DNA of 56,590 nt from Candidatus Poribacteria bacterium (GTDB lineage: Bacteria; Poribacteria; WGA-4E; WGA-3G). Below, piece after piece: positions 1 to 56,590 of the stretch. The position numbers and the translations under genes are program-made. Position 1 is the first letter of the stretch, and every line of letters starts with the position of its first letter. The stretch covers positions 1 through 56,590 of the forward strand of contig JAJEBZ010000175.1 of assembly GCA_022822275.1 (NCBI GenBank), read 5' to 3'. The notes beneath the pieces were generated by a model. The model saw only the letters and a list, made by a program, of their open reading frames with translations. It ran no database searches and was not told where the DNA came from.

Positions 1-6
1 ATTCGG

Positions 7-35
7 TTGACAGGTTTTAGTGTGTTGTTTATTAT
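7..35 (+). promoter_or_regulatory. putative sigma70-type promoter upstream of esterase-like gene
   Basis: TTGACA (7-12), 17-nt spacer, TATTAT (30-35). Confidence 0.5.
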
Positions 36-101
36 TATGGTATTATAGCATTGATGCGAATTTTGTCAAGTGGGATAGAAATTTAATGGAGGGATGCCTT
101 T

Positions 102-1175
102 ATGTATAATGCAGATAAACATTTTGAAACTTTGTACGCCACAGTACCGAGGAAATATGAGTTCCATGAAACGACATCAGAAGGTTTGGTAGCATGGCAA
201 GCCAAATTTCGTCCGGAGTTGCGGAATATTCTCGGTTTAGATAATATGGAATCTGACCTTGCTGATTATGTTCCGAAAGCAGAACAGTTGGAAGTTTTGG
301 ATATGGACACTCATATTCGGGAAAGTTGGTATTTGTGGGTAGAACCGACAGTGCCGTTGCCGTTCTATCTGCTTCGTCCGAAAACAGTTGCGGGAAATGT
401 TCCTCTGATTCTTACACCACATGGTCACAACCATCCGCATATCTATGCTGGCATTGCACATTCGGAAAAAGAGGAGCAGGAGATGATAGCAGGTGAACGG
501 GACATCGCTCGCCAAGCTGCTGTGGAAGAGGGGTACATCGCGATTGCCCCGACAACACGCGCTTTCGGTGAAACACGCACCGAGGGAGACAAACAAAACA
601 ATAACACACACTCATGCAGACGTCAGTTAGTACATAGCATATTGGTTGGACGGACACCCATCGGTGAGCGGGTGTGGGACATGTCTCGTCTGATTGATTG
701 GGCAATAGAGAATTTGCCTATAGATGCTGAACGGATTGCGATTACCGGAAATTCTGGTGGTGGGACGGTGTCGCTTTTCGCTGCTGCATGTGAAACCCGA
801 ATTGCTGTTGCTGTTCCGAGTTGCTATTTTTGCACGTTTGAAGGGAGTATCGGCACTATTCGTCACTGTGAATGCAACTATGTGCCGGGTGTGATGCGGT
901 TAGGTGAGATGTATGACGTTGCTGGTTTAATCGCACCGCGTCCGTTCTTGGCAATTGCTGGGCGAGATGATGGTATTTTTCCGATAGAACATGTAAAGTT
1001 TGCATATCAACGGTTGAAAGAGATCTATACGGTTGCGGGTGTTGCGGACAGGTGTGAACTGTTTATCGGAGATGGCGGACATCGGTATTACAAAACAGGG
1101 GCATGGCAATTTGTGCGGCAGCATTTTGCAAATAACGCACATATATACCAATCCGTAATGGGAGATCACATATAA
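102..1175 (+). CDS. alpha/beta hydrolase (acetyl xylan esterase / dienelactone hydrolase-like)
   Basis: 357 aa; GNSGGG nucleophile elbow (ITGNSGGGTVSLFAAA), DGIFPIEH and GDGGH Asp/His segments. Confidence 0.75.
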   Translation: MYNADKHFETLYATVPRKYEFHETTSEGLVAWQAKFRPELRNILGLDNMESDLADYVPKAEQLEVLDMDTHIRESWYLWVEPTVPLPFYLLRPKTVAGNVPLILTPHGHNHPHIYAGIAHSEKEEQEMIAGERDIARQAAVEEGYIAIAPTTRAFGETRTEGDKQNNNTHSCRRQLVHSILVGRTPIGERVWDMSRLIDWAIENLPIDAERIAITGNSGGGTVSLFAAACETRIAVAVPSCYFCTFEGSIGTIRHCECNYVPGVMRLGEMYDVAGLIAPRPFLAIAGRDDGIFPIEHVKFAYQRLKEIYTVAGVADRCELFIGDGGHRYYKTGAWQFVRQHFANNAHIYQSVMGDHI

Positions 1176-1200
1176 CACTATATATTTCAAAGGGGAGAAT

Positions 1201-3435
1201 ATGAAGATATTAATTATAGTTTTCTTGGTGATGTTAACGATTCCTTTAGTAGTCTTTGCTGATGAAGAAACGGATGATGTGATTCAGTTGGAAGATGTTG
1301 TTGTTACTGCGCGAAAACGCGAGCAGTTGTCTTTTGAAGTGCCTCTATCGGTTTCAACGCTTCGCACCGACAAATCTGATACTTTGCGTGCATCGGGTAT
1401 GGACTTGCGGTTTTTGTCGAATCGGACACCGAGTTTTCAGATGGAATCCTCATTTGGCCGTGTGTTTCCACGTTTTTATATTCGTGGACTTGGCAATACG
1501 GATTTTGACCTTAACGCATCACAGCCCGTTTCTGTACTCTACGATGGGGTTGTGCTTGAAAATACCATGCTGAAAGGTTTTCCCGTATTTGATCTGGATC
1601 GGATAGAGGTGCTGCGAGGACCGCAAGGCACGTTATTTGGTCGGAATACGCCTGCTGGAGCTGTGAAGTTCGAATCTGCACGTCCCACACAGGTTTTAGA
1701 GGGATATGGACGATTGAGTTACGGACAGTTCAACAGCAGTAATTTTGAAGGTGCAGTATCAGGTGCGCTTGTTCCGGACGTGCTTTCAGCGAGACTTTCT
1801 ATACTCAATCAGTGGCGTAGTGATTGGATTGATAATGCGTTTACGGATGAAGAGGATGTTTTAGGCGGTTATCGTGATTCTGCAATCCGTATGCAACTGC
1901 TTTGGACTCCGATACCTGAATTAGAGGCATGGTTTAAATTCCATGGGCGTGATCTTGAGGGGACTTCACGTCTGTTTCGCGCCAATATCCTTGAACCTGA
2001 CAAGGGGGATTTGGTTGCTGACTTTGCGCGTGGGACTATCGCACACGATGCACAAAATGAACAGACACTGAGATCCGGTGGATTAGCTCTTGAGATGCGT
2101 TATGACATTGGTGACTTTCAACTGGTTTCACTGACGGGTTTTGACCGACTTACCACATATTCGCGTGGTGATATTGATGGTGGATATGGTGCAGTATTTA
2201 CTGAGACAAGTGGTCCTGGCGTAATACCATTTCCATCCGAAACGGCATCTGGTATTCCCTTGCTGAGGCAATTCAGTCAGGAAGTCCGTTTGATGACTAT
2301 CGGAGAAAGCCGTCTTGCATATCAGATCGGTTTGTACTACTTCCATGAGTTCGTGAAGATGGAGGATTTCAATTACAATACATTGGCAGGTGGCATTCAA
2401 GATGGCATGGCGCGTCAAGAGCAGACCGCTACGGCAGGAGCAGCATTCGCGTCTATGACATACCAATTGCTTGATGAACTGGAATTGGGTGTTGGTGTGC
2501 GTTTGTCTAATGATGTGAAAGATTATACAGCATGGCGTGACGAAGTGCCTGCTTCTGAAGTTGAAAGAAGGGACGCAAAACCGATCGGTCCTATCCATCA
2601 AAACCCGGAGGACACGGTGTGGAGCGGTGATCTAAGTCTACGTTATGAAGTTTCTCCTAACGTGCAGACATACTTGCGTGTCGCGCGAGGATTCCGTGCC
2701 CCCAGCATTCAGGGACGTTTGTTGTTTGGTGATGAGGTCACTGTCGCAAATACGGAGACAGTTCTCTCCGTTGAAGGTGGCACGAAACTCCGTCTATTGG
2801 AGCAGCGGTTACACATGAATTTGGCAGCGTTCAACTACTTGATGCGGGATCAACAACTTACTGCGGTGGGGGGAGGTGCCAATTTCAATCGGTTGGTGAA
2901 CGCTGATAGCACCATTGGGCGCGGTGTTGAGGCAGAATTGATTTTCCTCCCGGTACCCTCACTTGAGGTGTCAGTGGGACTTAGCTACAACCAGACACGT
3001 ATTGACGATCCGAATTTAGCGGTGGAAGGATGTGGTGCCCCGTGTGAAGTGCTGGATCCACCTGCTTCTGGTGAAGGGACTTTTTCTATCAATGGCAACA
3101 GTTTGCCGCAGGCACCAGCTTGGATTGCAGATGTGACGTTACGTTACATACTTGAACTTCCAGCAGGTTTTCGCCTTGTCGCATCTACAGATTGGGCATA
3201 CCGCAGCCGAGTGCATTTCTTTCTTTACGACTCTGTAGAATTCAGCGATGCTTGGCTTTTAGATGGTGGTGTCCACCTTGCATGCCAGTTGCCAGATTCT
3301 GTCACTGAGATTGCACTAACGGGACGCAATATCCTGAACGACACATCTCCCACTGGTGGTATTGATTTTAACAATCTGACCGGTTATGTCAATGAACCTC
3401 GGTTTTTGGGATTGGAGTTAGTTAGACGTTTTTGA
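1201..3435 (+). CDS. TonB-dependent outer-membrane receptor
   Basis: Signal peptide, DVVVTARKREQ TonB-box/plug start, VLRGPQGTLFGRNTPAGAV plug motif, C-terminal GLELVRRF; SD GGGGAGA upstream. Confidence 0.93.
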   Translation: MKILIIVFLVMLTIPLVVFADEETDDVIQLEDVVVTARKREQLSFEVPLSVSTLRTDKSDTLRASGMDLRFLSNRTPSFQMESSFGRVFPRFYIRGLGNTDFDLNASQPVSVLYDGVVLENTMLKGFPVFDLDRIEVLRGPQGTLFGRNTPAGAVKFESARPTQVLEGYGRLSYGQFNSSNFEGAVSGALVPDVLSARLSILNQWRSDWIDNAFTDEEDVLGGYRDSAIRMQLLWTPIPELEAWFKFHGRDLEGTSRLFRANILEPDKGDLVADFARGTIAHDAQNEQTLRSGGLALEMRYDIGDFQLVSLTGFDRLTTYSRGDIDGGYGAVFTETSGPGVIPFPSETASGIPLLRQFSQEVRLMTIGESRLAYQIGLYYFHEFVKMEDFNYNTLAGGIQDGMARQEQTATAGAAFASMTYQLLDELELGVGVRLSNDVKDYTAWRDEVPASEVERRDAKPIGPIHQNPEDTVWSGDLSLRYEVSPNVQTYLRVARGFRAPSIQGRLLFGDEVTVANTETVLSVEGGTKLRLLEQRLHMNLAAFNYLMRDQQLTAVGGGANFNRLVNADSTIGRGVEAELIFLPVPSLEVSVGLSYNQTRIDDPNLAVEGCGAPCEVLDPPASGEGTFSINGNSLPQAPAWIADVTLRYILELPAGFRLVASTDWAYRSRVHFFLYDSVEFSDAWLLDGGVHLACQLPDSVTEIALTGRNILNDTSPTGGIDFNNLTGYVNEPRFLGLELVRRF

Positions 3436-3473
3436 TAACATTGTTAATTATAGTAATTGAGATGTAACGTAGT

Positions 3474-5078
3474 TTAATTGATAGCAGCGTTATTATCTGT
3501 TGATGGCGGTTCTTGTATCACAGGGATAACATAGCTGTGAATTGTTGCTTCCTGTATAATGTCAGTTTCGAGGCGCGGTTCTGGGTTTTTGCGATGGTCA
3601 AAGACAACATAATATCCTGCCGTTTGACCTTCGGATTTCATGTAACGGACAAGTTGTTTTTTACCTGCGGCATAAGTGTTTTCACCATCCCATATTTTCG
3701 TCTCAATGATGTATGTGCGATTGTTATGGAAAATAACGATGTCCATGCGACCACGACCAGTTGGTACTTCAAGATACATAACCCCACCGATGAGAAGGAC
3801 AAACTGATCGAGATATGCAAGCAGCAGGTGTTGTCCAACGTATTCTTTGGGTGTTTCTGGCACTTGCAGTACGCGGAATCCTGCACGTACAACGAAATCT
3901 CGGAAGTTATTTAGTAAGAGCAACATGTCAATCTCTCCATTTGGAGTTAGGTAATCTTGAAAACCGTCTGTGCTGTTTTCGGGAAGATATTCGTTCTCAA
4001 GCCCGTTCACCAGCGGTTTAAATGTTTGCAAAATACAATAGTGATAAATCGGATTGAGAATTTCACACATCCCATCTTCTCCTTTAGTGATAACGCCATA
4101 AGTAGCGAGTTCACTGATGATCTCGTTCCGGAGTGTGAAGCGTACCCCCATATCATAAGAGACTATTTGCATGAGGTACGACTCGAACCGTTTGTCTCTG
4201 CGTACATTGGTGACCAGATGGGATAGGTTAACGTTATCTTCTTCAAGGAGTTGTGCGAGTGCCTTTGCAAAGTGGTTGTGTTCAATTGTCTCAGTTTTAG
4301 GAATATTGAATTCTTCTGTAAGGATTTGACCGAATCGGTTGACAAGGAAGGGTTGTCCTGCGGTCTGTTTGTGGATGCTTTCAATTACTTCGGCTGAGAT
4401 ACGCTGTCCAGTTTCCTCTGTATATTGAGAAAATAGTTCTTGAACCTGTTCAAGTGTAAAATTGGGTAGTAGAAACTCATCCTGTATGTTGAATGGAGAA
4501 ATAGATCTATCATAGTTGAGTTGGTTGATGCTTTTTACACCAACAATGCCGATGCTATATGGGCATCGGTTCTTACCGGTAAGGTATATTTGTCGTAGTG
4601 TATATAGGAAATCGTTGAGAACGGTTGCAGGTATACCATCAAATTCGTCAATGATCAGAACAACCTTTTTTTCTTCAAGGATACTTGCCATGTTTTCAAA
4701 GAAAACCTTCATTGTTACATGATCTGTAATCGTGGAATTATCCAAAAAGTCTTTCAATTCTGTTATCGGTTGCACGTTGTATTTCTGAAAAACATTCTCA
4801 ATTTCTTTGCATAAGTTTATGTAGAAGTATTTGTAAAAAGTGTTTGGTTCAACGTTACTGAAAGTTTGGAAATCAAGCCGTATTGGAAAATAGTTTGTGT
4901 GCGGTAACATATCAAGGGCGTTTTGAAAGAAAGTGGTTTTCCCTGTTTGTCGTGGTGCAAAAAGTACGATGTATCTACCTTTTTCTATACGCTCAATGAA
5001 GTCTGCAAGTTCATCGGTTCGTGGAACAGCATAACTGTCTTCTAAATAAACGGGACCGCGTGTTTCAAAATACCTCAT
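3474..5078 (-). CDS. AAA ATPase-like protein with C-terminal PD-(D/E)XK nuclease-like domain
   Basis: Walker A APRQTGKTTF, Walker B VVLIIDEFD; C-terminal MDIVIFHNNRTYIIETKIWDG resembles PD-(D/E)XK core. Start reset from 5099 to 5078 (GGAG upstream of ATGAGGTATTTTG). Confidence 0.8.
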   Translation of the reverse strand: MRYFETRGPVYLEDSYAVPRTDELADFIERIEKGRYIVLFAPRQTGKTTFFQNALDMLPHTNYFPIRLDFQTFSNVEPNTFYKYFYINLCKEIENVFQKYNVQPITELKDFLDNSTITDHVTMKVFFENMASILEEKKVVLIIDEFDGIPATVLNDFLYTLRQIYLTGKNRCPYSIGIVGVKSINQLNYDRSISPFNIQDEFLLPNFTLEQVQELFSQYTEETGQRISAEVIESIHKQTAGQPFLVNRFGQILTEEFNIPKTETIEHNHFAKALAQLLEEDNVNLSHLVTNVRRDKRFESYLMQIVSYDMGVRFTLRNEIISELATYGVITKGEDGMCEILNPIYHYCILQTFKPLVNGLENEYLPENSTDGFQDYLTPNGEIDMLLLLNNFRDFVVRAGFRVLQVPETPKEYVGQHLLLAYLDQFVLLIGGVMYLEVPTGRGRMDIVIFHNNRTYIIETKIWDGENTYAAGKKQLVRYMKSEGQTAGYYVVFDHRKNPEPRLETDIIQEATIHSYVIPVIQEPPSTDNNAAIN

Positions 5079-5094
5079 TTCTTCTCCTTCTTTA

Positions 5095-5119
5095 GGCACA
5101 AACTAACAGTTTGTGCTAC
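5095..5119. repeat. REP-like palindrome GCACAAACT-AAC-AGTTTGTGC
   Basis: Perfect inverted repeat; same motif as at 56471-56527. Confidence 0.65.
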
Positions 5120-5129
5120 AGAAATGGTA

Positions 5130-7469
5130 TTACTCAGTGGGGATGCTTTTTGCACACCGAAACCCCAGCCAGCCATTTGTATTATAGGGTCTATCGCGTC
5201 CACGGTCTGCGGTTTTTGCGGGTCCTGGTGTGTTCCATGAACCACCACGTGAAACTCGAGGAGAACGAATCGTCAGGTAGTTTTCCATCAATTCCTGCAT
5301 GCTGGAATCACCTGCAATTGGGTTCTTTTTAGGCGATTGACTATAGAACTTTCTGTCGTATTGATCTATGCATAATTCCCACACGTTGCCTCCCATGTCA
5401 TACAGGCCGTAGGCATTCGGCAGATAACTTCCAACGGGTAAGGTGTTCGTGTCAAAATACCCATAGTTTGCTCTGCGCGGATTGGGATGTTCACCCCACA
5501 CATAACGTTCACCTTTTTTACCTCCGCGGGCAGCCTTCTCCCATTCAGCCTCTGTTGGTAGCCTTTTGCCTACCCATTTTGCATAAGCCATTGCTGCGTA
5601 CCAACTCACATATACGACCGGATGGTTGTCTTTACCCTTTGGATAGTTATCACCATCCCAGAATCTTAGATAGCGTCCGTTGTGATATTTGCGCGGAATG
5701 TTATTTTTGCTCCATTCGGGATTTGCGTCAATGAACGTTTTGAATTGGGCATTTGTCACCTCGTAAGCGTCAATCAGGAACTCGTCAAGATAGATTGTAT
5801 GTTCGGGCGATGCATTACTGACTTGATTGCTTCCCATTTGGAACTCACCTGCGGGTATGCGTACCATCTCTTTTGCTGCTTTTTCTATCTCTTCAGTAGA
5901 GGTTACACCTTGACCTATAGCTTGCTTGGCTTTTGTGAAATCTGCTTTTGCCTCCTCAAGTTTTCCGAGTGCCTCCTTTGCTTTAGCACGATCGGTATAA
6001 GATTCTTGGTCGTCAGGTTTTAGTTTTAGTGCTGCATCAAAATCTTCAATGGCACCGTTATAGTCTTCGAGTGCAGCCTTTGCTGCGCCGCGTGTATGAT
6101 AGATGTGTGCTTTTTCTGCGTTTAATTCGATTGCTTTGTCAGCATCAGTTATTGCTGCTTGGTAATTTTTCTTTGCTTCGGCATCGTTGTCTTGTGCGGT
6201 ATGGAGTTTTCCGAGTAGGTATTTTGCCCAGCCGCGATTATTGTAGTTTTCAGCGTCTTTTGGTCCCAGTTTTATAGCTTCATTAATATCGTCTATCGCT
6301 TCTTCGTAAAGTTTTTGGGCAGCATTGAAGTTTTTTTCTTCAACATGCGATTGCGCGAATAGATATTTTGTCCAACCACGTCCGGCGTAGTTTCCATCGT
6401 TTTCTGGGTTTAATGTTACAGCTTGATCGTAATCAACTATTGCCGTTTCATATAGTTTTTGAGCGGTTGCATGGTTGTGTTTTTCTGCCTCAGCTTCACC
6501 GTAATGGGCATGGGCATGTCCCCGATAGTTATAGGCAGTATCATCTTTTGGGTCTAATTTCATCGCGGCAGTATAGTCTGCTATGGAATCCTGGAAGTGT
6601 TTTTGTGCTTTTTTCATTCTTCCCTGTTGTGCTTCTATTTCTGCATGATAGGAATGCGCGTGTCCTCGAAAGTAGTATGCCTCCGCGAACTTAGGGTACA
6701 ACTTTATAGATTCATTAAAATCTTTGATTGAACCGTTGTAGTCCTTTGCCCCAAATTTATCATATCCCCGTTGGTAAATGACATAAGCACGGATATTGTC
6801 CTGTTTGTACCATTGTGTTAATGGTACTACCTTTCCATTTTGTGAGAGTAATGCTTTGAGGATATTTGAGGGGATAGCGAAGCTGTAGTGATCTCCAGTT
6901 GCGAAACCGATTCCAACAACTTCGGCGGAGTTGTTTAGCATGGGGCAACCGCTGCTGCCATTAGAAATTTCTGCTGTTGTCTCAAGGACTTTTTCTAATG
7001 ATTTGTGTATGGTTCCGGCCGTAATCCTATACTGTTTTCCTCCGGGATAACTTGATGCGTAAACAGGATCATCAATTTTTATCGTATCACTGTCTCCCAG
7101 TGGGAGTGGTATACCCTCTCCTGATACTTTTAGGATGGCGAGGTCGTGTTTCATATCATAGCCGGAGATCCCTTCAATTGCCCAGATCGTCTCATTATCG
7201 TCCTGTTTTGCGAAAATTGCTCCTGGGCGTATGATTACGTGGAGATTGGTCACAATTTTGTCAGGTTGGACAAAAAAGCCTGTGCCAGACCAAATTGCTC
7301 TTAAATCGCCGGAAGTAATTCGGACTGTAGATGCTTTTGCCTTTGCGATTATATTCTCGTCTATTGGGATTTCGGTTTGTTCAGAAACGGTTTGCTGCGG
7401 AGTCCAGGTGCTCAAAAACAGCAGTACCAAAATGAAGGGTATGAATATATATTTTCTGTTGTATTGCAT
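5130..7469 (-). CDS. Secreted/anchored trypsin-like serine protease + TPR array + formylglycine-generating-enzyme (FGE-sulfatase) domain
   Basis: N-terminal hydrophobic signal; TNLHVI / DLAILK / GSSGCP triad; multiple TPRs; C-terminal IPAGEFQMGS...VSWYAAMAYAKWVGKRLPTEAEWEKAARGG...GLYDMGGNVWEL...SRGGSW...GFRCAKS. Confidence 0.9.
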   Translation of the reverse strand: MQYNRKYIFIPFILVLLFLSTWTPQQTVSEQTEIPIDENIIAKAKASTVRITSGDLRAIWSGTGFFVQPDKIVTNLHVIIRPGAIFAKQDDNETIWAIEGISGYDMKHDLAILKVSGEGIPLPLGDSDTIKIDDPVYASSYPGGKQYRITAGTIHKSLEKVLETTAEISNGSSGCPMLNNSAEVVGIGFATGDHYSFAIPSNILKALLSQNGKVVPLTQWYKQDNIRAYVIYQRGYDKFGAKDYNGSIKDFNESIKLYPKFAEAYYFRGHAHSYHAEIEAQQGRMKKAQKHFQDSIADYTAAMKLDPKDDTAYNYRGHAHAHYGEAEAEKHNHATAQKLYETAIVDYDQAVTLNPENDGNYAGRGWTKYLFAQSHVEEKNFNAAQKLYEEAIDDINEAIKLGPKDAENYNNRGWAKYLLGKLHTAQDNDAEAKKNYQAAITDADKAIELNAEKAHIYHTRGAAKAALEDYNGAIEDFDAALKLKPDDQESYTDRAKAKEALGKLEEAKADFTKAKQAIGQGVTSTEEIEKAAKEMVRIPAGEFQMGSNQVSNASPEHTIYLDEFLIDAYEVTNAQFKTFIDANPEWSKNNIPRKYHNGRYLRFWDGDNYPKGKDNHPVVYVSWYAAMAYAKWVGKRLPTEAEWEKAARGGKKGERYVWGEHPNPRRANYGYFDTNTLPVGSYLPNAYGLYDMGGNVWELCIDQYDRKFYSQSPKKNPIAGDSSMQELMENYLTIRSPRVSRGGSWNTPGPAKTADRGRDRPYNTNGWLGFRCAKSIPTE

Positions 7470-7550
7470 GCGGATAATCCTTCCATTGGTTCAATGAGTT
7501 AGGTTCTGTTGGCTGCAAATTATTTGAGTTTTTGTGGGGCGATTTTTCTC

Positions 7551-7640
7551 AAAATGTTTTCATTTGAAAACATTTTTCGTTTTTTTGAAAACATTTTTCG
7601 TTTTTTTGAAAACATTTTTCGTTTTTTTGAAAACATTTTA
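7551..7640. repeat. AT-rich 21-bp tandem repeat (GAAAACATTTTTCGTTTTTTT, ~3.5 copies) preceded by palindrome AAAATGTTTTC-ATTT-GAAAACATTTT
   Basis: Direct reading of 7551-7640. Confidence 0.85.
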
Positions 7641-7937
7641 TAATTTGGAATAAACCCAGTCATAGTAAGGGTTTACAGGCGATTTTTTGTAAATTTTTTG
7701 AAATTAAAAAAAAATATTTTTTGGAAAGTGTAACATTTTGTAATTCTGTTGTTATTGATGTGTGGTGTGTGTCAGTTTTGTAAGAATATTTATGTGTTTT
7801 GTTATATGGTTGTTATGTAATATATATTATAACATGTATATTATTGTGTGTCAAGTCTTTTTTAGTTTAATTTTCTTATATTTTATTATTATGAATGTGT
7901 AAAATTTAGGTCAAGGTGTGTTGTCTAATATTTTCTG

Positions 7938-7985
7938 ACAGAATCTCGGATTTCACAGAGGGCGCGGATTACATGGATAAGACCG
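7938..7985. repeat. Degenerate copy of dispersed repeat GAATC(G/T)CGGAT...CGCGGAT
   Basis: Resembles the core arms of the element at 36673-36867. Confidence 0.4.
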
Positions 7986-8069
7986 CTGCAATGGATCGTA
8001 TCACTGTTGTAGTAAAGCGTCTTTTTGTTTTTCCATAGTTTTTCTCCCACTATTTACCTAACAATTTCG

Positions 8070-9488
8070 TTAGTTTGATACATTTTCAACATCTGGATGT
8101 AATTCCTTTGCTTTTGCAAAGTCTGCTTCTGCTGCTTTTTGTTGTCCAAGTGCTTTTTTTGCTCTACCCCGATTTTTGTATGCTTTAACATATTTAGGGT
8201 TTAATTTGATAGCGGTATTGTAATCTTCTATTGCACCTTCATAGTCATCAAGTTTAGCTTTTGCGTTTCCTCTATTGTAATATGCTTTTGTATATTCAGG
8301 ATTCAGTTTTATAGCCGTATCATAATCTTCTAAGGCACCTTTGGTGTCACCGAGATATCGCCTCAAGGTACCGCGATTGTTGTATGTGTCCGGATCCTCA
8401 GGATTTAATTTGATAGCGTTATCGTAGTCTTCAATAGCTCCTTGAAAATCATCAAGTTTTCGCTTCGCATTTCCCCGATTATAGTATGCGTTTGTCTTTT
8501 CAAAGTCTAGTTTGATAACATTATCATAGTCTTCTATAGCACCTGCAATGTCACCGAGTTCGTCCTTTGCTTCAGCCCGTTTTAAGTAGGCGTGAGCCAA
8601 ATTGGGGTTTAGTTGAAGGGCTTTATCGTAGTATGCTACTGCTTTTTCGTATTTTTCTGCTGCTAAATACATGTTCCCTATATCTGTTTTAGAGTAGGCG
8701 CGTATTTTTGGATGTCTACGCCATTCCGATATAGATTCAACTTGTCCTGAGTTGGCTATTAATGTTTTGAGAGCAGTTAGCGGAATTGCATTAACAAAGG
8801 AAAGTCCGTTTGTGTTGCTATTATTTGTTCCTGTGCCAGATTCAACAACTCCGATAATTTCTCCTTCGTTGTTTAGCACGGGGCCGCCGCTATATCCGTC
8901 AAGTTGTTCTGTGTGAAGTTCCACTTTTATCTGCAGTAGTTTTTCATTATTATGTTCTCCAGAGATTGTACCTGCAACACTTCTGTATTTTTTCTCATCG
9001 TAACCGACAATGTAAGCTTGCTCACCTCTTTGAAGGTTATTGCTGTTTCCAATGGGAAGAGGTACACCTGTTTCAGTAACTTTCAGGAGCACAAGGTCAT
9101 TTTCGTCGTCAAACGCTGTTACACCCTCAATAGTATATTTTGTTGTTCCTTTACTCATGTGGAGATTGCTGGGTTTTTGGTCTTTTTTCTCGTTTAATCG
9201 TTTTGACTTACCTTGAAATAATTGCAAGACTATGTTGTTGATTTTTTTAGAGATACGTTGGGTAATGGGAGCTTTTTGTGCTTCAAGCTGCTTGGCGGTG
9301 ATTGCTTTGACATTGAATCCCGGTACGCCTTCGATCACATGAATGTTCGTTACGATTTTGTCCTGTTCCACGAAAAAACCGGTGCCTACTTGAATCGTCA
9401 GTCCGATAAATTTTGTTTTCAAGCAAACTGTAGATTTCTTGCTATTTTCAGCAATTTGTTGGAGTTGTTCATCTCTTTTTTGTTCCAT
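8070..9488 (-). CDS. Trypsin-like serine protease with C-terminal TPR repeats (no signal peptide)
   Basis: TNIHVIEG / DLVLLK / DGYSGGPVLN triad motifs; TPR units YNRGNAKxxLDDxxGAIEDYDxAIKLNP. Confidence 0.9.
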   Translation of the reverse strand: MEQKRDEQLQQIAENSKKSTVCLKTKFIGLTIQVGTGFFVEQDKIVTNIHVIEGVPGFNVKAITAKQLEAQKAPITQRISKKINNIVLQLFQGKSKRLNEKKDQKPSNLHMSKGTTKYTIEGVTAFDDENDLVLLKVTETGVPLPIGNSNNLQRGEQAYIVGYDEKKYRSVAGTISGEHNNEKLLQIKVELHTEQLDGYSGGPVLNNEGEIIGVVESGTGTNNSNTNGLSFVNAIPLTALKTLIANSGQVESISEWRRHPKIRAYSKTDIGNMYLAAEKYEKAVAYYDKALQLNPNLAHAYLKRAEAKDELGDIAGAIEDYDNVIKLDFEKTNAYYNRGNAKRKLDDFQGAIEDYDNAIKLNPEDPDTYNNRGTLRRYLGDTKGALEDYDTAIKLNPEYTKAYYNRGNAKAKLDDYEGAIEDYNTAIKLNPKYVKAYKNRGRAKKALGQQKAAEADFAKAKELHPDVENVSN

Positions 9489-9534
9489 ATAATAGGGGCT
9501 CTTTTTGCTTGCTTGCGGTGTGAGTCGGGACGGT

Positions 9535-11160
9535 TTATTTTTTGATCTTCGTTTCTAATTCCTTTGCTTTTGCGAAGTCTGCTTCTGCTGCTTTTTGTTG
9601 TCCAAGTGTTTGTTTTGCTCTACCTCGATTTTTGTATGCTTTAACATATTTAGGGTTTAATTTGATAGCCATATCGTAGTCTTCTATGGCATCTTGTGTG
9701 TCGCCAAGTGCATTTTTTGCAATACCCCGATTATAGTATACAACTGCCTCTTCAGGGTTTAGCTGAATAGCATTATCATAATCGTTTATAGCACCTTTGA
9801 CATCGCCGAGAGTTTCTTTCGCATTACCCCGGTTGTTGTATGCGTTGGTATATTCAGGGTTTAACCGTATAGCCATATCATAATTTTCTATAGCACTTTT
9901 CGTGTCGCCAAGTGCATTTTTCGCATTACCCCGACTATAGTATATATCTGCATCTTCAGGGTTTAGTTGGATAGCCATATCGTAGTCTTCCATAGCACCT
10001 TCAAAGTCACCAAGTTCATTCTTCGCGACTCCTCGAATATAGTATATATCTGCATCTTCAGGGTTTAATTGGATAGCCATATCATAATCTTCTATTGCAC
10101 CGTTATAGTTTTCAAGGTCCTCCTTTGTGATTCCACGGTTGTAGTATGCCCTAATATTTTCAGGATCAAGCTGGATAGCGGTATCATAATCGGCAATGGC
10201 TTCTTTCGTGTTCCCGAGTGCTTTTTTTGCATTACCTCGATTATTGTAGGCACTGACATCTTCGGGGTTTAGTCGGATAGCAGTATTGAAGTCCTCTATT
10301 GCACCTTCAAAGTCACCAAGGGCCCCCTTTGCAGTTCCCCGGTTAATATAAACATCAACCAAATCTGGATTGAGTTCAATCGCTTTGTTATAGGCGGCAA
10401 TAGCACCTTTATAGTTTCCTTCGTTGCCTTTTGCATGTCCGCAACTTTCCTGAGTGTATGCGCGTATCCGAGGTCGTTTTTGCCATCTTGCTATAGATTC
10501 CACCTGTGCTGCACCGGTAAGCAATTCCTTGAGTCTGTTTGCCGATATAGCCGTAAATCTGTTTACCGATGATATAGCCTGTCCCAATGCAATGGAACCT
10601 TGGTACAGAATCGCGATGACTTCACCTGTGCTGTTTAGTACAGGACCGCCACTGTAGCCCTGTTCAGCATCTGGCATATTCAACTCTATCCATTTGCCGC
10701 TATTCCGGACAGCATGGACAGTGCCTTCTGCCCTACTTTTTTTCGAGTCCCTCAAAAAAAGTAAGCTGACTGATAGTTTATATAGTTGAAAATCAATCAT
10801 CTTTTTTCTCACAGAATGGCCTATAGCACAGACCGTATCACCAATCTGGACCGTGTTGCTATCGCCAAGCGCGAACGGAGTATCTTCTGCTGCGACCTTG
10901 AGGATAACGAGGTCATTTATATCATCAAAAGCCACCACACCCTCTATGGTATAAACTGTATTTGTGTCAATACACTTCGCGGAGATTGTTCCCGCTCCCG
11001 TAAGCACATGAATGTTGGTTGCGATTTTGTCAGGTGTTATGAAAAACCCGCTGCCCTGTCCCTTCTTGAATGGAATCGTATGTTTCTTTTCCAAGAGAAC
11101 TATAGTGCCTGGGGTTTCTTTAGTGTTTTGTTGAATTTTGTCGTCTTTTTCGTTTTCCAT
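9535..11160 (-). CDS. Trypsin-like serine protease with about nine C-terminal TPRs
   Basis: TNIHVLTG / DLVILK / GYSGGPVLN; tandem 34-aa TPRs. Confidence 0.9.
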   Translation of the reverse strand: MENEKDDKIQQNTKETPGTIVLLEKKHTIPFKKGQGSGFFITPDKIATNIHVLTGAGTISAKCIDTNTVYTIEGVVAFDDINDLVILKVAAEDTPFALGDSNTVQIGDTVCAIGHSVRKKMIDFQLYKLSVSLLFLRDSKKSRAEGTVHAVRNSGKWIELNMPDAEQGYSGGPVLNSTGEVIAILYQGSIALGQAISSVNRFTAISANRLKELLTGAAQVESIARWQKRPRIRAYTQESCGHAKGNEGNYKGAIAAYNKAIELNPDLVDVYINRGTAKGALGDFEGAIEDFNTAIRLNPEDVSAYNNRGNAKKALGNTKEAIADYDTAIQLDPENIRAYYNRGITKEDLENYNGAIEDYDMAIQLNPEDADIYYIRGVAKNELGDFEGAMEDYDMAIQLNPEDADIYYSRGNAKNALGDTKSAIENYDMAIRLNPEYTNAYNNRGNAKETLGDVKGAINDYDNAIQLNPEEAVVYYNRGIAKNALGDTQDAIEDYDMAIKLNPKYVKAYKNRGRAKQTLGQQKAAEADFAKAKELETKIKK

Positions 11161-11200
11161 AAAATGTTTCCTGTCTATCGGCTGTAGTTAGTGCGAAAAC

Positions 11201-12889
11201 TTATTTTTCAAAATCCGGTTCTAATTCCTTTGCTTTTGCGAAGTCTGCTTCTGCTGCTTCATACTGTTCGAGAACTTCTTTTGCCTTGCCTCGATTGTTG
11301 TATGCTTTAGCATATTTTGGATTTAGTTTGATAGACATATCATAATCTTCAATCGCACCTTCATGATTCTCAAGAGCAGCTTTTGCAGCACCCCGGTTGT
11401 AATGGATGGCAGACCGACAAGCGTCACATTCCACTTCTGATTGAATAGCTTCATCGCTGTTTAATATGACCTCTTGATATAGGTTTTGTGCTGCTTCCGT
11501 ATTTCCCTGTTTACTTTTCAGTTTTGCTAACTGAGATTTTACCTGTCCGATATGATTATGGACGCGCAACCCTCCAAATTTTAAATTAATAGCCTCAGTG
11601 AAGTCATTTATCGCATCCTGATATAGTTTTTGTGCTGCTTTCAAGTTTCTATGTTGTGATTCAAACTGACCGAAAATATATTTTGCTCTTCCTCGACTGT
11701 GGTAGGATTTTGCACGCTTCGGTTTTTGATTGATAACTTCAGAAAGATCGGCTATTGCTTGTTGATATGAGTTTTGTACTGTATACAAATACTCTTGCTT
11801 TTTTTCAATGGGTTCCTGATTGATAACCTCAGTAAATTCATCAATAATCGCTTGGTATAAATTCAATACATCTGATATTTCTCCTTTTGCGATTCTCATT
11901 TTGGCAAAGTGGAACCTAACCTTTGCTTGAATTTCAAACCAAGTGCCTTTTCCAACTAATTTCCTTATGAGTCGTAGAAAACCTGAATGTAAAAAAAGTC
12001 TGATGAATCGCAGCTGCCATGAAAGGAATATGCCAAAACGTGTAAGGCTGAACCGTTCTCGATGGAGTTTATGAGCTGAGAGTGTGTTGAGGAGGTATTC
12101 GTCTCGTCTCTCTAAGTAGTACATCACTGAAGCTCTGTTTTTGTAAACATCAGCCAAATCTGGATTGAGGCTAATGGCATCATCGTAGAGTGCGATTGCC
12201 TCCTTAATGTCTCCGTGTTCATGGCTAAGAAACGCATCATAAGATTTTACATAAGCTTGAATGCGTGATCGCTTTTGCCATGCATCAAACGATTCCACTT
12301 CATTCGTTTCGCTCAACAAGTTTTTTAGAAGATTTGAGGCAACGTTTGTACCCTTAATGGATTCACCTTCATTAACTGGTCGCCCTCCAGAACTGATAAC
12401 AGCGATGATTTCGCCTTTCGTATTCAGCACTGGGCTGCCACTATACCCCTGTCCATCGGAAATATTGAACTCTACGATGATATGTTTTCCACTGTTTCTG
12501 ATGCTGTCAACAGTGCCATCTACAAGGTCTATTTTGTTTTTACGACACCCTATGAGGCAGACTTGTTCACCTTTTCGAACTTTCTTACTATTGCCGAGGG
12601 GAAACGGTGTGCCTTCCTCTGGGACCTTTAGAACAACGAGGTCGTTTATGTCATCAAAGGCAATGATACTTTCAATATTATAGACTGTTTCTGTTTTGAT
12701 GCAAGTCGCAGTGATTTTTTCAGCACCCGCGAGGACATGAACATTGGTGACGATTTTGTCAGGTTCAATGAAAAATCCATTGCCTAAAGCATTAGATTTA
12801 TCTTCCCCAAATTGCTTTTTTATGAGAACTGTTGTGCCAGCGATTTCTTCTTTGTTTTGCTGGGATTGATTGCCTCTTTCTTGTTCCAT
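11201..12889 (-). CDS. Trypsin-like serine protease with TPRs and hydrophobic insertion
   Basis: TNVHVLAG / DLVVLK / GYSGSPVLN; insertion RFSLTRFGIFLSWQLRFIRLFLHSGFLRLIRKLVG; TPRs. Confidence 0.88.
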   Translation of the reverse strand: MEQERGNQSQQNKEEIAGTTVLIKKQFGEDKSNALGNGFFIEPDKIVTNVHVLAGAEKITATCIKTETVYNIESIIAFDDINDLVVLKVPEEGTPFPLGNSKKVRKGEQVCLIGCRKNKIDLVDGTVDSIRNSGKHIIVEFNISDGQGYSGSPVLNTKGEIIAVISSGGRPVNEGESIKGTNVASNLLKNLLSETNEVESFDAWQKRSRIQAYVKSYDAFLSHEHGDIKEAIALYDDAISLNPDLADVYKNRASVMYYLERRDEYLLNTLSAHKLHRERFSLTRFGIFLSWQLRFIRLFLHSGFLRLIRKLVGKGTWFEIQAKVRFHFAKMRIAKGEISDVLNLYQAIIDEFTEVINQEPIEKKQEYLYTVQNSYQQAIADLSEVINQKPKRAKSYHSRGRAKYIFGQFESQHRNLKAAQKLYQDAINDFTEAINLKFGGLRVHNHIGQVKSQLAKLKSKQGNTEAAQNLYQEVILNSDEAIQSEVECDACRSAIHYNRGAAKAALENHEGAIEDYDMSIKLNPKYAKAYNNRGKAKEVLEQYEAAEADFAKAKELEPDFEK

Positions 12890-12916
12890 TGGTGTGTTCT
12901 CCTATTTCTTGTCTAT

Positions 12917-14422
12917 TCAATCCCAAGACTTATTTTCAACATCTGGGTCTATTTCCTTTGCTTTTGCAAAGTCAACTTCTGCTGCTTCATGTTGTCCGAG
13001 TGCTTGTTTTGAAAGTCCGCGATCTTGATAGTATAGTGCTTTCTTCTTTTTAGGTTTTAGACGGATGCATTCATTGAAGTCTTCAATTGCAGCGTTGTGG
13101 TCGCCAAGGCCCGCTTTTGCAGCACCGCGCGTATGATAAAAGGCCGCCCGAACGCTTGATAGTTTCGGATTGAACTTCAAGGCAGCATCAACATCGTCGA
13201 TTGCAAATTTATAGCAATATTCCGCTTCTTCCATATTACCATGTTTGCTTTCAAATTGCCCCATCAAGTATCTCACCCATCCACGCCTGTTATAGGTAAT
13301 GCCTGTCTCCTCTTTTATATCAATTGCTTCAGAATATAGGTTGATTGCGATTTGAAAATATCGTCTGACATCTTTGTGTTTGCCTTGTTCTGTTGCAGAT
13401 TTAGCTTTACGAATATGTGAATTGGCATTACCAGACAACCAAAATCTTCTTCCCAATAAAGATGCAATTTGAAAGAGAAATCTCATACCGTATAGTTTTA
13501 GTATATCCAATCTGTACGAAATAGACTCCCAGAAATTAGAAAAATTATATGAGGCAAAATTGAATTGATGGAAAATTATGTGATCGGTTATTGCCTCTGC
13601 CAAATAACCGAATTCAAACTTGGCATCCGCACGTCTTGTATAAGTTTCCTGTTTATCAGGGGCAAGTTCAATTGCAATATCATAATGTGCAATTGCTTCT
13701 TTTAGATCTCCGTCCTTCTGAAATTTATCTGCTGCATCAATTTCAGCTAAATAACGCACATGTGGAAGTTCTTGCCATTCTTCAAAAGACACGGATTCTG
13801 TTCCCTCCTGTAGCAATTCTTTTAATCTGTTTGAGGGTATTGCGTAACTACAAACGATATTACCAGAATCATCAATCCCAACGGATGATTCTATTCCTAT
13901 TACCTCTCCTTTAGTATTTATGACAGGACTACCACTGCTGCCTCCAGGGGCCTTTGTTGACAAACGTATCAGATCGCCACTTGATCTTTTTGATATGCTT
14001 TCTATCGTTCCGTGTTCAATCTTTGCTATTGAATTAGGATAACCAACAGTACAGATTTTATCGTCATTTTGAATCGTGTCACTATCACCAAGTGTAAGTG
14101 GATTTCCTTCAGAAGAAATCTTTAGAATAATTAGGTCCTTTTTCTCATCATAAGCTGCAACACCCTCAATTTGGGGCGATTTTTCTGTGCCAGAAAGTTT
14201 TATATTCACAGATGTTGCGCCAACGATGACGTGGTAGTTTGTCACTATAAGATGTTTATCAATAAAAAACCCGCTACCGTTGTTAGTCTCAATTTTGACT
14301 AAATCAAGCTTAGGACGCGATGCAAGACAAGGCGTTTTTCTTTCTGCATTCAAACAGACGATGGACTTCTTTAAGGCGTTTTCAGCAATTTGTTGCAAAG
14401 TGGTATTTTTTTCTTGTTCCAT
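12917..14422 (-). CDS. Trypsin-like serine protease with TPRs and hydrophobic insertion
   Basis: TNYHVIVG / DLIILK / GGSSGSPVIN; TPRs. Start set at MEQEKNTTLQQ (SD GAGAGGAAA upstream) rather than ORF start 14440. Confidence 0.88.
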   Translation of the reverse strand: MEQEKNTTLQQIAENALKKSIVCLNAERKTPCLASRPKLDLVKIETNNGSGFFIDKHLIVTNYHVIVGATSVNIKLSGTEKSPQIEGVAAYDEKKDLIILKISSEGNPLTLGDSDTIQNDDKICTVGYPNSIAKIEHGTIESISKRSSGDLIRLSTKAPGGSSGSPVINTKGEVIGIESSVGIDDSGNIVCSYAIPSNRLKELLQEGTESVSFEEWQELPHVRYLAEIDAADKFQKDGDLKEAIAHYDIAIELAPDKQETYTRRADAKFEFGYLAEAITDHIIFHQFNFASYNFSNFWESISYRLDILKLYGMRFLFQIASLLGRRFWLSGNANSHIRKAKSATEQGKHKDVRRYFQIAINLYSEAIDIKEETGITYNRRGWVRYLMGQFESKHGNMEEAEYCYKFAIDDVDAALKFNPKLSSVRAAFYHTRGAAKAGLGDHNAAIEDFNECIRLKPKKKKALYYQDRGLSKQALGQHEAAEVDFAKAKEIDPDVENKSWD

Positions 14423-14487
14423 AAAAGTGTTTCCTCTCAACTATACCCATTATACATTAAATCACTCAGGATTCATACCAAAAAGAT

Positions 14488-14517
14488 TTGACATTACGGC
14501 ATAGGATGTAGTATCAT
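14488..14517 (+). promoter_or_regulatory. putative promoter for ileS leader or small RNA
   Basis: TTGACA (14488-14493), 18-nt spacer, TATCAT (14512-14517). Confidence 0.5.
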
Positions 14518-14523
14518 TTTAAC

Positions 14524-14764
14524 GAAACGCGATTCTAACCAAGTTCCCAAACGAGATTATCGGATGTATAAACAATTGCTTACCACACTGACATCGCAAT
14601 ATAGGAAGTCTACGCGTGACGCTGCCCTCCACCAAGACTCCCTTCGCACCGGACGAATTATTATTGCAATACGTCTTGCTGTGGTGGGCTAATCGCAATC
14701 AGAAAAGAAGTATTATTAGGTCGCCCATCACTGAAATAGATAATTTCGGTGGGGCGTTTTTTTT
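14524..14764 (+). ncRNA. structured leader / small-RNA candidate upstream of ileS
   Basis: Closing stem GCGATT (14529)...AATCGC (14692-14697); competing hairpin GCCCTCCACCAAGAC/GTCTTGCTGTGGTGGGC; downstream terminator. Confidence 0.4.
14722..14764 (+). terminator. Rho-independent terminator/attenuator before ileS
   Basis: CGCCCATCACTGAAAT / ATTTCGGTGGGGCG stem followed by ~8-T run. Confidence 0.7.
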
Positions 14765-14844
14765 TAGTTTTCAGTTATTAGTTCTCGGTTTTCAGTTGAA
14801 AGAGACACTTTGTCATTTTAAGCACAATCATGAGGAAAAATCGT

Positions 14845-17800
14845 ATGTTTGAAGAGGTATCACCACAATTTACCTTTGCAGAAAAGGAGAAACAGACGCT
14901 TGCGTTCTGGCGCGATCATGACATTTTTCAGAAGAGTATGGAGATGTACAAAGACGCGCCGTCCTTTGTGTTCCTTGAGGGACCGCCCTTTGCAAATGCC
15001 CCGCCCGGTGTGCATCACGTCCTTGCACGCATTATGAAGGATGCTGTCTGCCGTTATAAGACGATGACAGGACACTATGTTCACAGAAAAGCGGGATGGG
15101 ACACACACGGACTGCCCGTTGAGTATCAGGTGGAAAAGCAGCTCAATATCAGAAATAAAGCGGAATTAGAGGCTTACGGCGTTCAGAACTTCATTGAGAA
15201 GTGTAAGGAAAATGTCTTTCAATATGAGCAGGATTGGCGGGAGATGACGGAACGTATCGGGTTCTGGGTGAACTTGGATGAGGCGTATATTACGTTGTCA
15301 AATGACTATATTGAGAGTGTGTGGTGGGTGCTGCGGCAAGCGTGGGATAAGAAACTATTGTATCAGGGACATAAGGTGCAGCCGTATTGTTATCGGTGTG
15401 GCACAACTTTGGCAAGCCATGAGGTTGCGCTCGGTTATCAAGAGGTTGAGGATCCGTCAATCTTTGTCCGATTTCCACTGAAAAATAGAGAGAATACCTA
15501 TCTGCTTGTGTGGACGACGACACCTTGGACGTTGCCATCTAACGTTGCTGTGGCTGTCGGTGCAGATTATGATTACGTTGCGGTTGAGGATAACGGAAAA
15601 AACCTCGTTCTTGCGAAGGCGTGTATACCGAGTTTGTTCGGTGATGAACCCCCGAAAATCGTTGAAACTTACAAGGGTAACGATCTCTGTGATTGGGAAT
15701 ATGAACCGCTTTTTGACAGTGGGGGACATGAAGAGAGATCGCATTACATTGTCACTGATGATTTTGTGACAACGACAGAGGGCAGCGGTTTAGTGCATAT
15801 TGCTCCTGCCTTCGGGCAAGATGACTACGATATTGGGCAGAAGTACAATCTACCTTTCGTGCAGTTGGTCGGTAGCGATGGCAAGTTTGTGCCAGAGGTA
15901 AATGACGAGTGGGCAGGTGAATATGTGAAAGATGCTGACCCGCAAATCATTGCGAACTTGGACAAACGTGGGTTGCTGTTCAAGGCTGCCGAGTATACAC
16001 ACCAATATCCATTCTGTTGGCGATGTGATAACCCTTTGCTATACTATGCACGTGAATCGTGGTTTATCCGTACCACTGCTATCCGCGACCAGATGCTTCA
16101 GCACAATCAGGAAATCAACTGGTACCCTGAGCATATCAAGGATGGTCGGTTCGGGAATTGGTTAGAGAATAACATTGACTGGGGGTTGAGTCGTGAACGT
16201 TATTGGGGAACGCCGCTGCCTGTCTGGATATGTGAAGATTGTGGACATCAGCATTGTGTTGGCAGTATTGCCGAATTGAAGGAACTCGGTAACAATGTGC
16301 CAGAAGATATTGAACTCCACCGTCCTTATGTGGATGCGGTTGTGCTGACCTGTGAGAAATGCAGCGGAACAATGCATCGTATCCAAGATGTGATTGACTG
16401 TTGGTTCGATTCAGGTTGTGCCCACACTGCACAGTGGCACTACCCGTTTGAAAACAAAGAACTATTTGAACAGGCTTATCCCCCAGATTTCATCTCGGAA
16501 GCAATTGACCAGACGCGCGGGTGGTTCTATAGTCTGTTAGCAATCGGCACGCTTCTCTACGACAAACCTGCATACAAGAACTGCTTATGCCTTGAGTTGA
16601 TTCTCGCCTCTGATGGACAGAAGATGAGCAAGAGTCGGGGAAACACTGTGGACCCGTGGACGATTTTGGACAAGCAGGGGGCAGACGCAATGCGGTGGTA
16701 TATGTTCACGGCATCGCCTCCATGGGCACAGCGGACATTCAAGATTGAAGGTGTTGATGAAGCGTTGAAGAAGTTTATGGGAACGTTTCACAATGTCTAC
16801 AGTTTCTTTGTGATGTATGCTAATTTGGAACAGGTTGATGTTTTGGAAGATGCTCCCCCAGTTGCAGAACGTGCTACCATAGATAGATGGATTTTGTCTC
16901 GTTTGCATACTTTGATTAACAAGGTGCGCGATGATATGGAGAACTACCAACTTACGAATGCGCCGCGCGCGATTGAGGCATTTGTAGATGACCTGAGCAA
17001 CTGGTATGTGCGCCGTTCTCGTGATCGTTTCTGGGGGGCGGAAGCAGGACAGGACAAACAGGCTGCGTATGCTACGTTGTATGAGGTGCTTGTGACTGTA
17101 GCGAAACTTGTTGCGCCATTTATCCCGTTTTTAGCAGATGAACTCTACCGCAACTTAGTCGGTTCACTTGACTCCGATGCTCCGCTTAGTGTGCACCTTG
17201 TCCAGTATCCCGTTGCAGATGCTGCGGTGATAGATGCCGAATTAGAAAACGATATGGCTTTTGCACGCGAGATCATCAGTATGGGACATGCCGCGCGGAA
17301 TCGTTCTGGTATTAAGACCCGGCAACCACTTGCTGACATCACGGTTGGTGGGTTATCGGATGCAGAAAAAGCGACTATTCATCGTCTATCGTCCTTTGTG
17401 CATGATGAGTTGAATGTCAAGGAAATTGTCTTTACAGCGGAATTGGACACTTATGCCCAGGTCACACTCAAACCGAACTTCAAGGTGTTGGGACCGAAAT
17501 ACGGCAAAGGTGTGCAGGCAATCGCAAAAGCACTTGCTACCGCTGATGCTATGCAGCTGAAGGCAGAATTGGAAGCGAATGGGAGCTTAGAAATTGAAGC
17601 ATCGGGTGAGACCTACACGGTTGAGTCCTCAGAAATTGATGTGCGGACAGAAAATCGAGAAGGCTTTTTTGTTGAGGTGGCCTCCAGTAAATTTGTGGCA
17701 CTGTCAACGGAACTGACGCACGAGTTAGTGCTTGAAGGGATGGCACGTGAACTTGTCAACAAAATCCAGAACATGCGGAAAGAGGCTGACTTTAACGTGT

Positions 17801-17988
17801 CTGATCGGATAAAACTCAGTGTGAACACATCCTCCGCGCTTGTGGCGGAAGCGTTTGACGTGCATCGGGATTATGTTCTGGCAGAGACGTTGACGACTGA
17901 GGTGGTTGAATCGCCGGGTGAAAAGGCGTTTCGTGTTGAGCAAAAGTTAAATGGGGAACTGGCGACGTTGAGTGTGGAGCAGGTTTAG
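14845..17988 (+). CDS. ileS: Isoleucyl-tRNA synthetase
   Basis: GPPFANAPPGVHHVLARIMKD (HIGH region), KMSKSRGN, WTTTPWTLPSN editing-domain motif. Start moved from 14830 to 14845 (GAGGAAAA SD). Confidence 0.95.
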   Translation: MFEEVSPQFTFAEKEKQTLAFWRDHDIFQKSMEMYKDAPSFVFLEGPPFANAPPGVHHVLARIMKDAVCRYKTMTGHYVHRKAGWDTHGLPVEYQVEKQLNIRNKAELEAYGVQNFIEKCKENVFQYEQDWREMTERIGFWVNLDEAYITLSNDYIESVWWVLRQAWDKKLLYQGHKVQPYCYRCGTTLASHEVALGYQEVEDPSIFVRFPLKNRENTYLLVWTTTPWTLPSNVAVAVGADYDYVAVEDNGKNLVLAKACIPSLFGDEPPKIVETYKGNDLCDWEYEPLFDSGGHEERSHYIVTDDFVTTTEGSGLVHIAPAFGQDDYDIGQKYNLPFVQLVGSDGKFVPEVNDEWAGEYVKDADPQIIANLDKRGLLFKAAEYTHQYPFCWRCDNPLLYYARESWFIRTTAIRDQMLQHNQEINWYPEHIKDGRFGNWLENNIDWGLSRERYWGTPLPVWICEDCGHQHCVGSIAELKELGNNVPEDIELHRPYVDAVVLTCEKCSGTMHRIQDVIDCWFDSGCAHTAQWHYPFENKELFEQAYPPDFISEAIDQTRGWFYSLLAIGTLLYDKPAYKNCLCLELILASDGQKMSKSRGNTVDPWTILDKQGADAMRWYMFTASPPWAQRTFKIEGVDEALKKFMGTFHNVYSFFVMYANLEQVDVLEDAPPVAERATIDRWILSRLHTLINKVRDDMENYQLTNAPRAIEAFVDDLSNWYVRRSRDRFWGAEAGQDKQAAYATLYEVLVTVAKLVAPFIPFLADELYRNLVGSLDSDAPLSVHLVQYPVADAAVIDAELENDMAFAREIISMGHAARNRSGIKTRQPLADITVGGLSDAEKATIHRLSSFVHDELNVKEIVFTAELDTYAQVTLKPNFKVLGPKYGKGVQAIAKALATADAMQLKAELEANGSLEIEASGETYTVESSEIDVRTENREGFFVEVASSKFVALSTELTHELVLEGMARELVNKIQNMRKEADFNVSDRIKLSVNTSSALVAEAFDVHRDYVLAETLTTEVVESPGEKAFRVEQKLNGELATLSVEQV

Positions 17989-18044
17989 TGCAATATTAAT
18001 ATATACGTTAAAAATGAAATGGTGTATATAAAACTCACTGACAA

Positions 18045-18090
18045 AAACTGGTAGGTAACGCATCGGTTTCCTACCAGTTTGTTTGTTTTA
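18045..18090 (+). terminator. Rho-independent terminator after ileS
   Basis: AAACTGGTAGG...CCTACCAGTTT stem followed by GTTTGTTTT. Confidence 0.8.
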
Positions 18091-18149
18091 ATCACATTGA
18101 CAAAAACTTGCCATAGTTAAAAAATAGTCTATTGCAATATACTTTAGTT

Positions 18150-18677
18150 TCATTCTCGTGTAGAGTCCCTCCACACGTTAGGACGGTAATCCTCCCATTG
18201 ACTAAGGCTAAAGTGGTGTATATGTCTCAGTGTAACAAAGCGCGTTACCCCCTGAACAGTCACACGCATATATTCAGAAGCACCCCCTTTACCTTCTGCT
18301 TCTGCAAATAATCCCTTGCATGTATTATCTTGATCAATGTCGTCGGCAACCCACTCATACAAATCACCTTGAATGGTACCCTTTTTCCGTACTTCCGGTT
18401 TTGCCTGGACAGCATTTGCCACTTGTACGACGATATTGTAATACACTCGTAGAAATATATTCTTATGAGGTGACTGATTGGCTTCAACGTTGCAAGATGC
18501 ACTCGCCGTATAGACACCGAGATCCTTGTTTCTGTATTTCATTGCGTCAGCGAAACCGCTAACAAGGACATAATCGTGAGTCCCTGCCAATTCGTTTTCA
18601 TGAGCAAAGGTCCCACTGAAAAGTGTGACTAACAATAAAATGCTTAATATCATAATGATCTGTTGTCGTTTTAACAT
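18150..18677 (-). CDS. Secreted protein of unknown function (partner of the 18692 gene)
   Basis: 175 aa, signal peptide ILSILLLVTLFSGTFA; 14 bp downstream of anchored gene. Confidence 0.6.
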   Translation of the reverse strand: MLKRQQIIMILSILLLVTLFSGTFAHENELAGTHDYVLVSGFADAMKYRNKDLGVYTASASCNVEANQSPHKNIFLRVYYNIVVQVANAVQAKPEVRKKGTIQGDLYEWVADDIDQDNTCKGLFAEAEGKGGASEYMRVTVQGVTRFVTLRHIHHFSLSQWEDYRPNVWRDSTRE

Positions 18678-18691
18678 ATATGGATCCTTTA

Positions 18692-19414
18692 TTAAAATAA
18701 ATCAAGGTATTGAAATGGATCGATACCTGAGGTTTCATAGTCTAAGACTTTAAGATTAGGTGGAGGGTTTAACAAGTCAACACCAATCGGAGCTCTTCCG
18801 ACTTGGTGGATTATAGACGGTAACACGGTTCCATCTGGTAACACACGGTCTGCAACGGTGATGTAAACTGTATCAAAGTAACTTGGGTAAACTTTTCCAT
18901 TTTTTTGGTCGTATTTGGCACCTTTAAAGTTTCTTATTCCTTCAGACCAGAGTTTGACTAATACTCTATCCAATATTTCAGAACTCCTCTGTTCGTCGAC
19001 TGGTAAATCGTAGTAGTCGGTTTGTAACCAGACAGCACAGAAAGGAAAATCTTCAGGCACCTCTGGAAATGGACCATACCCAAATGGGGATGCTTTAGGC
19101 ACCTCTGGAACCGGTATCACTCTTCCGTTTACGGTGACTGTTGTTATTACTTCACCGTCAATAGTAGAAATGTCTATGTTATCATCAATAGGAACATTTT
19201 TAGGTTTTACAATAGCATTACTTATCTGCTCTTCTTTATTTTCAGATGTTGCTATATTAACTTCCAATTTGCGGGCAGCTTCAGCAGTTTCGGCTGAGCT
19301 GCGTTTGTAGGGGGCAAGCTGGTGCTGGTACCAAAAGTAGCATCCGATACCGAAGAGAATCACTAAGGCATACCCGCCAAGTATCCATTTATTGAAAAAG
19401 ACTTCGCGAAACAT
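18692..19414 (-). CDS. Membrane-anchored 'SPYGFGPYPEVP' family protein, paralog A
   Basis: N-terminal TM; ASPFGYGPFPEVPEDF motif; C-terminal GIDPFQYLDLF; strong SD AAGGAGGTTCACA. Confidence 0.7.
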   Translation of the reverse strand: MFREVFFNKWILGGYALVILFGIGCYFWYQHQLAPYKRSSAETAEAARKLEVNIATSENKEEQISNAIVKPKNVPIDDNIDISTIDGEVITTVTVNGRVIPVPEVPKASPFGYGPFPEVPEDFPFCAVWLQTDYYDLPVDEQRSSEILDRVLVKLWSEGIRNFKGAKYDQKNGKVYPSYFDTVYITVADRVLPDGTVLPSIIHQVGRAPIGVDLLNPPPNLKVLDYETSGIDPFQYLDLF

Positions 19415-19442
19415 TGTGAACCTCCTTTTTTGATTGCTATGA
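19269..19442. repeat. 174-bp 5' cassette, copy A (head codons + SD + upstream)
   Basis: Aligns without gaps to 21352-21525; one mismatch seen by eye. Confidence 0.85.
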
Positions 19443-19623
19443 GATGATTATACAAAATGTAAAAAAAAATGCAAGTAAAAAATAAAAATTTAGAATTTTG
19501 TGGAATTTGGGCAAGATTTCGCGTAATTTCCTGTTTCCAGTTGAGATTGCAAACCCTTTGAAATAAAGAAAGGCAGATGTCCATACGGATATCTGCCAGT
19601 TCGTTTTGAAAATATGACCAACT

Positions 19624-20751
19624 TTAAGAATCACATAAGAGGGTATAGGTTTGTTCATACTCTGTCATATCTGTTCCGCGCGTAATAACGGCAGTTATGA
19701 CATAGGTGCCTATTTCATTATAGGTATAACGCATTGTTCCTAAGTTGGTAGTGCCCCCTTCGCTGGAGCCTACCTTTATGCCACGTCCTGTCTCACCCTG
19801 TCTCTTTACATACCAGTCAATCCAGTAATAATGATCATCTGTGATAACATTTAGTTCGAATTCGGAACCAGGAGACGCACCGAGGGCAACTGTATCGGTT
19901 GGATATATGCCGAGGAGTTGAACTGTGACGGTGCTTGTGATTTCATATTCAGACATATCTGACCAACGCATAATGACAGCAGTTATAAGATAATCTCCAG
20001 CATTCATGCTACCGCTTGGGGGCGTGTAAGTGAATTCTGCTACCGTTTTTGTGCCATCTCCATCTTTACTTCCGATAGAGTCCCCTCTGCCGCTTGTCTG
20101 CCAGGGTCCCCGCGCAAATAGTTGTACATGATAATATGGTTCACCCGTGTCAACTTGTAGTCCATAAGCATATCCTGGAGAGGGTGTTTTCTTTGGATCA
20201 GTTGGGGAAATTCCTTGGTTATTATTGGCATGTCCGGCATGTTCGTTTAACTGATCTGTCCTACAAGTGTAATATGGAGTACCACAAGGACAGTCTACTT
20301 TGTGATCTACTCCTTCTTGCCAACATCCCTTACAAAGAGGTTCGTTTGGATCTGGGGATGTATCTGTATCGGTTGTCAGATCTGTATACAACACTTCAAT
20401 AGTAGCCAATCTGTCTTGTGATATCCAAGATGTACGGAATTTTCTACAAGAATCATTTACTGACACAGTCCCATCTACAAACTCATCAACCCAAGATCCC
20501 CAAGTTCCCCGTGGGTTTCGTTTTTCCACTTTATCTCTATCTGCAAGTTTAACCCTTATAGTATACCTATACCATTGTATATCTCCTTCAGCAGTTACAC
20601 TTGCTTCTCCCTCAAAAACTGTATGGAAAGGAATCTTGCTATCTTTTTTACTAAAACTTGAATCAGCATCAACGTTGCTATTCACATTGCTAATACCGAT
20701 TATACCGTTAAGTATGAGAATTGTTAAACATAAAAAAAGTGAATTTCGCAT
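19624..20751 (-). CDS. Secreted protein with Cys-rich segment and two Ig/PKD-like repeats
   Basis: Signal peptide; CKGCW...CPCGTPYYTC; repeats YYHVQLF...YLITAVIMRWSDMSEYE and YYWIDWY...YVITAVITRGTDMTEYE. Confidence 0.6.
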   Translation of the reverse strand: MRNSLFLCLTILILNGIIGISNVNSNVDADSSFSKKDSKIPFHTVFEGEASVTAEGDIQWYRYTIRVKLADRDKVEKRNPRGTWGSWVDEFVDGTVSVNDSCRKFRTSWISQDRLATIEVLYTDLTTDTDTSPDPNEPLCKGCWQEGVDHKVDCPCGTPYYTCRTDQLNEHAGHANNNQGISPTDPKKTPSPGYAYGLQVDTGEPYYHVQLFARGPWQTSGRGDSIGSKDGDGTKTVAEFTYTPPSGSMNAGDYLITAVIMRWSDMSEYEITSTVTVQLLGIYPTDTVALGASPGSEFELNVITDDHYYWIDWYVKRQGETGRGIKVGSSEGGTTNLGTMRYTYNEIGTYVITAVITRGTDMTEYEQTYTLLCDS

Positions 20752-20762
20752 AATACGATCTC

Positions 20763-21530
20763 CTACCGTTTTAACCCGAGATATGAATACGGGTCAATTC
20801 CAACATTTTCGTCTGCTGATAAAACAGTTATATGATTGGGAATATTGCCATTTAGGATTTCTTCCTTTGTAATATCTACTCCAACCTTTACTCCGAAAGC
20901 CTCGGTGCTACTTATGATACGTTCCCGTGTTCCGTCAGGATTCTCAGTATAGCCATAGGTAACGTAGACTGTGTTTGGGTACTTCAAATAAACTCTATCA
21001 ATGTTAGGATCCATTTCTGCTGCAGGCAGGACACGCGTACCCTCATTCCACATTTTGATATAGATACGATATATCAATTCACCATCTCTGAGTATGTCTG
21101 GAATATTTGAGAATTCTATTAGTTTCTGACGCTTTTCTTCAGACCATGTCCAGGGAGGCATCCTATCCGCTGGAAAATCGGGAGGTATCTCTGGATAAGG
21201 TCCGAATCCGTAGGGGGACACAAGAACGGATTCAGTATTTCTGTCTAATGATGTTTTCTTTGGATTATCTTCTGTTGCAGTACCATCCACAGATATGTTG
21301 GTTTCATCTTGTGGCGTGTTGTTGGTGTCTGCCTTTTGGGCTGCTTCCCACTTGCGGGCAGCTTCAGCAGTTTCGGCTGAGCTGCGTTTGTAGGGTGCAA
21401 GCTGGTGCTGGTACCAAAAGTAGCATCCGATACCGAAGAGAATCACTAAGGCATACCCGCCAAGTATCCATTTATTGAAAAAGACTTCGCGAAACATTGT
21501 GAACCTCCTTTTTTGATTGCTATGAAACAA
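20763..21530 (-). CDS. Membrane-anchored 'SPYGFGPYPEVP' family protein, paralog B
   Basis: Same N-terminal head as 18692 gene; VSPYGFGPYPEIPPDF; C-terminal GIDPYSYLGLKR. Confidence 0.7.
   Translation of the reverse strand: MFHSNQKRRFTMFREVFFNKWILGGYALVILFGIGCYFWYQHQLAPYKRSSAETAEAARKWEAAQKADTNNTPQDETNISVDGTATEDNPKKTSLDRNTESVLVSPYGFGPYPEIPPDFPADRMPPWTWSEEKRQKLIEFSNIPDILRDGELIYRIYIKMWNEGTRVLPAAEMDPNIDRVYLKYPNTVYVTYGYTENPDGTRERIISSTEAFGVKVGVDITKEEILNGNIPNHITVLSADENVGIDPYSYLGLKR
21352..21525. repeat. 174-bp 5' cassette, copy B
   Basis: Near identical to 19269-19442. Confidence 0.85.
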
Positions 21531-21579
21531 TTATACAAAATGCAAAAAGTAGAAAATATGAGAATTTGCTGAATTCGCG

Positions 21580-23334
21580 CTATTTTTTTGGTTGAGGCCT
21601 ATATTTTAACACACCGTCTGCATCGGTGAAGCGGACATACAGTGCCCATGTCCAGCTGTTCTGCTCAACACTGCACAAGACTTCGTTCCATCCTGCTTTC
21701 AGTTGGCACGGAATGGTATCAGCATCGGGTGTTATGCGGCGATAAGTCCGTTTTTTGTGGATTTCTGTTCCGTTTAGCCATACATTCACCGTCTCATCGC
21801 TGCCAAGTAGTAGGACAGTGTCCATCGCTTTTGGTGCGTAGACGTAGGTTACTGCGTATCCAACGACAGCAGACTGCATGCCGAAGTTTGTGCGAAAATT
21901 CAGCAGGCCGTTTGTTGTGGTTTCTGCTTCACGCCATTGGGTTGTTTTGGCATCATTGTCTTTGTAGGTTGCGTTCAGATTGAGTGTGTTTTCTGTGGAA
22001 ATGGAGGAAACAATTGTGTTTGTGTCTGTTTTGGGAATCGGACCTAAAACCATGTAACGTTTAATGAAGGGAGAAGCATGCAGGGCTTGATAGGAATCAA
22101 TTCCGACTTTGTAGCCTGTTGCGAGATTTGATTTGCCGATGTTCTTTAGGGCAATCTCATTATCGCCTTTGTTCAAGGGGACCGTGCCAAATTTTACCAA
22201 CGTTCCTGCTACATGTTCAGGATGGTAGCAGTCGTACGGTGTGCCGACCTTTGTGTCGTTGACGGTGAGTTCTGCATGTCCATATTCTGGTCCGCGTGTT
22301 AAGATAGCACTGATTTCGTATAGGTTTCTATATGGTACTTTAATCGTTTGATGGACTGATGCACCTGTCTTTTTTGCGTCTAATGTAATATGCCCTCCGT
22401 CAATATCAATACCTGCATTACGATAACTTTCTAATCTATATTCATCCGATTTCTGTTTGACTAATAGTGCTATTGCCGATTGTGTATTTTCTGGGGGAAT
22501 TTTCCACGCTTTTTCATACCAGAATTGCGGGAGTGTGTAAATATCGCGTGCTTCGTTTGTTAGGTAGAGATTATATCCCTCAAAGCAGATTGCTTCTCCT
22601 TGGAAGTTGTGTCGTAATGTCCAAGGCTTGTTCTTGATCATTTTTGCTACATCGCCAGTAGCGTTATGGTAGACCCACAGTGCATTGTAGGTGCAAACGG
22701 CAAGCCGTTTCCCATCTGTTGATATACCCGCACCTGTAACCAGTTTTGCATCTGCAAACTCACCGACACGTTGTAGAACCTGTTTCGTGTCTGCTTTCAA
22801 TTCTGGGAATCGGTAAAGCACAGCACCCGCTTGCTCTTTTGACACGATGTGCGGGATGCCATTAGCAATAAACAATCCTTCCGCATCTATATTGTTGTCC
22901 GGATACCGGTAGGGATACTTTGCGATGACTTCAACCTCTGTTTTCGTATGTGGGTTCGGTTCTTTGATGACAACCACATTTAGGTCAATCCGCATTCTGC
23001 TATTGTTGCCGATGTCTCCGATCCAGATTTGTCCTTTGTTGTCAATTGCGAGTGCTTCCCAGTCGCGGTTGCGTGTGCCTTGTACCTTGATTTCTTGGAT
23101 GAGTTCCCCATTCCGTTTTGTTGCGTAAAGTACTGCGGGGTTTCCTGAGTCGTTCAACGTCCAATAGACACCATCAAACTGTTTGCTTGTGACTATGCCG
23201 GAACTTTCTCGGATAGCGGGATGTGTATATCTGCCTGCGGGTTGCCACGGTGGTGTGCCAAATTGTGTTGGTTCTTCAGCGATACCGAATGTTGTTGTAA
23301 GGATAAAGATAAGTGTGTATAGTAGCGATCTCAT
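21580..23334 (-). CDS. Secreted beta-propeller-like protein with C-terminal beta-sandwich-like region
   Basis: Signal peptide; RESSGIVTSKQFDGVYWTLNDSG, DWEALAIDNKGQIWIGDIGNN propeller-type repeats; C-terminal ETVNVWLNGTEI...LKAGWNEVLCSVEQ. Confidence 0.55.
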   Translation of the reverse strand: MRSLLYTLIFILTTTFGIAEEPTQFGTPPWQPAGRYTHPAIRESSGIVTSKQFDGVYWTLNDSGNPAVLYATKRNGELIQEIKVQGTRNRDWEALAIDNKGQIWIGDIGNNSRMRIDLNVVVIKEPNPHTKTEVEVIAKYPYRYPDNNIDAEGLFIANGIPHIVSKEQAGAVLYRFPELKADTKQVLQRVGEFADAKLVTGAGISTDGKRLAVCTYNALWVYHNATGDVAKMIKNKPWTLRHNFQGEAICFEGYNLYLTNEARDIYTLPQFWYEKAWKIPPENTQSAIALLVKQKSDEYRLESYRNAGIDIDGGHITLDAKKTGASVHQTIKVPYRNLYEISAILTRGPEYGHAELTVNDTKVGTPYDCYHPEHVAGTLVKFGTVPLNKGDNEIALKNIGKSNLATGYKVGIDSYQALHASPFIKRYMVLGPIPKTDTNTIVSSISTENTLNLNATYKDNDAKTTQWREAETTTNGLLNFRTNFGMQSAVVGYAVTYVYAPKAMDTVLLLGSDETVNVWLNGTEIHKKRTYRRITPDADTIPCQLKAGWNEVLCSVEQNSWTWALYVRFTDADGVLKYRPQPKK

Positions 23335-23372
23335 GTATGGGTAATTCCTTTGCGGTTCTTGAATTTTGGTGT

Positions 23373-23643
23373 CTATAGGAGCAATTGTTTGTGAATATTA
23401 CCAAGTGATAAACTTGTTAAATGTGTTATTTTTTCTATACCTGTTAGGTCGCTAATATTTTTCTGCTTTGTAGACAATGCTCTAACTTTTCCAACTTCTT
23501 TTGTGTGATTGGTTCATCAGGGGACAACCTAATGCTTCCCGCACGGCGGTAGCTAAGTTCGGATCGGGGAGCTCTACCGGTTCTGGTGCGGAACAACTAA
23601 CAAAGACTATGAGAAGTGCAGAAAATAAGGAAATATGTTTCAT
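23373..23643 (-). pseudogene. Leucine-rich-repeat lipoprotein pseudogene (two frameshifts, truncated)
   Basis: Conceptual pieces MKHISLFSALLIVFVSCSAPEPVELPDPNLATAVREAL / RLSPDEPITQKKLEKLE / ALSTKQKNISDLTGIEKITHLTSLSLGNIHKQLLL* in three frames. Confidence 0.75.
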
Positions 23644-23715
23644 AGTAAAAAAACTCCAGTATCAAATTTGATTAATTACATTATAGCAGCAAATTTCGTT
23701 ATCGTCTATATAATA

Positions 23716-23896
23716 GGGTGTGTAAAGTTTTTGTCACTATATAAGTCTAAGGATGTGTCCATATTTGTTAATCGTTTATTTACGCGTTGTGCGGATTCTG
23801 TAGGAGCGAGTTTTGCTCTCGACCTTTTACCCGATGTCGCGAGCAAAACTCGCTCCTACAGCAGAAAAACGGTTAATGCCAAAACTTTACACGCCC
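23716..23896. mobile_element. MITE-like element 1
   Basis: TIRs GGGTGTGTAAAGTTTTTG / CCAAAACTTTACACGCCC; core palindrome 23798-23861. Confidence 0.6.
23798..23861. repeat. Palindrome CTGTAGGAGCGAGTTTTGCTC(T)CGA...TCGCGAGCAAAACTCGCTCCTACAG
   Basis: 25-bp arms, one mismatch. Confidence 0.9.
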
Positions 23897-23920
23897 GCAT
23901 TATAGCATTATAGATTCTGT

Positions 23921-23949
23921 TTGCATATACTTGGTTGACATGGTATAAT
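23921..23949 (+). promoter_or_regulatory. promoter placing transcription start at or near the ATG of the 23956 gene
   Basis: TTGCAT-17 nt-TATAAT, then TAGCAA, then ATG. Confidence 0.5.
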
Positions 23950-23955
23950 TAGCAA

Positions 23956-24774
23956 ATGGCATTTGAGTTAAACGAAGTACCGGGAAAAGAAGTATCTATT
24001 ACAGAAGACGGTAGGTCAGTCCTTACTTTTTCTTATGGAAAAACAGAATTACAACCCTATTTTCATCCTATTTACACACCGAATGGAAAGATAATAACTC
24101 ATGGGATTTCAGGTGGTAATCTACAAGGGCTCTGTTTTTTATGTGGAACAGTGAAGGATAGCACAAATAGGCAGTTGATCAATAAGTTACAAAGTGATGC
24201 AAATAATGAAATAATGCCACCTATATTAATTCAAAACGAGGGCAATGCAAGATTTATACACGAAACAGTGTTAAGGCATGAAGGAAATAGACTATCCAAG
24301 AAGGACTTTGTTTCAGTTTATCCTTTGCATAACAACACGCGTAAATTTGATGTAACTATTGTATTACATTCTATTTCTGGCTTTTATGTATTTGAAGACG
24401 CAGTCGGGTTGAGTTATCAAGCTGCTGAGATGGAGCATAGAAAGGTAGCTGATTCTAATAATAGAATCGGTGAATCGGAAGTTGATGGGAAAGAATCGGA
24501 ATGGGCAACCCTTTGCGGTATCGTTGATAATACCGCGGTTGGTGTAGCGATTCTACCTCATCCTGATAACGGAATTACCTATTTCAAGGTAGAGGATGCA
24601 TACAAAGGATATATGTTAGCACAGACCCCTATGTTTACCTTAGATACTAACGCAACTTACACACTTAAATATCGACTTATCGTCTATATCGGTGACCTAT
24701 TTACTACTAACATAGCGGATTATTATCAAGAATATATTTCTGATGAGAACATTGTTACTTTTGCAGCAACCTAA
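23956..24774 (+). CDS. DUF6807 / 'PmoA family'-like protein
   Basis: LQPYFHPIYTPNGKIITHGISGGNLQGLCF resembles family N-terminal signature; C-terminal YTLKYRLIVYIGD. Confidence 0.55.
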   Translation: MAFELNEVPGKEVSITEDGRSVLTFSYGKTELQPYFHPIYTPNGKIITHGISGGNLQGLCFLCGTVKDSTNRQLINKLQSDANNEIMPPILIQNEGNARFIHETVLRHEGNRLSKKDFVSVYPLHNNTRKFDVTIVLHSISGFYVFEDAVGLSYQAAEMEHRKVADSNNRIGESEVDGKESEWATLCGIVDNTAVGVAILPHPDNGITYFKVEDAYKGYMLAQTPMFTLDTNATYTLKYRLIVYIGDLFTTNIADYYQEYISDENIVTFAAT

Positions 24775-24794
24775 CTCAAGAAACTAACAAATTA

Positions 24795-26228
24795 ATGAAC
24801 AAGCATTCATCACTTCCACTATATAAAACACCTTCATCCTTACTTTCCGATGAGAGTGTTCTCACTCAGATTGACAATAATAGCATTCACTCTAAACATG
24901 CCAATGGACATTCAGTTCGCAATGTATTTATTGAGACTTATGGATGCCAGATGAATGTGAGTGATAGCGAATTAATAGCAGGCATTCTAACACAAGCAGG
25001 ACATAAGACTGTTTCCGATATTGACGATGCTGATGTGGTCTTACTCAATACTTGTGCAATCCGAGAGAATGCAGAAACGAAGGTCATCAATAGGCTTGTA
25101 CATCTCAACCACAGAAAAAGACGTGAAGACAATTTGATTATTGGTGTATGTGGGTGCATGGCACAACACCTCCGCGATAAGCTCTTGAAAGCAGCCCCTT
25201 ATGTTGATCTTGTCATGGGACCTGATGCATACAGAAATCTACCCATTGCACTAAATGCTGTTGCAAGTGGTGATCCATTCTTAGGTTTGCAGCTGGATAA
25301 AAGCGAAGATTATGCCGACATTGCCCCAATACGGAAAGAGGGAATTCGCGCATGGCTAACTATTCAACGCGGATGCGACAAGATGTGCACATTCTGTATT
25401 GTGCCATTTGTTCGCGGTAGAGAACGGAGTTTACCGCTACATTTGCTAACAGATGATGTCAAGAGACTTGTTGATGAAGGCTTCAAAGAGATCGTTCTTT
25501 TGGGACAAACAGTCAACTCCTATCATGATGGCGATTATGATTTTGGCGAACTGCTTTGGCGTGTTGCCGAAGTAGATGGTGTGGAACGTGTCCGTTTTAC
25601 TTCTCCGCACCCTGCAGATGCAACGGAAAGCATGATTGACGCAATGGAGAATTGTCCACAGGTATGTCCGCAACTCCATCTGCCACTGCAATCCGGTTCA
25701 ACGTCTATGTTAGAACGCATGCGGCGGACATATACAGCAGAAGCATATCGTGAATTAGTTGCAAAACTTCGGGAGAGAATACCAGAGATCGCACTATCTA
25801 CCGATGTTATTGTCGGTTTCTGCGGTGAATCAGAAGAAGATTTTATGGCAACATACGATCTCATGGAAGAAATTCGATTCGATTCAGCATTTATGTTTAA
25901 GTATTCTGATAGGGAAGGAACTTTAGCAAATAAGTCATTGGAGGATGACGTTCCTGAAACCGAAAAGGCAAGACGACTCAATGAAATTATCTCACTACAA
26001 GAGCGAATTTCTGCAGAAATAAATCAAGCAATAATTGGCAAAACAGTTTCTGTTTTAGTAGAGGGGGATAGTCGTCGTGCCAAAGACCAGTTTCATGGAA
26101 AAACTGATACATTCAAAACGACAGTTTTGCCAAAGGAAAACGCACAAATAGGGGACATTGTTGATGTTAAAGTGCATACCACGACTGCACATACCTTGAT
26201 TGGAAATATTATCGGAGACAATTGTTAA
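24795..26228 (+). CDS. miaB: tRNA-2-methylthio-N6-dimethylallyladenosine synthase
   Basis: YGCQMNVSDSE, RGCDKMCTFCIVPFVRGRERS radical-SAM Cx3Cx2C, C-terminal TRAM. Confidence 0.95.
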   Translation: MNKHSSLPLYKTPSSLLSDESVLTQIDNNSIHSKHANGHSVRNVFIETYGCQMNVSDSELIAGILTQAGHKTVSDIDDADVVLLNTCAIRENAETKVINRLVHLNHRKRREDNLIIGVCGCMAQHLRDKLLKAAPYVDLVMGPDAYRNLPIALNAVASGDPFLGLQLDKSEDYADIAPIRKEGIRAWLTIQRGCDKMCTFCIVPFVRGRERSLPLHLLTDDVKRLVDEGFKEIVLLGQTVNSYHDGDYDFGELLWRVAEVDGVERVRFTSPHPADATESMIDAMENCPQVCPQLHLPLQSGSTSMLERMRRTYTAEAYRELVAKLRERIPEIALSTDVIVGFCGESEEDFMATYDLMEEIRFDSAFMFKYSDREGTLANKSLEDDVPETEKARRLNEIISLQERISAEINQAIIGKTVSVLVEGDSRRAKDQFHGKTDTFKTTVLPKENAQIGDIVDVKVHTTTAHTLIGNIIGDNC

Positions 26229-26260
26229 CATAACTGCGTTTCTATAACCATATTTTATAG

Positions 26261-26375
26261 TCAGGACTTACGCATTTTCTCTTAAAGTCTCCCCTTGATA
26301 AGGGGGATTTAGGGGTTAAATCGCTAAAATAACGCCTTTTTAACCCCCTTATCAAGGGGGATGCGTAAGTCCTGA
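26261..26375. mobile_element. MITE-like element, TIR TCAGGACTTACGCA
   Basis: TCAGGACTTACGCA...TGCGTAAGTCCTGA with internal CCCCTTGATAAGGGGG and CCCCCTTATCAAGGGGG; flanked by TAG on both sides. Confidence 0.75.
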
Positions 26376-26570
26376 TAGTAAAATCTGAAATTATCTTTAC
26401 ACGGATGTAGCGTCCACTTTTAGTTTGTGCTACAGGTTGTGCGGTAGGTGCTGTTTCCAAACGGGCCCGATAGCAATGTTAAAGTAATTCTAAAATCTAC
26501 TATAAATGCCCTGAACCGAATAGAAAAAAAGAGATCCCGTTGAGATGGATTAACAACTATCACAAAGATA

Positions 26571-27392
26571 ATGATATTTTCAATTGTTAAACACATTTTC
26601 TATATGCAAAAAATTAGAATAAAAAACAGGATAGAAATTGATAAAATGAAGCGAAGCGGGCAAGCTGCAGCAAAAGTTTTGCAGGCAATCGCTGAAACAA
26701 TACAACCGGGAATCACTACCTACGAATTAGAATTGGTTTCTCGGAAAACAATTTCTGAACTGAACGCAAAGTCGTCTTTTCTCAATTATGTAATTCCTGA
26801 TCACCCCCCTTATCCTGCTACAATATGTGTCTCGGTCAATGACAATGTTATACACGGTATACCCAATAAGATGGAAATATTAAAAGAAGGCGACATCATT
26901 GGCGTGGATGCCGCAGTAAGTGTTGACGGTTATCACGGGGATAATGCATTTACATTTCCAGTAGGAAAAATATCTACTGAAGCACAGAAGTTACTTGATG
27001 TGACCCAAGATTCGCTTTATGCTGCAATAGCGGAAGCAAAACCGGGGAATCGTGTAGGTGATGTCTCTTTCCAATTACAAAACGTTGCTGAAAAGGCAGG
27101 CTTCTCCGTAATTGAGAATTTTTCTGGGCACGGTATCGGCAGGCACTTGCATGAAGAACCACAGGTGCTTACAACGGGTACACAGGGACGTGGTGCTCGT
27201 TTGCGTCCGGGGATGGTACTTGCTATAGAAGCAATGGTGAATGCGGGTGCTTCAAGTGTGGAAATAGAAAATGACGGCTGGGGTGTTGTAACGTCTGATG
27301 GGAGTTTATCGGCATTTTTTGAACATACGGTGGCTATTCTTTCGGACGGGCCTGAGATTTTAACGGGGGGTACAATATGGGAAAATCAGTAA
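26571..27392 (+). CDS. map: Methionine aminopeptidase type I (start probably 26604)
   Basis: DAAVSVDGYHGDNAFTFPVG, GHGIGRHLHEEPQV, AIEAMVN. Confidence 0.93.
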   Translation: MIFSIVKHIFYMQKIRIKNRIEIDKMKRSGQAAAKVLQAIAETIQPGITTYELELVSRKTISELNAKSSFLNYVIPDHPPYPATICVSVNDNVIHGIPNKMEILKEGDIIGVDAAVSVDGYHGDNAFTFPVGKISTEAQKLLDVTQDSLYAAIAEAKPGNRVGDVSFQLQNVAEKAGFSVIENFSGHGIGRHLHEEPQVLTTGTQGRGARLRPGMVLAIEAMVNAGASSVEIENDGWGVVTSDGSLSAFFEHTVAILSDGPEILTGGTIWENQ

Positions 27393-28051
27393 AAATACTT
27401 ACGGTTTTAGTAGCAATCCTATTATTCATTTCCCTCTTTCTTATTTTTGGATATGCACAAGTAGAAAAGACAATGTTAGAGGTTCAGAAAATCTTTTATT
27501 TCCATGTTTCAGCCGCAATCACTGTATATTTAGCTTTCGGTGTAAATTTCCTTTTCAGCATTAAGTACCTCATTAAACGTAAACCTGATGATGACCTATT
27601 GGCAGCATCAGCAGCTGAAATAGGACTGGTTTTTTGTACTGTTGTTTTGCTTTCAGGACCAATCTGGGCAAGATATGCATGGGACACATGGTGGACTTGG
27701 GAGGCCCGTCTAACAAGCACGCTCGTACTTTGGCTAATGTACATAGGTTATTTTATCCTACGTTCTGCATTAACTGATGATAAACGAAGAATCTATTCGG
27801 CAGTCCTTGGTATTATTGCATTTTTTGATGTCCCAATTGTCCATTTTGCTACAAAACTCTGGGAAACCAAAATGCATCCGGAACGAGGTGCAAAACTTGA
27901 TGTACTTCCAACAATGCGGAATACATGGATGATAGTTTTAGTTACATTTTTCATCTTGTTTGCTGTTTTATTAATCTTACAGTATCGGACAAAAAAGATA
28001 GAATCACGTTATGATATAATCGCGCAAAAACACCTACAGGAGCTAAATTGA
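27377..28051 (+). CDS. ccmC: CcmC-like heme exporter / cytochrome c biogenesis protein
   Basis: WARYAWDTWWTWEARLTSTLVLWLMYIGYF Trp-rich motif, multiple TM helices. Confidence 0.85.
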   Translation: MGKSVKILTVLVAILLFISLFLIFGYAQVEKTMLEVQKIFYFHVSAAITVYLAFGVNFLFSIKYLIKRKPDDDLLAASAAEIGLVFCTVVLLSGPIWARYAWDTWWTWEARLTSTLVLWLMYIGYFILRSALTDDKRRIYSAVLGIIAFFDVPIVHFATKLWETKMHPERGAKLDVLPTMRNTWMIVLVTFFILFAVLLILQYRTKKIESRYDIIAQKHLQELN

Positions 28052-28407
28052 TGCGAATCGTTATTGTTCTCAGTTGTCTTATTGTTATCGCTTTATTGTT
28101 TTCAGCAATTCAAGTACCAATCATAGATATATCTGAAATAGAAAAAGCAATTAATGATGTAAAATCTGAGTCACAAGTCAACATTGAGGATGAAGAAACA
28201 TTAAAGAAAACTGTCGCCCTTGTAGCTAAGGAACTGGAATCAGACCAACGCACACGTTTGAAATATCTTGTATCAGCATATATGATCATCTGGCTGGTAT
28301 TTATGCTGTACTTAATACGATTAGGCAAACAACAGCGAGCATTAGACCAACGCCTCTCCCAACTGGAACAGGAAACATCCGGTATTCAAGATGGATCCAT
28401 AGAATAA
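28048..28407 (+). CDS. CcmD-like small membrane protein with extended periplasmic part
   Basis: C-terminal YLVSAYMIIWLVFMLYLIRLGKQQRALDQRLSQLEQ; 4-bp overlap with ccmC. Confidence 0.6.
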   Translation: MMRIVIVLSCLIVIALLFSAIQVPIIDISEIEKAINDVKSESQVNIEDEETLKKTVALVAKELESDQRTRLKYLVSAYMIIWLVFMLYLIRLGKQQRALDQRLSQLEQETSGIQDGSIE

Positions 28408-28445
28408 TTCCGCATCTTCTAATGACTAAGTTGTGTTTTCTGAAT

Positions 28446-29393
28446 CTATAAACTAACAAGCCAATTAGATATTGATGCAACCTGATCTGCATCTGTCAAG
28501 TTAGCTGCGTTATTCAGTGCTCCCTCTTCAAGATGTTTCCAAATTTCTTGTGCCATGTTGTCAACAATAACAGCCCCGATAAAAAAGAGGTTTGGTGATA
28601 AGTTTTCAGCAGCAAAAGCTGCTCTGATGCGGGTTAATGCCGTTTGTGCCGTTTTCCAATGTTCGTCGGCACCTGCTGGATCGATTCCTCCTTTTAATTC
28701 GCCAAAAGCAATAAACTTTTCAGGAACTCTCAAAGTCGCAGGTTTTATTTCGTTTGGATCACAGTGGAGTAGACACATATCTATATTTTTCCTTACTAAT
28801 GGAATAGTCCGGTTGTAAATCAGTGTTCGTGTTTCACCATCTCTTATCCAGCTAAGTGCTTTGAGACTCAATTCTATATCTGCTTCACCACCCTTTCCTT
28901 CGATCCATGTGTTACTAACAGTGTTAAGCCATTGATAAGTTGTTTTGGTTAGTGTCAGGGCAGAAATAATTGCACGGGTTAATTTTCTTTCTGCTAACTT
29001 GCCCGCGATGTTTCGCATTGAACCTCCCAATGAATCTCCACGTGTTAGTAGAAATCGGTAGACTAATTCCTCTACAAACTCTGTGCCAGCAGGTTCTAAA
29101 AAATTCTCTATCAATTGTTCTATTGTTCTTGTTTGGTTGACTTCATCTGTATGTCCAACCGCCTTATCTGAGAATCCTGCTGCTGTTAATAATGCATCTT
29201 GAATTTCATCGATTTTGAGTAAGTCAGAAGGTGTATTTGCTTGCGATGCAAACACTTTCAATGCCCGTGCTTGTTCAACAAAAGGCGTTGCCAGCCGATT
29301 TCTTTCCAATGCAAGAGCAACAAAACCAGAGCGAATTTCTTCAGGTGGAGTTATGAGATCAGTACTATTAGATAAATGTTGGATATATGACAT
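28446..29393 (-). CDS. Type II restriction endonuclease, AvaI/BsoBI-like
   Basis: GELKGGIDPAGADEHWKTAQTALTRIR with E-x-K; TAATG coupling to methyltransferase. Confidence 0.75.
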   Translation of the reverse strand: MSYIQHLSNSTDLITPPEEIRSGFVALALERNRLATPFVEQARALKVFASQANTPSDLLKIDEIQDALLTAAGFSDKAVGHTDEVNQTRTIEQLIENFLEPAGTEFVEELVYRFLLTRGDSLGGSMRNIAGKLAERKLTRAIISALTLTKTTYQWLNTVSNTWIEGKGGEADIELSLKALSWIRDGETRTLIYNRTIPLVRKNIDMCLLHCDPNEIKPATLRVPEKFIAFGELKGGIDPAGADEHWKTAQTALTRIRAAFAAENLSPNLFFIGAVIVDNMAQEIWKHLEEGALNNAANLTDADQVASISNWLVSL

Positions 29394-30823
29394 TATCTCT
29401 TTCGCCAGACATACACACATTTTCGAAGTGGGACGCGGCCATAAGTTCCCATTTGCTGACTGCTATTTCCCTTTTTTCCTGGCACAACGAGGATTTTTTC
29501 CACTTCAAACCCCAACGTTCTTGCTATATCAGACAAAATTAGGTCTACGGAAATACCAACACCTGCGTAGCGAACATTATCGTTTACCATGAAAAGACGT
29601 GCATTCGGTTTTAGCACACGGAAACACTCTCCAATGACACACGCCATTTCAGAAAAATAGCCGCGCACCATTCTTGGAATACTATTGTTATTTAATGTAC
29701 CAGCTGCCTTTTCGTATTCAAGATAGGTGTTGATTGTTTTTAGCAATTTCTGATTGTTAGCTGCTTCTATAAACGGAGACCAATTTGAGCAGATTTTTAA
29801 CAAATCCTTCTCTCTATTTTCTACCGTACAACTAAGCATCTCTTGTCGTAAACTGGTAACTTCCGCATGTGTCAAACCCAACATTGCCAATTCAAGGGCA
29901 TAAGTACGAGTATAATCGTATCGGTTACAATAAGGAGGTGAAGTCAGGATCGCATCATACGATGCCGTTTCTAATGTGGGTAAAATCTCAAGACAGGATC
30001 CTTTGAACAACCGAATACTACTCTCAGTTTGAACTGTCGGAAAGAGGGTCGTAGGCGTTTTATGAGAAGTTACATCTGATAGAATTTCTTTTAGCTTGGT
30101 GGTTACCGCAGACGCAAATGGAAGAATTACACCTTTATTGAACGGCTTTGTTCCTTGTCTCATTTTGCCTGAGCGTGCATCCCAACGTAGATACTGGCCA
30201 TCTTTTCTCGTATAACTGATTGATTCTAAAACGCACAACAAAGCAAGGCAGAGAATTTTCTGTATTTTTTCGGTTTCCTGCTGGAGCGCACCTTTGTAAC
30301 GTTCAATTGCTTCTGCTGTTTCTGAGGGATAAGCTCCTTCTGTAATCCGGAATGTGCTAAAAGGCACTCTTTCCGGGCACTCTTTCCACGGTTGGGAGGC
30401 TATCCAGCGTTCAAGTGTAGCAATTTCAACAGAAGTCAATCCTTTAAGCAATAAGAGCCGTGTTTGGATAATTTCCTGTCCAATAGGCAGTAATTCTATT
30501 CCATCAGCGTGGATATTTTGTTCTTTTGCAGCAAACAAGGTTGTGCCTATACCCGCGAACGGATCAAGCACCGTTCCCTGTATGCCTCCTTCATAACTAC
30601 TCAAAAAATACGCAACAAGTCCTGCCGAAAATGCTTCCTTGTATTTATACCAATTATATGCTGGTTTATCTTTATTTCCCTGAAAACTCACAACTTTCCG
30701 GGATAAAAATGGTACAATTGACAATTGCGATTTGAAATCCTTAGTGAGTTCAAGATCAAACCTATCGATTTCTGAACGTAGTTCTAAAAATTGTGTATAA
30801 TTTTTGGTTTTTTGAGTAGCCAT
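29393..30823 (-). CDS. DNA methyltransferase (N4/N6 class) of type II R-M system
   Basis: TSPPYCNRYDYTR motif IV, VLDPFAGIGTTLFAAK motif I. Confidence 0.9.
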   Translation of the reverse strand: MATQKTKNYTQFLELRSEIDRFDLELTKDFKSQLSIVPFLSRKVVSFQGNKDKPAYNWYKYKEAFSAGLVAYFLSSYEGGIQGTVLDPFAGIGTTLFAAKEQNIHADGIELLPIGQEIIQTRLLLLKGLTSVEIATLERWIASQPWKECPERVPFSTFRITEGAYPSETAEAIERYKGALQQETEKIQKILCLALLCVLESISYTRKDGQYLRWDARSGKMRQGTKPFNKGVILPFASAVTTKLKEILSDVTSHKTPTTLFPTVQTESSIRLFKGSCLEILPTLETASYDAILTSPPYCNRYDYTRTYALELAMLGLTHAEVTSLRQEMLSCTVENREKDLLKICSNWSPFIEAANNQKLLKTINTYLEYEKAAGTLNNNSIPRMVRGYFSEMACVIGECFRVLKPNARLFMVNDNVRYAGVGISVDLILSDIARTLGFEVEKILVVPGKKGNSSQQMGTYGRVPLRKCVYVWRKR

Positions 30824-30927
30824 AAATCCTTACGCTAATAGTCATTCATTAAAAATTTCATATTTTGCACCAAAGAACAACAATTTATTTTTAAGTTAGT
30901 TTGTACCTTGCCAGTTTTCATTGCAAA

Positions 30928-31272
30928 CTAACCGTTCCCGAATGGTGCGGCAGCATAGAGCGAATCATTATAACCCACATAAAAAACATGTCCAACCTGC
31001 ACAGTTGGTGCGCGTAGGCTGCCACTTCTCCCCAAGACAACTTTCAGGATTGCCTCACGGTTATCTTCATCGGGTACGAAGGTTTCTATGCTCTTACCTT
31101 TCGCTACAACTATCTGCTCAGCGGAACCTACTAAGTCCCAGACAGCATCTGCTTCTAATTTCTCTTTACGAGCATCAGTTCTGTTTTCTGTTTTTAAGTT
31201 GTTTGTGTCAAGAACCTCTTGCACTTTTTTACATGAGTTTCAGCTATTCCGAAAATAGATCCAATCTATCAT
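30928..31272 (-). CDS. ArsC-family (seleno)protein, Sec (UGA) at codon 11
   Basis: MIDWIYFRNS-U-NSCKKVQEVLDTNNLKTENRTDARK...GRSGSLRAPTVQVGHVFYVGYNDSLYAAAPFGNG*; SD GGAGG; hairpin downstream of UGA. Confidence 0.8.
31205..31224 (-). promoter_or_regulatory. bacterial SECIS-like hairpin
   Basis: RNA GUGCAAGA-GGU-UCUUGACAC: 8 bp, one bulged A, GGU loop 23 nt after the UGA. Confidence 0.65.
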
Positions 31273-31273
31273 T

Positions 31274-31577
31274 ATAATTCCTCCAGTTGAATAAATTTTC
31301 CAATATTGCGACTTTTACTTGCCGCGTCAATTAATGTGATCCCACGTTTGTACGCCATCTGGGTAGGTTTTAAACGAACAAGGGGTGGCACTGTAATCAC
31401 CACCCCGCCCATTTCTACATCAAAAGCACACTTAGTCCATCGGTAGCAAGGTCAGCATCAGCAAACGTTGTGAGTTCTTGTGCTAATTCAAGCTGCACAT
31501 CATGGACGGTAACTCACGCCCCCGTAGTTAGTTATTGGATTATGGTGATGTCCTGCCCATCCTGCCAGCACCAATAA
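31274..31577 (-). pseudogene. Decayed ORF upstream of the selenoprotein (possibly oxidoreductase-like)
   Basis: C-terminal frame VEMGGVVITVPPLVRLKPTQMAYKRGITLIDAASKSRNIGKFIQLEEL* whose stop (31272-31274) overlaps the selenoprotein ATG as TAATG; upstream pieces in other frames. Confidence 0.35.
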
Positions 31578-31644
31578 TAAATAATACGGATGGATAAAGG
31601 ATTGCCATCGTGATCATCTGTGCTCACGGTGGATTTTTGTTGCA

Positions 31645-32355
31645 TTACTTGCGTTTCAAATTGCCCCATGTCACAGCAATTTTACCTTGCGGTTCAACTG
31701 GAGTTGCGGTGCCGCCTGGTGTTACGACGAATATGTTATCGTACTGGGCGTGTTCAGCACCGCTCATGCGGAACCCAATTTTTCCGGATGAGAAAGCACC
31801 TTGTGAATCAGTCCATTCACTCACGAAAGATAATTCGTCAATACTGCCGCCTACGGGTCCAATGTATGCTTTAAAATTGGAGCCTTTCCGCACCTCAAAC
31901 TTTGCACGGTACCAAACATTTTCTTTCCGATCAACACCATCCACAAATGCTCCAGGCTCTGCAGCCCAACCGCCGTTGATTCTTCGATGCCATCGGATAT
32001 GCTGTGGTGTATGCCCTGAACCATCGGTTGAAACTTGGTGCATATAAATATTGTTTGCATCCGTACCGTGGAAGACAAATCCAGTCAAACCGTTTTCCAC
32101 TGCTTTAAAATCAGCATAATAATCGTATTCTTCTGGGAAATCATCAACGCTAAATCCGATGTCACCACCTGGAACGGAAAGCACTTTTTGTCCGAGGACG
32201 TCATGGCCATCGGCATTGTCTTCAATCGTCCAGGTCCCTTGCGGTGCCCATTTTGATTCGTCAATGTTCCCACTCTCAAAATCATCATGAAATAGAAGTT
32301 CAGCAGATACAGTACCAATGCACAAAATCATTGCTAAACAGAATAAATATCGCAT
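31645..32355 (-). CDS. Secreted LamG/DUF1080-like beta-sandwich protein, paralog 1
   Basis: Signal peptide; LLFHDDFESGNIDESKWAPQGTWTIEDN; C-terminal GKIAVTWGNLKRK. Confidence 0.65.
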   Translation of the reverse strand: MRYLFCLAMILCIGTVSAELLFHDDFESGNIDESKWAPQGTWTIEDNADGHDVLGQKVLSVPGGDIGFSVDDFPEEYDYYADFKAVENGLTGFVFHGTDANNIYMHQVSTDGSGHTPQHIRWHRRINGGWAAEPGAFVDGVDRKENVWYRAKFEVRKGSNFKAYIGPVGGSIDELSFVSEWTDSQGAFSSGKIGFRMSGAEHAQYDNIFVVTPGGTATPVEPQGKIAVTWGNLKRK

Positions 32356-32558
32356 TTATATCATCTCCTTGTTATGAAATATAAAACCAAACGGTTCTGC
32401 TATAAATATAGGTTTTACCAATTTAGATAACTATTACCTAACGGTTAATTCAGCTGCTATTTGATTCCAATTATACCATAAATCCTTTTTGTTAGATAAT
32501 CAAAAGTGGGGGGTGTGGCAAAAGGTTAAGAGCAATATATTTGCACGCTTTTGATGGT

Positions 32559-33281
32559 CTATTTTTGTTTCAAATTCCCCCATGTCACTGCAATTTTGCC
32601 TTTGGGTTCAACGGGGAAGATGTCAAAATCGGGTGTAGCAACAACAACGTTATCGTACTGTGCGCGTTCTCCGGCACGGTTGCCGCCACTTTTTCGAAAT
32701 CCGATTTTTCCCTTCTCAAATGCATTTTGACTGTCGGTCCATTCACTCACAAGAGTAAGGTCATTGTTTTCTGCTCCGATGTCACCGACATAAGCCTTAA
32801 ATTCATAATTTTTACGCACCTCAAATTTTATACGGTACCAAACATCCTGGTCAAGTTTAACACCACCAGCGAATGCACCGGGTTCTGCTCCCCATGTACC
32901 GCTGACTCTTCGGTGCCATCTGATGTGTTGCGGTGTATGATTAGAATCGCCAGTGGAAACTTGATGCATATAAATATTGTTGCCATCCTGTCCGTGGAAG
33001 ACAAATCCTGTTAAGCCATTTTGCATCGCTTTAAAATCGGCGTAATAATCAAATTCTTCGGGAAATGTGTCAACACTAAGCCCAACGGCGCCGCCCCATA
33101 CATCAAGGACTTTTTTGCCGAGGATATCGTGCCCGTCATCATTATTAGCAATTTCCCAACCCCCAGTCGGTGCCCATTTTGAATTATCGATTTCACCGCC
33201 CTCAAAATCATCCTCAAACAGAATATCAGATGAAACGGTGCTGACACACAAAATCAGTATCAAATAGATTACATATCGCAT
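32559..33281 (-). CDS. Secreted LamG/DUF1080-like beta-sandwich protein, paralog 2
   Basis: Strongly similar to 31645-32355 gene along its length. Confidence 0.65.
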   Translation of the reverse strand: MRYVIYLILILCVSTVSSDILFEDDFEGGEIDNSKWAPTGGWEIANNDDGHDILGKKVLDVWGGAVGLSVDTFPEEFDYYADFKAMQNGLTGFVFHGQDGNNIYMHQVSTGDSNHTPQHIRWHRRVSGTWGAEPGAFAGGVKLDQDVWYRIKFEVRKNYEFKAYVGDIGAENNDLTLVSEWTDSQNAFEKGKIGFRKSGGNRAGERAQYDNVVVATPDFDIFPVEPKGKIAVTWGNLKQK

Positions 33282-33767
33282 TTTAATCTCCTTATATTGT
33301 TAGAAATTATCAGTTTTAACTTGTACCCAGCTTGAGGTTATCTCAGTGGTTTTGTTTATTGGTGCCCTTTTGTGAGTATAAACCTTTTCCCATGTGTTTG
33401 CTCGGAGTTCACCTCCGCAGGCTTAGTTGTTGCAACGAGGGTATCAAGTCCATCGTCATTCGAACCAAAAAGTCTTGCGAATGGTCGCTACCAAAGTGGA
33501 TGCGGTTCACATTAGCGACAACCCGATGTCAAACTATGCCCAATCGCGTATCGTATTGATAAATAGAATGATCACTAAAAGGTTTTGGTAGACACATGGG
33601 AAAATTACAAAAAAGGCTATTCATTTCAGGGTATTTAATAGGATAACATATTTCGTGTAAAAATACCAGAATATTGAACACGTAGATAAACGTGCCGGAC
33701 GACGGTGTACCGTGAATTGTACATCTGCTTATAATCAGACTTTTTGAAGGCAATAAGATAGACAAGT

Positions 33768-34766
33768 TTATTCAACAAAAAATTTGTTTGCTACTTCAGT
33801 TACAAAATTCCTTCCCATAACCCTATACCCTTCAGCGTCTGGATGTAGATTATCAGGTAGGCGATCTACCAAGTCAGGGCCAAACACGTCTAAACCACTC
33901 ACATAGTGGATATTGTTATCCCCATAAGATTGGAGTGCGTTGGCAGCAGCCTGCACTTCCTCACGCATTTTCTGCAGACTGAAACCGACTGCATTCGGGT
34001 TTTCTTCTCTGTTTGGGCAATAGATAGGGGACATCAACACAATGGGTATGTTCGTATGTTTCTCACGAATAATCTGGACTGCACCTATAATTGCGGGGCG
34101 AAATGCACGCGGTCCTAAACTGGATGCCCCTTGGATATTTATTCCAAGGCACATTGAGATATAGTTTGCGGGGAGATCGCGGATCATCATCGCTACCATT
34201 GCGTCAAGATGACACTGCCCCCCGTAACCGAGACAGGTTAGGTTGAAATTCTGATTGCGTGCTGCTATTCCTGGCCACGTTTGTGTTGGCGATGCTGCAG
34301 ACCGACACTGCGTGATAGAACTTCCATAAGTGATCCATCTCGGACGTTTGTCAATATAGGGGTCAATTGTTGCACCATCATCTATTTCCAAATTACGGAG
34401 TTGAAATCTACCAAATTGTGGAAGCCATAGTTCAATGAGTTTGTCCTGATTCGAAAGTCCATCAAAGGTAAAACTGTTTTTTCCACGTAGATCATACGAT
34501 TCAATTAACTCGCCATCACAACAAAGATCAAGCATACCTGAATCACGTTGCTCCACAATACTACCTGAAATGTGTGTCGTGTTACTACGAAAGCTGATAC
34601 GCACCCCCGCTGGCATCGCTGACCTTTCCAATAATGGTTCGGGAAACAAAACATGTTTCTCGTGTGGTGTTCTCCACGGCATAATTGCATCATCTCTTTT
34701 TTCAAGAGACACGGCACCTTGCCAGTTCAAATGTGGTGCGTCAGGTTTTAAAAGCATTGCAATCAA
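33768..34766 (-). CDS. SGNH/GDSL-type hydrolase
   Basis: ITYGSSITQC block I, CLGYGGQCHLD block II, CLGINIQG block III, NLHPDAEGY block V. Confidence 0.8.
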   Translation of the reverse strand: MIAMLLKPDAPHLNWQGAVSLEKRDDAIMPWRTPHEKHVLFPEPLLERSAMPAGVRISFRSNTTHISGSIVEQRDSGMLDLCCDGELIESYDLRGKNSFTFDGLSNQDKLIELWLPQFGRFQLRNLEIDDGATIDPYIDKRPRWITYGSSITQCRSAASPTQTWPGIAARNQNFNLTCLGYGGQCHLDAMVAMMIRDLPANYISMCLGINIQGASSLGPRAFRPAIIGAVQIIREKHTNIPIVLMSPIYCPNREENPNAVGFSLQKMREEVQAAANALQSYGDNNIHYVSGLDVFGPDLVDRLPDNLHPDAEGYRVMGRNFVTEVANKFFVE

Positions 34767-34789
34767 TCTCCTTGTATAAAAAATGAAAT

Positions 34790-35602
34790 TTACATTGCGT
34801 CAACAACTGCCCGTAGTTGTCTAACGCCTTCTAACATCTGTTCTGGATTTCCCCAATGTTCAATACTCGCTGCGCCGACAAATCCATCTTTGATGAGCGT
34901 ACCTAAAATCTGTTCATAGCGTAGGTCGGTATCTCTAATCGGATCCAAGTTTTTCTCACGATTTGGTTTTACATGCACATGCCTTACCAATCCCTTTATA
35001 TAAGCATAACCATCCGGTAGTGGGAGTTCACCGCATTGTAAACCGTTATTGACATCCCAGCAAGAAGCAAGTGCAGGACTATTTCCAAGCGCGTCAATTA
35101 CCAGACGTGTTTCTTCACAAGTGCCTGCCAAAGTCGCATTTTCGTTTTCAAAAGCGAGGATGACATCTGCGCTCTCAGCAATTGGAACAACTGGAGACAG
35201 TTTTTCTGCAATTTGTTCTATATAGTCGTTAATATCCGGACGCGAAGACTCCTTCAGTCTCCGATTCGGATTCCAAAATGCAAAACCGCGAATGATTTGT
35301 GTATCAAAGGCGTGAGCAAGTTCAACCATTCTATCAAAATGTCGCAAGTGTCGTTCATATTCATCTGGATTGTCTATGGAACATTTACCAAATGGCGAAC
35401 CGATACTTCCGACACTAACATTGTAAGTGCCCAACACGTCTTGTGCGCGTTTTACATCGTCATCGTTAATTTCAGTTACATGTTTACCCCAAACACCGCC
35501 ACGTATTTCAACGGAATTTGCACCAGCCTCAACACCAAGTTTTATGGCTTCCTCAAAATCGTCACGGGAAACTTCATCAGCAAAAAAACATACATCAATC
35601 AT
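34790..35602 (-). CDS. Sugar phosphate isomerase/epimerase-like TIM barrel protein
   Basis: SVEIRGGVWG, AFENENATLAGTCEE, VHVKPN motifs. Confidence 0.75.
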   Translation of the reverse strand: MIDVCFFADEVSRDDFEEAIKLGVEAGANSVEIRGGVWGKHVTEINDDDVKRAQDVLGTYNVSVGSIGSPFGKCSIDNPDEYERHLRHFDRMVELAHAFDTQIIRGFAFWNPNRRLKESSRPDINDYIEQIAEKLSPVVPIAESADVILAFENENATLAGTCEETRLVIDALGNSPALASCWDVNNGLQCGELPLPDGYAYIKGLVRHVHVKPNREKNLDPIRDTDLRYEQILGTLIKDGFVGAASIEHWGNPEQMLEGVRQLRAVVDAM

Positions 35603-35790
35603 TATATATTACCTATCTTTTTATCAGAGTCAAACACTATGATTTTATTATATTCATAGTTTAAACCTTACAGAATTCAACAGTTTTTTATATATACAGA
35701 TAGGTTTACAGAATAACATAGAAAAGGAAGTAATGCAACGAAAAACTGTGTAACATCCGTTCTGGTTCGTTGTTGCTTTTTCTTTATGAG

Positions 35791-36519
<729 letters not shown>

Positions 36520-36672
36520 TCAGGTTTAGTACACTATTCTGTGTTAACATATATAAAGGTCTCACGTTAAATCTTCATAGAACAATAAAGTCATGTATAC
36601 ATTTTAATTTATAGTTATTGGTTGTGTCAAAATATTTTGCAAATCCAAGATCATTCACGTTAATCAATTTGT

Positions 36673-36867
36673 GGGTGTGTAAAGTTTTTGGCGTGCTGAA
36701 TCGCGGATGACACGGATTGCGCGGAGGACGCGGATAAGATGCCCGCATGGGGTTTTATGGCAAAGAATAAGCGTTTTCTAAGCAACACGGTCGATTGCAT
36801 AAGTTTTATCCGCGAAATCCGTATAATCTGCGATTCTGACAACACTATCCCAAAACCTTTACACACC
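36673..36867. mobile_element. MITE-like element 2
   Basis: TIRs GGGTGTGTAAAGTTTTTGG / CCCAAAACCTTTACACACC; core palindrome GAATCGCGGATGACACGGATT...AATCCGTATAATCTGCGATTC. Confidence 0.65.
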
Positions 36868-36931
36868 TTACCTCTGCAAATAAGGTTGATTTTTTGAAAT
36901 GAATATGTGAAAATGTTTATATTGAATTTGT

Positions 36932-37453
36932 TTGGAGGAGATAATAATGAATACTGAAAATCTAAGGTTAGCATTTACGAAATCCAAGGACATTACACTC
37001 AGTTTTCTTGGTGGCATGCTATCAAACACGCGTGTGGAACCGATCCGTGAAGATGAAGGAGTTATGGGAATTAAAGCATCTTGGATTGGGAATCAAAGAG
37101 AAAGTAGCATTGCAGTAGACACAGGTGAAATGAACGCAAAAGTAAAGATGGAAACAGACGATCCGCCTACTTTAGAATATGTCCAACAAGGTGAATCTCG
37201 TAGTGTTTCTATCAAAAATATTAACAATATAACCTGTTCAATGGATAGCGAAACATTAGATGAGTTTGTTTCACCGAGAGGGGCAGCGATCGCTGTATGT
37301 GTTGGAGCAGCTGCTGGCTTAGTCGGTTGGTTCATTGTTTCTGTAATGCGTGCTATAGCTGATAAAACCAATGAACAGAACGCATCAACACCTGCAGCTA
37401 TTCCTACTCAGGAAGATGTAACAACTGATGACACACCTGCTGATGAAGAATGA
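36932..37453 (+). CDS. Single-TM protein of unknown function (start probably 36947)
   Basis: SD GGAGGA; TM AIAVCVGAAAGLVGWFIVSVM; 4-bp overlap with next gene. Confidence 0.6.
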   Translation: MEEIIMNTENLRLAFTKSKDITLSFLGGMLSNTRVEPIREDEGVMGIKASWIGNQRESSIAVDTGEMNAKVKMETDDPPTLEYVQQGESRSVSIKNINNITCSMDSETLDEFVSPRGAAIAVCVGAAAGLVGWFIVSVMRAIADKTNEQNASTPAAIPTQEDVTTDDTPADEE

Positions 37454-38643
37454 AAATTGTTGCTATAGATCCATTCTATCTGCGGATGCCTGAAATTACA
37501 ACTGCTGCAGATGGTACACAAGATACTCTATTGATCCGAATCCGCACGGATGCCGGACTTGAAGGATGGGGTGAGTGTGATGCTTCGCCTTTAGTTAGCA
37601 TCGCAGTTTATTGCTGCCTGATGTCACACGGAAACATTATCAATATCCGTGAATCTCTGCTTGATGAAACGCTTGATAAACCTGCAGATGTGCTACGGTT
37701 GAGTGAAAAGGTCCTGCGAAACGCGTTAGATATTCAACATATTCAACACGCTTATAGCGGTGCTGAAATAGCGTTATGGGATCTCATCGGCAAAAAGTTG
37801 GAAAAACCTGTTTACCAAATCCTTGCTGAGATTACTGAAACACAAAGTAACCCTTATCCGAAGTTACCTTATGCGTCAGTTCTCTTTGGTGATACCCCAG
37901 AATCAACATATCAAATTGCAGTCAAATTGCGTGAACAAGGATTTCGGGCTGCGAAGTTCGGTTGGGGACCCATGGGAAAACATGGTGAGGAAAATGACAT
38001 TGCACTTGTCCGGGCTGCACGCGAAGGTATGGGGACTGAGGCACAGATAATGATTGACGCAGGTGTTGTTTGGGGCTCCGACTATGAAACCGCGTACAAC
38101 CGTGCAAATGCATTTGCCGAATTTTCTCCGATATGGTTAGAAGAACCACTTGCACCAGATGCAATAAGTGCTTACAAGGCACTCACTGACAAAAACCCAC
38201 GTGTCCCAATTGCAGCAGGTGAAGGGTCAAGTACCTATCGTATGGCAGAAGACATTATCGTCAACGGTGGTGTCAATTTTATTCAAATCGACACAGGACG
38301 TATAGGTGGTATCATGCCCTCCTTTCAAGTAAGAAAGTTAGCTGAACAGCATGGCATACAGTATGTCAACCACACCTTTAAAAGCCATCTGAGTCTTGCT
38401 GCTGCCCTGCATGTCTTTGCTACGAATCCCAATTTCAACCTATTGGAATATCCTGCTGCGAATTCAGAATTATCTCAGTGCATAGTGAAGCAACCTTTTC
38501 AGATTGATCCTGATGGATTAGTTCGTGTAAAGGAACGTCCCGGTCTCGGTGTAGATGTTGGGACGGATGCAATTCGTCCATTTCTTGCCCCAGTCAAAAT
38601 TGATGTTGGATCAAATACAGTCTTTCAACAAACCTCTCTATAG
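37450..38643 (+). CDS. Mandelate racemase/muconate lactonizing enzyme family (enolase superfamily)
   Basis: SGAEIALWDLIGKKL, FGWGPMG, MIDAGVVWG, WLEEPL, AAGEGSST, QIDTGRIGGI. Confidence 0.85.
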   Translation: MKIVAIDPFYLRMPEITTAADGTQDTLLIRIRTDAGLEGWGECDASPLVSIAVYCCLMSHGNIINIRESLLDETLDKPADVLRLSEKVLRNALDIQHIQHAYSGAEIALWDLIGKKLEKPVYQILAEITETQSNPYPKLPYASVLFGDTPESTYQIAVKLREQGFRAAKFGWGPMGKHGEENDIALVRAAREGMGTEAQIMIDAGVVWGSDYETAYNRANAFAEFSPIWLEEPLAPDAISAYKALTDKNPRVPIAAGEGSSTYRMAEDIIVNGGVNFIQIDTGRIGGIMPSFQVRKLAEQHGIQYVNHTFKSHLSLAAALHVFATNPNFNLLEYPAANSELSQCIVKQPFQIDPDGLVRVKERPGLGVDVGTDAIRPFLAPVKIDVGSNTVFQQTSL

Positions 38644-38660
38644 TCATACTATTATGCTCT

Positions 38661-38740
38661 TTAGTCCCGTAGGGACGCTATGTTTATAGAAAAACGTCAT
38701 AAACACCCTCTTTAGTCCCGTAGGGACGATATGTGTATAG
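38661..38740. repeat. Two copies of dispersed repeat TTTAGTCCCGTAGGGACG(C/A)TATGT(T/G)TATAG
   Basis: Copies at 38661-38690 and 38711-38740; internal palindrome GTCCC-GTA-GGGAC. Confidence 0.85.
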
Positions 38741-38855
38741 GACAAAATCTAATATCTGTGGAAACATCAAAACAAATAGTTAACTGGTACAAGTCGTGAA
38801 ATAGCATAAAAACGACACTTGTGTAGGTATGTTATAACCCTGGAGAAATTTATCC

Positions 38856-39611
38856 ATGTTTGAAAATATTGTGTTCAAGCGTGTGTTCTATATAACCTGC
38901 ATTATATGTATTTTTGTAGGGGCAGGAATGATCTGGTGGTCCCATTACGACCTAAAACATTTCTTAGAAGAGAGAAAACCTATAAGATACACTGAAACCG
39001 AAGAGAAACAACAAATTCCGCGTAATAAGATACAGGAAGCAGTTGAGAGATCAGATAGTTCTGAACATGCTGACGTGCTTGTTGAGCAACAAGCAACAGA
39101 ACTTTCCGACCTATCTTCCAACAATGAATTGGCTGCAACGGAAGATAAACCGCCCAAGGCAAAAAGCATGAGGAGAAAATTTGATCCTGTATCCCCTTAC
39201 GGCTTCGGACCTTATCCCGAGGTTCCTGAAGAATACATGAAGACTGTAGGAACTCCTTCATGGATGGAAACGAAACTATTTGGTTTTCCGCCTGCCAGTC
39301 GAGAACAAGAATTAATTTCTCGTGTTATGCTCAAAACGTGGAAAGAAGGACACACCACAGTTGAGGGAGCAATTCTAAATCCTGAGGGCCGCATCCTCAT
39401 AAATTACAAAAACCGTGCTTACGTCCGTTATGGAACACGAGTAACTACAGATGGAAGAACTATCCGTTACATCACAAGGTGGACATCCGGCAGCCTAAAA
39501 TCCCCATCAACAGAGCAACTCCTTGATGGCTATATTCCATCAGGTGTAGAATTAATTGATTTAGATCAAGAAGATCCTACTATTGACCCCTATGAGTTCT
39601 TGGGGTTATAA
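38856..39611 (+). CDS. Membrane-anchored 'SPYGFGPYPEVP' family protein, paralog C
   Basis: VSPYGFGPYPEVPEEY; ELISRVMLKTWKEG; C-terminal TIDPYEFLGL; unrelated N-terminal anchor. Confidence 0.65.
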   Translation: MFENIVFKRVFYITCIICIFVGAGMIWWSHYDLKHFLEERKPIRYTETEEKQQIPRNKIQEAVERSDSSEHADVLVEQQATELSDLSSNNELAATEDKPPKAKSMRRKFDPVSPYGFGPYPEVPEEYMKTVGTPSWMETKLFGFPPASREQELISRVMLKTWKEGHTTVEGAILNPEGRILINYKNRAYVRYGTRVTTDGRTIRYITRWTSGSLKSPSTEQLLDGYIPSGVELIDLDQEDPTIDPYEFLGL

Positions 39612-39719
39612 AGCCAATTCTGTGTAAAATCCAGAACATCAAAGACACATGTTCCATTTTAAAGAATAGTGTTTTGCAGATCAAACAGAGATGTAAAGTG
39701 TTCACGGTTTATCAAACCG

Positions 39720-42404
39720 TTATTGTGCCCTATTCTTATTATCTGTTGTGTAACTATTCACGTGTTCATGGATGGGTTGTTGTTCGCGGTTGACATGGGG
39801 GTCTGCGCGGCGGGGAATGCCGGTAATTTGATCAACAGATTCATCTGCCTTAAATCGCAAGTATAGTTTTTGTGATTTCGCTGCCATAGCGGTGTTTTTC
39901 AAGGCACGATAGCATCGCATCATATTGTAGTGTGCATCTAAATCTTCTGGGTCAACCGCGAGCGTCTTCTGAAAATGAGTCAAAGCGGTTTCATAATCGC
40001 GTTTTAGGAAGTGCATACGACCAAGGACATTGCGGACACGCGTATCGCGCGGGAATTGAGATGTGGCTTGTTGGAGATGTTGAATCGCTATATCATAGTT
40101 GCCATAGGCCTCTTGGACGAGAGCGGAAAAATAATGAACCTTTGCGCGATGCAGGTTTTCAGGCGGTAATGTTTTCTGTATTTCAAACGCTTTGTTGAGC
40201 ATTGCTTCTGCCCCCTTCGTATCACCTTCTTTGATGAGACATCGTGCGATATTCACCCATCCATCAAGGTAATTCGGTTCAATTTCGGTTACTTTTTGAA
40301 ATGCGGTTTTCGCTTTTCTGAGGTCACCTTGTAGGAGCAGTCCGATGCCGTAATCGTTCCAGCGTTCACGCGCATTTTCCACTACAATTGACTGTTGAGA
40401 AGGTGAGTTTTGCGATTCCTGTATGACATGGATGGTTGCTTTTGCCTCTGCCATCACGGTAATTGGAAGGTTAGGAATAGCTTTGATTTTTCCTGCGACA
40501 TCTGATGTATCACCTTTCCAAACCCACTTACCATCGTCGTATCCTTTACCCACTTGAAAATCCTTATCTTCTGGGTCACGGACTCCTGCATAAGCCCACT
40601 GTGTATGCCACCAGTTGAATTTGCGATAATTCAGTTTCACTTCCAAAGAGAGAGACTCTCCACAGTCGGGTGGAATTTCTAATCGGTATCGGACGGTATC
40701 GGCGGCACCGGGGGGTATAGTGCGTGAATATAACACGGTTCGCATTGCCCACGCATTTCGTTTGTTAATCAGGTTTCCATGTGCGTCCAACATATAAGCC
40801 CGATAAAAATGTGCGCTTGGATCAACAGGTCCGTTTCCATCGGGGGCATCTATCCTCCCGTTCCAAAATACAATTCTTCCGTTTTCGTCAATGGCTTTCA
40901 CCTCAAGCCAGATATCAAATGCATCAATAGTGCCAGCGGGGAATTGATGACCGACTCCTCGCGTACGAACAACAACCTCAATCAGAGAACTTTCATCTCG
41001 TTTTACTTCAGTTCCATTTTTAGGAATTGGCATTCCGTTGGCAAACAGATCTAAGGTTACCACATCATTTTGTAGGAAGTCTATTACTGCTTGTAGCTGC
41101 TCTGCATGCTGATTTACATAGGGAAGGGCAGTGTTGGCAGCTGGAAAGCGATGACTGTGAACCTTACCGTTGATATTTCCAGCATCCGTAGAGTCTACAA
41201 GTGGCATGTGGCAATCAACGCATTTCTGTGCTTTTTCAGGATAGTAGAAAGAGAGTGCGCCTTGATGAGAGACACCACTTTTCTGCCATTGGTCGTAGTC
41301 GTTGAAACCACGCACCCAACGGAAATTATTGACCGGGAAATCCAGATGTGCCTTATGACAAGTAGAACAGAATTCTGCAGTATTGTTGCGATGGAAAGGT
41401 TTTAGGAAACTTTTCTTATGTGGTTCTGGATCTAATCGGATGAGGTAGTTGTGTAGACCTCTGATAATTCGGTTGTTACTTGACGCGAGTTCATGGAGTG
41501 GCGGATATTTGATAACATATCCGCTGTTGCCCATCGTATCCTTAACTCTTTCAATTGAGTGGCACGCGGTACATGCCAATCCCGCTTGTGCTGCAGGTGT
41601 GTGTAGGTTTTCTCGGATAGGTTTATCCATGATGCCGTTGAGCAAGATAGCTGGATCGTGGCATCCACCGCACCATTTTGAGGGTTGAATTCCGTTCACC
41701 TCCTGCATATAGATGATGGACTTTCTGTACCACTGGTTGTTGAAAGAGGAAAAATGATGTGCGGATTCATTCCATTGCTGATAAATATCGGGATGGCATC
41801 CTTGTGTTGCACAAGTTTCTGAGGTAAGGAAGAAATCGGTCGGTATCAGGTTACCAGTGTCCGTTTCAACAGATGCGGGGAAAAAGTGACCTGTCGTTCC
41901 ACCCCCTTCGTCATACATACTTGCAGGCGGTAGTGCTGGGTTTTTGACGAGATAACTTTTATTTGGGAAAAAGTGCTGTGAGAGTTTCGCTCCTATCGGG
42001 AAAAACAGAACACCGACCAAAACACCAATAGTAACTTTCTTGAGGATAGGTGAAAGAACGGGACTGTGCTTTAACAAGTGTACGCAAAAGAGAATGCTTC
42101 CTATACTAATGCTGATAATGTGTGTAATGAGTAGCCAACGATACGGAGTGGAGGCACCGACAATCATCAGATAGACACCACTAAGGATGCCAACAATTAT
42201 ACAGAAAACGCCAATGCGTCCAAGTAATGTGATACTTCTAATTTTTTTACAGAAATAGATGCTAAATGGAATGATAAGTAATATACCGAGTGCAATATGA
42301 AATAAGACGTTTAGTATATAAAAGAGGGTCGGTTCACCGAAACTGAATAGGTATGCACTATTGAGTAGTAACAAGAGAAAAAGGTAAAAGGAAAATCTTC
42401 TCAT
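39720..42404 (-). CDS. Multiheme cytochrome c with TM helices and C-terminal TPRs
   Basis: CGGCH, CTACH, CSTCH, CVDCH plus CATQGCH (CX4CH); N-terminal TMs; TPRs. Start reset from 42446 to MRRFSFYLF. Confidence 0.85.
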   Translation of the reverse strand: MRRFSFYLFLLLLLNSAYLFSFGEPTLFYILNVLFHIALGILLIIPFSIYFCKKIRSITLLGRIGVFCIIVGILSGVYLMIVGASTPYRWLLITHIISISIGSILFCVHLLKHSPVLSPILKKVTIGVLVGVLFFPIGAKLSQHFFPNKSYLVKNPALPPASMYDEGGGTTGHFFPASVETDTGNLIPTDFFLTSETCATQGCHPDIYQQWNESAHHFSSFNNQWYRKSIIYMQEVNGIQPSKWCGGCHDPAILLNGIMDKPIRENLHTPAAQAGLACTACHSIERVKDTMGNSGYVIKYPPLHELASSNNRIIRGLHNYLIRLDPEPHKKSFLKPFHRNNTAEFCSTCHKAHLDFPVNNFRWVRGFNDYDQWQKSGVSHQGALSFYYPEKAQKCVDCHMPLVDSTDAGNINGKVHSHRFPAANTALPYVNQHAEQLQAVIDFLQNDVVTLDLFANGMPIPKNGTEVKRDESSLIEVVVRTRGVGHQFPAGTIDAFDIWLEVKAIDENGRIVFWNGRIDAPDGNGPVDPSAHFYRAYMLDAHGNLINKRNAWAMRTVLYSRTIPPGAADTVRYRLEIPPDCGESLSLEVKLNYRKFNWWHTQWAYAGVRDPEDKDFQVGKGYDDGKWVWKGDTSDVAGKIKAIPNLPITVMAEAKATIHVIQESQNSPSQQSIVVENARERWNDYGIGLLLQGDLRKAKTAFQKVTEIEPNYLDGWVNIARCLIKEGDTKGAEAMLNKAFEIQKTLPPENLHRAKVHYFSALVQEAYGNYDIAIQHLQQATSQFPRDTRVRNVLGRMHFLKRDYETALTHFQKTLAVDPEDLDAHYNMMRCYRALKNTAMAAKSQKLYLRFKADESVDQITGIPRRADPHVNREQQPIHEHVNSYTTDNKNRAQ

Positions 42405-42420
42405 AAACTTACCTGATTGT

Positions 42421-43191
42421 CTATCCTGCGGTATAGCCTCCGTCAATGGGTAGGGCGATACCTGTTACGAATTTGGCTTCGTCTGATGCAAGGTAGAGTG
42501 CGCCGTAAGCGATCTCTTCGGGTTGTGCCAATCTGCGCATTGGATGCTTATTTGCAAGTTGCTGATATTCTGCAGGGGTTTTGATGACACCAGCGACTAA
42601 AGGTGTTTCTACAAATCCGGGACAGATGCAGTTGACTCGGATATTGTCTTGTGCGTAATCCAGTGCCATGCCGCGTGTCAAGTTTGTGACTGCCCCTTTG
42701 GATGCGACGTACGCTGCTCGGACCTCCGCTCCAACGATTCCGTAGATGGAGGACATATTTATGATAGAACCTCCGTCATTCTTTTGCATAGCAGGGATAG
42801 CAGCCTTTGCACACAGAAACACACCTGTGAGATTCACATCTAAGCAGCGATGCCAATCTGCTTCTGGTAGTTCAGCCACAGGTAAACGCATTGCGATACC
42901 AGCGTTATTGAACAAAATTTCAAGTTTACCGTAAGTATTTTCGGTTTGTGCGACCATCTGTTCCGTTTGTGTTTTTACTGTTACATCAGTATGAATAAAG
43001 GTTGCTTCCTTTCCGCTGTCTTTGATGTTGTAGACGGTTTGGTTTCCACCCTCTTTATCAATGTCAGCGACTACGACCTTCGCGCCGTGTTCAGCAAAGA
43101 GTTTTGCAGTGGCTTTGCCTATGCCCGATGCGGCCCCAGTGATAATCGCCACCTTATCTTTCAGTCGCACAGTTACACTTTTTCCTTCCAC
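42421..43191 (-). CDS. SDR-family oxidoreductase
   Basis: TGAASGIGKATA, NNAGIA, YVASKGAV, PGFVETP. Confidence 0.93.
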   Translation of the reverse strand: MEGKSVTVRLKDKVAIITGAASGIGKATAKLFAEHGAKVVVADIDKEGGNQTVYNIKDSGKEATFIHTDVTVKTQTEQMVAQTENTYGKLEILFNNAGIAMRLPVAELPEADWHRCLDVNLTGVFLCAKAAIPAMQKNDGGSIINMSSIYGIVGAEVRAAYVASKGAVTNLTRGMALDYAQDNIRVNCICPGFVETPLVAGVIKTPAEYQQLANKHPMRRLAQPEEIAYGALYLASDEAKFVTGIALPIDGGYTAG

Positions 43192-44156
43192 GCTGCGGGG
43201 TTCTGTTCAGGTTCACCGATTGTATTTCTCAACACACCGATATTTTCAACTTCAAGTTCAATTGTATCTCCTGGCTGAATCCATCTATCAAGTTCCCAAC
43301 CGCATCCTTTGCCGACAGTGCCAGACCCCAAAAAATCGCCCGGAAAAAGGGTTTCTGATTGTGAAACAAAGGAGATCATCTCTGCAAAGGAGTAGTACAT
43401 ATCGGACGTATTGCCTTCTGCCCACACTTCACCGTTCACCCGTGCGATCATATTCAGGTTATAAGGATCACCAATTCCATCAGGTGTAACAAGGCAGGGT
43501 CCCATAATATTGCTGTTGTCAAAGTCTTTACCCTTGGCGGGTCCCAGTGCCAAGGTCATGTGGCGGAATTGAATATCTCTTGCACTTATGTCATTGTATA
43601 TTGTATAACCTGCGATATATTCTGGTGCATCTTCTATTGAGATGTTTTTCCCAGTTTTGCCGATGTAGACACCCCATTCCAGTTCAAAGTCAAGTTTTTC
43701 TGTGTAGTTTGGCCAGGTCACCACAGCTTCGTGTCCTGCTATAGATGCGGGACTTGTGCTGCCGCGATAGTAGTTGGGAAGTTTGAACCATTCGGGTGAA
43801 ATCTCTTTACCCGTGATACGTGCTGCGGCATCCATGTGCGTTTTGAAGACACCGAAATCGCGCAGACTCGTAGGGCGTGGAAACGGTGCAAGCAGTTCTA
43901 CCTCAGTAGCAGGAAAAATGATCTCCGACATATCTTCACCCTGGTTAAATAGATTTTGCATAGACTCAATACGATTCGGTGCTTTTTTTATACAATCATA
44001 GGCAAAAAAATCAATCATGTTGTGAGCCCCTAAATAGAGTACCAAAATATGGGCATCGTCAATCCAGACACCGATATGTGTTCCGTCTGGAGCAGTCGTA
44101 TATTTGTTGAACGAAGGATGTTTGAATGTAACGAGTTTCACGAGTATTCCTCCCAA
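43173..44156 (-). CDS. Fumarylacetoacetate hydrolase family protein
   Basis: DFELEWGVYIGKTGKNIS, GYTIYNDISARDIQ, ALGPAKGKDFDNSNIMGP. Confidence 0.9.
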   Translation of the reverse strand: MGGILVKLVTFKHPSFNKYTTAPDGTHIGVWIDDAHILVLYLGAHNMIDFFAYDCIKKAPNRIESMQNLFNQGEDMSEIIFPATEVELLAPFPRPTSLRDFGVFKTHMDAAARITGKEISPEWFKLPNYYRGSTSPASIAGHEAVVTWPNYTEKLDFELEWGVYIGKTGKNISIEDAPEYIAGYTIYNDISARDIQFRHMTLALGPAKGKDFDNSNIMGPCLVTPDGIGDPYNLNMIARVNGEVWAEGNTSDMYYSFAEMISFVSQSETLFPGDFLGSGTVGKGCGWELDRWIQPGDTIELEVENIGVLRNTIGEPEQNPAAWKEKV

Positions 44157-44304
44157 AAAGCAATGCTAATTTTATACTCCAAACACATGTTAAAGTCAAC
44201 GTATTTTGAATAATACGTTTGTATATTGCAAGTTCTACATGACCTACAAGATGATGCGGATAAAATCTTATTGTTGTATGATGTGAGAGAATCACTACTG
44301 AGGT

Positions 44305-45801
44305 TTATTGCAATTTTATATTTTCCGAAAGAGAGTAGAAAATATTCAGCAATCCGATGAAAATTGTGGGAACGACAAAGACACTCAGTAGTGCAAAAGT
44401 GCCTTTAGAAAATGAGAGTCTATCTGTATCCTCAGCAGCTTCAAAGTACATAGCTTTGGCAATACGAGCGTAGTAGTAGAGGGAAATAACACTATTTATT
44501 AAGCCAACAAAAGCGAGCCAGTATAATTTGCCTTCAAGTACTGCGGTAAAGAGGACCCATTTTCCAAAGAAACCGGCTAAAAACGGTATCCCTGTCAACG
44601 AGAAGAGGAAAATTGCCATGGCACCAGCGACTAAAGGTGCGCGGGAGGATAGTCCTCGATAACCTTCAATCATTTCAGTGCCTGCCTCGTTTGCCATCAA
44701 AACGACAACATAAAACGCTCCCAGGTTCATAAAGAAGTAGACGATGAGATAAAAGATGATAGCACCGATTCCCTTATTAACAATTGCTGCGTCTCCGTTT
44801 GTCAACAGGACAGCCCCCATCAACAAGTAACCACCATGGGCAATACTTGAATACGCTAATAGGCGTTTGACATTCTGTTGTGGTAGGGCAGCGAGGTTTC
44901 CGATAGTCATTGTGAGTGCAGAAACTATCGCTAACAGCAATCCTAAGTCAATAGATTGCACAACTTCCGGTTTGCCAAATCCGGAGTGGAAAAATCTGAG
45001 GAACAGTGCAAACCCTGCGGCTTTTGATGCAACAGAAAGGAAGGCAGTTATCGGAATAGGCGCGCCTTCGTAGACATCTGGGGACCACATGTGGAAAGGC
45101 ACGGAAGCGATTTTGTAGCCGATGCCTGCCAGAATAAAGGTAATTGCGATCAAGACACCGAGTGCGGTTACGTTCCCATTGGCAAGGACAATCGGCAGTT
45201 GTTGACCGATTGTTGCAAGGTCACCTGACCCTACCATTCCAAAAATCAAGGATAGTCCAAATAGCATTGTACCGGATGCAACTGCACCATAAGTGATGTA
45301 TTTGAATGCAGCTTCACTTGAACGGGGACTGTGTGTTAAGAACCCAGCGAGGATGTAAGAGGTAAGACTGACCGTCTCCAACGAAATGAATATCATCAAC
45401 AGGTTTGTTGATGATGCCATCAAAAACATGCCGAAGGTGACAGCTAACAGCAATGCGTAGTATTCGCCTTTCAATTTTGCGTCAAGTTCCTCGGAACGGA
45501 GTGAAAAGAGAATCGTTGCAGCGGTTGCGAGTAGCAGGAGAATTTTGAAAAAAACTGCGAATCCATCTAACCGGATCATCCCAAAAAATAGATTCTTCGT
45601 TTCGTTGGCATCACTAAAAGAATTTGTGATGATGATTGCGACTAAAGTACATCCGAGTCCAACGAGTGCGAGATACGCGGTCTTTTGACTTTCCCGATTT
45701 TTTATGAGTAGGTCGAGGATAATGACTGCAGCAGCGAAGACGACCAGAAGTATCTCTGGGCTGAAATAAGCGAGACTTGGTATATTTTCTAAGTAACCCA
45801 C
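44305..45801 (-). CDS. nuoN: NADH-quinone oxidoreductase subunit N
   Basis: Proton-channel subunit motifs; position after nuoM. Confidence 0.93.
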   Translation of the reverse strand: MGYLENIPSLAYFSPEILLVVFAAAVIILDLLIKNRESQKTAYLALVGLGCTLVAIIITNSFSDANETKNLFFGMIRLDGFAVFFKILLLLATAATILFSLRSEELDAKLKGEYYALLLAVTFGMFLMASSTNLLMIFISLETVSLTSYILAGFLTHSPRSSEAAFKYITYGAVASGTMLFGLSLIFGMVGSGDLATIGQQLPIVLANGNVTALGVLIAITFILAGIGYKIASVPFHMWSPDVYEGAPIPITAFLSVASKAAGFALFLRFFHSGFGKPEVVQSIDLGLLLAIVSALTMTIGNLAALPQQNVKRLLAYSSIAHGGYLLMGAVLLTNGDAAIVNKGIGAIIFYLIVYFFMNLGAFYVVVLMANEAGTEMIEGYRGLSSRAPLVAGAMAIFLFSLTGIPFLAGFFGKWVLFTAVLEGKLYWLAFVGLINSVISLYYYARIAKAMYFEAAEDTDRLSFSKGTFALLSVFVVPTIFIGLLNIFYSLSENIKLQ

Positions 45802-45810
45802 ACCTTTCTC

Positions 45811-47331
45811 CTATAATCCTGCTTGGAATGTATTCATGAGTGTGACGAGTTCATCAACAGATTCTCTGAACATGTCAAGTGCAAAGTTGGGCCATATACC
45901 GAGAACAATGGTAAGAATTCCGAGGGGTACCAAGGTCAGGATTTCACGTTTATTTATTTCTGGCAGTTCTTCATATTTGGGATTGAGCTTTCCGAGGAAG
46001 ACTCTTTGAAGTGTCCATAAGAAGTATGCCGCACCAACAACAATGCCGATTGTAGACAAGATAGTCAATACTTTAAACGTATCAAAAGCACCAAGTAGTG
46101 ATAGTGCTTCACCAACAAAACCGCTCAGACCAGGTAGTCCCAATGATGCCATAAATGCGAGCGTTGTGAAACCTGCGTAGATAGGCATTTTGCCTGCCAA
46201 ACCACCGAACCCGTTTATTTCACGATGGTGTGCGCGGTCATAGAGAACACCGACAAGTAGGAAGAGCATTGCACTGATGACACCGTGATTGAACATCTGA
46301 AGGATAGCACCGCTAACCCCCATAGTATTTCGAGCGGCGAGTCCTAAGATAACAAACCCCATGTGTCCGATACTGGAATATGCGACAAGTTTCTTAAAAT
46401 CGGTTTGTGCCAACGCACAGAAAGAACCATAAACGATATTGACAAACCCAAGAAGTGCCAGACTATTCCCCCAGAAACCTATGCCATTTGAGAAGAAAGC
46501 CATCCCTTCAGGAAACATCGCCATGTTGATTCGCACCAATCCGTAAGTTCCCATCTTTAAAAGAACACCTGCAAGGATAACGCTAATTGCTGTGGGTGCT
46601 TCGACGTGTGCATCGGGGAGCCATGTATGGAATGGGAAGATCGGTACTTTGACAGCAAATCCGATAAAAAAACCGAGGAATACCCAGATTTGGAAGGTTG
46701 GATCAGCGAGGGCATGTCCAGGTGTTCCAGCCAATGTGATGAGTGTTGGAATATCAAACGTCCGTTCACCCGGAATACCACTGCTAAGGTACACTGCTAT
46801 CAATGCAACCAGCATGAGTACACTGCCAAAGAGTGTATAGAGGAAAAATTTGATAGCAGCGTATTCTCTACGGGGTCCACCCCACACACCAATAAGGAAA
46901 TACATCGGTAAAAGGGTGAGTTCAAAGAAAACAAAGAACAGGAAGAGATCCAATGCGGCGAAAAAGCCCAACATCCCTGTTTCTAATAACAGGAACAGTG
47001 CCATGTATGCCTTAATGCCTTTTTCTATGTTCCGCCATGATGCAAGTACACAGATTGGTCCCAAAAGAGCAGTAAGAAGCATGAGCGTTACGCTTAGACC
47101 GTCAATGCCGATATGATAATTGATATTGAATGCATCAATCCAAGGAACACTAACAGCATACTGCGTGTCAGGAGTTGATTTGTAGTCAATAAATAAGTAC
47201 ACTGCAAGTATGAGCGGAATTAGCGTAAAACCCAGCGTGACGCGTTTGATAAGTTCTTCAGAGTCACGGGGTAAGAGTAAGACTACGATCATCCCAAGCA
47301 ACGGGACAAAAATCATTAGAGACAATAACAT
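45811..47331 (-). CDS. nuoM: NADH-quinone oxidoreductase subunit M
   Basis: FAVKVPIFPFHTWLPDAHVEAPTAISVILAGVLLKMGTYG. Confidence 0.95.
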   Translation of the reverse strand: MLLSLMIFVPLLGMIVVLLLPRDSEELIKRVTLGFTLIPLILAVYLFIDYKSTPDTQYAVSVPWIDAFNINYHIGIDGLSVTLMLLTALLGPICVLASWRNIEKGIKAYMALFLLLETGMLGFFAALDLFLFFVFFELTLLPMYFLIGVWGGPRREYAAIKFFLYTLFGSVLMLVALIAVYLSSGIPGERTFDIPTLITLAGTPGHALADPTFQIWVFLGFFIGFAVKVPIFPFHTWLPDAHVEAPTAISVILAGVLLKMGTYGLVRINMAMFPEGMAFFSNGIGFWGNSLALLGFVNIVYGSFCALAQTDFKKLVAYSSIGHMGFVILGLAARNTMGVSGAILQMFNHGVISAMLFLLVGVLYDRAHHREINGFGGLAGKMPIYAGFTTLAFMASLGLPGLSGFVGEALSLLGAFDTFKVLTILSTIGIVVGAAYFLWTLQRVFLGKLNPKYEELPEINKREILTLVPLGILTIVLGIWPNFALDMFRESVDELVTLMNTFQAGL

Positions 47332-47381
47332 TTAGTGGGAATCCTCCTTATCCCATCAGGACAGTATTTTATGGGTTTCAA

Positions 47382-49559
47382 TTACAATGCCCGGAAAATT
47401 AAGATTATCAAAACGATCCCTCCGAGAACGACGAAGAGATAGGTTTGTATAGCACCTGTCTGTATTCTGCGGATTCTGCCGCCGGCTGCCCATGTAACCT
47501 CTGCGACACGGTTGACGATACCATCAACAACACGATTATCAAAAAAGCCGATAGACGCTGCGAATATTTTCTGTGTTATCGTTGCAACACCGTTGACAAT
47601 GCCATCAATAATAGAAAGGTCAAATTTTGCAAAAAGTCGTGCTTTCCAGACCGTCAGTGTAACTAACACCCCATCGTAAAATTCATCAAAGTAGTATTTG
47701 TTCCAAAAAAGGTTGTAGACCGGGCGGAATGTTGTTGCGACAGCTTCGGCAGAAAACCTTCGTCTATGATAAAACAGCCAAGAGAGCAGTATTCCTAAAC
47801 CGGCAACAATGATAGACAGGACCATAGCGATATTATGTGCAACCTCGTGGGCGTGATGTGCCTTATCAGACTGTTCTGTGTCGGTCCCCCCCTCTTCATC
47901 AGCTGCTTCTGCTTCGGATAATCCGAAGAGTGTGAAGCCGATTTTGGTGTCAGATGGAACATAGGCATGTTGCGGTGCCTGAATATGGGGTTGTGGTGGT
48001 GGTTTCACATAATCTTTGTTGAACCAGAGGTGATTGACGACGGGGAAACTCAAGGCTGCTAAAACTATGAGAGGTACTGTCATCACCCACGGGGATTCGT
48101 GTGCCATATTGTGCATTTCTTGATTACGCGGTTCACCGAAGAATGTCATGAAGATGAGACGGAACATATAGAACGCAGTAATTCCTGCGGCGCAAAGTGC
48201 TATCCCGAACAAAACATAATGATGTATTGAGTTCCATTCCATTGCCCGACCGAGGACACCGCCTAATATCTTATCTTTACTCCAGAACCCTGAAAAGATG
48301 AAAGGAACGCCAGAGATAGACAACGTTGCGATGAGCATAGTAATAAAGGTAATTGGCATCTTACGACGGAGTCCGCCCATATTCCGCATATCTTGGTCAG
48401 GCGGAATTTCAGAACCGTGTTCATGGACTAAACTGTGGTCATGTTCCGCATTGTCTGCATGGTCATCGTCATGATGTGCATGCATGGCGTGAAATGCGTG
48501 GATGACACTGCCAGAACCGAGAAACAGCAACGCTTTGAAAAACGCGTGCGTAGTAAGGTGGAAAAGTCCCGCAACGTAACTGCCAGCACCAATTGCCAAC
48601 ATCATATATCCTAATTGACTAATCGTAGAGTACGCCAAAACTCGCTTTATATCGAATCGAACGATAGCTATGGTCGCGGCGACGATAGCGGTAATACCAC
48701 CGATGTATGCGATTACCAGAGACGAACTCGGTGTCAAAATCGGGAACATTCGAGCAGTGAGATACACACCTGCGGCAACCATCGTTGCGGCGTGAATTAA
48801 CGCACTTACAGGTGTAGGACCTTCCATTGCGTCTGGCAACCATGTATGCAACGGCACTTGTGCTGATTTACCGATAGCACCGCAAAAGATGAGAATACCC
48901 GCGATAGATAGCCACAGCTTGTCGTCAGTTGTGGCAACTGCAGAAAAAATACCACCTTCTCCGTAGAGCGAGAACGTTTTAAAATCAAGTTGCCAAAACA
49001 GTATCATCATGCCGATGAACATACCGACATCACCGACACGTGTTGTCAGGAACGCTTTCTTGCAGGCATTCGCAGCGGAGTCCTTTTCAAACCAAAAACC
49101 GATGAGTAGATAGGAGCAGAGACCAACAAGTTCCCAACCGATATAGATACCGAGCAGGTTATCAGAGACTACCAAAAACAGCATTGAAAAGGAAAAAAGC
49201 GAGAGGTAGGCGAAAAACCTTGGATACCTTGGATCCCCATGCATGTAACCTATGGAAAAGATATGCACAAGACTACTGACCAGTGTAACCACAATCAGCA
49301 TTATCACGGTAACGCTGTCAAGGTAGAACCCCATGGAAAAGGTGATGTTACCGAGCGATATCCAATCAACAGTATGTGGGTCCGGTTTGGGTACTACCTC
49401 TTTTAGGAGGTAAAGCGAACAACCAAGGGCAACAAGCATTGCAGCAGTTGACAAAAGGTCTTGTCGTGGGAAACTCCGTTTTGCCAACCCTAACAACGCG
49501 AAGATTGTAAAGGCTGCAAGTGGAGCAAGTAAGATAATACTAATTAAGGGAACAACCAT
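47382..49559 (-). CDS. nuoL: NADH-quinone oxidoreductase subunit L
   Basis: GKSAQVPLHTWLPDAMEGPTPVSALIHAATMVAAGVYL. Confidence 0.95.
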   Translation of the reverse strand: MVVPLISIILLAPLAAFTIFALLGLAKRSFPRQDLLSTAAMLVALGCSLYLLKEVVPKPDPHTVDWISLGNITFSMGFYLDSVTVIMLIVVTLVSSLVHIFSIGYMHGDPRYPRFFAYLSLFSFSMLFLVVSDNLLGIYIGWELVGLCSYLLIGFWFEKDSAANACKKAFLTTRVGDVGMFIGMMILFWQLDFKTFSLYGEGGIFSAVATTDDKLWLSIAGILIFCGAIGKSAQVPLHTWLPDAMEGPTPVSALIHAATMVAAGVYLTARMFPILTPSSSLVIAYIGGITAIVAATIAIVRFDIKRVLAYSTISQLGYMMLAIGAGSYVAGLFHLTTHAFFKALLFLGSGSVIHAFHAMHAHHDDDHADNAEHDHSLVHEHGSEIPPDQDMRNMGGLRRKMPITFITMLIATLSISGVPFIFSGFWSKDKILGGVLGRAMEWNSIHHYVLFGIALCAAGITAFYMFRLIFMTFFGEPRNQEMHNMAHESPWVMTVPLIVLAALSFPVVNHLWFNKDYVKPPPQPHIQAPQHAYVPSDTKIGFTLFGLSEAEAADEEGGTDTEQSDKAHHAHEVAHNIAMVLSIIVAGLGILLSWLFYHRRRFSAEAVATTFRPVYNLFWNKYYFDEFYDGVLVTLTVWKARLFAKFDLSIIDGIVNGVATITQKIFAASIGFFDNRVVDGIVNRVAEVTWAAGGRIRRIQTGAIQTYLFVVLGGIVLIILIFRAL

Positions 49560-49570
49560 ACTTTTACTTT

Positions 49571-49903
49571 TTAACCTTTCAAGGTATCCACTTCGTCTGG
49601 ACGTATGCTTCCGAATTCACGGTAGATAGCGAGAATAATTGCGAGAAAAACTGCTGCTTCAGCGGCAGCGAGGACAATGCCAAAGATAGCGATTATCTGT
49701 CCATCAATGTTCTGAATTATTTTCCCCTCAACTTCTTCAAGTGGAATAACAAAACGTGAAAACGCAGCAAAATTGAGATTACATGAATTGAGTATAAGTT
49801 CAATACCCATGAGAATACTGATAGCGTTGCGCCGAGTCAGTACTGCAAAAATACCGAGTGTAAAGAGAATAGAACTGATGACTAAATAGTGTTGTAGACT
49901 CAT
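49571..49903 (-). CDS. nuoK: NADH-quinone oxidoreductase subunit K
   Basis: GIELILNSCNLNF; AAEAAVFLAIILAIYR. Confidence 0.93.
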   Translation of the reverse strand: MSLQHYLVISSILFTLGIFAVLTRRNAISILMGIELILNSCNLNFAAFSRFVIPLEEVEGKIIQNIDGQIIAIFGIVLAAAEAAVFLAIILAIYREFGSIRPDEVDTLKG

Positions 49904-49917
49904 TTTTTATCCTAAGC

Positions 49918-49945
49918 GTTGGGTTTCGCTTGCGCTCTACCCAAC
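49918..49945. repeat. Dispersed palindrome GTTGGGTTTCGCTTGCGCTCTACCCAAC between nuoK and nuoJ
   Basis: Inverted arms GTTGGGT/ACCCAAC. Confidence 0.7.
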
Positions 49946-49975
49946 CTACGAATTATCCTAAAGGCATAGGGGAGA

Positions 49976-50494
49976 TTAGTCCCGGACCTCCTTGCGTGAA
50001 ATAAGCGCAGCACCGATCAACGCCACTAACAGCAGAACAGAGACGACTTCAAATGGTAACAAAAACTTTTCCTTCAGAATCAGTTCTCCGATACGTTCAG
50101 TTGTCGGAGGGAGTAGTGTTCCGTCATCCGTTCGGTTTTTCCAACCGGGTGTATTCGCGATGACCGTGATCAGCAGCATGAGCAGGGCAAGTGAAATTCC
50201 TCCGCCTAATAATAACTGTCCGCGTTCTATGTGGATACGCATCTCTAACCTTCCGCTTGTCATCATGACACCGAAAAGGATGAGCACCAGAATGCCACCG
50301 ACATAGACAATTACCTGTGTTGCAGCAAGGAAGTCTGCTTGTAGAAAGACATATAATCCTGCTACCCCAAATAACGTTACCATCAGTGCAAACGCCGCGT
50401 GAACAATGTTACGAACAGTGACGACAGCGAATGCTGAGGCAATTGTTATGAGTGCGAATCCGTAAAAAATAAATGTTTTGAGTGTAAATTCCAT
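49976..50494 (-). CDS. nuoJ: NADH-quinone oxidoreductase subunit J
   Basis: TM protein with NIVHAAFALMVTLFGVAGLYVFLQADFLAATQVIVYVGGILVLILFGVMM. Confidence 0.92.
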   Translation of the reverse strand: MEFTLKTFIFYGFALITIASAFAVVTVRNIVHAAFALMVTLFGVAGLYVFLQADFLAATQVIVYVGGILVLILFGVMMTSGRLEMRIHIERGQLLLGGGISLALLMLLITVIANTPGWKNRTDDGTLLPPTTERIGELILKEKFLLPFEVVSVLLLVALIGAALISRKEVRD

Positions 50495-50505
50495 TTATAA
50501 ATTCT

Positions 50506-51225
50506 CTAATCTGCAGCTGCAGTGTTATCCGCTTCGTCTTTATCATACATTTCTTGCTTGTCGAAATTGAAGATTAAGTCTGTGCGGTCAAAACTGGAGT
50601 ATTCAATTCCCTCTAAAGAATCCTTCATAACGAGACATTGTGTTGGACACACTTCCGTGCAAAGTCCACAATACATACAGAGAGACATATCAATATCGAA
50701 CTGGTCAAGATAGAAAACGACAGGATTTCGCGTAACGACACTTGAGATTTCATCTGTAGTAACGGTCTGCGTCCTGCTTTCATCTTCTGATGGTTCTAAG
50801 CGATCGATGACTTCTTGTGGCCCCAGCCGTGTGGTAATATTTGTAATCGTAGCAGCTTCTTCCGACATAATCTTTTTGTCGTCACCTTCAATGATACCGA
50901 TGATTTCGCGTCCATCCTTGAGATGCACGACGTTCATGCTATCCCAGAGTTGTTCACCTTTGGGGAGTTTTGTTCCGGTAATTGTGATACAATCCACAGG
51001 ACAGATCATTTCACACTTTTTGCACCCGATGCAATCCTCAATCCGATTGTAGAGTTGACCACGATACCCTTTCGGAATCTGTCGAACATTCTGTTTTTTC
51101 TCAAAATCGTGTTCGTAAGGATATTGGTGCGTGACGTTGGGTTCAAAGAACTGGCGAATTGTAATCCGCATTCCAACGAGAACGGTATAAACGCCTTTGT
51201 AAATGTTACGTATATATTTGTCCAT
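50506..51225 (-). CDS. nuoI: NADH-quinone oxidoreductase subunit I with long insertion between Fe4S4 motifs
   Basis: CIGCKKCEMICP and CMYCGLCTEVCP separated by about 100 aa. Confidence 0.92.
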   Translation of the reverse strand: MDKYIRNIYKGVYTVLVGMRITIRQFFEPNVTHQYPYEHDFEKKQNVRQIPKGYRGQLYNRIEDCIGCKKCEMICPVDCITITGTKLPKGEQLWDSMNVVHLKDGREIIGIIEGDDKKIMSEEAATITNITTRLGPQEVIDRLEPSEDESRTQTVTTDEISSVVTRNPVVFYLDQFDIDMSLCMYCGLCTEVCPTQCLVMKDSLEGIEYSSFDRTDLIFNFDKQEMYDKDEADNTAAAD

Positions 51226-51277
51226 AGTGAATGTTCCTTTGTAGGTCTATAGTTTTCATACCAATAGACGTTGACTA

Positions 51278-51571
51278 TCAACTGTAACCCAATAAATCGA
51301 CAAGAAGCATGAGAAAGAAGGCACTATTAAATCCACAAAAAAACAGGTAAAAATATTTGTTTTTTTGTTTTTCAGTGGCAAAAAAGAAAATTAAGCAACT
51401 GATTCCGAACAATCCGTGTAAAATTATATCTTTTATATCAGTATCCAGACCAATTGGCTTACCGAAAATTATTACAAAAACACCTATCAACATCAAAAAC
51501 ATTGCGGTAAACATCCATTGAAGTTTGCGCTCCGATTTTACAATATCCCAAACAATTTTTACAGTGTTCAT
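51278..51571 (-). CDS. Small ~3-TM protein, tandem paralog 1, inside nuo operon
   Basis: 97 aa MNTVKIVWDIVKSERKLQWMFTAMFLMLIGVFVIIFGKPIGL... Confidence 0.7.
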   Translation of the reverse strand: MNTVKIVWDIVKSERKLQWMFTAMFLMLIGVFVIIFGKPIGLDTDIKDIILHGLFGISCLIFFFATEKQKNKYFYLFFCGFNSAFFLMLLVDLLGYS

Positions 51572-51641
51572 AACGCACTCCTGAATTTGTTCAGTAATTT
51601 TTATTCATAAAAACCAATGTATTTATTGTTGATACTTTTTT

Positions 51642-51735
51642 ACTGAACTCGGTTGTGATTCCGGTTTTCGTGCATATTTCTTCCAGCAACTGTGTAAACA
51701 CCTTTGTAAATGCTTACGTAATGTATTTTTCCATG
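51642..51735 (-). pseudogene. Duplication scar: nuoI 5' end fused to nuoH 3' end
   Basis: Minus-strand ATGGAAAAATACATTACG...AAAGGTGTTTACACAGTTGCTGGAAGAAATATGCACGAAAACC...CCGAGTTCAGTA matches nuoI start and nuoH tail. Confidence 0.8.
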
Positions 51736-51799
51736 ACGAATGTTCCCTTGTAGGTCTATAGTTTTTTATCACTATAAATGTTGGTTATCAACTTTAATC

Positions 51800-52075
51800 C
51801 TATAAATTGCCAAGAGCAGCGAAGAACATAGCACTAAAAAATCCACAAAAAAACAGGTAAAAGTATTTGCTTTTTTCGGAGATAAAAAAGAAAATTAAGC
51901 AACCAATCCCGAACAATCCGTTTGTAATTACATTTTTTGTATTAGTTTCCAAACCAATTGACTTGCCGAAGAATACTACAAAAACACTTACCACCATCAA
52001 AAGCATTGCGGCAAGCAGCCATTGAAGTTTGTGATCCGTTTTTACAGCATTCCAAACAATTTTTACAGTGTTCAT
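51800..52075 (-). CDS. Small ~3-TM protein, tandem paralog 2, inside nuo operon
   Basis: 91 aa MNTVKIVWNAVKTDHKLQWLLAAMLLMVVSVFVVFFGKSIGL... Confidence 0.7.
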   Translation of the reverse strand: MNTVKIVWNAVKTDHKLQWLLAAMLLMVVSVFVVFFGKSIGLETNTKNVITNGLFGIGCLIFFFISEKSKYFYLFFCGFFSAMFFAALGNL

Positions 52076-52155
52076 AACGCAGTCCTGATATCGCTTAGCA
52101 AAAATTCTGCTGCTAATAAGATGATGTAGTTTCTATCTGTTGTTAATTCCACATT

Positions 52156-53382
52156 TTAAACTGAACTCGGTTGTGGTTCAGGTTTTCGTGCAAGATTCCT
52201 TCCAGCAACTGTGTATGCACCGATGAGTCCCACATAGATAATTGCACAACTGATTCCGATGCTCCACACATCATCATTTCTAAAAATCAATCCCCAGACA
52301 CCTGTACCTAATATATTAAAGAATGAGATTGGAATAAAGTATTTCCAACATAGGTTCATGAGTTGGTCAACGCGCAGACGTGGCAGTGTCCATCTCAACC
52401 ACATCATGACGAAAACAAGTCCTAATGATTTGATAACAAACCCAGGTAATCCACCGAGAAAATCGTATCCTGGTAAGATACCTTCATATCCACCGAGGAA
52501 CAGTGTTACGCCGATTGCACTTACTGCAAACATATTTGCGTATTCAGCGATAAAGAAGAGTGCAAAACGCATCCCGCTATATTCGGTATGGAATCCTGCG
52601 ACAATTTCCGACTCGGCTTCTGGTAGATCAAACGGTGTTCGGTTCACCTCAGCAATAGATGAAATAAAGAAGATAAAGAATGCAATGAACGTGAAAGGTG
52701 ATCGGAAAATGAGCCATGTGAAAATACCGCCATCTTGACTTCCAACGATTTCACTCATACTCAAACTTTGAACAAGCATTACGACGGTCAAAATAGAGAG
52801 GCCGAGTGGGATTTCATAGCTCACAATTTGTGCAGCTGAACGCAACGAGCCCAACAAAGACCATTTGCTATTTGATGACCAACCCGCCATTATGACTCCC
52901 ATCACAATGACAGAGGAGATCGCCATAATATAGAAGATACCGATATTAAAGTCGCTCACTATGATTTTCTGACTGAACGGTATTGCAGCGAAAACAGCAA
53001 ATGAACATGCAAATATGACATAAGGAGCAAGTAGGAAAAGGAGTTTATCGCCTTGTGGTGGGATGTAGTCCTCTTTGAAGATGAGTTTTATCCCGTCTGC
53101 TAATGTTTGCAGTGTTCCCCAAGGGCCAACACGCATCGGACCTGTTCGGTTCTGAAAACGTGCGGCGACCTTTCGTTCTGCCAATACCAGAACCAAAGGC
53201 AGTAATGGTACAACAGCGACGAAAATACCTGCACATGCCAACATGACAAGGACAGATCCCGACTGTACAGGAAAATCCGGAAATATGGGCAGAATTGTCT
53301 TCTTTACAAAATCGATTGCCCAATTTGTTCCTTCTTGCAAGTTTATTTTTGGCAAAAAACTCTCAGATAGTATTTCTGACAT
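52156..53382 (-). CDS. nuoH: NADH-quinone oxidoreductase subunit H
   Basis: AERKVAARFQNRTGPMRVGPWGTLQTLADGIKLIFKED; EVNRTPFDLPEAESEIVAGFHTEYSG. Confidence 0.95.
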   Translation of the reverse strand: MSEILSESFLPKINLQEGTNWAIDFVKKTILPIFPDFPVQSGSVLVMLACAGIFVAVVPLLPLVLVLAERKVAARFQNRTGPMRVGPWGTLQTLADGIKLIFKEDYIPPQGDKLLFLLAPYVIFACSFAVFAAIPFSQKIIVSDFNIGIFYIMAISSVIVMGVIMAGWSSNSKWSLLGSLRSAAQIVSYEIPLGLSILTVVMLVQSLSMSEIVGSQDGGIFTWLIFRSPFTFIAFFIFFISSIAEVNRTPFDLPEAESEIVAGFHTEYSGMRFALFFIAEYANMFAVSAIGVTLFLGGYEGILPGYDFLGGLPGFVIKSLGLVFVMMWLRWTLPRLRVDQLMNLCWKYFIPISFFNILGTGVWGLIFRNDDVWSIGISCAIIYVGLIGAYTVAGRNLARKPEPQPSSV

Positions 53383-53426
53383 CTAATCTCCTAACCACAA
53401 GTAAATCTCTCGTCATCACTGATTTA

Positions 53427-54632
53427 CTAACGATCGACTTCTCCCATGACAATATCAATACTGCCGATAATCGCGATAATGTCTGCAACCATCAAACCAC
53501 GACTCAACTCTTGCAGAGCACTTAACGCACTAAAACATGGGGAACGTCCCTTGACGCGTACTGGCTTCGGTGTGCCGTCACTGACGATGTAAAATCCGAG
53601 TTCACCGCGCGGTGCTTCACTGCGGAAATAGATTTCACCTTTTGGCGGACGGACAGCCTTCATTTCTGCCATAACAGGACCGTCAGGTAGACCCTCCGCT
53701 AATATTTGTCGGACAATTTTAACAGATTCTTTCATTTCATCCATGCGTATTTTGTAGCGACTCCAGCAGTCCCCGACAACAGCCCCTAATTCCGGAATAT
53801 TTTTTGCAACAGGCACATCAAAGTCAAATCGGTCATAAATAGAATAGGGTTCGTCCCGCCGCAGATCCCAATCAACTCCTGAACCGCGAAGGTTCGGACC
53901 GGTAGCACCGTAACTGATTGCCATCTCTTCGGACATCACAGCGACCCCCATTGTCCGTTCAGAGAAAATGCTGTTTGCTGTCAATAGATCGTTATATTCG
54001 TCAATCTTCGGTTCAAAATAGTCGAGAAATTCTTTAACCTCATCTAAATAATTTTGCTCATCTACGGAACCGGGCTCCATTGGAATGATTTCAGAGACAC
54101 CACCGATACGAATATAATTATATGTGAGGCGTGCACCACAGATTTTTTCAAATAGCAACAGAAGTCGTTCGCGATCCCGAAAAGCGTAGAGAAACGGTGT
54201 GAATGCTCCGATGTCCATGCCGTAAGTGCCGAAAGATAGGAGGTGGCTTGCAATCCGATTTAACTCGCAGATAAGTATACGTAGATATTCTGCGCGTTCT
54301 GGTACTTCAAAATCCTTTTTTTCATCTGCTTCAAGCAATTTCTCAACAGCAAGGCAAAACCCCCAATTTTGGTTCATCGCAGCAACATAATCCATTCTAT
54401 CAGTAAAGGGAATGATTTGAGGGTAAGAGAGATTCTCGGAGTGTTTCTCAAAACAACGGTGTAGATACCCAATATGTGGAATGGCTTCCCGCACAACCTC
54501 GCCATCTAACCTCAATTCCAGGCGTAACACCCCGTGTGTACTTGGATGCTGAGGTCCCATATTAACTATCATCTCATCCGTGAAGGGTTTGAGTTCAATG
54601 ATTTTTGATTCAGTTTGTTGTGTGCTTTCCAT
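53427..54632 (-). CDS. nuoD: NADH-quinone oxidoreductase subunit D
   Basis: NMGPQHPSTHGVLRLELRLDGE; GYLHRCFEKH; C-terminal IGSIDIVMGEVDR. Confidence 0.95.
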   Translation of the reverse strand: MESTQQTESKIIELKPFTDEMIVNMGPQHPSTHGVLRLELRLDGEVVREAIPHIGYLHRCFEKHSENLSYPQIIPFTDRMDYVAAMNQNWGFCLAVEKLLEADEKKDFEVPERAEYLRILICELNRIASHLLSFGTYGMDIGAFTPFLYAFRDRERLLLLFEKICGARLTYNYIRIGGVSEIIPMEPGSVDEQNYLDEVKEFLDYFEPKIDEYNDLLTANSIFSERTMGVAVMSEEMAISYGATGPNLRGSGVDWDLRRDEPYSIYDRFDFDVPVAKNIPELGAVVGDCWSRYKIRMDEMKESVKIVRQILAEGLPDGPVMAEMKAVRPPKGEIYFRSEAPRGELGFYIVSDGTPKPVRVKGRSPCFSALSALQELSRGLMVADIIAIIGSIDIVMGEVDR

Positions 54633-54709
54633 AGAACTGACTATGCTGGTCTGTTATGTCTCTTATATTTTTTATAAATACTATTACTACTACTATTTTT
54701 TACTATTGT

Positions 54710-55195
54710 CTAATAGGGAACACGCATACCTCGGTAGAAATCAGGTTCCATATAATCTTTTCGCAACGGGTACCCCTCCCAATCGTCAGGAAGTAAGATA
54801 CGGCGTAGATCGGTATGCCCTTCAAAGAAAATGCCGTATAGGTCATAAGTTTCGCGTTCGTGCCAATCCGCAGTTTTCCAGATGTGTGAAACAGTTGGAA
54901 GGTGTGCGTCTGTTTTTGGTATGGTTGTCTTCAAAACGACACTATGCCGATGTCGTAAGGAGTGGAGATGATATACAACCGAGAATTCTTCATCCTTTGT
55001 TCCCATATCAACGCCGCTTAGACACATCAAAGAATTGAATGCCAACGAGTCGGTTTCAGCGAGGTATTGACAAACGTTGGCAATAGCTGCGGGGGCGATT
55101 TGAATGTTAGGGTCTCCAGCGAGTTCAGTATCAAAACCGAGGACAGTGTTACCGAACCTGTCAATAAGGGTTTTATAGATTTCTTCCGGGTTCAC
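54710..55195 (-). CDS. nuoC: NADH-quinone oxidoreductase subunit C
   Basis: WKTADWHERETYDLYGIFFEGHTDLRRILLPDDWEGYPLRKD. Confidence 0.95.
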   Translation of the reverse strand: MNPEEIYKTLIDRFGNTVLGFDTELAGDPNIQIAPAAIANVCQYLAETDSLAFNSLMCLSGVDMGTKDEEFSVVYHLHSLRHRHSVVLKTTIPKTDAHLPTVSHIWKTADWHERETYDLYGIFFEGHTDLRRILLPDDWEGYPLRKDYMEPDFYRGMRVPY

Positions 55196-55228
55196 GTATT
55201 ATTCTTCTCCAAATGGGATAGCGTTGTT

Positions 55229-55858
55229 TTATGCGGTTTGCACTTCGTTCTCGTTTTCAGATGTCGGTACGTCAGAATCTACTTCTATATCTTCTGTATC
55301 CTTATCCACATCTTCAGTTTTTTCAAGTTCGTACCATTCCGTTTTGGTGAATAGTCTTTTTAGGAATGGAACATTTGTGCGTTTTGCCACGGTCTGCGTT
55401 TTGATTTTCTCTTGTAGTTTCAGCAATCCTTCAATAAGAGCTTCTGGACGTGGAGGACAACCGGGAACATATACATCAACGGGGATAATCCTGTCTACAC
55501 CTTTAAGGACGTGGTACCCGTGTTGCCAGTATGGACCGCCACTTGTTGCGCAGCTGCCCATTGAGATGACATATTTCGGTTCGGGCATCTGTTCATAAAG
55601 ACGTTTGATTCGTGTTGCCATTTTCAGGGTCACTGTGCCAGATATGACCATTAAGTCAGATTGTCGAGGTGTTGCGCGAGGGACACCTGCTCCAAACCTG
55701 TCCAAATCGTAGTTTGAAGCGGCAGCTGCCATGAACTCAATTGCGCAGCAAGCCAAACCGAAGGTCATCGGCCAGAGTGCAGAGGAACGTGCCCAGTTTG
55801 CGACAGCGTCAACTGAAGTCACTATAACGTTTTTGTCCAATTTTTCATCAATTATCAT
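55229..55858 (-). CDS. nuoB: NADH-quinone oxidoreductase subunit B, acidic C-terminal extension
   Basis: [46 protein letters not shown]. Confidence 0.95.
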
Positions 55859-56258
55859 AACTTTCCTCCCTTCGGAAGGACTGGACCTCTAATTGTGTGG
55901 AACGGATCCACTCAAGATCACCTTTTGCCCAGACATAAGCAAGACCAACTAATAGGATAGCAATAAAAACAAGCATTTCCAAAAACGCAAAGAGTCCTAA
56001 ACTTCTAAAAACGACTGCCCACGGCAGTAGGAATACCACTTCAACGTCAAAAATTAGGAATATGAGGGCAATGACATAAAAACGGGTGTTGAACTTTATT
56101 CGTGTGTCGCCGATTGGGTCTTCCCCGCATTCATAGGGGGTATATTTTTCACCTGAAAACAACTTTGTATGTAGGAGGCGCGAAACCGTTAGGTTTAGGA
56201 TGACGAACAAACATCCTACAACTAAAAAGATTAGAACATTTGCAAAATGAAAGAGCAT
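55848..56258 (-). CDS. nuoA: NADH-quinone oxidoreductase subunit A
   Basis: [41 protein letters not shown]. Confidence 0.95.
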
Positions 56259-56470
56259 GTAAACTTGCCTTTATTTAGGAAGTAAGGTTTTATCAATCTT
56301 ATTGTGTTTGTGTGTCATTTTATTGATAAAGTATATCTTAAATATGTAGAAACTTGCAAGGAAAAAATATGCAAGTCACGTATTTCCGTTATCTTAACCT
56401 AAGCTGCTGCCCATGGGATTTTAGGCATGTAGATACCATTTTTAATATTTAATAACCTAAGTTGCCACAT

Positions 56471-56527
56471 AGTAGCACAATCTGTTAGATTGTGCATATT
56501 AGCACACAAACTGACAGTTTGTGCTAC
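56471..56527. repeat. Two adjacent REP-like palindromes
   Basis: GTAGCACAATCTGTTAGATTGTGC and AGCACACAAACTGACAGTTTGTGCTAC. Confidence 0.7.
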
Positions 56528-56590
56528 AAAATCTTGCGAAAAATGAATTATTCTCTATTAAAAACAGTGTTTGCTGGTCTGAAATCCTGT

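Follow-up and report, generated by a model that had tools for sequence, protein, structure and literature searches.

Described two-gene systems and the cassettes of the window

Polymorphic toxin systems such as Rhs and CDI carry exchangeable units of a C-terminal toxin and its immunity protein. These effector/immunity genes are exchanged as a unit by recombination in a conserved region, and orphan immunity genes are also known (PMC10539506). The VARTIG modules of Thermococcales are lineage-restricted and hypervariable, with Ig-like domains and recombination within gene 1. This gene encodes a large multi-Ig protein that recombines between strains, and a membrane protein is linked to particular Ig subfamilies (PMC8416519). 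Lipase-specific foldases (LipH/Lif) consist of a membrane helix, a variable linker and a periplasmic domain and are specific for the secreted client encoded beside them (PMC13381987).

The window, a stretch of 56,590 nucleotides from a Candidatus Poribacteria bacterium, carries two cassettes, each with an anchored gene followed by a gene for a secreted partner. A preliminary description had placed four ORFs on the minus strand in this alternating order, with gaps of 11 and 14 bp within the pairs, and the sequence and ORF positions bear this out (Table 1). The start of anchored gene 1, previously given as TTG 21530, was corrected to ATG 21497, as the former adds residues missing from the paralog; AAAGGAGG lies just upstream of the new start. 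The ORF of secreted partner 1, 11 bp behind anchored gene 1, has a Shine–Dalgarno sequence overlapped by a stop codon (GGTAGGAG). The inverted repeat between the cassettes is weak and scores no better than shuffles. Elsewhere in the window, positions 5130-14440 (minus strand) hold a tandem array of paralogs that combine serine-protease-like with TPR regions. The one scanned is Trypsin_2 plus TPR, and the first gene of the array presumably ends in a formylglycine-enzyme-like domain. Two tandem genes at 31645-33281, also on the minus strand, encode secreted paralogs of 236 and 240 aa with a DDFESGxIDxSKW motif.

Table 1. Positions of the cassette genes and associated features in the window
Feature	Position	Strand	Description
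Anchored gene 1	20763..21497	-	244 aa; membrane helix, acidic linker, apparently periplasmic SPYGFGPYPEIP...IDPYSYLGL domain
Secreted partner 1	19624..20751	-	375 aa; N-terminal hydrophobic segment, variable N-domain, apparent Ig-like modules
Anchored gene 2	18692..19414	-	240 aa; same family as anchored gene 1, other tail
Secreted partner 2	18150..18677	-	175 aa; ORF 14 bp behind anchored gene 2
Third anchored paralog	38856..39611	+	Solo, no secreted neighbour
Conserved head block, copy 1	21344..21548	-	TATAAT box, 5′UTR, Shine–Dalgarno sequence, membrane helix
Conserved head block, copy 2	19261..19465	-	96.6% DNA identity to copy 1
Terminator-like inverted repeat between cassettes	19572..19597	-	Listed on the + strand by the scan; T-rich tract after the repeat on the minus strand
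Slot flank A, phytase-like/NHL-type secreted protein gene	21580..23334	-	Weak Pfam matches
Slot flank B, presumed isoleucyl-tRNA synthetase gene (ileS)	14830..17988	+	Convergent

As in polymorphic toxins, gene 1 has a conserved upstream part, its variable downstream part appears to be exchanged as a unit with the adjacent gene, and orphans of one side persist. Tails and partners co-vary and heads do not (L126 and L128 are an example), as expected of such an exchange unit, though this does not imply toxicity. Unlike in those systems, gene 1 encodes a small anchored protein in place of a large delivered toxin, its partner is secreted, the folds are unrelated to theirs, and neither a toxin domain nor delivery machinery was found. 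The cassette proteins are mostly 80-400 aa long and carry a signal peptide or membrane helix only, with none of the delivery or secretion domains of a large toxin. With VARTIG the cassettes share lineage restriction, hypervariability, Ig-like domains, recombination in gene 1 and linkage to a membrane protein. In contrast to the multi-Ig upstream gene of VARTIG, gene 1 is small (~240 aa), with a predicted alpha/beta, non-Ig fold; the heads are homogenised within the genome, and it is gene 2 that encodes the putative beta-sandwich. The helix, variable linker, periplasmic domain and adjacent client gene of LipH/Lif recur here. However, the predicted fold and the client differ and, whereas a foldase is present as a single copy per client, the cassette family is large and hypervariable and solos are common. 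No foldase domain homology was found by Pfam (90 members) or by the PDB fold search, and instead of lipase or protease clients the partners are predicted beta-sandwich proteins, with no enzyme family among those tested.

Histories of heads, tails and partners

The cassette had been described as duplicated. This stands for the 205-bp front block, which comprises the promoter box, ribosome site and membrane helix and is 97% identical in DNA, but not for the remainder of the anchored genes or for the secreted genes. The block ends at about codon 51, where similarity is lost abruptly, and the DNA on both of its sides is unalignable between the two cassettes. Secreted partners 1 and 2, compared by BLASTP (E = 0.55), are not duplicates. 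The same pattern recurs within genomes. Of 17 pairs whose heads are 90% identical or more, 14 have unalignable tails. Between genomes, heads reach this identity in six pairs; one has unalignable tails and the other five align through the tail like orthologs. At the same chromosomal slot in the window's genome and in its neighbour, genome G007, the two heads are 95-97% identical within a genome and 86-90% between genomes. By these alignments the heads undergo concerted evolution, being homogenised within each genome.

Tails and partners have a different history. Across 62 cassettes, the Spearman correlation is 0.23 for tail and partner (maximum of 300 permutations 0.15) and -0.04 for head and partner. 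In each of the 23 between-genome pairs whose partners are clearly related, tail similarity reaches the 97th percentile or higher, while the heads range from the 3rd to the 99th. Between L126 and L128 the tails are 93%, the partners 91% and the heads 45% identical. The tail of anchored gene 2 is 70% identical to that of L085, and the L085 partner is homologous. Since partner similarity tracks the tail and not the head, the inherited or exchanged unit is the tail plus the partner. Linked genes co-vary even without binding, and the head of the same gene is the internal control for this.

The slot lies between the phytase-like gene and a gene which we take to be ileS, and holds zero, one or two cassettes. 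Among genus relatives, five sites are empty (spacers of about 0.1-0.6 kb) and seven hold one cassette. Two are present in the window and in G007 only; the second anchored gene of G007 contains two stop codons. Partner types differ across the slot sites, and several assemblies break exactly at the slot. Fragments of the slot flanks lie near cassettes at G005:C3:8191-8432 and G017:C27:17090-17436 (phytase-like in both, with an ileS fragment also in G005), which suggests duplicated or broken flanks. No Rfam family or tRNA was detected in scans of the window, and tRNA-linked insertion of the cassettes was therefore rejected.

Omega values of 0.05-0.3 indicate purifying selection on the tails; the partners are under weaker constraint (0.11-0.44 in the usable comparisons), and ileS has values of about 0.04-0.05. 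Positive selection on the partners is unsupported, as the sole omega above 1 (L105/L109) comes from a truncated partner with a misaligned end. Solo and paired tails are equally constrained (median omega 0.20 and 0.19), and the tail of the third anchored paralog is under purifying selection with its solo relative L084 (omega 0.15). Solos are scattered among paired genes on the tail tree, which requires at least 17 changes of state, and separate clades of solo and paired anchored genes were rejected. This constraint and scatter suggest that partners have been repeatedly lost or gained while the remaining anchored gene was kept. The anchored genes of L136 and L137 (genomes G014 and G009) are 99.8% identical in DNA, but the partner ORF is intact at only one of the two loci. 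At the other, a fragment with 98% identity to it survives, which looks like a recent loss of the partner.

Linkage, the partner superfamily and the anchored family

For the linkage test, a partner was called where an ATG-started, signal-peptide-like ORF, as defined by hydrophobicity rules, began within 60 bp downstream. Such an ORF follows 63 of the 137 family members with enough downstream sequence, compared with 16 of 362 control genes from the same loci (Fisher p = 1e-26; some of the sampled genomes are fragmented MAGs). Gaps of 9-20 bp occur behind 44 of the 137 anchored genes and four of the 362 controls. A Shine–Dalgarno sequence precedes 59 of the 63 partners, against 35% in shuffles. 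Of the remaining 74 anchored genes, 18 have partner-like matches downstream, in the form of remnants, ORFs with other start codons, or displaced partners. The reverse test is the stronger of the two. A whole-genome search with a partner-only profile, covering only part of the partner diversity, retrieved 50 partner genes, 46 of which lie directly behind an anchored gene; four are lone, and at least one of these is cut by a contig end. The cassette is thus almost certainly real. Paralogs do not consistently lack a secreted neighbour, yet about 40% of the anchored genes are solo, with no detectable partner.

By BLAST the 85 partners fall into 38 clusters, and BLASTP gave no signal of relatedness. 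Profile tests overturned this view, and the loose resemblance noted earlier between the two secreted partners, to which BLAST is blind, is real at the profile level. The motif GxYxVxAxV is present in 44 of the 85 partners, as opposed to about 1 in shuffles. A profile built from the motif-bearing partners only matched 14 of the 41 motif-less partners at E < 0.01 and none of 820 shuffles. Secreted partner 2 is among those matched (E 0.0055, with no shuffled sequence reaching 0.01), and secreted partner 1 gave E 0.027 in the hold-out. The profiles and structural model point to a single hyperdiverse superfamily of beta-sandwich proteins. The model is that of L181, a representative partner from outside the window, predicted as an all-beta sandwich with a mean pLDDT of 91; the closest structures in the PDB are mainly Ig-like sandwiches, and none of these matches is significant. 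Some partners add fn3 (Pfam PF00041) or Ig-like modules, and L101 and L109 have modules in common and unrelated N-domains. The modules of secreted partner 1 are 49% identical to those of the G007 slot partner and gave zero matches in Pfam; their putative Ig-like nature rests on internal and inter-partner repeats. No toxin domain was found in the window proteins (Pfam, NCBIfam, PADLOC, PHROGs) or in nine other partners (Pfam). None of 63 partners has a lipobox or outer-membrane anchor. A cleavage-like site is present in 39 of the 63, and so some partners could stay membrane-tethered.

With a profile of the three anchored paralogs in the window, 13-14 copies were detected in the window's genome, and 42 of 60 relatives gave matches. 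By a wider profile, 63 of the 86 poribacterial genomes carry the family, and the copy number reaches 28 in a genome. It is confined to three families of one order among the poribacterial genomes searched, with no match to the wider profile in the other poribacterial families searched. In a collection of 85,462 species, the best 80 of 170 loci are all from Candidatus Poribacteria. As stated in the preliminary description, no characterised family accounts for either protein: neither is represented in Pfam, NCBIfam, PHROGs or PADLOC, and for the anchored protein 90 members were also searched against Pfam. The proposal of an undescribed two-gene system is upheld by this absence, by recurrent pairing across one order of Poribacteria and by reciprocal linkage.

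In the AF2 model of anchored gene 1 (mean pLDDT 86), a long helix at the N-terminus leads into a disordered linker (residues 61-81) and then an alpha/beta domain predicted with confidence (mostly above 92); the fold has no match at E<=0.001 among PDB and viral models. The supposed cell-surface location was not retained: the topology indicates what appears to be an inner-membrane protein with a domain oriented towards the periplasm. SPxGFGPYPEVP and GIDPYxFL are nearly invariant across the anchored tails, and the most variable regions are the linker and residues ~181-210. The motifs reported as shared are those of the family, although their wording varies, with SPFGYGPFPEVPEDF and IDPFQYLDL in the second anchored protein. 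The near-invariance of SPxGFGPYPEVP suggests a shared binding site. Profile matches to ATP synthase b subunits in the PDB (helix and linker, E >= 0.006) were rejected as composition. The SpoIIIAH/T2SSM matches of a few members in Pfam were weak and were likewise rejected. A TonB-like anatomy of helix, linker and C-terminal domain was considered, without a fold match. At L161 (3034-5200) and L077 (3446-4898), anchored genes stand in series and the second, in the partner position, belongs to a distinct short subfamily (SPYGLGPYPPLP); at L161 a partner-like gene follows it. At L082 and L083 (G035) and L065 (G020), as many as five anchored genes are arrayed in tandem; their upstream DNA and heads are repeated (92-97%) and most tails are unalignable. 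The preliminary description had missed the most informative points: recombination of the conserved head, the shared inheritance of tail and partner, and the single superfamily formed by the partners.

Possible roles of the pair

The preferred reading, with a probability of roughly 40%, is a hypervariable two-component cassette in which the tail recognises its own partner in an effector/immunity-like role. The head of gene 1 would provide the promoter box, ribosome site and membrane helix of an inner-membrane protein, whose periplasmic tail would present a variable face on a conserved scaffold. Gene 2 would encode a secreted Ig-like beta-sandwich protein, bound in the periplasm by its cognate tail. 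Tail and partner probably are a cognate binding pair. New specificities could arise by exchange of tail-plus-partner units under a head homogenised within the genome, and by gain or loss of whole cassettes at chromosomal slots. The secreted protein may target other cells or the periplasm of its own producer, with the anchored protein binding and neutralising it; an effector/immunity-like role of this kind is put forward tentatively. If the anchored protein does neutralise its partner, anchored genes could persist as orphan protectors, and secreted genes would rarely stand alone. The co-inheritance of tail and partner, the independence of the head and the one-sided orphans fit a cognate pair whose anchor is useful alone and whose secreted protein is seldom tolerated or useful without it, a pattern seen in effector and immunity genes.

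Several observations argue against effector/immunity. No partner tested has a toxin domain, the partners have no known route of delivery to other cells, and their Ig-like and fn3 modules would serve adhesion or recognition just as well. A near-invariant SPxGFGPYPEVP in all tails is odd for a pure specificity protein, and recent partner divergence is purifying, not diversifying (omega 0.11-0.44). Co-inheritance is expected of any linked, vertically inherited operon, though the heads of the same genes lack this pattern. Close behind stands a dedicated foldase or export adaptor, a rather doubtful alternative, in which the anchored protein would act in the periplasm to fold, hold or pass on the secreted protein cognate to it, for display or release as a variable adhesin or recognition protein. 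The membrane helix, non-conserved linker, periplasmic domain and position beside the client gene match the anatomy of lipase-specific foldases (PMC13381987). The invariant motif could dock to common machinery, partners without an anchor are rare, and partners bear Ig-like and fn3 modules. Yet the partnerless anchored genes, about 40%, are constrained like paired ones, and no foldase family was matched by Pfam (90 members). The lipase-specific foldase is also largely helical, in contrast to the predicted alpha/beta domain of the anchored protein.

In third place, and improbable, is a VARTIG-like surface system for self/non-self or host recognition, in which the tail would tether a variable beta-sandwich ligand or receptor that recognises kin, sponge host or phage, with no toxicity. 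The strain-specific repertoire, hypervariability, Ig-like modules, confinement to one order of Poribacteria and the VARTIG precedent itself (PMC8416519) agree with this, but none of the 63 partners has an outer-membrane anchor or lipobox, and the anchored protein appears to reside in the inner membrane. Highly unlikely, and disfavoured, is the absence of any functional pairing, whereby a proliferating leader/promoter sequence would have carried assorted secreted genes by chance, with linkage reflecting shared transcription only. Repeated and recombining heads, the many solos and partners that seem unrelated by BLAST would follow, but the partners form what appears to be one superfamily, lie almost always behind the anchored family, and track tails rather than heads.

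Joint inheritance of tail and partner under a freely exchanged front end of the anchor is what a recognition or effector/immunity pair would lead one to expect. A non-Ig anchored receptor or neutraliser of new fold, with a hyperdiverse secreted beta-sandwich ligand recombining under a shared expression head, may represent a new class of bacterial hypervariable recognition. If true, the cognate-pair logic would be an independent example, in unrelated proteins, of that of polymorphic toxins and VARTIG. Were the pair cognate, a conserved expression head would stand over exchangeable, co-inherited specificity units, and two protein families that lack database models would acquire a role open to testing. 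The Poribacteria, prominent sponge symbionts, would then possess a large and so far unstudied range of specific protein pairs, which plausibly decides the coexistence of strains or hosts.
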